NCBI GenBank assembly: GCA_009692365.1
Contig: SHZJ01000028.1
Coordinates: 1 to 46,806, forward strand
Direction: 5' to 3'
DNA length: 46,806 bases
DNA from: Gammaproteobacteria bacterium
Lineage (GTDB): Bacteria > Pseudomonadota > Gammaproteobacteria > Ga0077536
Position numbers and translations under genes: made by a program. Below the pieces are notes generated by a model, which saw nothing but the letters and a program-made list of their open reading frames with translations, did not search any database and had not been told where the DNA came from. This document shows positions 1-46,806 of the stretch, piece by piece. Each line of letters opens with the position of its first letter. Within the stretch, counting starts at the first letter, position 1.

Positions 1-156
1 GCGAGCCGTGAAGATTAGACCGTGGCCAAAGAGAGCCGTCCGCACCTCGACCAGCGGGCCGCGCCCGCAACCCGCATCAAAGTAGCTGACGTACAGCCTG
101 CGGTGGAACGACAGACGCCGGCCTGACCGCTGGGGGCGCCGGCTGCGCGGCAGATT

Positions 157-1356
157 TCAGCGAAATTTGTCGGAAAAATGCGGGAAAACCTGCCTTGCGG
201 CCAATTCCACCGAGCGCAGAAGCGCGCGCTGGTGCACCAGTTCGTTGGCAGTAAACAGCCACAGGTATTCCACCGGATTTTGCGCAAATGCCGCTTCGAA
301 CTGCCGACACACGGTGTCGGGGCTGCCGCAGAACAGGAGCTGGCGGTCGATATAAGCCGGCACATTATTGGGAATTTCGTCTGGCGCCTCACCCGCGCGG
401 CCAATCACGATATTGAAGCCAAACATGCTGAAGAAGTATCGCCATTCAAACATGGCCGATTCGGCGATCACCCGCGCCTCGGCGTCCGTGTCGGCCACCA
501 CCAGGTAGCGCGCGAAGCCGATGCCTTCGCCGCGGCGCCGGGTCACGCCGTGCGCCGCCCAGCCACGTTGGGCGGCGTCGAGTTGCGCGCTCACCAAGCC
601 CGGATCGGTCACGATGCCGACCGGCACAATGCCGCGGCTGGCCGCGAGTTCGATGGATAGTTCCGAAATGCTGAAAGGCTCAAACATCGGCGGATAGGGC
701 CGCTGAAAAGTACGTGGCGCAATGCCCACTTCGGTCACCCGCCCTTGCGCATCCAAGCCGCGGCCCATTTCGCGCGTGTACTGTTTGGGTGGCCAGTCAA
801 TATTGGGCGGGGGGATTTGCCAATGTTTGCCGTGGTGCGAAAAAGTCTCATGGCCCCAAGCTTTGAGAATAATTTCCAGATGCTCATCGTAGAGTTCGCG
901 CTTAGCCTGGGTGTAGGCTTCTGGATCGGTAATGTTGTCGGCGATGCCGGGATAATGCTGGCCAAAAACATTCAGCCAACGCGCCTGAATGCCGCGGGCG
1001 AACCCTGCGAAGGCGCGGCCCTGCGTCATTTGATCCACCATGGCGATGTCTTCGGCGACGCGCAGCGGGTTATGCGCCGGCAAAACGTAACCCAAGGCCC
1101 CGTGACGAATGCGCTGGGTTTTAAGCCCCAGATAAACATTGAGCAGCGCCGGATTGTTGGAAGTTGTCATCCCCTCGATGGACAGATGGTGTTCGGTGAA
1201 AGCCAGACCGTAATAGCCGAGCCCATCACAGCACTGCGCGAACTCCGTCAAGTCCACCAGCATGCGCTGGTAGAGGTCGCTGCGTTGGCCTGCCAAACCC
1301 TGAAACAACTCTTCTTGATTGCCGATCGTGGGCGGCAGAAAAAATCCCACTTCCAT
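157..1356 (-). CDS. Luciferase-like (LLM class) flavin-dependent monooxygenase
   Basis: A 399-residue bacterial luciferase-like monooxygenase, a TIM-barrel family that uses reduced FMN (or F420) and O2 to oxidise small organic substrates. The N-terminus MEVGFFLPP is a typical first barrel strand. TEHH at residues 54-57 and AEDIAMVDQMTQGR at 101-114 are family hallmarks. The ATG start follows a good ribosome site (GAAGGAAG on the minus strand). The gene lies about 130 bp downstream of the GMC oxidoreductase on the same strand and could be co-transcribed with it. The substrate cannot be told from sequence. It is longer than the other three LLM proteins in the window and not an obvious duplicate of them. 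The family call is firm and the role is open. Confidence 0.88.
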   Translation of the reverse strand: MEVGFFLPPTIGNQEELFQGLAGQRSDLYQRMLVDLTEFAQCCDGLGYYGLAFTEHHLSIEGMTTSNNPALLNVYLGLKTQRIRHGALGYVLPAHNPLRVAEDIAMVDQMTQGRAFAGFARGIQARWLNVFGQHYPGIADNITDPEAYTQAKRELYDEHLEIILKAWGHETFSHHGKHWQIPPPNIDWPPKQYTREMGRGLDAQGRVTEVGIAPRTFQRPYPPMFEPFSISELSIELAASRGIVPVGIVTDPGLVSAQLDAAQRGWAAHGVTRRRGEGIGFARYLVVADTDAEARVIAESAMFEWRYFFSMFGFNIVIGRAGEAPDEIPNNVPAYIDRQLLFCGSPDTVCRQFEAAFAQNPVEYLWLFTANELVHQRALLRSVELAARQVFPHFSDKFR

Positions 1357-1488
1357 GCGTAGCTTCCTTCACGTTAATTGCGACTCAGAGCGAGTTGCGG
1401 CCGCGGGGCTAGCCCTAAAGTGCTGGCCGTGAACTCGGCGGGGGCATAGCCCGCTGCCACTCGCCGCGCCCGCCCACCGTGGCGGCCC

Positions 1489-3069
1489 TTACAACTCCCC
1501 GGCGCTCAGGCGCGCGGCAATGTGTTCGGCCTGCCGAATCGCCAGCGTGACGATAGTCAGCGTGGGATTTACCGCCGCACCGCTGGTGTATTGACTGCCG
1601 TCGGAAATAAACAGATTAGGGATATCGTGCGTTTGCCCGTGGGCATTCACCACGCCCTCAGACGCCTTCGCGCTCATACGGCAAGTGCCCATATTGTGCG
1701 TGGAGGGATAGGGTGGCGCGAGGAAGACACGCGTAGCACCAACCGACTCGTACAAAGCTTTGCCCTGTTTGAAGCCGTGTTCGCGCATGGCCACATCGTT
1801 GGGATGGTCGTCGTAATGCACATGCGGCACGGGCAGACCCCATTGGTCTTTTTTAGACGTGTTGAGGGTGACGCGATTGCTCTCCTGCGGCATGTCTTCG
1901 CCCACGACCCACAGGCCCGCCAGATGGTCGTAGCCGTCCATAATCGCGGCGAAATCTGGGCCCCATTCGCCGGGTGCGATAAAGGCGGCCGCGAAGGGCA
2001 GCCCTACCGCAACCGTTTCCAGCTCATAGCCCGCCACAAAACCACGTTTAGGATCGTGGTGGCTTTCGTCCTGAATGATCCCCGCCATGGTGGTGCCGCG
2101 ATACATGTGCACCGGCTCGGGCATCACTGCGAAGACCGATCCGGTGGTATGCCGCAGGTAGTTTCGACCCACCTGCCCGGACGAATTAGCCAGACCATCG
2201 GGATATTTAGCGGACGCCGAGAGCAGTAACAAGCGCGGCGTTTCGATGGAATTGCCGGCCACGCACACGAGCCGTGCGCGTTGCCGCTGCGGGTGCCCTT
2301 GGGCGTCGAAATACACCACCCCGGTGACCCGGCCTTGGGCGTCGTGCTCGATCTGGCTGACGTGCGCTTGGCTCCGCAATTCGCAGTGACCGGTTTGGAT
2401 GGCCGCCGGAATTTCCGTATACAGCGTGGACCACTTCGCGCCCATCTTGCAGCCTTGGAAACAAAAGCCTAGCTGCTGGCAGGCCGGACGACCGGCGCGT
2501 GGTCGCGAATTAATCGCCATGCGGCCGGTGTGACAGTGCTCGTAACCCAGCTTTTGCGCGCCGTTGTAGAGCACTTTGAAATTATTATTACCCGGGAGGC
2601 CCGGAATATCGTTGGTGCGGGTCACCCCGAGTTTGTCTTCGGCCCGCGCGTAATAGGGTTCGAGTTCTGTCAGGGTGAGCGGCCAGTCCAGCAGATTAGC
2701 GCCCGCAACGGTGCCATAGGTGGTGCGCGCTTTGAACTCGTGTTCGCGAAACCGCAAGCTCGCCCCGGCCCAGTGGGTGGTGGTGCCGCCGACGGTCTTG
2801 CAGATCCAGGTAGGCAAGTTGGGAAAATCTTTCGCCAAGCGAAAGCTGCCGGAGGTGGTGCGCAAGTCGCGCCACGCGAGCTGATTAAACGAGGCCCATT
2901 CGTCGTTCACGTAGGTGGACGTAGATTGCTGCGTGCCGGCTTCCAGTAAGACGACATCGACCCCGCGCTGGGCGAGTTCATTCGCTAGCGTGCCGCCGCC
3001 CGCGCCGGATCCGATGATGACGACAACCCCGGCGTCGTCCTGGGCATAGGTTTTCGTGCTTACGGCCAT
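1489..3069 (-). CDS. GMC family FAD oxidoreductase (gluconate dehydrogenase large-subunit type)
   Basis: A flavoprotein of the glucose-methanol-choline oxidoreductase family, about 526 residues with the start chosen here. The FAD dinucleotide motif GSGAGGG begins at residue 20 and LLEAG, the end of the ADP-binding fold, follows at about 41. The C-terminal active-site pair is present: His458 in HNMGTCRMS and Asn501 in NPTLTIVTLA. I chose the ATG at 3069 because it overlaps the stop of the upstream partner gene by 10 bp; an in-frame ATG at 3108 would add 13 unconserved residues inside the partner. Together with the Tat-exported partner it resembles the membrane-associated periplasmic gluconate/sorbitol-type dehydrogenases that feed electrons to a cytochrome c subunit. 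No cytochrome gene is nearby. The substrate is unknown. Confidence 0.88.
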   Translation of the reverse strand: MAVSTKTYAQDDAGVVVIIGSGAGGGTLANELAQRGVDVVLLEAGTQQSTSTYVNDEWASFNQLAWRDLRTTSGSFRLAKDFPNLPTWICKTVGGTTTHWAGASLRFREHEFKARTTYGTVAGANLLDWPLTLTELEPYYARAEDKLGVTRTNDIPGLPGNNNFKVLYNGAQKLGYEHCHTGRMAINSRPRAGRPACQQLGFCFQGCKMGAKWSTLYTEIPAAIQTGHCELRSQAHVSQIEHDAQGRVTGVVYFDAQGHPQRQRARLVCVAGNSIETPRLLLLSASAKYPDGLANSSGQVGRNYLRHTTGSVFAVMPEPVHMYRGTTMAGIIQDESHHDPKRGFVAGYELETVAVGLPFAAAFIAPGEWGPDFAAIMDGYDHLAGLWVVGEDMPQESNRVTLNTSKKDQWGLPVPHVHYDDHPNDVAMREHGFKQGKALYESVGATRVFLAPPYPSTHNMGTCRMSAKASEGVVNAHGQTHDIPNLFISDGSQYTSGAAVNPTLTIVTLAIRQAEHIAARLSAGEL

Positions 3070-3644
3070 TTTGCTGGGCTCGCTGCCGCCGGGGGTGCCG
3101 GCAGCCATTGCAAATCGTTAAAGCCGCGATTGAGATAACCACCTTTGCTAAAAGACTCGCCCTCGTAGCCGAAATGGGCAAACGCCATATCGTTGTTGTA
3201 GAGCGCGACCACGGCGGTGGAGCGGATTTTCTCGAAGAACGGCTGGCCGGCGATGCGCGTCACCTCGGCCAACTGCCCCGCGGGCGGCAGCGCCAGCCAG
3301 TCGCCGCCGGCCGCAGCATCGAGCGCAACCACGCCTGCCTGCAGCATTTTGCCGAGTGCCAGGTCGGTTTTCGCCGCTTCATCCAGCGCCTTCACCACCA
3401 AAGCGTACACCGCATCGTCTAGCTTGGCGTGCGGGAAAATGTGGCGGGTCACGGTGAGGATCGTCTGACCGGTGTGTGCATCCAGCGTGCCTAAGGGCAG
3501 TGCCCACGCGCACGACGGCGCGAGTGCGACCAGCGCGGTACTGGTCGCCCAGAGCGTGCCGCCCAAGGCCGCAGCCCCAGCCAGAAAACGGCGACGGGCG
3601 GGCTGGAAGTCGGGTTGCTCAGGGGCGAGAGATGAATTCGACAT
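3060..3644 (-). CDS. Gluconate 2-dehydrogenase subunit 3 family protein, Tat-exported
   Basis: A 194-residue small subunit of the type that accompanies GMC dehydrogenases. A twin-arginine signal is visible: ARRRFLAGAA at residues 16-25, then a hydrophobic stretch ending near AWA (46-48), the likely cleavage site. The mature part has the subunit-3 pattern of a short helical domain, with ILTVTRHIFPHAKLDD early on. In this family the Tat signal of the small subunit carries the folded FAD subunit across the membrane, and the GMC partner here has no signal of its own. The two genes overlap by 10 bp, so translational coupling is likely. The annotation rests on the signal, the neighbour and the family pattern. 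Confidence 0.82.
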   Translation of the reverse strand: MSNSSLAPEQPDFQPARRRFLAGAAALGGTLWATSTALVALAPSCAWALPLGTLDAHTGQTILTVTRHIFPHAKLDDAVYALVVKALDEAAKTDLALGKMLQAGVVALDAAAGGDWLALPPAGQLAEVTRIAGQPFFEKIRSTAVVALYNNDMAFAHFGYEGESFSKGGYLNRGFNDLQWLPAPPAAASPAKWP

Positions 3645-3930
3645 ACGGCATCCCCACTTAAAATGGAAGCGAGGCCCAGACTGTAGCGGTGAGTGGAGCC
3701 GCCGAATAGGGGCCGGTGGAAATCAGCTGAGCGCTGTTTGCCTTGCTGCTTTGCAGCGCGCCAAAGAAAGCAACGCGGTATGGCCGCGGTTTGCAGCGCA
3801 CGCTGGCGCGGCTGGCGGCGTGTTGGTTGCCGCCGCCAGACCAGCAGCCTTAGGCACCAGCCGCACAGTTGCGGCGCACGCGCCATGACATTATCCCAGC
3901 ATCACCATCCAAGCATCGCCGCCCGCCCGG

Positions 3931-6147
3931 TTAGTCGCGCGCGGCGGCGGCCGTGGCAGCTGCTTTTAACTCGCGGCGTCGCCGATGCAGCACCGGTTCG
4001 GTGTAGCCGTTGGGCTGATGCACGCCGCCGAACACCAGTTCACAGGCCGCCTGAAAAGCCACCGATTCGTCGAAATTAGTGGCCATCGGCTGATAGCCCG
4101 GTTCGTTGGCGTTCTGACGGTCCACCACCACCGCCATGCGCTTGAAAGTTTCCAGCACGTGTCGCCGGCGCACGTAGTCGTGGCGCAGCCAGTTGGCAAT
4201 ATGCTGGCTGGAAATTCGCAGCGTGGCGCGGTCTTCCATCAGGCCAACATCGTTGATGTCCGGCACTTTCGAACACCCGATGCCCAGATCTATCCAGCGC
4301 ACGACGTAGCCCAGAATGCCTTGGCAGTTGTTGTCGAGTTCAGCCTGCACCTGCTCGCGGGTCAGTGGCGTGTCGCCCAGCAGCGGGATGGTGAGGATGT
4401 CTTGCAAGCTGGCACGCGGGCGATTTTTCAGCTGATTTTGCACCGCCCACACATCCACTGCGTGATAGTGCATGGCATGTAAGGTCGCCGCCGTGGGTGA
4501 GGGTACCCACGCCGTGCTGGCGCCGGCTTGCAGATGCGCCCCTTTGCTGTTGACCATTTCGTACATCAAATCGGGCTTGGGCCACATGCCCTTGCCAATC
4601 TGCGCCTTCCCTTGCAACCCGCAGGCGAGGCCCACGTCCACGTTCCAGTTCTCGTAAGCCTGCATCCATTTCTCTTGTCGCATGGCCTCCTTACGCACCA
4701 TCACGCCCGCTTCCATACAGGTATGGATTTCGTCACCGGTGCGATCCAGAAAACCTGTGTTGATAAAAATGAGGCGCTCGCGGGCGACCCGGATGCATTC
4801 TTTGAGATTGACTGTGGTGCGGCGCTCCTCGTCCATCACGCCGATTTTTAACGTATACCGCGCCAGCCCCAGCAGGTCTTCTACGCGGTCAAACAGTGCA
4901 CAAGCAAACGCAACTTCTTCTGGGCCGTGCATTTTAGGTTTGACGATGTACATGGAACCGGCGCGCGAGTTGCGGCGCGTGCCAATGCCCCGCAGGTCGA
5001 ACAGCGCGATGGTGGCGGTGATGACGGCGTCGAGGATGCCCTCAGGCACTTCCTCGCCCTTGAGCAACATGGCTTCGTTGGTCATGAGATGTCCCACATT
5101 ACGCACGATCAGCAGCGCACGGCCGTGGCGGGTAATGGGCTGGCCCTGCGGATCCAGAAAGCGCCGGTCCGGGGCCAGCGTGCGCGTGTAAGGCTTGCCG
5201 TTCTTCTCAAAAGTGTCCGTCAGCGTGCCCTTCATCAAACCCAACCAACTGCGATAAACCTCAGTTTTATCGGCACCGTCGGCGGCGGCCACGGAGTCTT
5301 CGCAGTCCTGAATGGTGGTCACTGCACTTTCCAGTACCACATCTTTCACGTGGGCCAGATCCGCCCCACCCACCGGGTGCGCGGGGTCGATTTGAATGAT
5401 GAGATGCAGGCCGTTATTGCACAGCAGGATTTCGCTAGGGCCTAGTGGGTCGCCGTTGTAGCCCACAAACTTCTCCGGGTGGGCGAGGCCGACCTGCGTG
5501 CCGTCTTGCAGGCTGACCGCCAGGCCGGCGGCGCGCACGCGGTACGCGACAGCCTGCGCATGCGAGCCTGTCGCCAGGGGCGCGGCGCGGTCCAGCAGGT
5601 CGCGCGCATAGGCGATCACGCGCGCCCCACGCAGCGGGTTATACAGTGCTGTTTTCTGCGCCTCCGCGGTGTGCGGGATGACATCCGAGCCGTAGAGGGC
5701 GTCGTAGAGCGAACCCCAACGCGCGTTGGTCGCATTCAGGGCGTAGCGTGGGTTTTTGACCGGCACCACCAACTGCGGCCCCGCGAGGGTCGCTATTTCT
5801 TCGTCCACTTGCTGCGGATTGATCGTGAAATCGGCGCCTTCCGGCAGCAAATAGCCAATTTTCTCGAGAAATTCCCGATACCGCGCGGCATCGTGCGGTG
5901 CATCGCAGCGCGACTGGTGCCAGGTATCAATTTCCGCCTGCAGCTTGTAGCGCTTGAGCAACAGGATATTGTTCTTGGGGGCGAGGTCGGTGATGAGGTC
6001 TTCGAACTTCATCCAATAGGTGGCGGCATCGATACCCAGCTCGGGCAGGATTTCGTCGACCACCAACCGATACAGCGGGCGCGAGATTTCGAGGTGGCCC
6101 TGATTAACGGGAATATGGGTGGCAGCGGTCGAGCTACTGGAGGTCAT
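3931..6147 (-). CDS. glcB: Malate synthase G
   Basis: Malate synthase G condenses glyoxylate with acetyl-CoA to malate, the second step of the glyoxylate shunt and the route for glyoxylate or glycolate use. The 738-residue product matches the usual 720-740 residues of the monomeric G isoform, not the ~530-residue A isoform. Recognisable family stretches are [52 protein letters not shown] and [12 protein letters not shown]; the Asp of the last (residue 639) aligns with the catalytic base of the E. coli enzyme. I start at the ATG at 6147 (MTSSSSTA), preceded by AAAGAG; an in-frame ATG at 6237 would add an atypical 30-residue leader. The gene stands alone, divergent from the next cluster. No isocitrate lyase is in the window. 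Confidence 0.96.
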
Positions 6148-6272
6148 AAAGTGTTCTCTTTGCGGGAAGTCTGAGCGCCCGAGTTTAACGGCTCTCGGGT
6201 CTGATTTCCCCCGCCCCGAAAACGCCGCGCCGGGCACTGCGCCTAGGCCCGCGAACGGTGTAGATTGCCCAC

Positions 6273-7214
6273 ATGAAACACCTCAGCCCACCGGCCGCTT
6301 GCGGCATTTTGCTGGTCTTCGCCGGTGTGCTCCTGGCGGGCTGTCGCAGCGAACAAACTCGCCCCGTGTACCGCGACAACGATGTTCGCGTGCAGGCGGT
6401 GTTGGCGGCCGAGCAAAAGCGCGCCGAGGCGCAGGCCCACGAACGGGCTCCCCCGCCACCCGCAAGCGCCCCCGCCACCCCCGAGCTACCCAGCACAAAC
6501 CCGCCCGCCACCCCGGGCGGCGAGGCTCAGGCCGCCAGCGCGCCCGCCGCCGCGCCACCATCTCAAGCGCCCAGCGCGCGCGGCGCTTATGTGGAAATGA
6601 CCGAAACCCCGGCCGGCGCCCCACCGCCCGCCCCCCGCCCCGCCGTGCCGAGCGCCACCCCGGTCGCGGGCGGCGGCAGCGGCGGCAATGTGCCGCATGA
6701 CCGCCCAGCGAGTTCGCTCACCGGCACCACCGCACCACCCACCGGGGCATCGGGCCGACTTGGGCCGGCCGGCACCAACCCGCCCGTGCGGGGGGTCAGC
6801 GCGCCGCAAGGACGCCCCATGAGTGCGGTCGCGGCCAGCGAACTGGACACTAAACGGGCGGCGTTCGAACGCTTGATGGGGCAAGCACAGCAGGCGGCCG
6901 ACGCGGAGAAAGCCGCGGCCCTGACGAGCGGCGCGCGCGAGGCGACGCCGGCGAGCGCCGGTGGGCAGCTGGCGCCCGGCGGATATGGTGCCGGCGGCGC
7001 GGCTGGGCTCTCGACTGGCCTGGGGGCCTCACCGGATTTAAGCGGCGTCACGCAGGGCAATCCGCGCCTGGGCGGGCCCTCGGCGGTGCAGGCCAGCGAC
7101 TACGCTGATGAGGACATCGTGGCCCGGCAACTGCGCGAAGCCGCCCAAACCGAGCGCGATCCGGTGCTCCGCGAGAAGCTCTGGTTTGAATATCGCCAGT
7201 ACACCCGGCCATGA
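6273..7214 (+). CDS. Proline/alanine-rich outer-envelope lipoprotein, first gene of the VWA/ExbB-like cluster
   Basis: A 313-residue protein with a lipoprotein signal: a hydrophobic segment followed by the lipobox LAGC, with Cys24 as the lipidated residue. The mature part is mostly low-complexity Pro/Ala/Gly/Thr (about 30-200), suggesting an extended spacer across the periplasm. The last ~30 residues are charged and look folded ([20 protein letters not shown], then a short basic tail). No known domain is recognisable. It opens a run of eight same-strand genes, 45 bp ahead of the TPR-like gene. Position and lipidation suggest an envelope anchor for the system encoded downstream, but this is inference. 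Confidence 0.75.
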
Positions 7215-7259
7215 GCCAGGCTCGGACCACCCCGGCGACTCAGCCACGAGTCATGCTGC

Positions 7260-8579
7260 GTGTCTGAATCTCCCCACGCGATCACGCCAACCCCACTGAC
7301 CCCACCACCGTCAGACGCCCCGCCGGCCGCCGCCAGCGCGGCCCGGCCCGGCGGCTGGTTTGGCACGGCCGGCACCACTCGGTGGCTGGCGCTCGGCGCT
7401 GGCGCGACGCTGGCGACGGTTTTTCTGCTAAGCAGCCGGACCCCACCCGGGCCGCTCATTGCGACCACGCCGCCAACCATCACCACCGCCAGCCAGCCCG
7501 CCAAGCCCGCTGAGCCCGCCGATCCCATTCTGTCACCGGCCGCGTTGGCGGCCGCCCGATTGGACGCGCAAAACGCGCTCGCCGCGGTGCTGGTGGCGAG
7601 TGATGCGCTGGCGGCGCAGCGGGCCAGCGAGTGGGATGCGGCGGCTTGGACGCAAGCCCAAAGCGGTCTCGCGCTAGGCGAGCGGGCCTACCGCGAAGAG
7701 CGCTATCCGGCCGCAATTCGGCACTACGCAGCGACCCGGGCAGACTTGGCCCAGCTCGCGGGACGCCTGCCAGGGCTGATTGCCGCCAGCGCCGCCGAGG
7801 GCCAGCAGGCGCTGGCGCGGGGCGACGCCGTGGCCGCGACCCGTGCTTTTACCCGCGTGCTGGCAGCCTCCCCGGCGCAGCCCCAAGCCACCATAGGTCT
7901 GGCCCGCGCCCGGCACTACGACCAAGTGCAGGCCCTGCTCGCAGAAGGCGCCGGCTATGAGCGCCTCAACGACCCCACCAAGGCGCGCACCAGCTATGGG
8001 GCGGCGCTGGCCTTGGATCCGGCAACGCCCCTGGCCACCCAGGGCTTGGCCCGGCTCGACGAGGACGCGCGGGCCGAAAGCTACGAGCTCGCGATGTCGC
8101 AGGGCTATGCCGCGCTGGCAGACGCGCGCTTCGACGCCGCCCGCGTGGCTTTTACCAAAGCCGGGCAACTGCAACCGACCGCCGAGGACGCCCGGCGGGC
8201 GCTCGCCACCACCGCACTACTCGCCAGCGCCGCTAAATTTAACGCCTACCTCACCGGTGCCACCCGCCACGAACATACGGAGCGCTGGGAGGACGCCGTG
8301 AGCGCGCTCAGCGCGGCGATGGCCATCGACCCCGACGTGGCGGCGCTAGGCGCGCGACGCGAGTACGCACGCGGCCGGGCGGCACTGGCGCGCCGCTTAC
8401 AGGCCAGCCTCCAAGACCCGGCGCAACTGCGCGAGCCAGCCAGCGCTGCGGCGGCCGCGCGCCTCCTCGAAGACGCCCGGCGCACGACCCCGTCCGGGCC
8501 CAAACTGCGGGCGCAAATCCAACAACTGGGCGGTGCCCTAAAACAAGCGCGGGAGTCCCCATCGGAAGTACAACGCTAG
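7260..8579 (+). CDS. Membrane-anchored TPR-like repeat protein
   Basis: A 439-residue protein with a proline-rich cytoplasmic N-tail, one membrane helix at about residues 41-58 (WLALGAGATLATVFLL) and a long alanine-rich helical C-part outside. Repeated stretches such as ARGDAVAATRAFTRVLAASP, DPTKARTSYGAALALDPATP and ARFDAARVAFTKAGQLQPT have the spacing and small-residue pattern of tetratricopeptide repeats, a protein-protein interaction fold. The start codon is GTG (encoding MSESPH); no ATG lies near the expected start. It is placed between the lipoprotein and the PEGA protein, and its topology (type II, periplasmic TPRs) suggests a scaffold. No closer homologue is recognised. Confidence 0.75.
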   Translation: MSESPHAITPTPLTPPPSDAPPAAASAARPGGWFGTAGTTRWLALGAGATLATVFLLSSRTPPGPLIATTPPTITTASQPAKPAEPADPILSPAALAAARLDAQNALAAVLVASDALAAQRASEWDAAAWTQAQSGLALGERAYREERYPAAIRHYAATRADLAQLAGRLPGLIAASAAEGQQALARGDAVAATRAFTRVLAASPAQPQATIGLARARHYDQVQALLAEGAGYERLNDPTKARTSYGAALALDPATPLATQGLARLDEDARAESYELAMSQGYAALADARFDAARVAFTKAGQLQPTAEDARRALATTALLASAAKFNAYLTGATRHEHTERWEDAVSALSAAMAIDPDVAALGARREYARGRAALARRLQASLQDPAQLREPASAAAAARLLEDARRTTPSGPKLRAQIQQLGGALKQARESPSEVQR

Positions 8580-8739
8580 CCGCACAAGAGCGCCCTAGCG
8601 GGGGCGCCTTCGCTATACTGCACTGGATGTTGCGCCCACTCCTCCGTTCAGCCCACACCCCCCCCTCGCGTCCGGCGCGACGCGGCGAACTCGTGCGCGG
8701 GGCGCGCGTAACCGGCAGCAGGCTTAGGCATAACCGGGC

Positions 8740-10950
8740 ATGACGCAGGATTTCCGCCCACCCGATGCCACCCCAATCGAGCCGACGAGCTTTCGGCCAC
8801 CGCGCCCCTCCGCGGGCTGGACTTGGCCCGCGCTGCCTTGGGCCGCCCTGCTGGCGAGTGCTGCGGTGGGTTTGACGCTAGTGGTCATCGCCTACCTCGC
8901 GTTCGCGCGCTCAGTGGCGTTGAACGCGGCACCGGCGCACGCCGCGCTGAGCGTGCGGGGGGTGTTTGCCCCGCGGATTGGCAGCCACTGGTTGCTCATC
9001 CCCGGCGCCCATCGGGTGCACGCCCAGGCCGACGGCTACAAGCCGTTTGACGAACAAATCACGGTCACGAGCGCAACCCTGCAGGCCCACACCATCACGC
9101 TGACACCGCTCCCCGGACGCTTGACCCTTACCCTCAACCCCAGTACCGAGGCCAGCGTGTGGGTCGATGGAGAGCTTGCCGGAACAGCCCCCGGCACGCT
9201 GGACGCCATCGAAGCCGGACCGCGTGAAGTGCGGGTCGAAGCCCCGCGCTACCTGCCTTTCCTGACCAAGCTGGTGGTGCGCGGCCAAGGCCAGGAAGAA
9301 ACGCTGGAGGTCAACCTCACACCCGCGTGGGCTGATTTCAGGATAGCCTCGCAGCCCACCGGCGCGCAGGTCACGGTGGACGGCAAACTCTTGGGCGCCA
9401 CCCCGCTCGGTGCCGAATTGTTGCACGGCGAGCGTAAACTCACGCTCACCCGGCCCGGCTATAAGCCCTGGTCGCGGGTGTTGAAAGTGGTGGCCGGACG
9501 AGCCCTCGACGTGGCGGAGGTCACCTTGAGCAAAGCCGACGGCTGGTTGGAAATCGTGACCGAGCCGCGCGGCGCGGCGGTCACCGTGGACGGGCGTTAT
9601 CGCGGCGAATCGCCGGTCAAGGTGCCGGTCGCGCCGGACGCCGGGCACCGCGTGACGGCCATGAAAGCAGGCTACGAACCGCAAAGCGCGAGCGCCCAGG
9701 TGGCCCCCGACGACACCACCAATCTGGCCTTGCAGCTCGCCCCAGAACTCGCCGTCATCAATCTCATCACGCTGCCGGCCGACGCCGAATTAGTCCTCGA
9801 CGGCCAACCGGCCGGCAACGCCACGCAACGGCTGAATCTGCCGACTTTCGAACACGAAATTGTAGTTCGACGCGCCGGCTACGCCACCTACCGCACGCTG
9901 ATCACGCCGCGCAAAGGGGTCGATAAGCACCTGCGGATCACCCTCAAGACCGCCGCGGAGATGGCCACCGAACTGACCCCGCCAACACCGGAGCCGGTGC
10001 CCGCCGCGCCGTCGGCCGCGCCCTCACAGCTGCCACCGCCCTTGAGTGAAGCCGACCAACAGGCGGCTCTGGTCATGGCGCAAATCGTACCGCCCGCGGC
10101 GCTTGCAGCGCTTGCAGCGCTGGCTGCCGGTGACCGGCTGGCGCCCCGCAGCCCACCATCGCCGGCCACTGCGGGGCAATTGCGCACGGCGCTCGGGCAG
10201 TCGCTGCTGCGGGTGAACGGTGGGGATTTGGTGCTGCCGGGCCGCCCACCGGCACGCTTGGCGCGGCCTTTTTATTTGGCCACCCGCGAGGTGACCAACG
10301 CGCAGTATCAACGCTATATGGCGCTCCATCAGGTCGGGGCGACCGCGGCACCGGAGGTCAGCAACGCCCAGCTGCCGGTGGTTCTAGTGAGCTGGGAGGC
10401 CGCCGCGCAATACTGCAATTGGCTCTCGCGGCTGGACGCCCTGCCGGTGTTCTACCAAATTAAATATGGTCGCGTGCTCGGCATCCATCCCGAAGCGGTG
10501 GGCTATCGCCTACCGACCGAGGCCGAGTGGGACTGGGCAACCGCCGTCACGGCGACGGGCGCGGCGCAAGAATATCCCTGGGGTGGCGGCTTTCCACCGC
10601 CAGCGCGCAGCGGCAATTTTGCCGATCGGGCGGCTGGCTCCTCGCAAAATGAGGTCCTAGAGGGTTACGACGACGGCTTTGCCAGCGCGGCGCCGGTCGG
10701 CAGCTTCCCGCCCAACGCGCAGGGTTTCTACGATTTGGCGGGTAATGTCGCCGAGTGGGTCCACGATACTTTCGCGCCGACTCCCGCCGCGGGTCTCGAC
10801 CCCCTAGGGCCACCGCTGGCCGCCCAACACGTGGTGCGTGGGTCGAGCTGGGCCCAAGCCGAGCGCGCCAAGCTGCGGGCGCTAGCGCGCAGCCCCGGGG
10901 TGGGTGGACGCCCCGATCTGGGCTTTCGCATCGCCCGGTACGCGCAGTGA
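8740..10950 (+). CDS. PEGA-repeat protein with C-terminal FGE/sulfatase-modifying-factor-like domain
   Basis: A 736-residue type II membrane protein. Residues 1-30 are a short cytoplasmic tail and about 32-55 a membrane helix. At least four, probably five, PEGA-type beta repeats follow (about 67-410); each has a variant of the signature seen in GAQVTVDGKLLGATPL and ends in a GY-containing strand. A proline-rich linker covers roughly 410-470. The last ~250 residues are an FGE-sulfatase/SUMF1-type fold: REVTNAQYQRYM, YRLPTEAEWDWA, YPWGGG, GFYDLAGNVAEWVHD, HVVRGSSW and DLGFRIAR. The paired active-site Cys residues of true formylglycine-generating enzymes are absent from the VRGSSW segment and what follows, so a binding or structural role is more likely than catalysis. 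Its stop overlaps the next start (GTGA). Confidence 0.9.
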   Translation: MTQDFRPPDATPIEPTSFRPPRPSAGWTWPALPWAALLASAAVGLTLVVIAYLAFARSVALNAAPAHAALSVRGVFAPRIGSHWLLIPGAHRVHAQADGYKPFDEQITVTSATLQAHTITLTPLPGRLTLTLNPSTEASVWVDGELAGTAPGTLDAIEAGPREVRVEAPRYLPFLTKLVVRGQGQEETLEVNLTPAWADFRIASQPTGAQVTVDGKLLGATPLGAELLHGERKLTLTRPGYKPWSRVLKVVAGRALDVAEVTLSKADGWLEIVTEPRGAAVTVDGRYRGESPVKVPVAPDAGHRVTAMKAGYEPQSASAQVAPDDTTNLALQLAPELAVINLITLPADAELVLDGQPAGNATQRLNLPTFEHEIVVRRAGYATYRTLITPRKGVDKHLRITLKTAAEMATELTPPTPEPVPAAPSAAPSQLPPPLSEADQQAALVMAQIVPPAALAALAALAAGDRLAPRSPPSPATAGQLRTALGQSLLRVNGGDLVLPGRPPARLARPFYLATREVTNAQYQRYMALHQVGATAAPEVSNAQLPVVLVSWEAAAQYCNWLSRLDALPVFYQIKYGRVLGIHPEAVGYRLPTEAEWDWATAVTATGAAQEYPWGGGFPPPARSGNFADRAAGSSQNEVLEGYDDGFASAAPVGSFPPNAQGFYDLAGNVAEWVHDTFAPTPAAGLDPLGPPLAAQHVVRGSSWAQAERAKLRALARSPGVGGRPDLGFRIARYAQ

Positions 10951-11141
10951 AAAGCCCCACCGTGACGCTTGCGCTGCTGCTGGCGCTGATGCCGACCGGC
11001 GCGCAAACTGCCGCCCCCGAGCCGCCGCCAGAGAATACCGAACGCCCGGAATATCGGGCCCGCCCGCTGCCTAACGACACGTTCAACCCGCGCGAGAAGG
11101 TAGCGGAGGATTCCCCCGTCCCCTTCCCGGAGGATATCTGA
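10947..11141 (+). CDS. Small exported protein, 64 residues
   Basis: A short gene starting at a GTG that overlaps the stop codon of the PEGA gene (GTGA, 10947-10950), which argues for translational coupling and decides the start. The product has a signal peptide (KSPTVTLALLLALMPTGAQT, cleavage near residue 20) followed by about 44 residues rich in Pro and Glu, ending PVPFPEDI. It has no cysteines after the signal and no recognisable domain. A 52-bp gap separates it from the actin-like gene. It is likely periplasmic and may be a linker or accessory peptide of the envelope complex; that role is inferred only from context. Confidence 0.6.
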   Translation: MKSPTVTLALLLALMPTGAQTAAPEPPPENTERPEYRARPLPNDTFNPREKVAEDSPVPFPEDI

Positions 11142-11193
11142 GCACACCCTCGGGCCGCGCGCCGCCGGCCGCCACAACCAGCAAGGGGACAAC

Positions 11194-12486
11194 ATGACGG
11201 CCTTCGTCATCGAGGTGAACGACTACGAATTGCGGGCGGCCAAGCTGGGGGAAGTGCTGGTCACCAGCCCCGGCTACGCGGCGCTGATCGATGGTCAGAT
11301 AACGATCGGCAGCGCCGCCTTGGCGAGGGCGCACAGCCAACCACGCGCGAGCGAGAACCGCTACTGGCGCGACCTCAACACGGCCCCCATCGAGCACCTG
11401 GGCCGGCGCGTGCGCCACCACGCCGATCTGGTTTGGCTGCAATTGGAACAACTGCGCCTGCAGGCCGGAAACCCGCTAGAGGCGGCCTTTGCGGTGCCGG
11501 GGAGCATGCATCACACGCAGTTAGCGTTGCTCTCGGGGGTCGCCCAGAGCTGCCAACTACGGCCCACCGGCTTGGTCGACAGCGCCGTAGCCGCCGGCGC
11601 CGCGGCGTTGGGGCCGGGCGCGTGGACCCACATCGACCTGCAGCAGCATCAGGCGGTGCTCACCCGGCTCGACGTCGCCGAGCGGGTAACCCGTCAGGTG
11701 GTGGAAGTGTTGCCCGGGTTTGGCGTCAACCGGCTGCGGCAGCTGTGTGTGCGGGTCATCGCCGCGGCTTTTGTGGGCCAGTGCCGGTTCGACCCTCTGG
11801 TGCATGCCGACACCGAGCAGTTGCTCTACGCCCAGCTCACCGCCAGCCTGAGCGTCCTCAAGGCCCAGCCCGAAATAAATATGGTGCTGGACTACCACGG
11901 CAAGCATTTCGAGGCACGCGTGCCGCGCCTCGCCATCCTAGAAGCCGTAGCCCCGCTGCTGGGCGCGCTGCGGGCGGCGGTGCCAACGCACAGCGCGCCG
12001 GTGGCTAGCCATCGCTTGGCGAGCCAACCCGGCTACGCCGAGGTGTTCGCCCAAGTACCGGCGCTCAGCCCGCGCGCGGTGTTTCAAGGACTCAAAGCCA
12101 TCCAATGGCCCGGCGGCGCCTTGCAGCTACTCACGGCACTGCCAGCCAGCGCCACGCCCAGCCTGACGCTACCCGCTGCCCTCTCGGCGAGCGTCGAGGC
12201 GCCCACGCATCTGCTCGAACACACCACCGCCCTGCCGCTGTCCGCGCGCACGCTGTATTTGCTGCCACGCGGGGGCATTGCCCGCAGCGCCGAAGCCGGT
12301 GCGCTCGCCAGCGTGTGTCAGCGGGGTCAGGTCGTTGAGCTAACCCCGATGCCGGCCAGCCGCGTGCTGCTAAACGGGCGTGCGGTCGACACCGCAGCCG
12401 TGCTGCGCGCCGGCGACCAAATTACGTTCGCTGGCGCCGGCGTCATCTTCACGGCCATCCGGGTCATCGGCGCCGATGCCACTTAA
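11194..12486 (+). CDS. Degenerate actin/Hsp70-fold protein with beta-rich C-terminal tail
   Basis: A 430-residue protein with no signal or membrane helix, so cytoplasmic. The arrangement recalls the ASKHA (Hsp70/actin-like) fold: an N-terminal strand pair, EAAFAVPGSMHHTQ at about 97-109 (like the VTVPAYF segment of Hsp70), GLVDSAVAAGAAAL at 126-139 (like NEPTAAALAYG), then WTHIDLQQHQAVLTRLD where Hsp70 has its glycine-rich phosphate loop. The phosphate-binding glycines are missing, so nucleotide binding is doubtful. The final ~60 residues (VELTPMPASRVLLNGRAVD, LRAGDQITFAG) read like an FHA- or S4-like small beta domain. It overlaps the first VWA gene by 11 bp. It may be the cytoplasmic docking part of the complex. 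Confidence 0.6.
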   Translation: MTAFVIEVNDYELRAAKLGEVLVTSPGYAALIDGQITIGSAALARAHSQPRASENRYWRDLNTAPIEHLGRRVRHHADLVWLQLEQLRLQAGNPLEAAFAVPGSMHHTQLALLSGVAQSCQLRPTGLVDSAVAAGAAALGPGAWTHIDLQQHQAVLTRLDVAERVTRQVVEVLPGFGVNRLRQLCVRVIAAAFVGQCRFDPLVHADTEQLLYAQLTASLSVLKAQPEINMVLDYHGKHFEARVPRLAILEAVAPLLGALRAAVPTHSAPVASHRLASQPGYAEVFAQVPALSPRAVFQGLKAIQWPGGALQLLTALPASATPSLTLPAALSASVEAPTHLLEHTTALPLSARTLYLLPRGGIARSAEAGALASVCQRGQVVELTPMPASRVLLNGRAVDTAAVLRAGDQITFAGAGVIFTAIRVIGADAT

Positions 12487-13564
12487 GCGCCGACCGTTTT
12501 CGGTCTTTACCCTATCGTTTCTGGACGTCATGTGCTGCGGCTTTGGCGCCGTGGTGCTGATGTTCATGATCCTCCAGCACGAGGCCATCGTGCAGGAGCA
12601 AGTGCAGCAGGTGGATTTGTCGGCGGAAGTCACGGCCTTGCAGGCACAGATTGCAGCGGTGCAAACAGAAATCCACGCGGCCCAGAACAACTCGGCGTCC
12701 ATCGACCAGCGCATCGCCGCCCTCATCACCGAGTCTGCCAGCGCGCGCGCACTGTTGGCGCAAACCCGCGCCCAGCTAAAACCGGGGCAGGCTCCGGTTG
12801 TCACCAGCCGCGACATCGACGCGCTCAGAATGGCGCTCAAAAAGCTCGACAGCGAAAAACAGCTCGTGCTCTCCCAACTCAACGAACAATCCCGCGACGT
12901 GCGCCAATTTATGGGCCAGGGGAATCGGGAATACCTCACCGGCATCCGCACCGGCGGCAAGCGCGTGCTGATCCTCCTCGATAATTCCTCCAGCATGTTG
13001 GACGAGTCCATCGTGAACGTGCTGCGCAAAAAAAATATGGACACCGCGACCAAGCAGCGTTCCGAGAAGTGGCGGCAGGCGCTGGACACCGTGGACTGGA
13101 TTACCGCGCGTCTGCAACCGGGCACCGAGTATCAGCTGTACACCTTCAGCGGCAGCGCACGACCGGTGGTGCCGGGCAGCGAGGGGCGCTGGCTGGCCGT
13201 CGACAACGCCACGCTGTTCAATCAGGCCGTGCTCAGTTTGAAAGCCACGGTGCCCGAGGGTGGCTCTAATCTGGCCCGCGCCCTGCAGGTCGTGGGGCAG
13301 CTTAACCCGCGCCCCGACAACGTTTTTCTGATCACCGACGGCCTGCCCACCATGGGCCTGCAGCCACCGTCCGGTCGCAAGGTCTCGGGTGAACGACGCA
13401 ACGAATTATTCACCGAGGCCCTGCGGCAAATTCCGCAGCCCGCGCCACCCATCAACGTCGTGTTGCTACCGCTAGAGGGCGACCCCATGGCCGCGTGGGC
13501 GTATTGGTCGGTCGCCATGTACACCCGCGGGGCTTTCCTCACCCCCGCCTACGACTGGCCATGA
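12476..13564 (+). CDS. VWA-domain membrane protein 1 with ExbD/TolR-like N-terminal helix
   Basis: A 362-residue protein. I start at the ATG at 12476, which overlaps the previous stop by 11 bp. Residues 1-14 are basic and cytoplasmic. SFLDVMCCGFGAVVLMFMIL (14-33) is the only membrane helix and carries Asp17 at its cytoplasmic end, placed as in the FIDVM segment of ExbD/TolR, whose Asp relays protons. A coiled coil (about 37-145) follows, then a von Willebrand A domain with the metal site DNSSS at 169-173 and a later TDGLP. The VWA domain should lie in the periplasm. The gene shares a stop/start overlap with the second VWA gene and a neighbour encoding an ExbB-like subunit, so it is a plausible stator partner. 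Confidence 0.85.
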   Translation: MPLKRRPFSVFTLSFLDVMCCGFGAVVLMFMILQHEAIVQEQVQQVDLSAEVTALQAQIAAVQTEIHAAQNNSASIDQRIAALITESASARALLAQTRAQLKPGQAPVVTSRDIDALRMALKKLDSEKQLVLSQLNEQSRDVRQFMGQGNREYLTGIRTGGKRVLILLDNSSSMLDESIVNVLRKKNMDTATKQRSEKWRQALDTVDWITARLQPGTEYQLYTFSGSARPVVPGSEGRWLAVDNATLFNQAVLSLKATVPEGGSNLARALQVVGQLNPRPDNVFLITDGLPTMGLQPPSGRKVSGERRNELFTEALRQIPQPAPPINVVLLPLEGDPMAAWAYWSVAMYTRGAFLTPAYDWP

Positions 13565-14571
13565 AACTTACCCGCCGCGAACCGCCAGAAATTGGCATCT
13601 CGTTTCTCGACACCATCACCTGCGGGGTGGGGGCCATCATTTTGTTGATGACGGTGACCACCACCCGCCCCCACGTCCCGGAGCGGCCGGTTGAAGATCC
13701 GCGCGCGGCGCAAATCAGCCAGCTGCAGCGCGAACTGTTTGCCGAGCGTGCCGTGCTGGCCGGGGTCAACGCCGAGGAGCAGCAGCGCGCGGGCGCGCAA
13801 CAGCTGTCCGAAGCCGAGCTAAAAAAAGTAAAAGCGCAGATCGCCGCCCTGCTCAGCGCGCAGGCCAACGCCGGTCGGGCCGATCAAACGGCCGCCTTGA
13901 ATGCTGAAATCTATGGCCAGCTTAAAACGGCCCAGCAGCAAATCACCGAGGAAATGGCGCAGCTATACGCCCAGAAAAATCGCGCGCGGCCCAAAAATCT
14001 GATCGGCGGCATCCCCATCGATTCGGAGTACATCTGCTTCATCATTGATACCTCCGGGAGCATGTTCAACTACGCTTGGCCGCGGATGCTGACCGAACTC
14101 ATCGAAATTTTGAGCGTCTATCCCCGGGTGAAGGGTATTCAGATCATGAATGACCAAGGTACCTATATGTTTCCCGAGCACGCTGGCGGCTGGCTCACGG
14201 ACTCGCCCGGCCAGCGCCGCGCGGTCATCGACAAACTCGCCACCTGGAATGTGTTCAGCAAGTCGAGTCCGGGCGAAGGCATCACCGCAGCGGTGCAGCA
14301 GTTCTACCGCGCCGACCGCAAAATTAGCCTGTACGTGCTGGGCGACGAATTTACCGGGCCGTCCATTCGTGAGATTGCCGAGGTGGTGCGTCAAACCAAT
14401 CGCCCCGCCGGCACGGGTGGGCCGCGCGTGAGGATCCACGCCATCGGCTTTCCCACCCAGTTTGCCAATCCACCCAGCATGCAGGCCACCGGCATCCGCT
14501 TTGCGGCGCTCATGCGCGAACTGACTCGCCAGAACGGCGGCAGCTTCGTCGGACTCAACTCATTTCGCTAG
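13561..14571 (+). CDS. VWA-domain membrane protein 2 with ExbD/TolR-like N-terminal helix
   Basis: A 336-residue paralogue of the preceding protein, starting at an ATG that overlaps the previous stop (ATGA, 13561-13564). It has the same plan: a short basic tail, Asp17 in ISFLDTITCGVGAIILLMTV, one membrane helix, a coiled coil (about 48-140) and a VWA domain with the metal-ion motif DTSGS at 163-167. It then continues through a full Rossmann-like domain ending GGSFVGLNSFR. The identical position of the Asp and the shared FLD motif in both proteins suggest they act as a heteromeric pair. It likely works with the ExbB-like protein encoded 38 bp downstream. Sequence identity to VWA protein 1 is low outside these motifs. 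Confidence 0.85.
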   Translation: MKLTRREPPEIGISFLDTITCGVGAIILLMTVTTTRPHVPERPVEDPRAAQISQLQRELFAERAVLAGVNAEEQQRAGAQQLSEAELKKVKAQIAALLSAQANAGRADQTAALNAEIYGQLKTAQQQITEEMAQLYAQKNRARPKNLIGGIPIDSEYICFIIDTSGSMFNYAWPRMLTELIEILSVYPRVKGIQIMNDQGTYMFPEHAGGWLTDSPGQRRAVIDKLATWNVFSKSSPGEGITAAVQQFYRADRKISLYVLGDEFTGPSIREIAEVVRQTNRPAGTGGPRVRIHAIGFPTQFANPPSMQATGIRFAALMRELTRQNGGSFVGLNSFR

Positions 14572-14609
14572 CGCGTTACGGCGCCCTTAAGACAGACAGG
14601 ATTTTTCGC

Positions 14610-15407
14610 ATGAAAAAAGCGTTTCCGTTCGATTTCTTCTACGTCCTCATTACCCTGCTGCTGAGTTTTGTCATCGTGCACACCACCTACACTATCGCGG
14701 TGCGGCCGAGTGCAGAAGCGGTTCTCAACCACCAACGCGAGGTATGGGCCGCCGACCCCATGGCCCGCATGCCGCGCTCGGTTATGGTGATCCTCCACGA
14801 CTTCGAGCCCGAAGGCTGTTTTGTCCTGGCCGTTTGGGCCGGTTTTATTTTGGGCTGGCGCCAATGGCTGGTGCTGCGTGAGCAACGCACGCTGGAGCAC
14901 GACTTCGTGGCGCTTAAAGATGGCGAAGTGCTATTCCCCGACGATGTGCGCGAATTCTCCCGCCAAATCGAGCAATTACCCCTCGCCGAGCAGCAGCGCT
15001 TTCTGCCGCGCGCTATCACGGTGGCGTTGAATCGCTTTGGGGCGACCCGCAGCGTGCAGCATGCGGCGGACGCCGCACGCGAAGAATGCGAATTTCAGGC
15101 CTCACGGCTCGACGCGGAACTCTCGATGATCCGCTTTACGGTGTGGGCCATCCCGGCAGTGGGCTTTGTGGGCACGGTGCGCGGCATCGGCGCGGCCTTG
15201 CAAGAGGCGCAGCGCGCGGCGGCCGGCGATGTCACCGGCGTCACGCAAGGCCTGGGCATTACGTTTAATTCAACGCTGGTAGCGCTCTCCCTCACGATCG
15301 TGGTGATGTTCTTCCTGCACCAAATACAACTCTCGCAGGACCGCCTAGTGCTCGACACCAAACGCAAGGTGGATAACACCCTTATCCGGCACCTGCGCGA
15401 ACGCTAA
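14610..15407 (+). CDS. MotA/TolQ/ExbB-family proton channel subunit
   Basis: A 265-residue integral membrane protein. Four helices are visible: about 10-30, 69-88, 175-198 and 216-238. The last two carry the family core, WAIPAVGFVGTVRGIGAAL (about 179-197) and QGLGITFNSTLVALSLTI (213-230), which line the proton path in ExbB/TolQ. A cytoplasmic loop of about 85 residues lies between helices 2 and 3, as in ExbB. The N-terminal helix is an extra compared with ExbB's three, as in MotA. It is the last gene of the cluster, 38 bp after VWA protein 2. Known relatives convert proton flow into movement of a periplasmic partner; the partner here is probably the VWA pair. Confidence 0.88.
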   Translation: MKKAFPFDFFYVLITLLLSFVIVHTTYTIAVRPSAEAVLNHQREVWAADPMARMPRSVMVILHDFEPEGCFVLAVWAGFILGWRQWLVLREQRTLEHDFVALKDGEVLFPDDVREFSRQIEQLPLAEQQRFLPRAITVALNRFGATRSVQHAADAAREECEFQASRLDAELSMIRFTVWAIPAVGFVGTVRGIGAALQEAQRAAAGDVTGVTQGLGITFNSTLVALSLTIVVMFFLHQIQLSQDRLVLDTKRKVDNTLIRHLRER

Positions 15408-15490
15408 ACCGACTTGCAGGCACGCACGGGCCGCGCCGGTCACCCCACTCGGTCGCGAGCGGGGCGTGCAAGACCTGACCCGCCGAATGT

Positions 15491-16411
15491 TTAGGTCACG
15501 ACGCTGAGAAACCTCTCGTTGAGTTTTCGATCGTGGAAAAAAATGGCGCGACCCAGTTGGTCGGTGGTCCAGGTAATCGGCTGGTGGTCGGCATACCAGG
15601 TGTAGTCGCCGCAAAAGACTTCGTTGCGATTACCGGACGGGTCGAAGAAATAAATGGTGCGACCCCGCGTTATGCCGTGCCGGGTCGGCCCGATGTCTAG
15701 TGGAATGTCGTGCATGGAAATGAGGTCGGCTGCGCGCAGCACTTCTTCCCAAGTGCCCAATAAGAAAGACGCGTGGTGAAAGCGACCCTTCTCGGCGTGA
15801 CGGATGATCGCGATATCGTGCGCCTTGTTCGAACAGGTGAGGAAAGCACCCACCATGAGTTCGCCTTCCATGATCTGCTCGGTCAGGTCGAACTCCAGCA
15901 CTTCGCGAAACAGCCGCACCGTGCCGTCGAGGTCGTCGCCATAAATGAGACAGTGGTCAAAGCGCGAGGGTTGCATGCCCTTGAGGTCCTCGGGCCACGG
16001 ATTGGGATTGAGCCGACCTAGCCCATTGCCCTTGCAGTCTTTGCTGGCGTAGAGCTCAAACCAGTGGCCAGTGGGGCTATCAAAGCGCACGCGCGCGCCG
16101 CAATGGCGTAACTCGCCGGCGGGAATGCGTTCCACCTGGCAACCAAAGGCGCGCAGCGCCGCCTCGTAGCGGGCCAAGTGGGCCTCGTTCAAGACCCGAA
16201 AACCCAGATAGTCCATGCCCGGCTCAGGGGCTTCGCGCAGCACCACCGAGAACCAATCTTGTTCATCCCAGCCCTTGAAATAGACCCGGCCCTGGTCGTC
16301 GCGGTCAGTTTCTTGCAGGCCCAGACGGTCGCGGTAGTGGACGATGGCGGCCTCCAGATCGAGCACACGCAGACAGACATGCCCGGGACGCAGTACGGCG
16401 GATAAAGCCAT
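15491..16411 (-). CDS. Catechol 2,3-dioxygenase (second copy, last gene of the operon)
   Basis: A type I extradiol dioxygenase of the VOC fold, 306 residues, the size of XylE/DmpB (307). It opens catechol next to its hydroxyls to give 2-hydroxymuconic semialdehyde. Two VOC modules are visible: residues 7-120 and 148-280. The Fe(II) ligands are His153 (RFDHCLIYG), His212 or His213 (FHHASF) and Glu264 (NRNEVF). The active-site segment [10 protein letters not shown] is intact. It starts 4 bp after the ferredoxin gene and has a leaderless, tightly packed arrangement. It is a diverged paralogue of the dioxygenase at 22092-23024, so the two may favour different substituted catechols. It could equally be called dmpB/xylE. 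Confidence 0.93.
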
Positions 16412-16415
16412 GGGG

Positions 16416-16784
16416 TTACTCCTTATGGGGTCGGGGTGAGCCTGGGCTCACGGGTGCGGAATTCTGGGGCCGACGCGCGCCGAACAGCGGCGCGCACGGT
16501 GCCCTGACCACGCGCAGGGTGAGGTGGCTGAGCGGCACCAGGCAGCAAGCCAGACCAATCCCCGCCGCCGCCTCGGCGTCGCCAATGTGCGCGCGACTCA
16601 TGCGTCGGCGCAAATACTGGCCGTGGATGACCTGCACTTTGCACACCCCACAACCACCGCCACGGCAGCCCACCGGAATGTCGCACCGACTGAGCCGCTC
16701 CATGCCCTTGAGCACGCTGTCGTTGGGTTGGCAGATAAACCGCTCGGCGGTGTCTTCAATGAGGACTTCAAAGTGGGTATCCAT
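16416..16784 (-). CDS. dmpQ: Chloroplast-type [2Fe-2S] ferredoxin (XylT/DmpQ-like)
   Basis: A 122-residue plant-type ferredoxin. The cluster ligands are Cys40, Cys45 and Cys48 ([14 protein letters not shown]) plus Cys80 or 81 in GLACCLVP. In tol and dmp operons XylT/DmpQ sits directly before the catechol 2,3-dioxygenase and re-reduces its iron after the oxidative inactivation that some methylcatechols cause. The location here is the same: it begins 2 bp after dmpP and ends 4 bp before the dioxygenase. The C-terminal ~20 residues are Arg/Pro-rich and not typical of the family, making it slightly longer than the usual ~112. Function by family and position. Confidence 0.9.
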
Positions 16785-16786
16785 AT

Positions 16787-17845
16787 TTACAGGCGCCGAA
16801 ACAGCGGGCTGCGCGCCTGCGCGTGGGTGGCATCGGCGGCGCTTAGAAATTTCTCAGTGTAGATGTCTTGCTCGAACAGCCGGCCCTGCATCAGCGAGCG
16901 CAGGCAGGCTTCTACCATGGCCGGCGGCCCGCACACATAGGCCTTGTGGTCGGCGTAGCGCCGGGCAAATACCTCATCCGCCGCCTCGTGCACCAAACCG
17001 GTCGGGCCTTGCCAGTACTCATCGGCCTCGTTGACCACCGCCACGTAGCGAAAGTTCGGGTGCTGCACGGCCAAGGACTCAAACCGCGCGTGGTCATAGA
17101 GTTCGGCGGGAGTGCGCGCGCCGTACACCAGCGTGAGCGGGCCGGGCCAGGCGTGTTCGAGCAAATCGAGCAACATGGCTTTCGGGCTGGACACCCCCGA
17201 GCCGCCGGCCAGAAAAAGCATCGGCAGGGTGGCCGAGGTCCGCACAAAAAACCGGCCCAAAGGCCCGCTGAGGGTCAGTTCATCGCCGCAGCGCAGTTGC
17301 TCGTGCAAATACTGCGTCGCCGCCCCACCGGCAACTTTGCGCACGTTGAATTCCAGCACACAGGCCGAGGATGGCGCAGAGGCGATCGAGAAAGCGCGCG
17401 CACCGACCACGCCGGGCACGCGCAGATTAACGTATTGCCCCGCCTGAAAAGCCAAGCCCGGCGGCGGTAGTTCCAGCCAAATTCCTTTCACCGTCGGCGA
17501 CAGGTCGGCTAGGCGCACTACCCGTCCGACCAAATCACAGATCGCCAGATTTTGCGCATCGGGATCGCACTCGACGTCAGCCTCGACCACGCAGTCACTG
17601 CGCAGGGTGGTCACGCAGGCCAGGCATTTACCCTCCTCGCGTTCGATGTCCATCAGCGCAAAAGCGGACGACGCCTGATGTTCCACCTCCCCCTCCAACA
17701 CCTGCACTTTACAGGTGCCGCACAAGCCGTGGTGACAGGCATAGGGCAGGTAGACCCCGGCCCGCAGGCAGGCGTCGAGGAGGCTTTGCGCGGGCGCCAC
17801 CTCTACGACCTCGCCGGATGGCTCGATGGTAAGACGAAAACTCAT
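16787..17845 (-). CDS. dmpP: Phenol hydroxylase reductase component (P5)
   Basis: The 352-residue reductase that passes electrons from NAD(P)H through FAD and a [2Fe-2S] cluster to the phenol hydroxylase oxygenase. Domain order is ferredoxin (1-90; Cys37, Cys42, Cys45 and Cys77), FAD-binding (about 105-200, with RAFSIASAPS) and NAD-binding (about 210-345, with LFLAGGSGVSSPKAML and the C-terminal YVCGPPAMVEACL). Length matches DmpP (353). A 108-bp gap from dmpO is the largest within the hydroxylase block. Nothing is missing from the expected motifs. Confidence 0.96.
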   Translation of the reverse strand: MSFRLTIEPSGEVVEVAPAQSLLDACLRAGVYLPYACHHGLCGTCKVQVLEGEVEHQASSAFALMDIEREEGKCLACVTTLRSDCVVEADVECDPDAQNLAICDLVGRVVRLADLSPTVKGIWLELPPPGLAFQAGQYVNLRVPGVVGARAFSIASAPSSACVLEFNVRKVAGGAATQYLHEQLRCGDELTLSGPLGRFFVRTSATLPMLFLAGGSGVSSPKAMLLDLLEHAWPGPLTLVYGARTPAELYDHARFESLAVQHPNFRYVAVVNEADEYWQGPTGLVHEAADEVFARRYADHKAYVCGPPAMVEACLRSLMQGRLFEQDIYTEKFLSAADATHAQARSPLFRRL

Positions 17846-17953
17846 GGGATTAGCACCACGGGCACGCCGCCGGCCCGGCGCCTCGCGCGGCCCAGTCGCA
17901 GCGGGGCCACGTTGAGCACGGCGGCCCGCCCCGCGCCCGGGCCGCCAGTGATC

Positions 17954-18313
17954 TCACACCCCGTGACCGTTGAATCCATCTAGGCCCGGCGCACGAAAGC
18001 TCAAATAAGACATGTGGACCACCCCGCCTTCGCGCAGCGAGGCGGCGAGTTTGGGCTGCCAAGACTTGCCGTCCAGGGTCCAGATGAGATTGTGGTAGTT
18101 CAGCCGCGCGTAGTCAGGATGATGCTGGTGGTCGGGCCGAAACATAGTTTCAAGAAAATCGATCAGCGGAATGTCTGGCGGCAGCCGATAGGCCGCTGGG
18201 CAGGGGATCAGCAAATGATGCTCCCAGCAGCAGTAGATGTTGATGTCCCCACCATAATTTTCGACCCGGTCGGCCGGTTTGAAGTCATAGTCGCCGATAG
18301 AGATAGTAGCCAT
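17954..18313 (-). CDS. dmpO: Phenol hydroxylase P4 subunit
   Basis: A 119-residue small subunit of the phenol hydroxylase oxygenase; DmpO of Pseudomonas is also about 119. It begins MATISIGDYDFKPADR, and ENYGGDINIYCCWEHHLL and LDGKSWQPKLAASLREGG are characteristic. In the structurally known homologues this subunit helps form the hydroxylase and may bind zinc through its Cys/His residues; here Cys-Cys-Trp-Glu-His-His is present. The ATG at 18313 lies 10 bp after the dmpN stop, which fixes the start; a longer open frame upstream would overlap dmpN. Part of the compact KLMNOP block. Confidence 0.94.
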   Translation of the reverse strand: MATISIGDYDFKPADRVENYGGDINIYCCWEHHLLIPCPAAYRLPPDIPLIDFLETMFRPDHQHHPDYARLNYHNLIWTLDGKSWQPKLAASLREGGVVHMSYLSFRAPGLDGFNGHGV

Positions 18314-18323
18314 GGCGGGTCGT

Positions 18324-19856
18324 TCAGGCCGCAGCGCTAGAGGGCGTGGTGTCTTTGCCGCCATGCCATTGCTTCCAGCGCGCGTAATCCTCGGAGGTGT
18401 AGTACTCCCCGGAATCTTTCCCAAATTCACATTTAAGCCAGGCTGCGTACTCTTGCAGGTTGCGCGCGCCCCCCGCATTGCCTTGATAGATTTGCTGCGG
18501 CGGAATATAGGCTTGGCAGAATTTTTCCGGCTCGTGCGCAAAGATGTCTTTGCAGCCGTCCGAACAAAAATTGAACTTCATGCCCTGCCAATCCAGCTGC
18601 CGCACCGACTGTCGCATCGGATTGTTGACCTCGGTGAAGAACACCGGCACCTGGCAGGTCTGGCAAACCAACGGCAGGCGATTGGTGTAGAAGCGCTCAC
18701 CCGCCCGCTCCAACTCGGCAAACTGCGCAAAGCGTGGGCGGTAATAACGCTCGAAAGTTTCGCCGTATTTTTCGCTCAGCCAATCTAACTCATAGGGTTG
18801 CGGCAGCCAGGCGTGAAACGCCGTCGCGGGGCACGCCGTGTAGAACACCGTCCACGCCTGATGGGTGATGTGATTTTTTTCTAGCGTGGCGATTTCGTGG
18901 TATTTCGGCGGCTTGATGCCGTAACGCTCCAAATCGTGGAACAACGCCATGCCATTTTCTTCCCAGTAGATGCCCCAGGCCTCGGCCCACGACATCACTT
19001 TCTTCGGCAGCATGTAGTCCATCATGGTGCCCACCAAGGCCAGTAAACGGTAGCCACGCCAAAACCATTTATCGATATAGCGCTGCATGATCGGCACGTT
19101 GTCTTCGTGCTGCTCCAAGATAAATTTCACCACTTCCAAACCTAGAGTCATGTGGCGAGATTCGTCGGACTGGGCCGAGAAACCAAAAGTCGTGGTGGCC
19201 ATGTCCCCGTTGTAAGCCGCGCCCGACACAAAGGGCATAAACAGCAAATTAGTGAGCACATACTCGAAGGAAAACGAGATGGCCGTGACGAATTCAAAGG
19301 GGCCGGCCGTCATAGCATCTTCGAAATAGGACTTCGGAATGGACAGATACCAAGCGCGGTCACGCATATGCATGGCCTGATGGAAGCCACCAAAGTGCTT
19401 GTTGTACTGGCTGAATGCGTGCATTTGCGTTTGTGCGTGACGTAATTCGTCTAAGGCCTGCATCTGACACGCCACCCGTGCACCGGCACCCCGAAACTGT
19501 CGTCCCACCATGCAGAAGCCACGATGAGAGTTGTATTCCGCGGGCGTAATGCCCTGCATCCAGATTTTGAGCGCGGTCAGATAGCGCGCGTCCGAGAGGT
19601 TCAATTGGCCGTTGTTCTGGCTGAAGCTATCCAGAATGGCGTAGAGCTTGCGCTCTTTTTCCGCCTGATATTTCCAGTATGCGTCCATCGTGAGCCGGAA
19701 AGGGTCTTCCCACTTGTCCCAGTTCTTGATCTTGATGCCCTCGTACTGGTCGTACGGGAAGACCTTGTCCATCGGCTGATAGGTGGTTTCCCAATCCAGA
19801 CCACGGGTCATCAGTTGGTATTTTTCTTTCAGCGTTAATTTCCTGTGGGCCACCAC
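18324..19856 (-). CDS. dmpN: Phenol hydroxylase large (catalytic) subunit P3
   Basis: The catalytic subunit of a soluble multicomponent diiron monooxygenase that converts phenol to catechol, 510 residues. All six carboxylate/histidine iron ligands are in place: Glu107, Glu137 and His140 (DELRH), Glu198, Glu232 and His235 (DESRH). A C-terminal YHS-type metal domain shows CQTC and CSDGC (about 425-465). The start is GTG GTG after GAGGAGAAC; either GTG could be used, and I keep the first. Length and motif order match DmpN. Flanking genes for the other five subunits make this a complete hydroxylase. Confidence 0.97.
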   Translation of the reverse strand: MVAHRKLTLKEKYQLMTRGLDWETTYQPMDKVFPYDQYEGIKIKNWDKWEDPFRLTMDAYWKYQAEKERKLYAILDSFSQNNGQLNLSDARYLTALKIWMQGITPAEYNSHRGFCMVGRQFRGAGARVACQMQALDELRHAQTQMHAFSQYNKHFGGFHQAMHMRDRAWYLSIPKSYFEDAMTAGPFEFVTAISFSFEYVLTNLLFMPFVSGAAYNGDMATTTFGFSAQSDESRHMTLGLEVVKFILEQHEDNVPIMQRYIDKWFWRGYRLLALVGTMMDYMLPKKVMSWAEAWGIYWEENGMALFHDLERYGIKPPKYHEIATLEKNHITHQAWTVFYTACPATAFHAWLPQPYELDWLSEKYGETFERYYRPRFAQFAELERAGERFYTNRLPLVCQTCQVPVFFTEVNNPMRQSVRQLDWQGMKFNFCSDGCKDIFAHEPEKFCQAYIPPQQIYQGNAGGARNLQEYAAWLKCEFGKDSGEYYTSEDYARWKQWHGGKDTTPSSAAA

Positions 19857-19880
19857 GTTCTCCTCAGTTTTTTTAGCGAC

Positions 19881-20156
19881 TCAAGCGCCGTGCCAGGCCA
19901 AAATAAATTCGTCTTCCGTCTCGTCGATATTACCGGCGAGCGAAATCAGGTTGATATGGATGCTTTGCAAATCGAACGCCCGGCCCATTTTTTCTTCGAT
20001 CGTCGTGCGCCTCACCACCAGTCGCCCGGGGGCGTCTATTTTCACCATCGCGGGTTGCTCGTTCGCCACGGCCAGCGGATTGTCCTGCAGAATCGCCTCG
20101 ATGATAGGGCGGGATTCCTCGTTCTGCTGAAAAGCGATAAAGACTTTGTCACGCAT
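19881..20156 (-). CDS. dmpM: Phenol hydroxylase regulatory (effector) protein P2
   Basis: The 91-residue cofactorless effector protein that docks on the hydroxylase and couples electron transfer to oxygen activation. It begins MRDKVFIAFQQNEESRP and matches DmpM (about 90 residues) through RPIIEAILQDNPLAV and INLISLAGNIDETEDEF. The ATG is preceded by GGGGAGGT at good spacing. It lies 1 bp after the dmpL stop and 24 bp before dmpN, as in the classical operon. Confidence 0.95.
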   Translation of the reverse strand: MRDKVFIAFQQNEESRPIIEAILQDNPLAVANEQPAMVKIDAPGRLVVRRTTIEEKMGRAFDLQSIHINLISLAGNIDETEDEFILAWHGA

Positions 20157-20157
20157 C

Positions 20158-21162
20158 TCAGACCTCCCCCACTAAACCCAAACGCGCAAGTCGCCCCGCC
20201 AGTTCGTCCGCGATCTGCTGGGCGATGGCGCTGGCGTGTTCTGCAAACGCCACCGCCAGCAGCGGCGCCACGGCCGCCCGCACACGCGGTAGCCACTGCC
20301 CTAGCCAGCCGTTAATGAGCGCTTGATTGGCGGGACTTTCGCTCACGGCCACCTGCACGGTAGCGTCTACCCAGCGCGTGGATTCGGCGTACCAATCGCG
20401 CATGAACTGCGTCACCAGCGTAAAGCCAACGCCGCCGTGGGCGGTGAGCGCCGCATCGAAATGAGTCCACGCAAAAGGCGCCAGCTGGCCGTCCAGCAGC
20501 AGATTTTGCACCACATGGAGTTCGAACCAATCCTTTACCACCATGCTGTCTTCCACCAGATGACGCAGCGGCTGCCACACGGGATCTGCCAGCCACAGCT
20601 GCTTGCCACGGTCTAGCACCTCGGCATTTTGTCCATCCAGCGCCAGCGCGAGACGCGTGATGTATTGCGCCATGCCTAAGCGGTCCATGGCCTGCATGAG
20701 TGCCGCCGAGGTAAAGGGCGCCCCGTAGCCATAGGCGCTCAAAAAAGCGTTGTTGGTGTTCGCACCCCACTCGAGGTGGCGTAGCGGCACGATGAGATGG
20801 CGAATTTTCTGCGCCCACTCGGGCGCGAGGGCGCCGAGCAGGCCGCGCTTTTCCACCAGCCCAAAATTAGCGTCGCTGAGCTCTTGCTGGCGCGCGCGTT
20901 GGATGGTGTAGGGGGCGTAGTAGTACTGGCGCGGGTCGATGAGTTGGTCGAAATCTGCCAGCACCACGGCCGTGCGCCGGCGGTCGAATAAATCCATTCC
21001 CGGCTCCCACGTGGGCCGGTAGTGAAAGTTGGTGGTCATCTGCAGGTCGTGCACGGCTTCTTGGTAGCGCGTAGCGGCCCGCCCTTTGCCGATCCGGGCT
21101 TCGATATGATCGAAAGTAAGACGGAGGGGTTCGATATGCGCTGTTTTAATCTCGACGGTCAT
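20158..21162 (-). CDS. dmpL: Phenol hydroxylase P1 (beta) subunit
   Basis: The 334-residue second oxygenase subunit. It shares the ferritin-like fold of DmpN but lacks the iron ligands, and forms the (alpha-beta-gamma)2 hydroxylase. Typical stretches are NFHYRPTWEPGMDLFDRRRT and FDQLIDPRQYYYAPYTIQRA near the N-terminus and LEWGANTNNAFLSAYGYG mid-protein. Length matches DmpL (about 331). The ATG overlaps the dmpK stop (ATGA, 21159-21162), so the two are translationally coupled. Confidence 0.95.
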   Translation of the reverse strand: MTVEIKTAHIEPLRLTFDHIEARIGKGRAATRYQEAVHDLQMTTNFHYRPTWEPGMDLFDRRRTAVVLADFDQLIDPRQYYYAPYTIQRARQQELSDANFGLVEKRGLLGALAPEWAQKIRHLIVPLRHLEWGANTNNAFLSAYGYGAPFTSAALMQAMDRLGMAQYITRLALALDGQNAEVLDRGKQLWLADPVWQPLRHLVEDSMVVKDWFELHVVQNLLLDGQLAPFAWTHFDAALTAHGGVGFTLVTQFMRDWYAESTRWVDATVQVAVSESPANQALINGWLGQWLPRVRAAVAPLLAVAFAEHASAIAQQIADELAGRLARLGLVGEV

Positions 21163-21437
21163 CTTGGATGGGGCTCCTCGCCGCGCGCGGCTGCAGATTC
21201 AGGTTCAGCTTCATCGCCTAGGCGCCATTTCCGTTGGGCGGCATCCACGCGGCGGGCTTGCGCGCCAGTCAGCGCCACCGCGCGCTGAGTCAGGCAAAAC
21301 GCTTCGTAGGCGTGCGGCGGCAAAATCATCTCCAGGTATAAAGTGGGGTCGCCGATGGCGAACTGGAATTCAATGAAGCCCCCGCGAGTGACCCCGGTGA
21401 CTCGCACATAACGGGTTTGTTCATCGACCAATTGCAC
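21159..21437 (-). CDS. dmpK: Phenol hydroxylase assembly protein P0
   Basis: The small protein that helps insert iron or assemble the hydroxylase, about 92 residues, as in DmpK. TRYVRVTGVTRGGFIEFQFA, then LYLEMILPPHAYEAFC, fit the family. No ATG lies in the right place. GTG at 21437 gives the expected length, with TTG at 21431 and CTG further up as alternatives; I cannot see a strong ribosome site, so the start is uncertain by a few codons. The preceding DsbA-like gene ends 11 bp upstream. The tail is Glu/Pro/Ala-rich. It overlaps dmpL by 4 bp. Confidence 0.88.
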   Translation of the reverse strand: MQLVDEQTRYVRVTGVTRGGFIEFQFAIGDPTLYLEMILPPHAYEAFCLTQRAVALTGAQARRVDAAQRKWRLGDEAEPESAAARGEEPHPR

Positions 21438-21448
21438 CGGCGTGGCAA

Positions 21449-22057
21449 TCAGCGGCGCGCTAAGCGCAGTTCGTTGAGATATTCCAGCACAAAATCGATG
21501 CGGTCGTTGCCCCAGAATACTTGGTCGTCGATGACAAAGCTGGGCACCCCCACCACCCCTTTGGCTTGCGCTTCCTCCCAGTGGTCCAACAAGCGCTGCT
21601 GGTTGGCGGGCTCGGCGCAGTAGGCCGCGTATTCGGCCACCTCGAGCCCAATCGCGGCGGCTACCGCGTTGCGCACTTCGGGTTGACCGATGTCCTGGCC
21701 GGCCGCCCATTCCGCGCGGTACATCTCCACCAAATAGGGGCGTAATAGCCCGCGCTCTTCTGCCAGCAGGGAACCCACGCCCGCGAGCGTGGCGTCGGTG
21801 GTGATGGGGGGCGGCACGCAGGGGATCCCTAAACGCCGCGCGTGGCGCGCCAAATCTTGCCGCGCCAAGGGTATTTTTACTTTCGCGCGGTCGGGCGGCG
21901 AGCGACCGTGCCAGCCGCCTAACGGCCGCCACACCAACTGCGTGTGGAAGTCGTCCACGATGGGCCACATATTTTTAGACGCGAGATAGCAGTAGGGGCT
22001 ACGCAAATGAAAATACACGTAAACCGCTTTGGGCTCGGGATATCCAAGGTTCACCAC
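21449..22057 (-). CDS. DsbA-family / 2-hydroxychromene-2-carboxylate isomerase-like protein
   Basis: A 202-residue thioredoxin-fold protein of the DsbA/HCCA-isomerase (kappa glutathione transferase-like) group. FHLRSPYCYLASKN at residues 16-29 is the active-site region (SPYCYLA replaces CxxC), and GVVGVPSFVIDDQVFWG carries the cis-Pro and the family's hallmark C-terminal FWG motif. No signal peptide, so cytoplasmic. HCCA isomerases act in naphthalene catabolism with glutathione. Here it sits between a catechol dioxygenase and dmpK, a position where classical dmp operons have no such gene. It may isomerise a ring-cleavage product. Family call firm; substrate unknown. Confidence 0.85.
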   Translation of the reverse strand: MVNLGYPEPKAVYVYFHLRSPYCYLASKNMWPIVDDFHTQLVWRPLGGWHGRSPPDRAKVKIPLARQDLARHARRLGIPCVPPPITTDATLAGVGSLLAEERGLLRPYLVEMYRAEWAAGQDIGQPEVRNAVAAAIGLEVAEYAAYCAEPANQQRLLDHWEEAQAKGVVGVPSFVIDDQVFWGNDRIDFVLEYLNELRLARR

Positions 22058-22091
22058 ACTCCCTCCCTAGGTCGCGCTCGCCTGAGCCGCT

Positions 22092-23024
22092 TTAGGTCAC
22101 GACGTTAAAAAAACTGGGCCGCGGCTGGTTGTCTATCGCAAACGCCGCGTGGCCCAACTGGGTGGTATCCCAGGTGAGCGGGGGCAAGTCTGGGTAGTGG
22201 ATATAGCCGCCGGCGAACACCTCGTTACGGTTGCCCGAGGGGTCGTAGAAATAAATCGTCGCCCCGCGCGTGATCCCGTGACGGGTAGGGCCCACCTCGA
22301 CCGAAATATTGTGTTTTCCCATGATGTCGCCCGCGTGATAGACATCAGTGACCGAGTCCAGATGGAAGGACACATGGTGGAAACAACCCGGCTCATTGCG
22401 CAGCACGAAGGCGATATCGTGCGGCTTGTTCGAGCAACACAAGAAGGTGGCGAGTTGCATGCCGCTGTCGTTGTCGATGAGTTCTTCGCCCAAGTCGAAC
22501 TCCAGAACCTCGGTGAAAAATTGCGTGGTTTCCGCTAAGCACGGCCCGGCCAGCAAGATGTGGTCGACCCGCGACACCCGCATGCCGCGCACCACCCCCT
22601 CATCGGGCAGCACCCCCGGGTTACGCATGGGCAGCGTGTTGCCGGTGCGTTCCTTCTCGGCGTAGAGCTGCATCAGGTGCCCAGCGGGTAAGTCGAACTG
22701 GATCCGGCGACCGCTGTGCGGGTAAGTACCGGCCGGCAGGTGCTCCACCGTGAAACCCGCCGCCTCGATGCGCTGCGTCAGGTGGTTGAGGGTGGCGTCG
22801 TCGAACACTTTGAAAGCGAAGTAATCAAGCCCCGGGCTAGCGGCCTCGCGCAGCACCAGGCTGTGGTGGTCGTGTTCGTCCCAGGCCTTGAAATACACCC
22901 GCCCTTGGGGGTCGCTCAGCACTTCGTTTAGCCCAATATGCTCCCCGTAGTGACGGCGCGCGGCCGCCATATCCAACACCCGGATCGCCACTTCACCGAG
23001 GCGTAGAACTCCGCGAATCGCCAT
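22092..23024 (-). CDS. dmpB: Catechol 2,3-dioxygenase (first copy)
   Basis: A 310-residue extradiol dioxygenase converting catechol to 2-hydroxymuconic semialdehyde. Iron ligands: His155 (RVDHILLAG), His216 or 217 (CFHHVSFHL) and Glu268 (NRNEVFAGG). The surrounding [20 protein letters not shown] is the strongest family signature. RBS GGAGAG sits just before the ATG. It lies 32 bp after dmpH and 34 bp before the DsbA-like gene. It is clearly related to the copy at 15491-16411, with the same ends (NVVT and VVT) and motif spacing, but diverged, so the duplication is not recent. Confidence 0.94.
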   Translation of the reverse strand: MAIRGVLRLGEVAIRVLDMAAARRHYGEHIGLNEVLSDPQGRVYFKAWDEHDHHSLVLREAASPGLDYFAFKVFDDATLNHLTQRIEAAGFTVEHLPAGTYPHSGRRIQFDLPAGHLMQLYAEKERTGNTLPMRNPGVLPDEGVVRGMRVSRVDHILLAGPCLAETTQFFTEVLEFDLGEELIDNDSGMQLATFLCCSNKPHDIAFVLRNEPGCFHHVSFHLDSVTDVYHAGDIMGKHNISVEVGPTRHGITRGATIYFYDPSGNRNEVFAGGYIHYPDLPPLTWDTTQLGHAAFAIDNQPRPSFFNVVT

Positions 23025-23056
23025 GTTGACTCTCCTGACCGCGCGCGGCGGCGTAT

Positions 23057-23857
23057 TCAGACGAACTTGATGCGAATGGACCCGAGGCTGTGATACTGCA
23101 CGATGATGCTGTCGCCGGCGGCCACGTGCACGGCCGCCGTGATGCCGCCAGTGAGAATCAGCGTGCCGGCCGGAATGTCTGCCCCCAGCGCTGCGCGTTG
23201 ATTCGCCAGCATGGCGATGCTCTCCAGGGGGTCGCCCAAAACTGCCGCCCCCGCGCCCAATTCCGCGACGGCGCCGTTGCGCGTGAGCACCACACCTTCG
23301 GTGATGAGGTCGATGTCAGCGGCCGCCCGTAGCCGACCACCCAGCACATAGCCCGCCGCGGAAGTGTTGTCTGCCACCACGCTGGGGAGATCAAATTTGA
23401 AGGCTTCAAAACGCGAGTCGATGATTTCCACCGCGGGCAGCACAAAATCGATCGCCGCCGCGGCCTGCGCCGCCGTACAGCCCGGGCCGCGCAGCGCATG
23501 CTTGGTGACCACCGCGATTTCGGCTTCGATCCGCGGATGGATAAACCGGGCGACCGGTACTTCTGCGCCCTCGCCATAAGCGGCCGTGTCGGTAATAAAA
23601 CCGTGCAGAGAATCGGTGAGGCCCATCTGGAGCATTTTAGCCCGCGAAGTCAGCCCCATTTTGAGCCCCGTCACGCGCGTGCCGCGGGCCTCCATGCGCG
23701 CGCGCAGCGCCGCCTGCACGGCATAGGCGTCGCCGACGGTCATCAGGGGATGGTCGTTGGTCAGCACCGCGATGGTATAGCGCTCTTGGGCGGCGCGGTC
23801 CACCCGCTCGGCAAGTGCAGCCACGGTGGCCATATCCAGTGTGCGGGCTTCAAACAC
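23057..23857 (-). CDS. dmpH: 4-oxalocrotonate decarboxylase
   Basis: A 266-residue member of the hydratase/decarboxylase family that decarboxylates 4-oxalocrotonate to 2-hydroxypent-2,4-dienoate. [17 protein letters not shown] (about 65-81) and [20 protein letters not shown] point to DmpH rather than DmpE, whose copy is at 25806-26594 and has KKIGVTS instead. Metal-binding acidic residues are visible in [11 protein letters not shown] and [11 protein letters not shown]. The start is a GTG overlapping the dmpG stop by 8 bp. Its presence implies an oxalocrotonate branch (via DmpC and a tautomerase), though no tautomerase gene is seen here. Confidence 0.93.
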
Positions 23858-24878
23858 GGGCAGCTCCTTTGGCTTGTAGTTCGAGCGCGACTTGCTCGAT
23901 TAAATCTTCCTGGCCGCCCACGGTGCGTAGGCGCCCCATCTCGGCGAGGATGTCGCGCGAGGACACCCCGTAGCGGGCTGCGGCGCGCTGGGCGAACAGT
24001 AAAAACGTGGAATACACGCCGGTGTATCCGATGAGCAGCGAGTCGCGATCCACGCGAATTTGCTGGTCCATGATGGGCAACACCAGATCCTCGGCCACAT
24101 CCATAATGGCGTAGAGATCAACGCCGGTTTCGATGCCCATGCGCTGACATACCGCAACGAAGACCTCTAAGGGCGTGTTGCCCGCCCCGGCGCCCAAACC
24201 GGCCGCCGAACCGTCGATGCGCGTCGCCCCGGCGGCGACCGCCGCCAATGAGTTGGTCACCCCTAGCGACAAATTATGATGGCCGTGGAAACCGATCTCG
24301 GTGGTGGGTTTGAGCACGCGCCGCAGCGCGGCGATTCGCGCGCTGACGTCCTCCGGCAGCATGTAGCCAGCAGAGTCCGTACAGTAAATAGTTTGCGCGC
24401 CATAGGACTCCATGATCCGCCCCTGGGCGGCCAGCGCCTCGGCGTCGATTAGGTGGGCCATCATCAGAAAGCCTACGGTGTCCAGCCCCAGATCGAGCCC
24501 GGCCCTGATGTGCTGTTCTGAGACGTCAGCCTCGGTACACAGCGTGGCCACACGCACCGTGTGAATGCCGCAATCGGCGGCAATTTTTAGGTCTTCTACC
24601 GTGCCGATGCCCGGAATGAGCAGCACCGAAACCTTGGCCTGACGTAGTTTTGGCACGACATGACGCAGATATTCTGCGTCACTGTGCGCCGGGAAACCGT
24701 AGTTGATCGAGGTGCCGCCCAATCCATCCCCGTGGGTGACCTCGATCAGGGGTACGCCCGCCGCGTCCAGACCACAGGCGATGGAGGCCATCTGCGCCAG
24801 CGAAATTTGGTGCTGTTTGGGATGCATGCCATCGCGCAGGCACATGTCGTGAAGTTTAATGCGCACTGGCTGGTTCAT
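23850..24878 (-). CDS. dmpG: 4-hydroxy-2-oxovalerate aldolase
   Basis: The 342-residue class II aldolase that splits 4-hydroxy-2-oxovalerate into pyruvate and acetaldehyde and channels the aldehyde to Dmp[15 protein letters not shown] (about 11-24) holds the Arg-Asp and His of the active site, and [11 protein letters not shown] supplies the two metal-binding His. [19 protein letters not shown] is typical. Start: an ATG at 24878 overlapping the dmpF stop (TGATG); a GTG one codon earlier is possible. Adjacent dmpF and dmpG, as here, is universal because the proteins form a complex. Confidence 0.96.
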
Positions 24879-25792
24879 CACGCCGCCTCAGCGGTCAGGA
24901 AAGCGAGCGTCCCGGCCGCCAGGCGCTGCGCAAACATCTCGCCCGTGCGCAGCGCCGCCGCGGTCATGATGTCCAGATTGCCCGCATAGCGCGGCAGGTA
25001 GTCGCCCAGGCCCGCCACTTCCAAGAAAGTCGAGACTCGATGCTGCTCGAACACCGGCCCCGCCTTTAACGCATAGCCCGGCACGTAGCGTTGCACTTCG
25101 GTCACCATCGCAAGAATAGAAGCCCGAATGGCCGCCTCGTCAGGCGTGGTCTGCGTGAGGCAATGCACGGTGTCGCGCATCAGCAGCGGCGGCTCCGCGG
25201 GATTGAGAATAATAATGGCCTTGCCCTGGGTAGCGCCGCCCACCTGTTCGATGCCGCGCGCGGTCGTGCGGGTGAATTCATCGATGTTCTTGCGGGTGCC
25301 GGGGCCGGCCGATTTACTGGCCACGGTGGCGATGATCTCCGCGTACTTAACCGGCTGCACGCGCGCTACCGCATACACGATAGGAATGGTGGCCTGGCCA
25401 CCGCAGCTCACCATATTGACGTTGGTGACTTGGCGCGCCATATGCGCTTCCAGATTGACCGGCGGCACGCAGAACGGGCCGATGGCGGCCGGCGTGAGGT
25501 CGATCATGAACACCCCCGCCGCGCGCACCTGGCGGGCGTTCTCCGCATGGACATAAGCCGAGGTCGCGTCAAAGGCGATGCGCACCTCGTCGGCGGCGAA
25601 GTGCGGCACAGCGGCCGCGATGCCCTCGCTGGTCGTTTTAAGGCCCGCCGCGCGCGCGCGCGCCAGCCCCTCGGAAGCCGGATCGAGACCCACCATCCAG
25701 ACCGGGTTCAGCCATTCGCTGCGCAGCGCCTTGACCAATAAATCCGTGCCGATGTTGCCGGATCCGATGAGGGCACAATTAATTTTCTGCAT
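24878..25792 (-). CDS. dmpF: Acetaldehyde dehydrogenase (acylating)
   Basis: The 304-residue CoA-acylating acetaldehyde dehydrogenase that turns acetaldehyde from DmpG into acetyl-CoA with NAD. NAD-binding [13 protein letters not shown] lies at 7-19. Catalytic Cys130 is in [15 protein letters not shown] start at the ATG at 25792 (MQKINCA); an upstream in-frame ATG at 25840 would run into dmpE. The product ends with the C-terminal membership pattern of the family and overlaps dmpG by 1 bp. It connects the phenol pathway to central metabolism. Confidence 0.96.
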
Positions 25793-25805
25793 CGTTGCGC
25801 TGTCC

Positions 25806-26594
25806 TTAGTTAAATTCGGCCACGAGCCGACCCAGCCCACCCACCGCGAGTTCCATCCGGTCGCCGGGCACGATGGGAATGAGGGGCACCAACGAGCCCG
25901 ACAAAATCACGTCGCCCGCTTTTAAGCCCACGCCGTAGGCGCCCAGGGTATTGGCCAGCCACGTCACGCAGTTCACCGGCGAACCCAGCGCTGCCGCGCC
26001 GGCACCGGTGGCGACCAATTCGCCGTTCTTCCACACCACCATGCCGCAGGTCACCAGATCTACCGTGCGGGGGTCCACCAGATGGTCGGAAATCATGAAC
26101 AAGCCGCAGGACGCGTTGTCGGCCACGGTGTCTTGGATTTTGATTTTCCAATCGCGCACGCGGGAATCGACGATTTCAAAACTCACCGCCACGCCGGCGG
26201 TGGCGCGCAGCACGTCCACATTGGTCACCCCCGGACCCTGGAGGTCGGCTTTCAGCACGAAGGCAATTTCGCCTTCGGCGCGGGGCGCTATGAGTTCACG
26301 CGCGATGGGAATGGCTTGGCCCGGCGCGCAACGCATGCGGTCGGTGAGAAAGCCGAAGTCCGGTTGGCCGACGTTGAGCATCTCCTGCACGGCGCGGCTG
26401 GTCACGCCAATTTTCTTCCCGATGACGCGCTCACCGGCGGCCACGCGGCGGGCGAGCAGGCCGAGGGAAATTTGGTAGGCCTCATCGATAGTGAGGTCGG
26501 GGTCGCGCTCGGTCAGGGGTGCGACCGGGCGCCGGTCACGCAGCGCGCGGTAGAGTTCTTCGCTGTAGGCTTCGATGCGGGGGGTCTGGTTCAT
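25806..26594 (-). CDS. dmpE: 2-oxopent-4-enoate hydratase
   Basis: A 262-residue hydratase adding water to 2-hydroxypenta-2,4-dienoate to form 4-hydroxy-2-oxovalerate. [20 protein letters not shown] (about 59-78), [14 protein letters not shown] and [20 protein letters not shown] are family motifs, with the conserved Glu and Asp metal ligands. It starts 4 bp after the dmpC stop and ends 13 bp before dmpF, giving the order C-E-F-G-H. Classical dmp has D between C and E; here D is absent. Confidence 0.95.
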
Positions 26595-26598
26595 GGGC

Positions 26599-28086
26599 TC
26601 AATACCTGATGCAGATGTTGCGCAGTTCTGTGTAGAACTCCAGAGAATGCACGCCGCCTTCGCGGCCGATGCCCGAATGCTTCATGCCACCAAAAGGCGT
26701 GCGCAAATCGCGCAGAAACCAACTGTTGACCCAGCAGATACCGACTTCCAGCTGCGCCGCCACGCGGTGGGCGCGGGCTAGGTCGCGCGTAAAAATCACC
26801 CCCGTCAGACCGTAGGCCGTGTCGTTGGCCACGGCAATGGCTTCGGCTTCGGTATCAAAGGGCGAGATATGGCAGCAAGGACCAAAAATTTCTTCACGGT
26901 TGGTGCGGGCAGATGGCGGCAGACCGGTCCAGATGGTGGGTTGGATCCACGCCCCGCCGGCCAGCGCCGCCGGCAGGTCTGGAATGCCACCACCCGTGAC
27001 CACCGTGGCGCCTTCGGCCACGGCGAGTTGGTAGTAGCCCAGCACTTTCTCGCGATGTAATTGGCTGATGAGCGGCCCCAGCGTGACGCCGGGTTCATCC
27101 GGCGGGCCGATTTTTAATTGCTCGGTGGCCACCTTCATGCGCGCGACAAATTCCGCGAACAGCGGGCGCTCGACGTAAATGCGCTCGGTGCCCAAGCACA
27201 CCTGCCCGCAATTGATAAACGTGCTGCGGATGATGGTGGGGATGGCGTCGTCGAGATTAGCGTCGGCAAAAATTAGGGCGGGGTTTTTACCGCCCAGTTC
27301 AAAGGACACCGAGCGCAGGCCTTGCGCGGCGGCGCGCATGATGACCTCGCCCGTGCCGCTTTCGCCGGTAAAGGTAATGCCGTCCACGTCCGGGTGTTCG
27401 GTGAGGTAGGCCCCCGCCGAATCTGGCCCAAAGCCATTCACCACGTTATAGACCCCCGGCGGCACGCCGGCGGCGTTCATCACCTCACCCAAGAGCGCGG
27501 CCGTGAGGGGGGTTTCTTCCGAGGGCTTCACGATGACGGTATTGCCGCACGCCAAAGCCGGGCCAACTTTCCAGGTCATCAGCAGCAGCGGTAAATTCCA
27601 CGGACAGACCACGGCAATCACGCCACGGGGCACCCGCAGCGCGTAGTTCAGCGCGGTGGCACCATCCGGGGTGTCCATGGTGAAAGCTTCGGTGGGCACG
27701 TTCTTCACCAGATCGGCGAAGACCCGAAAATTCGCCGCGCCGCGCGGAATGTCGACATGCCGGCAGCTCTCGCGTGGTTTGCCCGTATCCAGACATTCGG
27801 CGTCGACAAATTCATCGAAGCGCTGTTGGATGCCATCGGCCACCCGATGCAGGATCGCCAGGCGCTCGGCCTGTGGCAGGCGGCCCCACGGCCCTTTGAG
27901 GGCAGCGCGTGCGGCCTTGACGGCCGCCTCGACGTCGGCCCGGCCGGCTTCGTGGATCACCGCCACCTGCGCGCCGTCCACGGGGCTCACGCCCGCGAAC
28001 GTGCGGCCTTCGCGGGAGGGCTCAAAACGCCCGTTGATGAAATTTAAGACTTCGCGGTAGCCAGTCCGCGGCGCGGTCTCCGACAT
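26599..28086 (-). CDS. dmpC: 2-hydroxymuconic semialdehyde dehydrogenase
   Basis: A 495-residue aldehyde dehydrogenase of the XylG/DmpC branch, oxidising 2-hydroxymuconic semialdehyde to the dicarboxylate (4-oxalocrotonate enol). Active-site residues: Asn165 in PWNLP, Lys188 in VKPSE, Glu263 in FELGGKNP and Cys297 in CGQVCLGT. The C-terminus ends ELRNICIRY, the usual ending of this branch. I chose the ATG at 28086 (MSETAPRTGYR); an in-frame ATG at 28134 adds 16 unlikely residues. It appears to be the first gene of the phenol operon; 185 bp separate it from the upstream intradiol dioxygenase. Confidence 0.95.
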   Translation of the reverse strand: MSETAPRTGYREVLNFINGRFEPSREGRTFAGVSPVDGAQVAVIHEAGRADVEAAVKAARAALKGPWGRLPQAERLAILHRVADGIQQRFDEFVDAECLDTGKPRESCRHVDIPRGAANFRVFADLVKNVPTEAFTMDTPDGATALNYALRVPRGVIAVVCPWNLPLLLMTWKVGPALACGNTVIVKPSEETPLTAALLGEVMNAAGVPPGVYNVVNGFGPDSAGAYLTEHPDVDGITFTGESGTGEVIMRAAAQGLRSVSFELGGKNPALIFADANLDDAIPTIIRSTFINCGQVCLGTERIYVERPLFAEFVARMKVATEQLKIGPPDEPGVTLGPLISQLHREKVLGYYQLAVAEGATVVTGGGIPDLPAALAGGAWIQPTIWTGLPPSARTNREEIFGPCCHISPFDTEAEAIAVANDTAYGLTGVIFTRDLARAHRVAAQLEVGICWVNSWFLRDLRTPFGGMKHSGIGREGGVHSLEFYTELRNICIRY

Positions 28087-28271
28087 GGTGGATGCTCTCC
28101 CCGGTGAGGCAATCGAAGGCGATGGTCGGGGCAAGCCCCAACCCGCGGCCAGCGTCGTCGCGCGGTGCGCGGCGGGCCGGCTTTTTTGTTGGATGTTAGC
28201 AGCATGTGCAAGCCCGAACGAGCGCCGTTGCGGTGATGCGCGGCGCCGGTGGGTGCCCCTCGGCAGCGGCG

Positions 28272-29132
28272 CTACGCCGGGCGCAAGCGCAGGTCGTAAT
28301 CCACCGTACAGAAGGGTCGCTCGAGGCGACGACCATCGGGCGCGAGCCCCGGCGCATGCGGCTGGAAGGAGGCGATCAAGCCAGCACTCACCCCGAACAC
28401 CGCGTCGGCGTGCAGATGCGGACTGTCGGCGGCAAAAATTTGGGTGGTGACGGTTTCCGCGCCCGGCGCGCTGGCAATGAAATGCAGATGCCCCGGGCGC
28501 ATCGATGCACGGCCCAGCGCGCGCAGCATCTCGCCCACGGGTCCATCGGTGGGCACGGGATAGTCGGCGGGTTTAATCGACCAAAACGCGTAGCGGCCAT
28601 CGGCGCCGGCGCGCACCCGGCCGCGGGCCGCGGGCACCAGCGGGCCGGGTCGCTGCACGTCGTACCAGCCCTCGCCATCGCTAGACCAGATATCGAGCGC
28701 CGCGCCCGCCAGCGGCCGGCCGGCGGTGTCGCTCACCAAGCCGCGATACAGCGTGGGGGTGCCTGCCACCCCCACGGCGAGGTCGCTGCCCGAGGGGTAT
28801 TCGGCCATGGCGGGCACATAAAACGGCCCGAGCACCGAGGACTCCAGCGAGCCTTCCACCACCGGATGATTCACCGCAATCACCAGCGAGGAGAGCCCTA
28901 GCGTATCCGATAGCAGAATGAACTCCTGCCGGGTCTCGGTGCAGTTTTGGCCGGTGCGGGTGAGGAAATCGATGGCGGCCAGCCACTCGGCTTCGCTGAG
29001 CGCCACCTCGCGGGTGAAATCGTGTAGGTGGCGAACCAGCGCCGTCATGATCTCGCGAAAACGTGGCGTGACCTCCGGCGTCATGCGCGACAAGACGGCG
29101 GCGGTAAGGGTGTTGACGTTGAGGTCGCTCAT
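28272..29132 (-). CDS. Intradiol ring-cleavage dioxygenase (catechol/hydroxyquinol 1,2-dioxygenase family)
   Basis: A 286-residue Fe(III) intradiol dioxygenase. The N-terminal dimerisation domain (about 20-100) includes FREIMTALVRHLHDF and the usual TGQNCTETRQEF segment. The iron ligands are Tyr157 (GWYDVQ), Tyr191 (YPVPTDGPVG), His215 and His217 (RPGHLHF). That domain plan and YPVPTDGPVGEML fit hydroxyquinol or catechol 1,2-dioxygenase rather than protocatechuate 3,4-dioxygenase. I start at the ATG at 29132 (MSDLNVN), preceded by AAGGAG. It offers an ortho route alongside the meta operon, but no muconate or maleylacetate enzymes are in the window. Substrate undecided. Confidence 0.9.
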   Translation of the reverse strand: MSDLNVNTLTAAVLSRMTPEVTPRFREIMTALVRHLHDFTREVALSEAEWLAAIDFLTRTGQNCTETRQEFILLSDTLGLSSLVIAVNHPVVEGSLESSVLGPFYVPAMAEYPSGSDLAVGVAGTPTLYRGLVSDTAGRPLAGAALDIWSSDGEGWYDVQRPGPLVPAARGRVRAGADGRYAFWSIKPADYPVPTDGPVGEMLRALGRASMRPGHLHFIASAPGAETVTTQIFAADSPHLHADAVFGVSAGLIASFQPHAPGLAPDGRRLERPFCTVDYDLRLRPA

Positions 29133-29353
29133 GTAGGACTCCTTGGCTGTGCGCCGTTGGGGAGGCGGGTTCTGGTAGCGGCCGCTAGGCGCCGCGCCGG
29201 TAACACCCGGCCAGCACGCCGGGGCCGCGCCTGACACCCAGAGTTAGGGCGTGCGCTGGCGCACCTTAGCACCGGCTGGGCTCGCGGCTAAAGCTCGCCG
29301 TGGTGATTTTTTTGCCGGCTGAAATGTGCTGCAGGTGCACCACTGGGCCCGGA

Positions 29354-30502
29354 CTAGTCGGCGGGCGCAACCGGCGAGCGTGCAGCGCCGGCGCCCGGCG
29401 TGCGCGGGATCACCAACAGCCCCGCCACCGCGACAGCGCTCATGAAGGCGGCAAAGCCGCTGTGGGGCCACCAAATCATCACCAAGCCCATGAGTGCGGG
29501 ACTCAGCGCGGCCCCCACCGCGTAGGCGAACACCAGAGCGGCGGTGGCCCCCACCAGTGCCACGCCGGAATAGGCGCGGCCAACCTCGACCATCGTCAGG
29601 GTGTAGATACCGGCGCCCGCCGCCCCCCACAGGAAAGCCGCCGCCCACAGCAACACGGAGGCCTGCTGGTCAACTAACAGCAGCAGGGCGGCGCTTAAGG
29701 CCACCCAGGCGCAAAACCACAAAAGGCGTTGCACCGGATAGCGGTCGGCCAGCCAGCCCAAGGGAAACTGGGCCACCACGCCGCCTACTCCCAGCACCGC
29801 CACCAACGCCGCGGCGGCACGACCGGAGTATCCATCCGCCAGGGCCGCGACCGGCAGGAAGGTCGCCGGACCGCTTTCGAGCGTGCCGCCGATGAGCGCC
29901 GCGAGCAGCAGCACCGGGCGCTCGCGCTGCAGCCGCCGAAAGGCGCCCGCGGCGGCCTCCTCAGGCGGTACAGGCAAGTCGACCAGGCCGACGAGACACA
30001 ACAGTCCCGTGAGCAACAACGCCGCCGCGCACACCAACGGCGCCGCGCCCGCAGTGCCGGTCAACGTGAGCAGGAGCGGTCCCAAGACGAAGCAAGCACC
30101 CACCATCGTTTGGAACGCACCGATCACCGCGCCCCGGCGCGCGGCGGGTGCGGCACCGGCCACGTAGGCCTCAGCCGTGACCCAGCGCAAGCCGCCAAAC
30201 ACGCCCATCACCGTCACCGCGAACAACCACGCCAGTGAGTGCTCGGTGAACCCCAGCACGGCCACCCCGAGCAAGGGCGAAAACCCGGACAGGATGTAGA
30301 TCCAGCGCAGTCCAAAACGCCGGGTGCAGCGAGCGGCAAAGGGCGTCACGGCGAAAATGGCGACATACAGTGCCGCGCCAAAAACCCCGATCAGCCAGGT
30401 CGACTCGCCGCGCTCGGCCAGGCGCACGGTCAGCACCGGCATGAGCATCAAGACGCCGGTGAGTTCGCAGAAAGTTGAACCAAAAATCTTGAACAAGGTC
30501 AT
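29354..30502 (-). CDS. Major facilitator superfamily transporter
   Basis: A 382-residue membrane protein with about 12 hydrophobic segments and MFS landmarks: FAARCTRRFGLRWIY between helices 2 and 3 and GWLADRYPVQRLLWF in the second half, matching the RxxGRR-type loops. No signal peptide. It lies 221 bp upstream of the intradiol dioxygenase on the same strand, so uptake of an aromatic acid or export of an intermediate is plausible but unproven. It resembles the YcaD/YfcJ-like MFS group more than the aromatic-acid (AAHS) group, since the typical AAHS motif is not evident. Confidence 0.87.
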   Translation of the reverse strand: MTLFKIFGSTFCELTGVLMLMPVLTVRLAERGESTWLIGVFGAALYVAIFAVTPFAARCTRRFGLRWIYILSGFSPLLGVAVLGFTEHSLAWLFAVTVMGVFGGLRWVTAEAYVAGAAPAARRGAVIGAFQTMVGACFVLGPLLLTLTGTAGAAPLVCAAALLLTGLLCLVGLVDLPVPPEEAAAGAFRRLQRERPVLLLAALIGGTLESGPATFLPVAALADGYSGRAAAALVAVLGVGGVVAQFPLGWLADRYPVQRLLWFCAWVALSAALLLLVDQQASVLLWAAAFLWGAAGAGIYTLTMVEVGRAYSGVALVGATAALVFAYAVGAALSPALMGLVMIWWPHSGFAAFMSAVAVAGLLVIPRTPGAGAARSPVAPAD

Positions 30503-30627
30503 TGCATCGTCACTTAATAAACGGGTTGAATGGCGTTACAGTGGGCCGGCTGAAGTAGGTCAGTTGGCGCACGCGCCCAGATCCGCCCCCGTGCCGCCTT
30601 GCCCGCAGCACCCCAAAGGAGAACTCC

Positions 30628-30921
30628 ATGGACATTCTAAAAAAATCCCTCGCCGTTATGCTGCTGGCAGCCCCACTGCTGACCCTCGCCGCCGAGCCAC
30701 CGCCACCCGGGCAGCCCCGGGAACTCACTACCCCCCGCGATGGACACCGCGACGGGGGCAAACATTGCGACATGAAAGGCCACGGCCCCCAAGGCGCCGA
30801 TCGCCGCGTGATGATCCCCAAACTACCGGCGGGCAACGAAAAGCAGCAGCTCCTGATGCAGGCTGAAATTCAGCAAAAAGTCGCCGAAATCGTCACCAAG
30901 TACCTCCAGCAGCTGCCTTGA
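30628..30921 (+). CDS. Small exported protein of unknown function
   Basis: A 97-residue protein with a clear signal peptide (ILKKSLAVMLLAAPLLTLAA, cleavage after about residue 22) and a strong ribosome site (AAAGGAG) before the ATG. The mature part is Pro/Gly/His-rich with HRDGGKHCDMKGHG, then a helical charged tail QAEIQQKVAEIVTKYLQQLP. The His/Cys/Met cluster could bind a metal, which is speculation. It is divergent from the MFS gene and convergent with the broken antiporter. No family recognised. Confidence 0.7.
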   Translation: MDILKKSLAVMLLAAPLLTLAAEPPPPGQPRELTTPRDGHRDGGKHCDMKGHGPQGADRRVMIPKLPAGNEKQQLLMQAEIQQKVAEIVTKYLQQLP

Positions 30922-30954
30922 GACCGGCCGGTAGTCTAGTCTAACGGCCGGTCT
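30921..30954 (+). terminator. Inverted repeat between convergent genes
   Basis: AGACCGGCCG (30921-30930) and its perfect complement CGGCCGGTCT (30945-30954) can form a 10-bp GC-rich hairpin with a 14-nt loop. It starts at the stop codon of the small exported gene and overlaps the end of the broken antiporter. There is no run of T on either side, so it is a hairpin terminator candidate at best. Confidence 0.4.
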
Positions 30955-32715
30955 TGCCGACGCTCGTCGGCGACCAGCAATGCCTGCGGTTCCGCGCCGC
31001 TGGCGGCGGGCGTTTGCACCTGAGCGGCAACCTCTTGGTAGCGCGTGTGACCCGCCGCCATCTCACGCTCCTCGCGGGCTTGGAAGGTCAGCACCGCCCG
31101 TTTGGCCTCCCGCAACGACCGCCCCAAACCCACCAGTAACTGCTCGGTGAGCAGCACGCTGGACTGATAGGTCGCGCGCTCGATGTGAGTGACGCCGAGG
31201 TCCATCAGCCGAAAAACATGCTGGCGGTCGCGCGCGCTCGCAAAAATTTGCACCGCGGGAAAATACTGGCGCAGCATCTGGGTCATCAGCACGGAGGCAG
31301 CTGGGTCATCGAGCGCCACCACGAATAGCGCGCGTGTTAGACACCCCCGCCGCCTGCAGCAACGCGAGGCTCGTGGCGTCGCCGGCATAGGCCTCATCGC
31401 TCACGGCCGATCTTAAGGCAATTTTCGTGGGGTCAAGCTCCAGGGTGGGGTAGGGAATTTTTAGCGCCGGCAGGATCCGGCCGGTGATCTGGCCAAACCG
31501 CCCAAAGCCCGCAATCACCACCTGCTGCTCAGGATGCGCTGGGAGTAGCGCCAGTTCGGCCGCCTGCGTGAGCCGGCTGGCGAGGGCATAGACCAGGGGC
31601 GTGAGCACCATGGATAGGGTGACCACCAGCATGATGAGGTCGGCCTCGCGCGGCATCAGCAGTTCGTTTTTGTGCATCGCGCCAACCAAAAGAAAGGCAC
31701 ACTCGCCAGCCTGCGACAACGCGGCGGCAAACTTCAGCGCGGTGTGATGCGGCAGCCGAAAACCCCGCGCAACCCCATATACCACGAGCATCTTGACGCC
31801 CGTCAGCGTCAGCGCGCCACCGACCACCCACCACGGCAGCCGGACCAGAAGCTCCAGATTGGCCGACATCCCCACCGCGATGAAAAATAAGCCCAGCAGC
31901 AAACCCTCAAACGGCGCGAGGCTGGCTTCCAGCTCATGGCGAGAGTCGGAATCGGCCAGCAGCACGCCGGCCAAGAAAGCGCCCAAGGTGATGGACAAAC
32001 CCAAAGCTTCCATGAGCCGCGAAGTGGCCACGACGACCAGCAGCGCCGTGGCGGTAAAAAGTTCCGGCACCCCCGTGTTCGTCACGAACGAAAACAACGG
32101 CCGCAGCACCACCCGGCTAAGCCCAAACAAACCACCCACCACGAGCAGCAGTTTAGCGAGGGTCATCAGCAGGGTTAAGCTCCGCCGGCGCGATGGGCGT
32201 CGCCAGCAACGACACCAACGCGCTCAGGGGGAAGACGGCAATATCCTGAAATAGCAAAACGGCAAAGCTAGCCCGCCCGTGGGGCCGGGCTAGCTCGTGG
32301 CTCTCCACCATGAGTTGCAGCACGAAAGCGGTGGAGGACATCGCCAACCCGCCACCGACCAGCCCCGCCACCGACCAGCCCCGCCACCGGCAGGCTCAGC
32401 CCGCCGGCCAACCCCAGGCCCGTCAACAGCGGGCTGGACTAGCTGCGCGCTGCCCATGCCAAAGATGGCCCGCCGCAGCGCCCACAGGCGATTGGGTTGC
32501 AGCTCTAGCCCAATGCGGAATAACCGCAAGACCACACCAAAATGCGCACGCTGGTGAGCCGCCGCCAGATCATGGATCAGCCGCAAACCAAAGGGCCCAA
32601 TAGCAATGCCTGCGAACAAATAGCCGAGCACGGCGGCGCAGCCCAAGCGTTTCATCAGCGCGACGCAGAACACCGCTGACGCCAAATAAACAGCCATATC
32701 GTGGGGCTTGTTCAC
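30936..32715 (-). pseudogene. KefB/KefC-like (CPA2) cation:proton antiporter, multiply frameshifted
   Basis: Reading the minus strand from 32715 gives the antiporter N-terminus (VLGYLFAGIAIGPFGL and FGVVLRLFRIGLEL). The family pattern then jumps frame near 32440 and again in a 16-bp tandem duplication (about 32349-32380) before continuing as GGGLAMSSTAFVLQLMVESH and FAVLLFQDIAVFPLSALVS. It shifts near 32160 into FLAGVLLADSDSRHELEASL and ALSQAGECAFLLVG, then an RCK/TrkA-N domain (VVIAGFGRFGQITGRIL), and shifts once more near 31326 in the RCK domain. Intact it would be about 590 residues and act as a K+/H+ exchanger. At least four frame breaks make a functional product very unlikely, unless some are sequencing errors. 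Confidence 0.88.
32349..32380. repeat. 16-bp tandem duplication inside the antiporter remnant
   Basis: CCACCGACCAGCCCCG occurs twice in a row and its first six bases start a third copy. The unit is 16 bp, so one extra copy shifts the reading frame by one. Removing one copy restores an antiporter-like reading (VAGLVGGGLAMSS) across this point. It looks like a slippage event that helped disable the gene. Confidence 0.85.
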
Positions 32716-32738
32716 CTAGTCAATGCCACTAGAGGTAG

Positions 32739-32748
32739 GAGTCTAAAC
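32739..32748 (+). repeat. Left end of the degraded insertion element
   Basis: GAGTCTAAAC here matches, in inverted orientation, GTTCAGACTC at 34139-34148 (9 of 10 positions). The two flank the broken transposase gene, so they are probably the element's terminal inverted repeats. No clear target-site duplication is seen. Confidence 0.5.
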
Positions 32749-32815
32749 GCCCGTTTTTGCTGTGCGAATTGGCTATCAAAACTGACGGGGGTTGGGGCTG
32801 TTCTGGCGGCACGCG

Positions 32816-34062
32816 TCAAGCAGCCTTGCGGGATCGTGGGTTGATGGAAAGAAATAGTTTCTGCCGTGCCCGGTTCATCCGTTCGGCGGCGGCGGTATCC
32901 GACAGCGCCGTTGCGGTACTGCGCAAAGTATCGAGGGTGACGCCCGGCCGCAGGCAGGTGGCCACCTCCGAGAGGCTGGCGAGTTTCTCGACAGGCGTCG
33001 TGACTCGGTCGCGCGGGTAGCGCTTGCGCGTCGTGCCCTGCTGGTCCGTGATGTCCTCGGCAAACCGGCAGGGGCGATGAAAATTGTGGTTCGAATTGAG
33101 GTGCTCGGGGCACCAAGTGTTCACCTCGACCGCAAAGCGCTGCGGGATATGGCTGTCGCCCAGCTGCTTGCGGATGACCCCGCCGTTCTTGGTTGCCGCC
33201 AGGCCGTTGTGGTTGCACTGGCGTGACCGCGACTTGGTGGATTCGGCGGCCAGTTTGTGGAGCATTTTGGCCACCTTGTGTTTGATGTATTCCGACCCGT
33301 TGTGGGCATGGAAGCCCAGAATGCCGAACGGCAAGCCCGCCAGCAGCGCCTCGATGACCGGCCGCAAATAGGCTTTGCTGATCTTCTCGCAGGTGGCGAC
33401 CCGTTTTCATTGCGTGACGCAATCGACCGCGTTGAGGTGATAAACGCCCTTGAGACCATCCTGATCGCCCTGCTGGACGCTGTCGATGCGGATACCACCA
33501 GGACGTCCATCCGGGGCTGGCGCCCGGCGCTCGCCAATCCTGACGCCCGTCGGTCGCGTCTTGGTGAACACGCGACGGCGCTCGATGTAACCCTGCCATT
33601 TGCGCAGCTTGTACAGGTGGCCCACCGAGATTGTTGCCAATTTCTCCTAACGCACATCGCCGAACACTGACCACGCCCGTGCCATCAGGTGCTGAGTTGC
33701 GGGCACCCGATAAGCTGCCATGCAGACTGTCTGTCGCGGCCAGTACAACGATGTCCGCATCCGTGTATTTGCGCACCAGACCGTGCTGTGGCGTGCGATG
33801 GACTTTGACAAGTTTCGTGCTAGATGCCCAGCGCTTGACGGTCCGCGTGAGTCGCTGCCGCGAGTAGTCCGTCGGGCGCGCTAGATAGCGCAGCACCCAT
33901 CCCTTTGCGGGTTTCTTCAGCCTTGTAACCAAACCGATTCAGCACCGCTGCGATCTGCCCGTAACGCTCGTCGCCCCGGCCAAACAGTGAGAATTCGACC
34001 GCTACCGTGCCCGCAAGGGACGCCCGGACACGCTCCAACGGCGTGAGCTTCGCTTCGTTCAT
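32816..34062 (-). pseudogene. DDE integrase/transposase of an insertion element, broken
   Basis: The remnant reads from 34062 (MNEAKLTPLERVRASLAG) through FGRGDERYGQIAAVLNRFGY. It shifts frame near 33910 into KPAKGWVLRYLARPTDYSRQ and VRKYTDADIVVLAATDSLHG, then shifts again near 33690. A stop near 33655 (after FGDVR) and a TGA at 33407 (after DCVTQ) interrupt it. The rve-type catalytic core follows: GVYHLNAVDCVTQ, FGILGFHAHNGSEYIKHKV, LAATKNGGVIRKQLGDSHIP and NFHRPCRF. In the catalytic core the usual FHxDNGSEY is FHAHNGSEY, so one catalytic Asp is also lost. This is an old, inactive copy of an integrase-core transposase common in proteobacteria. It sits 24 bp from the antiporter remnant. Confidence 0.88.
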
Positions 34063-34103
34063 GTCGATCACCATGCCTCGAATGATCGATCCCTTTAGCA
34101 GCT

Positions 34104-34150
34104 TTCAGACTCATCCCTCCTTGGCATCACGCTCCACTGTTCAGACTCAT
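34104..34150 (-). repeat. Right end of the degraded element, with an 11-bp direct repeat
   Basis: TTCAGACTCAT occurs at 34104-34114 and at 34140-34150, 36 bp apart. The outer copy pairs with the left-end sequence at 32739. Repeated terminal motifs would fit a transposase-binding end. The start codon of the following monooxygenase gene is less than 100 bp away. Confidence 0.5.
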
Positions 34151-34237
34151 ATCATTTTGCCAAAGACTCCCGGTGTACGTTGGGAGTCGCAGTCTCTTAC
34201 ACTGGGTAGCATAAGATGTCTGGAGAAAATTGCCGCA

Positions 34238-35263
34238 ATGAAATTTGGCCTGCTGTACAGCTTCATCACCCCCGCCAACGGCGCCGTGAGCCATCAGGCG
34301 ACTTTTCGCGAGATGGAGGCGTTGCTGCCCCTCGCCGAAACATTGGAGTTTCACTCGTTTCAAACGACGGAACATCACTTCCAGCACAACGGTTGGGCGC
34401 CCAGTCCACTGCTGGTGCTGGCGCATGCCGCAGGGCTAACCCGGCGCATGCGGCTGGTCACCAACGTGCTGCTGCTGCCGCTCTACGACCCGCTGCGGCT
34501 GGTAGAAGACGTGGCGACACTCGACAACCTCAGCAATGGCCGCCTCACACTGGGCGTCTCGCCCGGCTATGTCTCGGAAGAATGTGCAGCCTACGGCGTG
34601 CCCTACACCGAGCGCTTTGCCCGCAGCGAAGAAATCCTCGACATCCTGCAGGCCGCCTGGCGCACGGAAGAACTCTCTTTCAATGGCCGTTATTTTCGGA
34701 TCCCGCGCACCCGCATCGTCCCTCGACCGGTGCAGAGCGCCATTCCCCTGTGGTACGGGGTGTCGGGGCCAAAACTCCTGCGCCGCGCGGCCCTGCGCCG
34801 CTGCCCGGTCACCGCCTCACCGCGGCATACCTTGGCCGAGTTGCAGTCTCACTACGCGCAATTTGACGCCGCCGCAGCGCAGGTTGGCTTTGCCACCCGC
34901 GAGCGGCCGGTCATTCGCGAAGTGTTTGTAGCCCCGACCACGGCCCAGGCCGAGGCGCTGGCAGGGCCTGCGATCACGGAGCTCTTTGGCCTGTACAGTC
35001 AAAAGTCGGCCGCCGGTGAACGGCAACTGCGCAACGATCGTGGGGAGTTGGTGACCGACCCCGCCATGCTCGATTTTCGCCATTTCTCGTCACGCTATAT
35101 TTTGGGCGATCCGATGAGCGTGACCGAACAGCTCGCCCAGCTCACCGCAGCCATCGCGCCCAGCGAAATTATCTGCCGCATGCAGCTACCCGGCATCCCC
35201 ACCGAAGCTTTTCGGGAGTCTTTACGGCTGTTTGGCGAGCGCGTGATGCCCGGTCTGGCGTGA
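34238..35263 (+). CDS. Luciferase-like (LLM class) flavin-dependent oxidoreductase
   Basis: A 341-residue luciferase-family protein beginning MKFGLLYSF. TTEHHF (about 43-48), LVEDVATLDNLSNGRLTLG (about 90-108) and SPGYVSEECAAYGV are family hallmarks, and PLWYGVSG leads into the C-terminal barrel. The ATG at 34238 is preferred over upstream in-frame codons because the first barrel strand starts there and paralogues start the same way. It is collinear over its full length with the protein at 44770-45807 (for example both have RQVF/REVFVAPT, then an RNDxG stretch), so the two are paralogues. It stands alone beside the degraded insertion element, which may have replaced its original upstream region. 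Substrate unknown. Confidence 0.88.
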   Translation: MKFGLLYSFITPANGAVSHQATFREMEALLPLAETLEFHSFQTTEHHFQHNGWAPSPLLVLAHAAGLTRRMRLVTNVLLLPLYDPLRLVEDVATLDNLSNGRLTLGVSPGYVSEECAAYGVPYTERFARSEEILDILQAAWRTEELSFNGRYFRIPRTRIVPRPVQSAIPLWYGVSGPKLLRRAALRRCPVTASPRHTLAELQSHYAQFDAAAAQVGFATRERPVIREVFVAPTTAQAEALAGPAITELFGLYSQKSAAGERQLRNDRGELVTDPAMLDFRHFSSRYILGDPMSVTEQLAQLTAAIAPSEIICRMQLPGIPTEAFRESLRLFGERVMPGLA

Positions 35264-35593
35264 GGGAGGGGCGCTAGGCCTGCGCATGGAAAAGCCCGGC
35301 CCCCGGCGGCGCACCAGACCCCTACGGGAGAGGTCAACCGCGCCGCCGCCAGCCACCGGCTTGGTCGTTTGACCGGCGCTGCGCTCACTCAGCCGGGTGC
35401 GGAGCCAGCACCGAGAAGTCGCTGGGCACGGCGCCGCAGCGCGCTAGCACCGCGATACTCGGCGCACCCCGCAAACCCATCGTTGTCCTGTGCCAGCCGC
35501 ATTGCAGCCGGCACTTAACCGGGGATATTTGCCCACCCGCGCCACCCTGCGCGCCCGCGACGTGGCGCGCTCCGCGGTCTATCAGCGTTCGTC
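35264..35593. other. Intergenic stretch without a supported gene
   Basis: No convincing gene. On the minus strand a short reading (MGLRGAPSIAVLARCGAVP, ending at a stop at 35395) has coding-like composition and may be the worn end of a lost gene, but nothing identifies it. Confidence 0.3.
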
Positions 35594-36292
35594 CTACCTA
35601 CAGATCGCGCCTCGGCATAGGGGCGGGTTAATAATAAATCGAGCCTGACCCCAGTGATCTCCCATGGGGATGCCGGCACGGATGATATTGGCCGGCAGTC
35701 CATATTCGCCGGGCCAGTCGGTCGCGGCGAACATCCCCACTTGCTGGCCGCCGGCGGAGTAACCGCAGACGACTATCTTGTTGCGGTCGCCGTGGTACTC
35801 GCCGGCATGTTGCCACAGCCACGCAATCACAGCCCGGCTCTGGCGCGTGATTTCGCTGATCGAAACCTTAGGGCAGAGCAAGTAGCTGGTCACCACCACC
35901 GTGAAGCCGGGTGCCGCCAGCCCGAGTGCGACGAGTCCAAACTCCTTGCTGCTTCAGAGACGCCAGTAACCGCCGTGGATAAAAACCACCACCGGTGCAC
36001 CCGGGTTGGCGGCGGGAAAAATATCCATGGTTTCGTCGCGCGTGGGGCCAAAACGCACGTCGACGGTGCAGGTGAGATCGCGCCGCGCGCGGGCGCTATC
36101 ACCCACAAAACGGTCAACGTGGAGCGCCAGCGACGGCACCATGAGTTCGACGTTGTACGCGGCGTCGATTTCCTCTTGGGTGGAGAACTCTCGGTACAGC
36201 TTTATGGCTTGTTCCTTGGCGGCAAGTCCGCCGGTGCCGCCATTGCAGCGCTTTCTGTGATACCCCGCCATGTGCACGCTACCCACGCGCAA
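35594..36292 (-). pseudogene. Alpha/beta hydrolase (arylformamidase-like), nonsense-interrupted and truncated
   Basis: The minus-strand reading begins near 36292 and runs FSTQEEIDAAYNVELMVPSL, then APVVVFIHGGYWRL, the oxyanion-hole HGG motif of hormone-sensitive-lipase/kynurenine-formamidase-type hydrolases. A TGA at 35954 stops it. The same frame continues as SSKEFGLVALGLAAPGFTVV, then ITRQSRAVIAWLWQHAGEY and the nucleophile elbow VCGYSAGGQQ. After PANIIRAGIPMGDHW the homology ends where the reading enters the short repeat at 35633-35653, so roughly the last 80 residues (with the acid and His of the triad) are missing. A broken remnant. Intact relatives hydrolyse N-formylkynurenine or similar esters and amides. 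Confidence 0.8.
35633..35653 (+). repeat. Dispersed repeat copy (AATAAATCGAGYCTGACCCCA)
   Basis: A 21-bp segment reading AATAAATCGAGCCTGACCCC plus A. It differs at one position from segments in the repeat array near 40.3 and 40.5 kb and lies in the same orientation. It marks the point where the hydrolase remnant loses homology, as expected of the end of a small mobile or REP-like element. Confidence 0.75.
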
Positions 36293-36942
36293 AGACGCCG
36301 GCGAGCGGATGTTAGCGGGAGGTGCAAATTAGCGCTTTTGCGCCGGGAAGGCAGCGGTCTCAAGCTCGGCCCGCAAGCGCGTGGGCGGGCCGACGCTGAG
36401 GCCCGAGAGTCGGGCTTGGTGCTCTGGCTACACCGCTGCGCCAAGCCAACCGGGCAGCAGCCACAGGCAGAACCGGGTAGCGTGGCCAGCGACACCGCTG
36501 GGGGGGGCCGCCGAGACCCGCGCCTATCACCACACGGGTCTAACCCCGCATCTCAAGCGATGCGTCGCCCATCAGGTTCTCACTATCACCACCCCGGGTA
36601 ACGAGCCGCAGCGCTCGCTACCCGGGGTGGATTTTACCGCGCGCTGTGCGCGTGTGGTGACAACGGCTCCAGCGGGCAGCTGGCGGGCGGCAGCAGCGCC
36701 GCATCGCGCGCGGCTGTTGCGGCTGTTGCAGCGAGGTCGAGGTCTAGTTGAGCGAAGTGCGGCGCGGTCCCCGTGGCGCCCGTGCTCGGCCCCGGAACAG
36801 GCTCAAGAACATCCGCAAGCGCGCCCGTGTGGCGCCGCGCCGCCACTAGCGCCAGCGCGGTCAAGGGGACGACTCAGAAAAAAATCAGACTGCGGCCTTG
36901 CGCGACCGACGACTGCGGCTAACACCGGGTGGCGCCGGCCGA
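36293..36942. other. 650-bp stretch with no supported gene, containing a strong hairpin
   Basis: Neither strand shows a credible protein. The one notable structure is the inverted repeat at 36589-36630, listed separately. Composition is GC-rich and reading frames are low-complexity Arg/Pro/Ala, typical of non-coding or long-decayed sequence. Confidence 0.6.
36589..36630. repeat. Long perfect-stem inverted repeat
   Basis: CCACCCCGGGTA (36589-36600) pairs perfectly with TACCCGGGGTGG (36619-36630). The stem can continue inward after one mismatch (CGAGC with GCTCG), leaving a 6-nt loop. No strong T run follows, though ATTTTA lies just after it on the plus strand. It could be a REP-like palindrome or a terminator for something lost. 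Confidence 0.75.
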
Positions 36943-38472
36943 CTAGGACAAGCTCGCCCTGTGCTTGGCGATGAAAGAGGTGGCGAGGTGGTCAGACCAG
37001 GCCGCGATGGTCATGGAGGGCGGGCCGCCGGGCGCACGCGGCAAGGCTGCTGCATCGGCGACGTACAGGCCGGGGTTGTCGAATACCTGGCCATCGGCGT
37101 CGACCACACCGCTCGCGCTGCTGGCTCCCAAGCAGGCGCCCCCCGTTGGGTGCACGGTGATAGGGGTTTTGGGTGAGTAGATTTTTTTCCCGGTCGCTGC
37201 CGCCATCTTGTCGAACGTATCCTTGATGCGTTGAAAGATCGGGCTGCGACTCGTGTCGTACTCAATGTGCAGTTTGCCAGCGCGCAGGCACACCGTGCCG
37301 CACATCACGTCTTCGCCGAGACCCGCAATCATCGCGCCGCGCTTCAAGCGCTCCCGCAGACGTCTGGGCAGCGGATAGCTGTCGACCGAAGGCAAACCAC
37401 CGCCGCCTATCATCGGCGCGGTGGTATCACCACGCGGCCGCACGCCGCCGGTGGTGGGCAGGCCAAGGGTCTGGTCGAGACCGGGCTCGTTGTAATCCCA
37501 AAAGCCGAGATGGTCGCCGTTGCTGCCGAAGTGCTTGCCGAGCTGCGGCATCCCCGACAGGCCACCGGCGACATCACGACTGTGCAACAGGATGCGCAGT
37601 GTATTCAGGGTGCCGGCGGCGAGGATCACATGGCTCGCGGTGATCGCCACGCGGGCGCCACGGTGATGGTCGATGTACTCCATGCGGTAGCGCGCATCGG
37701 CTGCGCCGCCAAGCCGCTCAATGGTGGTGACTTCCGCCAAGTCGCGGACCGTCAGGCCGCGTTTCAGAGCCGGCGCGAGATAGACCACGTCGAGCGTTGT
37801 TTTGCCGCCCTTGGGCGATCCCAGAAATCCATCGTCGTTGCCTTTGTAGTCCACTTCGTAGCGCTCAACGCCGTGTTCGTCGGTCACTTTCACGGGGTGA
37901 TCGGGATCTTCGGGCAACATAAAGCCCAGGCGCGGATCCGGCGGCGGTGTCGCAGGCTCCAGTACCGGGTGGTTCTTGAAACGTGCGGCCGAGGTATTGG
38001 GAATGCGATGGTCGGCCATCGGTGTGGTGGAATCCATCCGTGCCAGCACCGCGTCGTAATGGGGTGACATGACGGCGTCAGAAATTGCTGCGTGATGACC
38101 TTCCCAGTAGCGCTCGGCCAGTGGTCGCACGTTGACTGCGGAATACACGTGACTGCCGCCACCGACGCCAGAAGAGCAGGCCACGGTCACGCCCTTGGCG
38201 AAGAATAATTCGAACAGGCCGTGCTTGCTCAGATTAAGGCGGCCGCCCGGCAGCCAATTGCTGCCCACTGCGCGCAATAATCTGGTGGGGATCTGCCAGC
38301 CGCGCGGCAGCGCAGAACGCTTTGTGATACCCATGGAGCGCACCGGCACGGTGTCCCGCCATGGCCCGCGTTCCAGTAGCGTCACCGCGAAGCCCGCTTC
38401 CGCCAGCCGCGCCGCGCTGACCGCACCGCCGAAGCCGCTGCCGATCACGACGATGTCGATGTCCTTATTCAT
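36943..38472 (-). CDS. GMC family oxidoreductase, cholesterol-oxidase-like
   Basis: A 509-residue FAD enzyme. The dinucleotide motif IVVIGSGFGGAVSAARLAE starts at residue 7. SSGVGGGSHVYSAVNVRP (about 95-112) is typical of the cholesterol oxidase/3-ketosteroid-related GMC branch. HPTGGACLG places the active-site His at 441. The Asn that normally follows about 43 residues later (NPxxT) is replaced here by Pro in GGPPSMTIAA, an unusual change. GGAGGGAG before the ATG at 38472 supports this start; an in-frame ATG at 38604 is less likely. No signal peptide, so cytoplasmic. No neighbouring gene shares its strand closely. Steroid or alcohol oxidation is possible; the substrate is unknown. Confidence 0.86.
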   Translation of the reverse strand: MNKDIDIVVIGSGFGGAVSAARLAEAGFAVTLLERGPWRDTVPVRSMGITKRSALPRGWQIPTRLLRAVGSNWLPGGRLNLSKHGLFELFFAKGVTVACSSGVGGGSHVYSAVNVRPLAERYWEGHHAAISDAVMSPHYDAVLARMDSTTPMADHRIPNTSAARFKNHPVLEPATPPPDPRLGFMLPEDPDHPVKVTDEHGVERYEVDYKGNDDGFLGSPKGGKTTLDVVYLAPALKRGLTVRDLAEVTTIERLGGAADARYRMEYIDHHRGARVAITASHVILAAGTLNTLRILLHSRDVAGGLSGMPQLGKHFGSNGDHLGFWDYNEPGLDQTLGLPTTGGVRPRGDTTAPMIGGGGLPSVDSYPLPRRLRERLKRGAMIAGLGEDVMCGTVCLRAGKLHIEYDTSRSPIFQRIKDTFDKMAAATGKKIYSPKTPITVHPTGGACLGASSASGVVDADGQVFDNPGLYVADAAALPRAPGGPPSMTIAAWSDHLATSFIAKHRASLS

Positions 38473-39289
38473 GTTCTCCCTCCAGTATCGGCACGCCGCG
38501 TGCGCGCGCACCGCCGCCGGCGATGGTGCGCGGAAGTGACGACTGCGCGCAAGCGTCAGCAGGACATAAACCATCCTTGAACTGCGCGACCAGCGCCCAC
38601 GCATCGGCCAACGACAGCGCGGGGAGGGCTGCGCCTTGACACGCTGCGCGCCTCACGGCAGCTGCTGGGATTGCGGGGACAAACAAGGTGGCCTGACCGC
38701 GCACCGGTAAGTTCGCCGTCGCAGGGCAGCGCAGGATCCCGGCCGCAGCCGGGGGCCGATCTGGGGGGTCGATCGCGCGCTGGGCGACCGCCCGTTGCGC
38801 TCCCCACGCGCCGGCGGACTTCGTCACCGGCCGCGCCTGCCCGCCTGCCCGCCTGCCCAAATACCGACTACCGATCGGCAGGCCAGGCTCAATGGCTACC
38901 GCGCGCTCGGCGTGCGCTTGACCGACTACACCCTCAGAAACTCGCGCTGGAGAGAGTGCTCGATGCGGCCTTCGACCCCCCCGACGCGGGCCACTGCCGT
39001 GCGGCCCGCGCGCGTTGCACGACCAGACCTGAAGGGATCGCGCGGACGGCAAACCCTGACGCCGGGCGGCGCCACCAGCCAGGCGGTGGCGAGTAGTGCG
39101 GCGGCGACGCGCTAACGCACCAACCGCCGCTGGGCACGCCACTGCGCGGGGCTCGGGGGTTATGTAAAACGGCGCGGGCTTCGCGCCGGCATCTAGAAGG
39201 CGGGCGCCGGCGCAACGGCCAGCGAGATTTAGCTGCGGCCGACGGCGGCGCCCACAGCGCGCCCGGTGCCCGCACTCTGGAGGATCGCG
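38473..39289. other. Roughly 800 bp without a supported gene
   Basis: Frames on both strands are open for long stretches but give Arg/Pro/Ala-rich, non-repeating nonsense typical of GC-rich shadow frames. Three tandem copies of GCCTGCCC lie at 38835-38858. A segment near 38930-39000 on the plus strand has a faintly TetR-like helix pattern (ERVLDAAF), too weak to call. Confidence 0.45.
38835..38858. repeat. Three tandem copies of an 8-bp unit
   Basis: GCCTGCCC is repeated three times exactly. It lies in a stretch without a supported gene, so no coding consequence is expected. Confidence 0.85.
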
Positions 39290-39667
39290 ATGATGCTGGG
39301 GCTGGCCGTACTCACTACCGCGCTGTTGTTTGGCGGCACGACGCTGTTCGCCGGTGGGGTGGCGGCGTGGGTGTTCAACGCGCTGCCGGCCGACCTGGCG
39401 GGCGCCCCCATCCGCCGCGCTGTTCCGTGGTTTTATCTGTTTGTGATTGGCAGCGCGGCCCTCGCCGCCGTGTTGATCGGCTGGCACAACCCGGTGTCTG
39501 GCGCGGTGCTGGCGGCCGTGGCGGCCTCGGCGGTGGCCACCAGACAAAGGTTGAAGCCGGCGATAAATCGGGCCACCGACGCCTGCCTGAAGCGGCGTTT
39601 CCACCTGCTGCATGCCGGCTCAGTGAGCATTACCTTGGCGCCTATTGGGGTGCAGGCTACGTACTAA
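39290..39667 (+). CDS. DUF4149-like small integral membrane protein
   Basis: A 125-residue protein with three hydrophobic segments: about 1-27 (MMLGLAVLTTALLFGGTTLF), 45-64 (WFYLFVIGSAALAAVLIGW) and 68-80. A C-terminal amphipathic part has RRFHLLHAGSVSITLAPIGV, the FxxLHxxSV pattern of DUF4149/TMEM205-like proteins. I start at the ATG at 39290 because GGAGG lies 8 bp upstream; a GTG at 39266 would add eight residues. Role unknown in bacteria. It stands alone between two stretches lacking genes. Confidence 0.7.
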   Translation: MMLGLAVLTTALLFGGTTLFAGGVAAWVFNALPADLAGAPIRRAVPWFYLFVIGSAALAAVLIGWHNPVSGAVLAAVAASAVATRQRLKPAINRATDACLKRRFHLLHAGSVSITLAPIGVQATY

Positions 39668-39680
39668 TAAGGCGGTTGGC

Positions 39681-39880
39681 CTAGGCCCCGACCGGCCGTC
39701 GCGCCGCCACCCGCGGCCACTGCCCCAGCGCCTCGGCAACGCTGGCCGCCGCCTCCGGGCGATGCCCCTGCACCCGTGGCGACCCGTGAAAAAATCTTCG
39801 AGGACGACCACCAGCGCCGCCCGGTCCGCCGCGATAGCCGCAGAACGCAGGGCGATCCCGCTGCTCCTGCCGTCGCGCAA
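39681..39880 (-). pseudogene. Possible C-terminal gene remnant, unidentified
   Basis: On the minus strand a short coding-like stretch, IALRSAAIAADRAALVVVLE then DFF, continues after a frame change as VQGHRPEAAASVAEALGQWP and ends at a TAG at 39681. The composition and the smooth helix pattern look like real protein, but the frame break and lack of an upstream start make it a remnant. I do not recognise the family. Confidence 0.28.
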
Positions 39881-40208
39881 GCGCGGCAGTTGGCCCCCAA
39901 CGGCAGCCGGGTGGGTGGGTGGCCAGCCCGAACCCGCACCTGACGACAGGTTTATAGGCGACGGAAATACTGAGTCCTACGCCCCGGCACGGCCGGGTGC
40001 CGCGTCCATCCGTGTGGCGGCTGGCGGTGTCTTCGCCCGCGCGCTGTGGAACCCGGAGGCCAGCAGCTATCGGTGGCTAGTCCATGACTGGTCTCGGCTT
40101 GCAGGGGCTACTCAAACACCGCATTCCCGAATCCCGCCTCGGCGAGGCTTAAGGGAATCCGGCCATAAAGCCCGAGTGTTGGGAAATGGCCCGCTTAAAC
40201 AGTAGATT
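39881..40208. other. Stretch without a supported gene
   Basis: No convincing gene, RNA or repeat seen before the repeat array begins at 40209. Confidence 0.5.
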
Positions 40209-40399
40209 CAGAAAACATTAGCGTGGTGAGCGGCTTCAGTAGCTGGCGGCGGGTATGGACCATCAGAACGGCTTGAAATAAATCGAGTCTGACCCCATTA
40301 ACCCACCACAGAAAACATTAGCGTGGTGAGCGGCTTCAGTAGCTGGCGGCGGGTATGGACCATCAGAACGGCTTGAAATAAATCGAGTCTGACCCCATT
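40209..40399 (+). repeat. Two direct copies of a 100-bp unit
   Basis: The unit beginning CAGAAAACATTAGCGTGG at 40209 repeats at 40309, a period of exactly 100 bp. The first 91 bp (40209-40299 and 40309-40399) are identical by eye. Each copy contains GCTTGAAATAAATCGAGTCT followed by GACCCCATT, the segment also seen at 40499 and, slightly altered, at 35633. Identity this high between adjacent copies means a recent duplication or gene-conversion event. Confidence 0.9.
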
Positions 40400-40660
40400 C
40401 ATTACCATTTGACCCCATTCATTACCATTAACCCATTAACCCACCCCCATTAACCCACCCTGACCCCATTAACCCACCCCATTAACCCTAAATATCCCGC
40501 TTGAAATAAATCGAGTCTGACCCCATTAACCCCATTAACCCTACCCCATTAACCCTCCCCCATTAACCCTCCTTAACCCTTCTGAGTCTGACCCCATTTA
40601 CCCTCCGTGACCCCATTTACCCTCCGACCCCATTTACCCTTCCACTTACCCAGTTAGTCT
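40391..40660 (+). repeat. Degenerate short-repeat array (GACCCCATTAACCC-type)
   Basis: About 260 bp made of variants of CCCCATTAACCC. It includes two 20-bp units at 40391-40430 (GACCCCATTCATTACCATT plus T or A), a third partial copy of the 100-bp unit at 40499-40530, and a later shift to CCCCATTTACCC (about 40590-40640). On the minus strand this reads as many G3-G4 runs spaced by TTAAT, a pattern able to form G-quadruplexes. There is no spacer regularity and no palindromic repeat, so it is not a CRISPR. Confidence 0.88.
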
Positions 40661-40800
40661 CCCGGCACGCGCTAGAGGGGGGCCTTAGGGTCCATCACGG
40701 GCGGCGAGGCTGCTCGCCTCCCCTCCAAACGCTCGGCGAGACGCCTAATTGGGTTAGCATGCGGGCGCACTATATCCTTAGCCCGAGAGGTCGAATAAGC

Positions 40801-41649
40801 ATGATTCGCTGCACCGTGACCCATTTCACGACCGACCGCACCCTGCCCCCGGCCGAGCTGGCGGTGGCGGTGGAAACGCGCGGACTAGACGGGATATTCT
40901 TTCCCGAACACACCCATCTGCCGGTGGCCTCGCGCTCCCCATTTTTCGCAGGCGGGGTCCTGCCGGAGCCCTATCGCCGCACCAGCGATCCGTTCGTGGC
41001 CTTGGCGATGGCCGCCGCCGTCACCCAGCGGATCCGGCTGGGTACCGGCATCTGCTTGCTGACCGAGCACGACCCCATCACGCTGGCCAAAACCGTCGCC
41101 ACCCTAGACCACCTCTCCGGGGGGCGGGTGACCTTGGGCGTCGGGGCGGGTTGGAATCGCGAGGAGCTCGCTAATCACGGCACCGTCTACGAGCGGCGCT
41201 GGGCGGTGCTGCGCGAGCGCGTGCAGGCCATGCGCACGATCTGGCGCGAAGAAGAGCCAGAATTTCACGGCGAATTTGTTAATTTTGGACCGATGTGGTC
41301 TTTTCCTAAGCCGGTGCAAAGCGGTGGACCGCCGATCTGGATCGGCGCCAACTCCCCCCAAGTGCCAGACCGCGTGGCCGACTACGCCGACGGCTGGATG
41401 CCCATCCGGGGCCGCGGCAACGGCGAGGACTTGGCCCGCCTGCGGGCTGCCTGCGAACGCCGCGGGCGCCGTTTCGAAGACCTCCAAGTCGCGCTTTTTT
41501 ACGCACCTGAAGACGAATCAGAATGCGCAGCGTATGCCACGCAGGGCTACTCCGAACTCATCTTCGCGCTGCCCTCGGGAGACCGCGAAGCGGTGCTCCC
41601 AAAGCTGGATCAAATTGCCTCACTTGCCGCCCGCCTGCGGGCCGGCTAA
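40801..41649 (+). CDS. LLM class flavin/F420-dependent oxidoreductase
   Basis: A 282-residue luciferase-family enzyme of the shorter type often annotated as F420-dependent (TIGR03619-like). LDGIFFPEHTHLPVAS (about 29-44), IRLGTGICLLTEHDPI, LAKTVATLDHLSGGRVTLGV and GAGWNREELANHG are the family's typical segments. FNFGPMWSFPKPVQSGGPPI and WIGANSP follow in order. The ATG at 40801 is taken as start because homologous proteins begin at this strand; an upstream in-frame ATG at 40759 is possible. It is 43 bp ahead of the acyl-CoA dehydrogenase gene, suggesting co-transcription. Substrate unknown. Confidence 0.88.
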   Translation: MIRCTVTHFTTDRTLPPAELAVAVETRGLDGIFFPEHTHLPVASRSPFFAGGVLPEPYRRTSDPFVALAMAAAVTQRIRLGTGICLLTEHDPITLAKTVATLDHLSGGRVTLGVGAGWNREELANHGTVYERRWAVLRERVQAMRTIWREEEPEFHGEFVNFGPMWSFPKPVQSGGPPIWIGANSPQVPDRVADYADGWMPIRGRGNGEDLARLRAACERRGRRFEDLQVALFYAPEDESECAAYATQGYSELIFALPSGDREAVLPKLDQIASLAARLRAG

Positions 41650-41692
41650 ACGCTTAAAAGACTTAGGCCTAAAAGACTTAGCGAGACCACGT

Positions 41693-44011
41693 ATGACCAC
41701 TACCGACAACGCCTTGGATGAATCTATATTGCGCGACAGCGCCGGCGCCTTTTGCGCGAAATCGGCCCCGGTGAGCCGCCTGCGGGCGCTGCGGGGCGGC
41801 GCTCCGGCGTACTCGCAAACCGTGTGGCAGGACATGGTGGAACTCGGCTGGACGGCCATGCTGGTGCCCGAACGGGTCGGCGGTTTGGGACTGGATCTGC
41901 GCGCAATGTCGGTGGTGCTCCGGGAACTCGGGCGGGTGGCCGCACCCGAGCCGCTGCTGGAATTTGCAGGGCTCTCCGCGCTGGTGCTGGGGCCGTTGGA
42001 AAGCGCGGCAGCAGACGCACTCGCCGCACAAATCGCCCACGGCACCGCCCTGGTGGCGACAGCTTGGCAAGGCCACGCCCGTGATCCGCGTGTGGAATGG
42101 GCGTCGCTACAGGCTAGCGACCACCTAGGGGGTCAGGTGCTGAACGGCCGTAAATACGGCGTTGCGCACGCCGCGTCGGCCACCCACCTCATCGTGCCAG
42201 CGCTCTTGGCTCAGGCCCCTAGCCTGTGGGTGGTGGCGGCGAATTCTGCCGGGCTTACGCGGCGCACGCAGGCGCTGACCGATGGCTCCACGCTGACCGA
42301 ATTTGGGTTCGAGAACGTGCAGCTGACCAGTGCGGCGCTGCTCGCTAGCGGGCCGCTCGCCGAGGCGGCGCTGGACCGCGCGTTGGACGGCACGGCCATT
42401 CTGGCGGCGAGCTATTTGGCGGGTCTGGCGCACGAAACCTTGGACATCACCCTCAAATACCTCAAAACCCGCAGCCAATTTGGCCGCCTCATCGGGGCTT
42501 TTCAGGCGCTCCAGCACCGCGCCGTGAACCTGTTTATGCACAGCCAAATCTGCGCGGCGGTGGTGGATGAAGCCAGCCACGGCTGGGCCACGGCAACCCG
42601 CCGCGCTGACCAAATCCACCTCGCCAGCCGCGCCAAACATCGCGCCAGCGACACCGCTCAGCGGGTCACCCGCGACGCCATCCAAATGCACGGTGGGATA
42701 GGCTTCACCGACGACTGCAACATCGGGCTTTATCTCAACCGCGCGTTGGCGATAGGTGCCGCATTTGGGAACGCCACTTGGCACGCGCGCCGCTTGGCGC
42801 AGCAGGGCGACCGACACAGCGACGGGGACACCGCGGGACACCTCGCCACCGAACCGACGGACGGCGACTGGAACCAGCTCTCGGACGAGGACTTCCGCGG
42901 CATCGTCCGCCATTGGATCGAACGGGAATATCCGGCCGACATGCGCTTCACGCCGCGCCGCATGCACTGGCACGAAGTTCGCGACTGGTACCAGAAATTG
43001 GTCGCCCGCGGCTGGGCGGCCCCCGGCTGGCCGCGCGAATACGGTGGCATGGGCCTCACGCCCGCCAAACTGCTCGTGTTCATGGAAGAGCAGGAACGCT
43101 GGGGAGTAGCACGCACCCCCGACATGGGCGTCATCATGGTGGGGCCGCTGCTCATCCGCCACGGCACGCCCGAGCAGCGCGCGCATTACCTACCCAAAAG
43201 CCTCGCCGGTGATTACATCTGGTGTCAGGGATATTCCGAACCCAACGCCGGCTCCGATTTGGCCAGCCTGCGCATGGAAGCCGTGGCGGACGGTGACGAC
43301 TTTGTGGTGAACGGCCAGAAAATCTGGACCACGCTAGCCCAGGACGCCAGCCATATTTTTTTGCTGGTCCGCACCGATAAGCAGGCAAAAAAACAGGCCG
43401 GCATCAGCTTTCTGCTGGCCGACATGAAAAGCCCGGGCATTACCGTGCGCCCGATTCGCAATCTTGCCGGACACGAAGAATTCTGCGAGGTTTTTTTCGA
43501 TAATGTGCGGGTGCCACAGGTCAACTTGGTGGGCGCCCCCAACCAGGGTTGGACGATGGCCAAGGCGCTGCTGTCGTTCGAACGGATTTTTCTCGGCAGT
43601 CCTAAACAGTGCCAATACGCGCTGCGACGGGTGGGCGAAGCCGCCACCCACAGCGGGCTGTTAGAAGACCCCGCTTTTCTCGAACGCTACACCAGACTCA
43701 AGCTCGATGTCTTCGATCTGGAAACGATTTACGCCCGTTACGCGGAGGTGGTCAAGCGTGGGGAAGCGCTGGGGCCGGATGTCTCCATGCTCAAAGTGTG
43801 GGCTACGGAAACCTTCGCCGCCATCACGGAACTGGTGCTTGAGGCCGCCGGTTCGCAGGGTGCGGTGGTAGACAAGGCCGTTTTTGGCACGGCGGAAGTG
43901 GAGTTCATGAGCCTTTTCTACAACGCCCGGCCCGCCACTATTTACGGCGGCAGCAATGAGATTCAGCGCAATATTGTGGCCAAAGCCGTGCTGGGCTTGC
44001 CCGATGCCTAG
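41693..44011 (+). CDS. Fused two-domain acyl-CoA dehydrogenase
   Basis: A 772-residue protein made of two complete acyl-CoA dehydrogenase (ACAD) units. Unit 1 (about 1-368) ends with DAIQMHGGIGFTDDCNIGLY, a typical ACAD C-terminal segment. A linker of about 20 residues, with HSDGDTAGHLATEPTDGD, joins unit 2 (about 390-772), which has WCQGYSEPNAGSDLASLR, then DDFVVNGQKIWTT and at its end ATIYGGSNEIQRNIVAKAVL. In steroid and bile-acid side-chain degradation such units are separate proteins (alpha2beta2 enzymes); here they are one chain. The usual catalytic Glu position in YxGS is Gly (residue 752), so the base must lie elsewhere. Start ATG at 41693, since earlier in-frame codons overlap the preceding gene. 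Confidence 0.9.
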   Translation: MTTTDNALDESILRDSAGAFCAKSAPVSRLRALRGGAPAYSQTVWQDMVELGWTAMLVPERVGGLGLDLRAMSVVLRELGRVAAPEPLLEFAGLSALVLGPLESAAADALAAQIAHGTALVATAWQGHARDPRVEWASLQASDHLGGQVLNGRKYGVAHAASATHLIVPALLAQAPSLWVVAANSAGLTRRTQALTDGSTLTEFGFENVQLTSAALLASGPLAEAALDRALDGTAILAASYLAGLAHETLDITLKYLKTRSQFGRLIGAFQALQHRAVNLFMHSQICAAVVDEASHGWATATRRADQIHLASRAKHRASDTAQRVTRDAIQMHGGIGFTDDCNIGLYLNRALAIGAAFGNATWHARRLAQQGDRHSDGDTAGHLATEPTDGDWNQLSDEDFRGIVRHWIEREYPADMRFTPRRMHWHEVRDWYQKLVARGWAAPGWPREYGGMGLTPAKLLVFMEEQERWGVARTPDMGVIMVGPLLIRHGTPEQRAHYLPKSLAGDYIWCQGYSEPNAGSDLASLRMEAVADGDDFVVNGQKIWTTLAQDASHIFLLVRTDKQAKKQAGISFLLADMKSPGITVRPIRNLAGHEEFCEVFFDNVRVPQVNLVGAPNQGWTMAKALLSFERIFLGSPKQCQYALRRVGEAATHSGLLEDPAFLERYTRLKLDVFDLETIYARYAEVVKRGEALGPDVSMLKVWATETFAAITELVLEAAGSQGAVVDKAVFGTAEVEFMSLFYNARPATIYGGSNEIQRNIVAKAVLGLPDA

Positions 44012-44094
44012 CGCGCAAGCACTGACCCCTCGCGCAGGGCGGGACTCGCTGGCGTTGCGCTAGCCGCCCCCGCGCAAGCACACCCGCCGCCCGC

Positions 44095-44583
44095 TCAAGG
44101 CGGCGTGGCGGAGAGGTCAAACACCAGCGTGGGGTACGGCAGATAGCGCTCGGTGCGGCACGCAATGCCGCCCACGGTGTGGCCGTCGGCCGAGCGGTGC
44201 TGCCACACCGGATCACGGCCCACAAACGGCTCTGTCATCAAGGCCGCCAGTTTTTTTTCCACCACGTCGCGCGCGGCGGTGCAGTCGGAAAGGCTGGTGT
44301 ACGCGCGTTCGTTGTGCACCCGGGTGACGGTTAGCGTGGCCGCCTCCACCGTGAGTTCGCTGTCCACAAAAATGCGCTTGATTTGCGGATCGACCAGCGG
44401 CACCCGCATCTTAAACACTGCGGGGTCTAACGGCGGCTTGCCGTAGCTGTAGGAATGGGGCAGCGGGGCGCCCGCCTGCGCGCCGAAGCCGAGCACGAAA
44501 CGGGCGTCTTCCGCGCTGGCGTTAAAAGCGACCAAGCTCGCGCAGGCAGCGACCAATAATTTTTTTACAGCATGCTTTGTCAT
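44095..44583 (-). CDS. Small exported protein of unknown function
   Basis: A 162-residue protein with a signal peptide (HAVKKLLVAACASLVAFNAS, cleavage ASA-E at about residue 24). The mature part, GKPPLDPAVFKMRVPLVDPQ then VTRVHNERAYTSLSDC, is globular-looking, with two Cys (CTAARD and GGIACRTER) that may form a disulfide in the periplasm. I do not recognise a family. It lies convergent to the acyl-CoA dehydrogenase gene. I take the ATG at 44583 as start because the signal peptide begins there; a longer in-frame reading upstream is less credible. Confidence 0.7.
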   Translation of the reverse strand: MTKHAVKKLLVAACASLVAFNASAEDARFVLGFGAQAGAPLPHSYSYGKPPLDPAVFKMRVPLVDPQIKRIFVDSELTVEAATLTVTRVHNERAYTSLSDCTAARDVVEKKLAALMTEPFVGRDPVWQHRSADGHTVGGIACRTERYLPYPTLVFDLSATPP

Positions 44584-44769
44584 GGGGCTTCCAAACGGTG
44601 GCCTGCGGCGCGGGCCGATGGTGGGTCTGCATAGCCCCCGCCACATCGCGCGGGGCCTATCGTTGATTGGTGGCCGGCCCCGCGGGGCCTCAGCAGCACC
44701 TAGGCGGGCGGGCCGGGCGCTCACCTGGCCCACCCGTGCGCGGCGTTTTTAGTGCCCGAGGCGGTTGTT

Positions 44770-45807
44770 TTAAGGCGCCGGGAACGCCGGCATTACGGCG
44801 CGTGCAAACAGTTCGACGCTGGCCTGCGCGTCGCGCCCGCGAATGCCCGGCATGTGCATCCAGCACACCATCTCCGTGCAGCCGAGGGCATCGCGATATT
44901 GCGTAATTTCCCGGATGGCAAACTCTGGCGTGCCCACGATATAGCGCTGCTTGAAAGTCTCGAAGCTCACCTGGGTGTGGTCGGTGATGACGCTGCCATC
45001 GTCGTTGCGCAGATTGCGGTCCCCGGCGGCGGACGCGCGGCCGTACACCTCCCGGTAGAGATGCTCGATGGCGGGGGCAGCCAGCGCCTCCGCCTGGCGC
45101 TGAGTGGGGGCCACGAAGACCTGCCGAATGATGGGCTTAGCCGGTATCGTCCAGCCTATCTCACGGGCCGCTTCTTCGTAGGGCGCATAGTGCGCTCGCA
45201 GTTCTTCCACCCCGTGGCGCGGCGACATAATTTGGATGGCGTGGCGCTTGGCCGCCCGGCGCAGCGAGGCTTTTGCCGACACCCCGTACCACAACTCCGG
45301 GTAAGGTTTCTGGAAGGGTTTGGGCGTCATTACTGTGTGCGGTACTTGGTAGTACTTGCCGCTGAATTCGAATTCGTCCTGGGTCCAGGCGGTGATCAGG
45401 AGGTCGAGCGCTTCTTCAAAGCGCCCTACCCGCTCGGCGCGCGGAATGCCGTGGGCGGCAAATTCTTCCGCCACGTATCCCGGCGCCACCCCCAAAATGA
45501 TGCGCCCTTGCGCGAGGTTATCGAGCACTGCGATGTCTTCCGCCAATTTCAGCGGCGCGTACATCGGCAACAGCAGCACGGCCGTGCCAATTTTCATGGT
45601 GGTAGTCACCGCCGCCGCCGCCCCCATCACCGGCACAGGCCCCGGGCACAGTCCATCGGTTTTGACATGGTGGGTGGCGAGATACATCGAGTGATAGCCC
45701 AGTTCCTCCGCGCGGGGCAGGCATTTCAGCATGTCTTGATAAGGCTCGTGCCACGGGATGCCGCAGCCGGGCGGCAGCTGAAAAGTAAACAACAAGCCAA
45801 ATTTCAT
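44770..45807 (-). CDS. Luciferase-like (LLM class) flavin-dependent oxidoreductase
   Basis: A 345-residue luciferase-family protein that begins MKFGLLFTFQLPPGCG. YLATHHVKTDG, LAEDIAVLDNLAQGRIILGV and APGYVAEEFAAHGIPRAE are the family motifs. ELWYGVSAKASLRRAAKRHA and PIIRQVFVAPTQRQAEALAA match the protein at 34238-35263 segment by segment, so these are paralogues about 10 kb apart. It is transcribed 18 bp downstream of pxpA on the same strand, so the two probably share a transcript. Substrate unknown. Confidence 0.9.
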   Translation of the reverse strand: MKFGLLFTFQLPPGCGIPWHEPYQDMLKCLPRAEELGYHSMYLATHHVKTDGLCPGPVPVMGAAAAVTTTMKIGTAVLLLPMYAPLKLAEDIAVLDNLAQGRIILGVAPGYVAEEFAAHGIPRAERVGRFEEALDLLITAWTQDEFEFSGKYYQVPHTVMTPKPFQKPYPELWYGVSAKASLRRAAKRHAIQIMSPRHGVEELRAHYAPYEEAAREIGWTIPAKPIIRQVFVAPTQRQAEALAAPAIEHLYREVYGRASAAGDRNLRNDDGSVITDHTQVSFETFKQRYIVGTPEFAIREITQYRDALGCTEMVCWMHMPGIRGRDAQASVELFARAVMPAFPAP

Positions 45808-45825
45808 CGATCCATTCCTAGCTGG

Positions 45826-46590
45826 CTAACAGGTGACGGGTGCAATTTTGCAGCCCAGGGATATGAGGCGTTCCTGGATGGCGATCGCCACCTCCAAGCA
45901 GTTGGGGCCATCGCCGTGGATGCACAGGCTTTCGGCATCCAAGCTCACCAGCGAGCCGTCCATCGCCTGAACCTTGCCGGTCTTGACGTAACACTCCACT
46001 TGCGAGGCGGCAAAGGCGACATCGGTTGCGTGCTTGTGACGCTGGATGACGAGCGAACCGTCGGCGGCGTATTGAAGATCGGGATAGATTTCACCCACCA
46101 CGCGGATCCCGCGCTGCTTGCAAGCCATCGGCAGCGCCGCGCTGGTGGGCGCCGGCCAATAGAGCATGGGTGCGTCGGATAGCTTGAGGATGCCCTCGGC
46201 CACGGCGTGCGCCAGTTCGTCGTTGGCCTTGAGCACTGAATAGAAAGCACCATGCGGCTTGACATGGTGCAACTTCATGCCCTCCACCGCCAAAGACGCC
46301 TGCAGCGCGCCAACCTGATACACCACGTATGCGTAGGCATCTTCGGCCGTGATATTCATGGCGCGCCGGCCAAAACCCAGCAGATCGGGCAGGCCGGGAT
46401 GCGACCCCACCGCGATGCCGTGCTGTTTCGCCAGTTTCACGGTGTTAACCATGGTCACCGGATCGCTGGCGTGGAAACCGCAGGCCACATTGGCGGTGGT
46501 GATGTAGGGCATCATCCCCTCATCATCACCCATGTGCCAATTACCAAAGCTCTCGCCCATGTCACAGTTGATGTCCATGTGCTGGCGCAT
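45826..46590 (-). CDS. pxpA: 5-oxoprolinase subunit A (LamB/YcsF family)
   Basis: A 254-residue LamB/YcsF protein. In E. coli and Bacillus PxpA is the part of the ATP-dependent 5-oxoprolinase that opens the lactam ring to glutamate, working with PxpB and PxpC. MDINCDMGESFGNW is the diagnostic N-terminal block and contains the metal-binding D and E residues; NVACGFHASDP and GSHPGLPDLLGFGRR follow. CKQRGIRVVGEIYPDLQY and CIHGDGPNCLE are also conserved. The start is the ATG at 46590 with GAGGAG seven bases upstream. PxpB and PxpC are not in the window, so either they lie elsewhere or this protein has another lactam or amide role. A tRNA gene begins 137 bp away on the opposite strand. Confidence 0.92.
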   Translation of the reverse strand: MRQHMDINCDMGESFGNWHMGDDEGMMPYITTANVACGFHASDPVTMVNTVKLAKQHGIAVGSHPGLPDLLGFGRRAMNITAEDAYAYVVYQVGALQASLAVEGMKLHHVKPHGAFYSVLKANDELAHAVAEGILKLSDAPMLYWPAPTSAALPMACKQRGIRVVGEIYPDLQYAADGSLVIQRHKHATDVAFAASQVECYVKTGKVQAMDGSLVSLDAESLCIHGDGPNCLEVAIAIQERLISLGCKIAPVTC

Positions 46591-46727
46591 GTGCTCGCTC
46601 CTCAAGGTTTAGGTGGGCCGGAGTGGAGTGTACCGAGGCCAAGCGGGATGAGGCAAAGGACATTCCGATTTTTGTGCCTATTAGGGGGTGATGATCGGGC
46701 CCAAACCGTCTATCATGCGCCCCCTAC

Positions 46728-46804
46728 GCGCCCGTAGCTCAGCTGGATAGAGTACCTGGCTACGAACTAGGGGGTCGGAGGTTCGAATCCTTCCGGGCGC
46801 GCCA
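46728..46804 (+). tRNA. tRNA-Arg (anticodon ACG)
   Basis: A cloverleaf fits well. The acceptor stem GCGCCCG pairs with CGGGCGC, then a G discriminator and an encoded CCA (46802-46804). The D arm has AGCTCAGCTGGATAGAG, the anticodon stem CCTGG/CTAGG encloses CTACGAA with anticodon ACG, and the T arm has GGTTCGAATCC. ACG, with the A read as inosine, is the usual tRNA for CGU/CGC/CGA arginine codons in proteobacteria. Confidence 0.95.
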
Positions 46805-46806
46805 GA

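Follow-up and report, generated by a model that had tools for sequence, protein, structure and literature searches.

A conserved eight-gene cluster predicted to encode an envelope motor with a pair of VWA proteins as its axle

Which protein does an ExbB-family channel drive when no ExbD or TolR gene adjoins it? The well-studied motors of this class have ExbD, TolR, MotB or GldM axles. The question is raised by eight genes at positions 6273 to 15407 of a 46,806-nucleotide stretch of gammaproteobacterial DNA (the window), where two VWA proteins appear to serve as the axle within a multi-gene machine. An ORF check located all eight, on the forward strand, as given in a first-pass annotation. They are listed in order, with the positions of interest inside them.

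6273 to 7214, + strand: lipoprotein, 313 aa; lipobox LAGC, low-complexity middle, conserved C-terminal stretch
7260 to 8579, + strand: TPR protein, 439 aa; GTG start, TPR_2 7.9e-10 (Pfam), without an N-terminal Ser/Thr kinase domain
8740 to 10950, + strand: PEGA-FGE protein; PEGA 2e-46 in four stretches, FGE-sulfatase 2.2e-38 (Pfam)
10947 to 11141, + strand: 64-aa peptide; C-terminus PFPEDI
11194 to 12486, + strand: Hsp70-like protein; pseudo-Hsp70 nucleotide-binding-domain fold, then a degenerate C-terminal FHA-type domain
12476 to 13564, + strand: VWA1; N-terminal helix with Asp, coiled region, VWA domain; VWA_2 1.1e-8 (Pfam)
12524 to 12526, + strand: codon of VWA1 membrane Asp17, context SFLDVMCCGFGAVVL; invariant in a 30-row alignment
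12980 to 12997, + strand: first MIDAS motif of VWA1, DNSSSM (alignment)
13561 to 14571, + strand: VWA2; helix 13–34 with Asp, long helices 47–139, VWA domain 157–331
13609 to 13611, + strand: codon of VWA2 membrane Asp17, context SFLDTITCGVGAIIL; invariant in two alignments (26 and 42 rows)
14047 to 14064, + strand: first MIDAS motif of VWA2, DTSGSM (alignment)
14610 to 15407, + strand: ExbB/TolQ/MotA-family channel protein (ExbB-like), 265 aa; MotA_ExbB 2.8e-11 (Pfam)
15174 to 15176, + strand: codon of ExbB-like Thr189, aligned to TolQ T145
15273 to 15275, + strand: codon of ExbB-like Thr222, aligned to TolQ T178

Neighbouring ORFs overlap by 4, 11 and 4 bp or are separated by gaps of 45, 160, 52 and 38 bp. 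At E 0.1, Pfam gave no family for the lipoprotein, the peptide, the Hsp70-like protein or VWA2. A search of other genomes for the neighbourhood of the ExbB-like and two VWA genes found the cluster in many of them, and the eight genes are a genuine, conserved unit. The lipoprotein was found by profile search in 43 loci.

The ExbB-like protein scores 43.7 bits against PF01618 (MotA/TolQ/ExbB), above the cut-off of 22.9. In a gapless alignment, T189 and T222 fall opposite the proton-path threonines T145 and T178 of TolQ, and both positions are Thr in 100/100 ExbB-like sequences. Against a motor with VWA proteins as axle, TolQ E173 aligns to the non-acidic I217, and the TolQ profile match taken alone has an E value of 0.05. 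We note that four further genomes, beyond the 20 described below, contain weak ExbB matches; these were treated as a different family, and two of the four contigs (3.9 and 3.2 kb) are too short for a view of VWA genes.

Of 274 gammaproteobacterial genomes, 20 (the source genome included) contain both a strong match to the ExbB-like gene and VWA genes; the other 254 contain neither. In 19 of these 20 genomes the two share a contig and are no more than 5 kb apart. In none of the 20 did the available contigs show an ExbD/TolR gene less than 10 kb away; several of these contigs (for example 3.6, 4.4 and 5.1 kb) are too short to cover 10 kb on both sides. The cluster-bearing contig is free of any ExbD in 16 genomes; in the remaining four, the nearest ExbD is about 11, 11, 41 and 150 kb away and adjoins another ExbB-type gene. 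The source genome has no ExbD on the window's contig, its own being on contigs C44, C66 and C70. Among the best 80 of 249 relatives, which formed the survey of named loci, VWA genes are present in 53, a contig end interrupts eight and 19 have no adjoining cluster gene. All 19 genomes with such a solitary ExbB-like gene carry a VWA gene elsewhere, and the solitary genes were therefore dropped as counter-evidence to pairing. Fifteen of these 19 VWA clusters were inspected: the ExbB slot was covered but empty in 12, held its own copy in one and was cut by the contig end in two. Co-occurrence, proximity and the absence of ExbD nearby thus bear out the first-pass pairing of the ExbB-like gene with the two VWA genes and not with ExbD/TolR. 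The opposite pattern, homologues consistently beside a standard ExbD/TolR and never with the VWA genes, did not occur.

ExbD genes are nevertheless found elsewhere in all 20 genomes. The ExbB-like protein might use one of these standard partners, with the VWA pair bound at the side as a force transducer similar to TolA or TonB. A separate vWA family that would bind the motor side through an SHLS motif, beside tolR-like genes, is described in PMC12204202. The SHLS motif is present in 0/198 VWA ORFs of our set, which retain the FLD/FLE helix motif; no adjoining ExbD was found, and the ExbB-like and VWA genes co-occur in the same 20 genomes even when apart. We consider a partner supplied in trans improbable.

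Both VWA proteins carry the membrane acid claimed for them, Asp17 in each. An acid is found at the start of the membrane helix in all 170 VWA ORFs tallied (169 Asp and one Glu; three counts of 164, 3 and 3 were pooled). The hydropathy script places a hydrophobic segment at residues 15–33 of VWA1. VWA2 is a VWA protein by fold, with a predicted structure of pLDDT 77 and Foldseek matches to VWA folds. Profile homology of the VWA membrane helices to ExbD is unsupported, and this counts against the motor reading. Pfam gave no ExbD/TolR (PF02472) match, and hhalign scored the helices at 8.3 against ExbD and at 9.0 ± 2.0 against column-shuffled ExbD, with 194 of 300 shuffles at 8.3 or above. We therefore retain only a resemblance in position and motif. 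The analysis lends no support to the adhesion role suggested earlier for the VWA domains. PADLOC matches on VWA1 (E 0.0035 to 0.04) were read as coiled-coil noise and not as a defence system.

The co-occurrence, the absence of ExbD nearby, T189 and T222, the VWA acid, the VWA2 and Hsp70-like models and a published AlphaFold 3 (AF3) proposal led us to the reading we favour. The conserved cluster probably encodes a proton-driven trans-envelope 5:2 motor, with the VWA pair as axle, coupled to the TPR protein, the PEGA/pseudo-FGE protein and lipoproteins. A VWA1/VWA2 dimer likely replaces ExbD/TolR as the axle; proton drive and a multi-protein complex are predictions. On this reading, an ExbB-like pentamer would rotate the VWA1–VWA2 dimer, with protons moving past the Thr189/Thr222 ring to reach Asp17 of one or other VWA protein. 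Motion would then travel along the long helices and through the periplasmic VWA domains, perhaps by way of MIDAS contacts, to the TPR protein and the PEGA-FGE protein, which would in turn pass it to outer-membrane lipoproteins. The 5:2 motors TolQR, ExbBD and MotAB use the same channel family as the cluster, and likewise have the threonine pair and a single acid close to the beginning of the axle helix. They differ in how the axle finishes: theirs has a small ExbD/TolR domain or an OmpA-type anchor, that of the cluster long helices followed by a VWA domain.

The motor core had been proposed before: a 2025 paper (Mol Biol Evol, PMC12204202) put forward, with AF3 models, that the two proteins of a “TPH-vWA” pair are the dimeric partner of a TolQ-like pentamer. 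As described there, these have a vWA pair, a TolQ-like gene, no tolR/exbD, a membrane-helix Asp and a predicted Asp-Thr ring. Compared by description, the cluster agrees in having a tolQ-like gene next to two vWA genes, with no tolR/exbD there, and in the membrane acid of both vWA proteins. A word search of the main text of PMC12204202 returned no PEGA, sulfatase or kinase, whereas the cluster has a PEGA-FGE protein. The earlier statement that no such system had been described thus holds for the whole set of eight genes, for which no describing title was found among open-licence PMC papers (preprints lay outside the search), but not for the core. The novelty lies in the parts around this core: a pseudo-Hsp70 that ends in an FHA-type domain, an FGE domain without its Cys pair, a peptide whose C-terminal end is conserved, and a related clade in which the TPR protein bears a kinase. 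The Myxococcus Agl-Glt machinery (PMC3169522) also combines an ExbB-family motor with TPR proteins and an FHA-bearing protein in a trans-envelope assembly. Its AglQ and AglS belong to the ExbD/TolR family and have no counterpart beside the ExbB-like gene, the window's contig being free of ExbD; a VWA axle, a PEGA-FGE protein and an Hsp70-like protein were not found described in the available part of that paper.

The PEGA-FGE protein has a hydrophobic segment near its N-terminus (residues 37–55, hydropathy script). Catalysis by FGE uses a Cys pair after an RGGSW-type segment. No Cys is present in the expected catalytic segment of the window protein (RGSSWAQAERAKLRALAR), nor in any of the 48 ORFs where the segment was located; 38 of 86 ORFs have no such segment. 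Judged by sequence, the FGE domain, without a Cys in this segment, is probably a binding module. An N-terminal FHA domain guessed by eye on the PEGA-FGE proteins of relatives is not claimed (PF16697 at 0.00063, below the cut-off; a purpose-built FHA profile at best 0.014). The same protein scores 88.8 bits on the GldK model (TIGR03525), which brings to mind a gliding or secretion motor of the T9SS/GldKLMN type; GldLM is likewise a 5:2 motor, in which GldM contacts the FGE-fold periplasmic protein GldK (PMC9389320). The score is located on the FGE domain and falls short of the 350-bit cut-off, T9SS has no VWA axle, and the VWA proteins have no match to GldM in the same scan. This identity is most unlikely.

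The presence of a TPR protein with two membrane VWA proteins, and a weak BatC match (E 0.015), would suit kinship with the aerotolerance system Bat or with MoxR-VWA systems, with a chaperone-like role for the VWA pair. The MoxR-type (PF07726) matches of the source genome are on other contigs, by-eye inspection of the clustered flanks showed no MoxR-type gene, and an ExbB-like gene is not known to be part of Bat; we regard such a relationship as very unlikely. The TPR and 64-aa peptide genes are both present as first annotated. That the first is membrane-anchored and the second exported was judged by eye, since the hydropathy script found no above-threshold segment in either. The peptide is probably exported, and its C-terminus is kept among relatives as an FPxDI-type ending.

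The Hsp70-like protein gave a predicted structure of pLDDT 92.4 with the fold of the Hsp70 nucleotide-binding domain (best Foldseek value 1.4e-15; TMt 0.72 against a 357-residue DnaK chain) and an Hsp70 profile match of 7.6e-6. The first label, actin/Hsp70-like, was correct; by Foldseek and profiles the protein is closer to Hsp70. The Hsp70 phosphate loop DLGGGT is absent, DLGGGTFDVSLL of Ssb1 aligning to ldvqlhqavltel. Cytoplasmic and without this loop, the protein probably acts as a scaffold.

Its FHA domain has the phosphothreonine motif S-R-x-H in 41/59 complete loci, but not in the window's FHA-type C-terminus. In a related clade the TPR gene also encodes a Ser/Thr kinase domain at the N-terminus (Pkinase 3.6e-24 in relative L064), and the FHA domain retains the motif; the window's form has neither. 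In that clade, the TPR-borne kinase would produce phosphothreonine for the FHA domain to recognise. With kinase and motif both missing, the window's form is presumably not gated in this way. Only two independent pairs underlie the kinase-FHA table, and its Fisher value (1e-11) is therefore not used as proof of a link. Gain and loss of the kinase are indistinguishable on an unrooted tree where two changes suffice, and a loss in the window lineage is not claimed.

These parts would also suit a non-motor signalling complex, with the ExbB-like protein as membrane scaffold and the VWA, TPR, PEGA, FHA and kinase domains sensing the envelope. Two distant loci, L173 and L174, similarly combine a distant ExbB relative and a VWA membrane-helix acid (SALD) with FHA and PP2C, and the L173 kinase carries PEGA. 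They differ from the cluster in their single VWA protein, PP2C and trypsin-like protease, and neither a PEGA-FGE protein nor a VWA pair was found there. The invariant proton-path threonines and the membrane acid kept in both VWA proteins speak against the signalling complex, because a mere scaffold is not expected to need them; we think it rather improbable. The motor reading can tentatively be extended, although we doubt the extension more than we credit it, to a new class of rotary envelope machine gated by phosphorylation. The pseudo-Hsp70-FHA protein would be a clutch for the VWA-axle 5:2 motor, engaged when the TPR kinase phosphorylates clutch or motor, and the window lineage would be a constitutive, kinase-less form. 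Kinase-bearing and kinase-less forms offer a natural comparison of possible motor gating, and the cluster names candidate partners for experiment: the pseudo-Hsp70, the PEGA-pseudo-FGE protein, the peptide and the lipoproteins. A minority of the sampled Gammaproteobacteria (the 20 of 274) has the cluster. It also occurs in 13 genomes of a single family that belongs to a different class of the phylum, and relatives in public genomes and metagenomes number in the thousands.

An ORF check of the window bore out the eight-gene cluster of the first-pass annotation as genuine, with its genes closely packed in the same direction. The window is the entire contig C39 (46,806 bp) of a 3.45 Mb draft genome. 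Pfam named TPR, PEGA (four stretches), FGE-sulfatase, VWA_2 and MotA_ExbB domains in the cluster and no family for the lipoprotein, the 64-residue peptide, the Hsp70-like protein or VWA2. In the fetched loci of relatives (L numbers) the commonest gene order is lipoprotein, second lipoprotein, TPR, PEGA-FGE, peptide, ExbB, Hsp70-like, VWA1, VWA2; ExbB is the last gene in the window's near relatives. The site of the second lipoprotein in other loci spans just 45 bp in the window. The extra conserved lipoprotein-like genes, with no Pfam family in the examples scanned, are as follows.

Between the lipoprotein and TPR genes, in 34 loci: lipoprotein-like gene, about 424 residues
3′ of VWA2, in 21 loci: lipoprotein-like gene, about 250 residues
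Examples for both flanking genes: L064:3723-4943, L021:1283-2551 and L081:14293-15111

A profile search of the loci found only the lipoprotein, TPR, PEGA-FGE, ExbB and two VWA genes in L158, L151, L152 and L155, the last three fetched from a family of another class; this set is a possible minimal core.

Relatives in a large protein database numbered at least 4,804 for VWA2 (7,998 candidates scored) and 1,557 for the ExbB-like protein. VWA2 is present in 32 of 36 genomes of the same family, its own genome counted. Across 274 genomes of the class the ExbB-like profile gave a strong match (E < 1e-60) in 20 and a weaker one (1e-22 to 1e-25) in 4. The VWA profiles matched the identical 20 and none besides, two (G122 and G132) being counted on the VWA1 partner match alone, not VWA2. 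In 19 of these genomes the two genes are no more than 5 kb apart; in the other, G017, they are on separate contigs. The Fisher value for co-occurrence, 9e-31, exaggerates independence because the sampled genomes are kin. In the wider phylum VWA2 matched 16 of 398 genomes: three of the same class and 13 from one family outside it. ExbD (PF02472) is present somewhere in all 20 ExbB-like/VWA genomes. The alternative that the first-pass annotation had set against its own proposal, an ExbB-like gene consistently found with ExbD/TolR and never with VWA genes, did not occur: no ExbD was found in the 10 kb to either side of the ExbB-like gene in the 20 genomes, flanks being partial on some short contigs, three of them of 3.6, 4.4 and 5.1 kb. 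The contig bearing the ExbB-like gene has no ExbD at all in 16; in the remaining four the nearest ExbD, at about 11, 11, 41 and 150 kb, adjoins another ExbB-type gene. In the sequence covered, the ExbB-like gene partners VWA and not ExbD.

Neighbourhoods in named genomes were compared for the best 80 loci of 249 relatives found. VWA genes are present in 53, the contig ends before them in eight, and in 19 no cluster gene adjoins the ExbB-like gene (one, L030, is a 3.8-kb contig). All 19 genomes carry a VWA gene elsewhere, in G322 as a VWA1-type fragment only. Fifteen of their VWA clusters were fetched, four at contig edges being left out; 12 span the ExbB slot without an ExbB gene, two are cut, and one, belonging to the MAG that also supplied L053/L091, carries its own ExbB copy. 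The gene has apparently been relocated yet retained, which points to a function in trans with the cluster. We note that eight lone-gene neighbourhoods (L028, L029, L033, L037, L038, L042, L045 and L046) have parts in common, named by eye as sugar-nucleotide and glycosyltransferase-like genes and, on the opposite strand, a carbon-starvation-type transporter.

The ExbB-like profile aligns with TolQ without gaps over 111 residues at an E of 0.05 on its own; family membership relies on the Pfam match and not on this alignment. T189 aligns with TolQ T145 and T222 with T178, residues that, with TolR D23, are placed in the proton path by PMC12583513. Both threonines are kept in 100 of 100 sequences, window counted, these being related and not independent; the TolQ E173 position holds a non-acidic residue. 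The N-termini of VWA1 and VWA2 have an Arg-rich stretch, then a single hydrophobic helix; FLD stands near the beginning of that helix. The membrane acid is Asp in 169 and Glu in one of 170 VWA ORFs. By script the count was 163 Asp and one Glu; six ORFs were resolved separately, FLD lying upstream of the called start, behind a probable CTG start, in three and deeper within an over-long ORF in three. An apparent CTG start, FLD being encoded ahead of any ATG/GTG/TTG, was seen for VWA1 at L151:8580-9644 and in L152 and L155, and the sole VWA2 seen with Glu (SFLE), a natural acid swap, is at L144:9595-10578. An SHLS motif was found in 0 of 198 VWA ORFs. Profile homology between VWA and ExbD was looked for and none found, so the likeness is functional and descent is not established; in the searches reported by PMC12505986, even ExbD and TolR were typically below detection and had to be assigned by gene proximity.

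The VWA2 model (pLDDT 77) has a helix at 13-34, long helices at 47-139 and a VWA domain at 157-331, and matches VWA structures. The first MIDAS motif, DxSxSM, occurs in 85 of 86 VWA1 and 84 of 84 VWA2 ORFs. The Hsp70-like protein (model pLDDT 92.4) matches Hsp70 by fold and by profile; the phosphate loop is absent in the profile comparison, and the protein is thus probably a pseudo-ATPase. No Cys lies in the FGE-domain segment expected to hold the catalytic pair, either in the window's protein or in any of the 48 ORFs where this segment was located; a further 38 of the 86 ORFs have no recognisable segment. The 64-residue peptide ends in a conserved tail of FPxDI type.

L064 has a kinase domain on its TPR protein (Pkinase, 3.6e-24), and its Hsp70-like protein ends in an FHA domain (1.3e-11). 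By script, 59 loci had both genes complete, 30 that were cut or without one gene being excluded. Kinase and an S-R/K-x-H motif occur together in 39 of the 59 and neither in 17; the motif stands without kinase in two (L065, and L143, where the TPR gene probably continues beyond the contig end) and the kinase without motif in one (L080). The window has neither. Two changes suffice for the kinase distribution on a 63-row VWA2 tree, thus the association represents few events. L063, though within the kinase clade, has no kinase, and Arg is also replaced by Pro.

Four weak ExbB relatives (L172, L173, L174 and L175) have different gene surroundings. Pfam found FHA in L173 and L174 and PP2C in L172, L173 and L174; by eye L175 also looks FHA-bearing. 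The two long-flank loci define a second ExbB-VWA locus type.

L173:9078-18952 and L174:6122-10750: FHA gene, ExbB relative, PP2C phosphatase, trypsin-like protease and one VWA gene

The single VWA gene of each has SALD in the membrane helix. A kinase-PEGA protein is additionally encoded in L173, and the L174 protease carries FHA. This type likewise unites ExbB, a membrane-acid VWA and phospho-signalling.

PMC12204202 describes paired vWA proteins, bearing a ‘transpore helix’ with Asp, whose genes adjoin tolQ-like genes in the absence of tolR/exbD; AF3 models place them in the pentamer. By that description the motor core belongs to, or is closely akin to, a type of system that had been proposed before. 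The first-pass annotation's interpretation is borne out in part: its pairing of ExbB-like protein with VWA, and its membrane acid, stand; the motor idea is not novel, having been printed there as a prediction. Compared with the pairs so described, the cluster adds PEGA and FGE-sulfatase and, in relatives, kinase; a word search of the paper's main text returned no PEGA, sulfatase or kinase. New here are the composition of the predicted machine, the whole-genome pairing test, the ExbB gene relocation and the kinase-FHA variant.

Four loci titled Klebsiella pneumoniae or Janthinobacterium lividum (L013, L015, L023 and L051) look mislabelled; they are MAG contigs with clusters near this gammaproteobacterial family. 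Elsewhere in the window, the following were observed.

15491-28134, minus strand: aromatic degradation genes (two phenol hydroxylase components, a reductase, two catechol-dioxygenase-like proteins, acetaldehyde and aldehyde dehydrogenases)
31306-32166, minus strand: Na/H exchanger with TrkA_N; it looks N-terminally truncated, the profile match starting at position 173
41276-44011, plus strand: single called ORF of 911 residues with two acyl-CoA dehydrogenase units, a fusion or a start artefact
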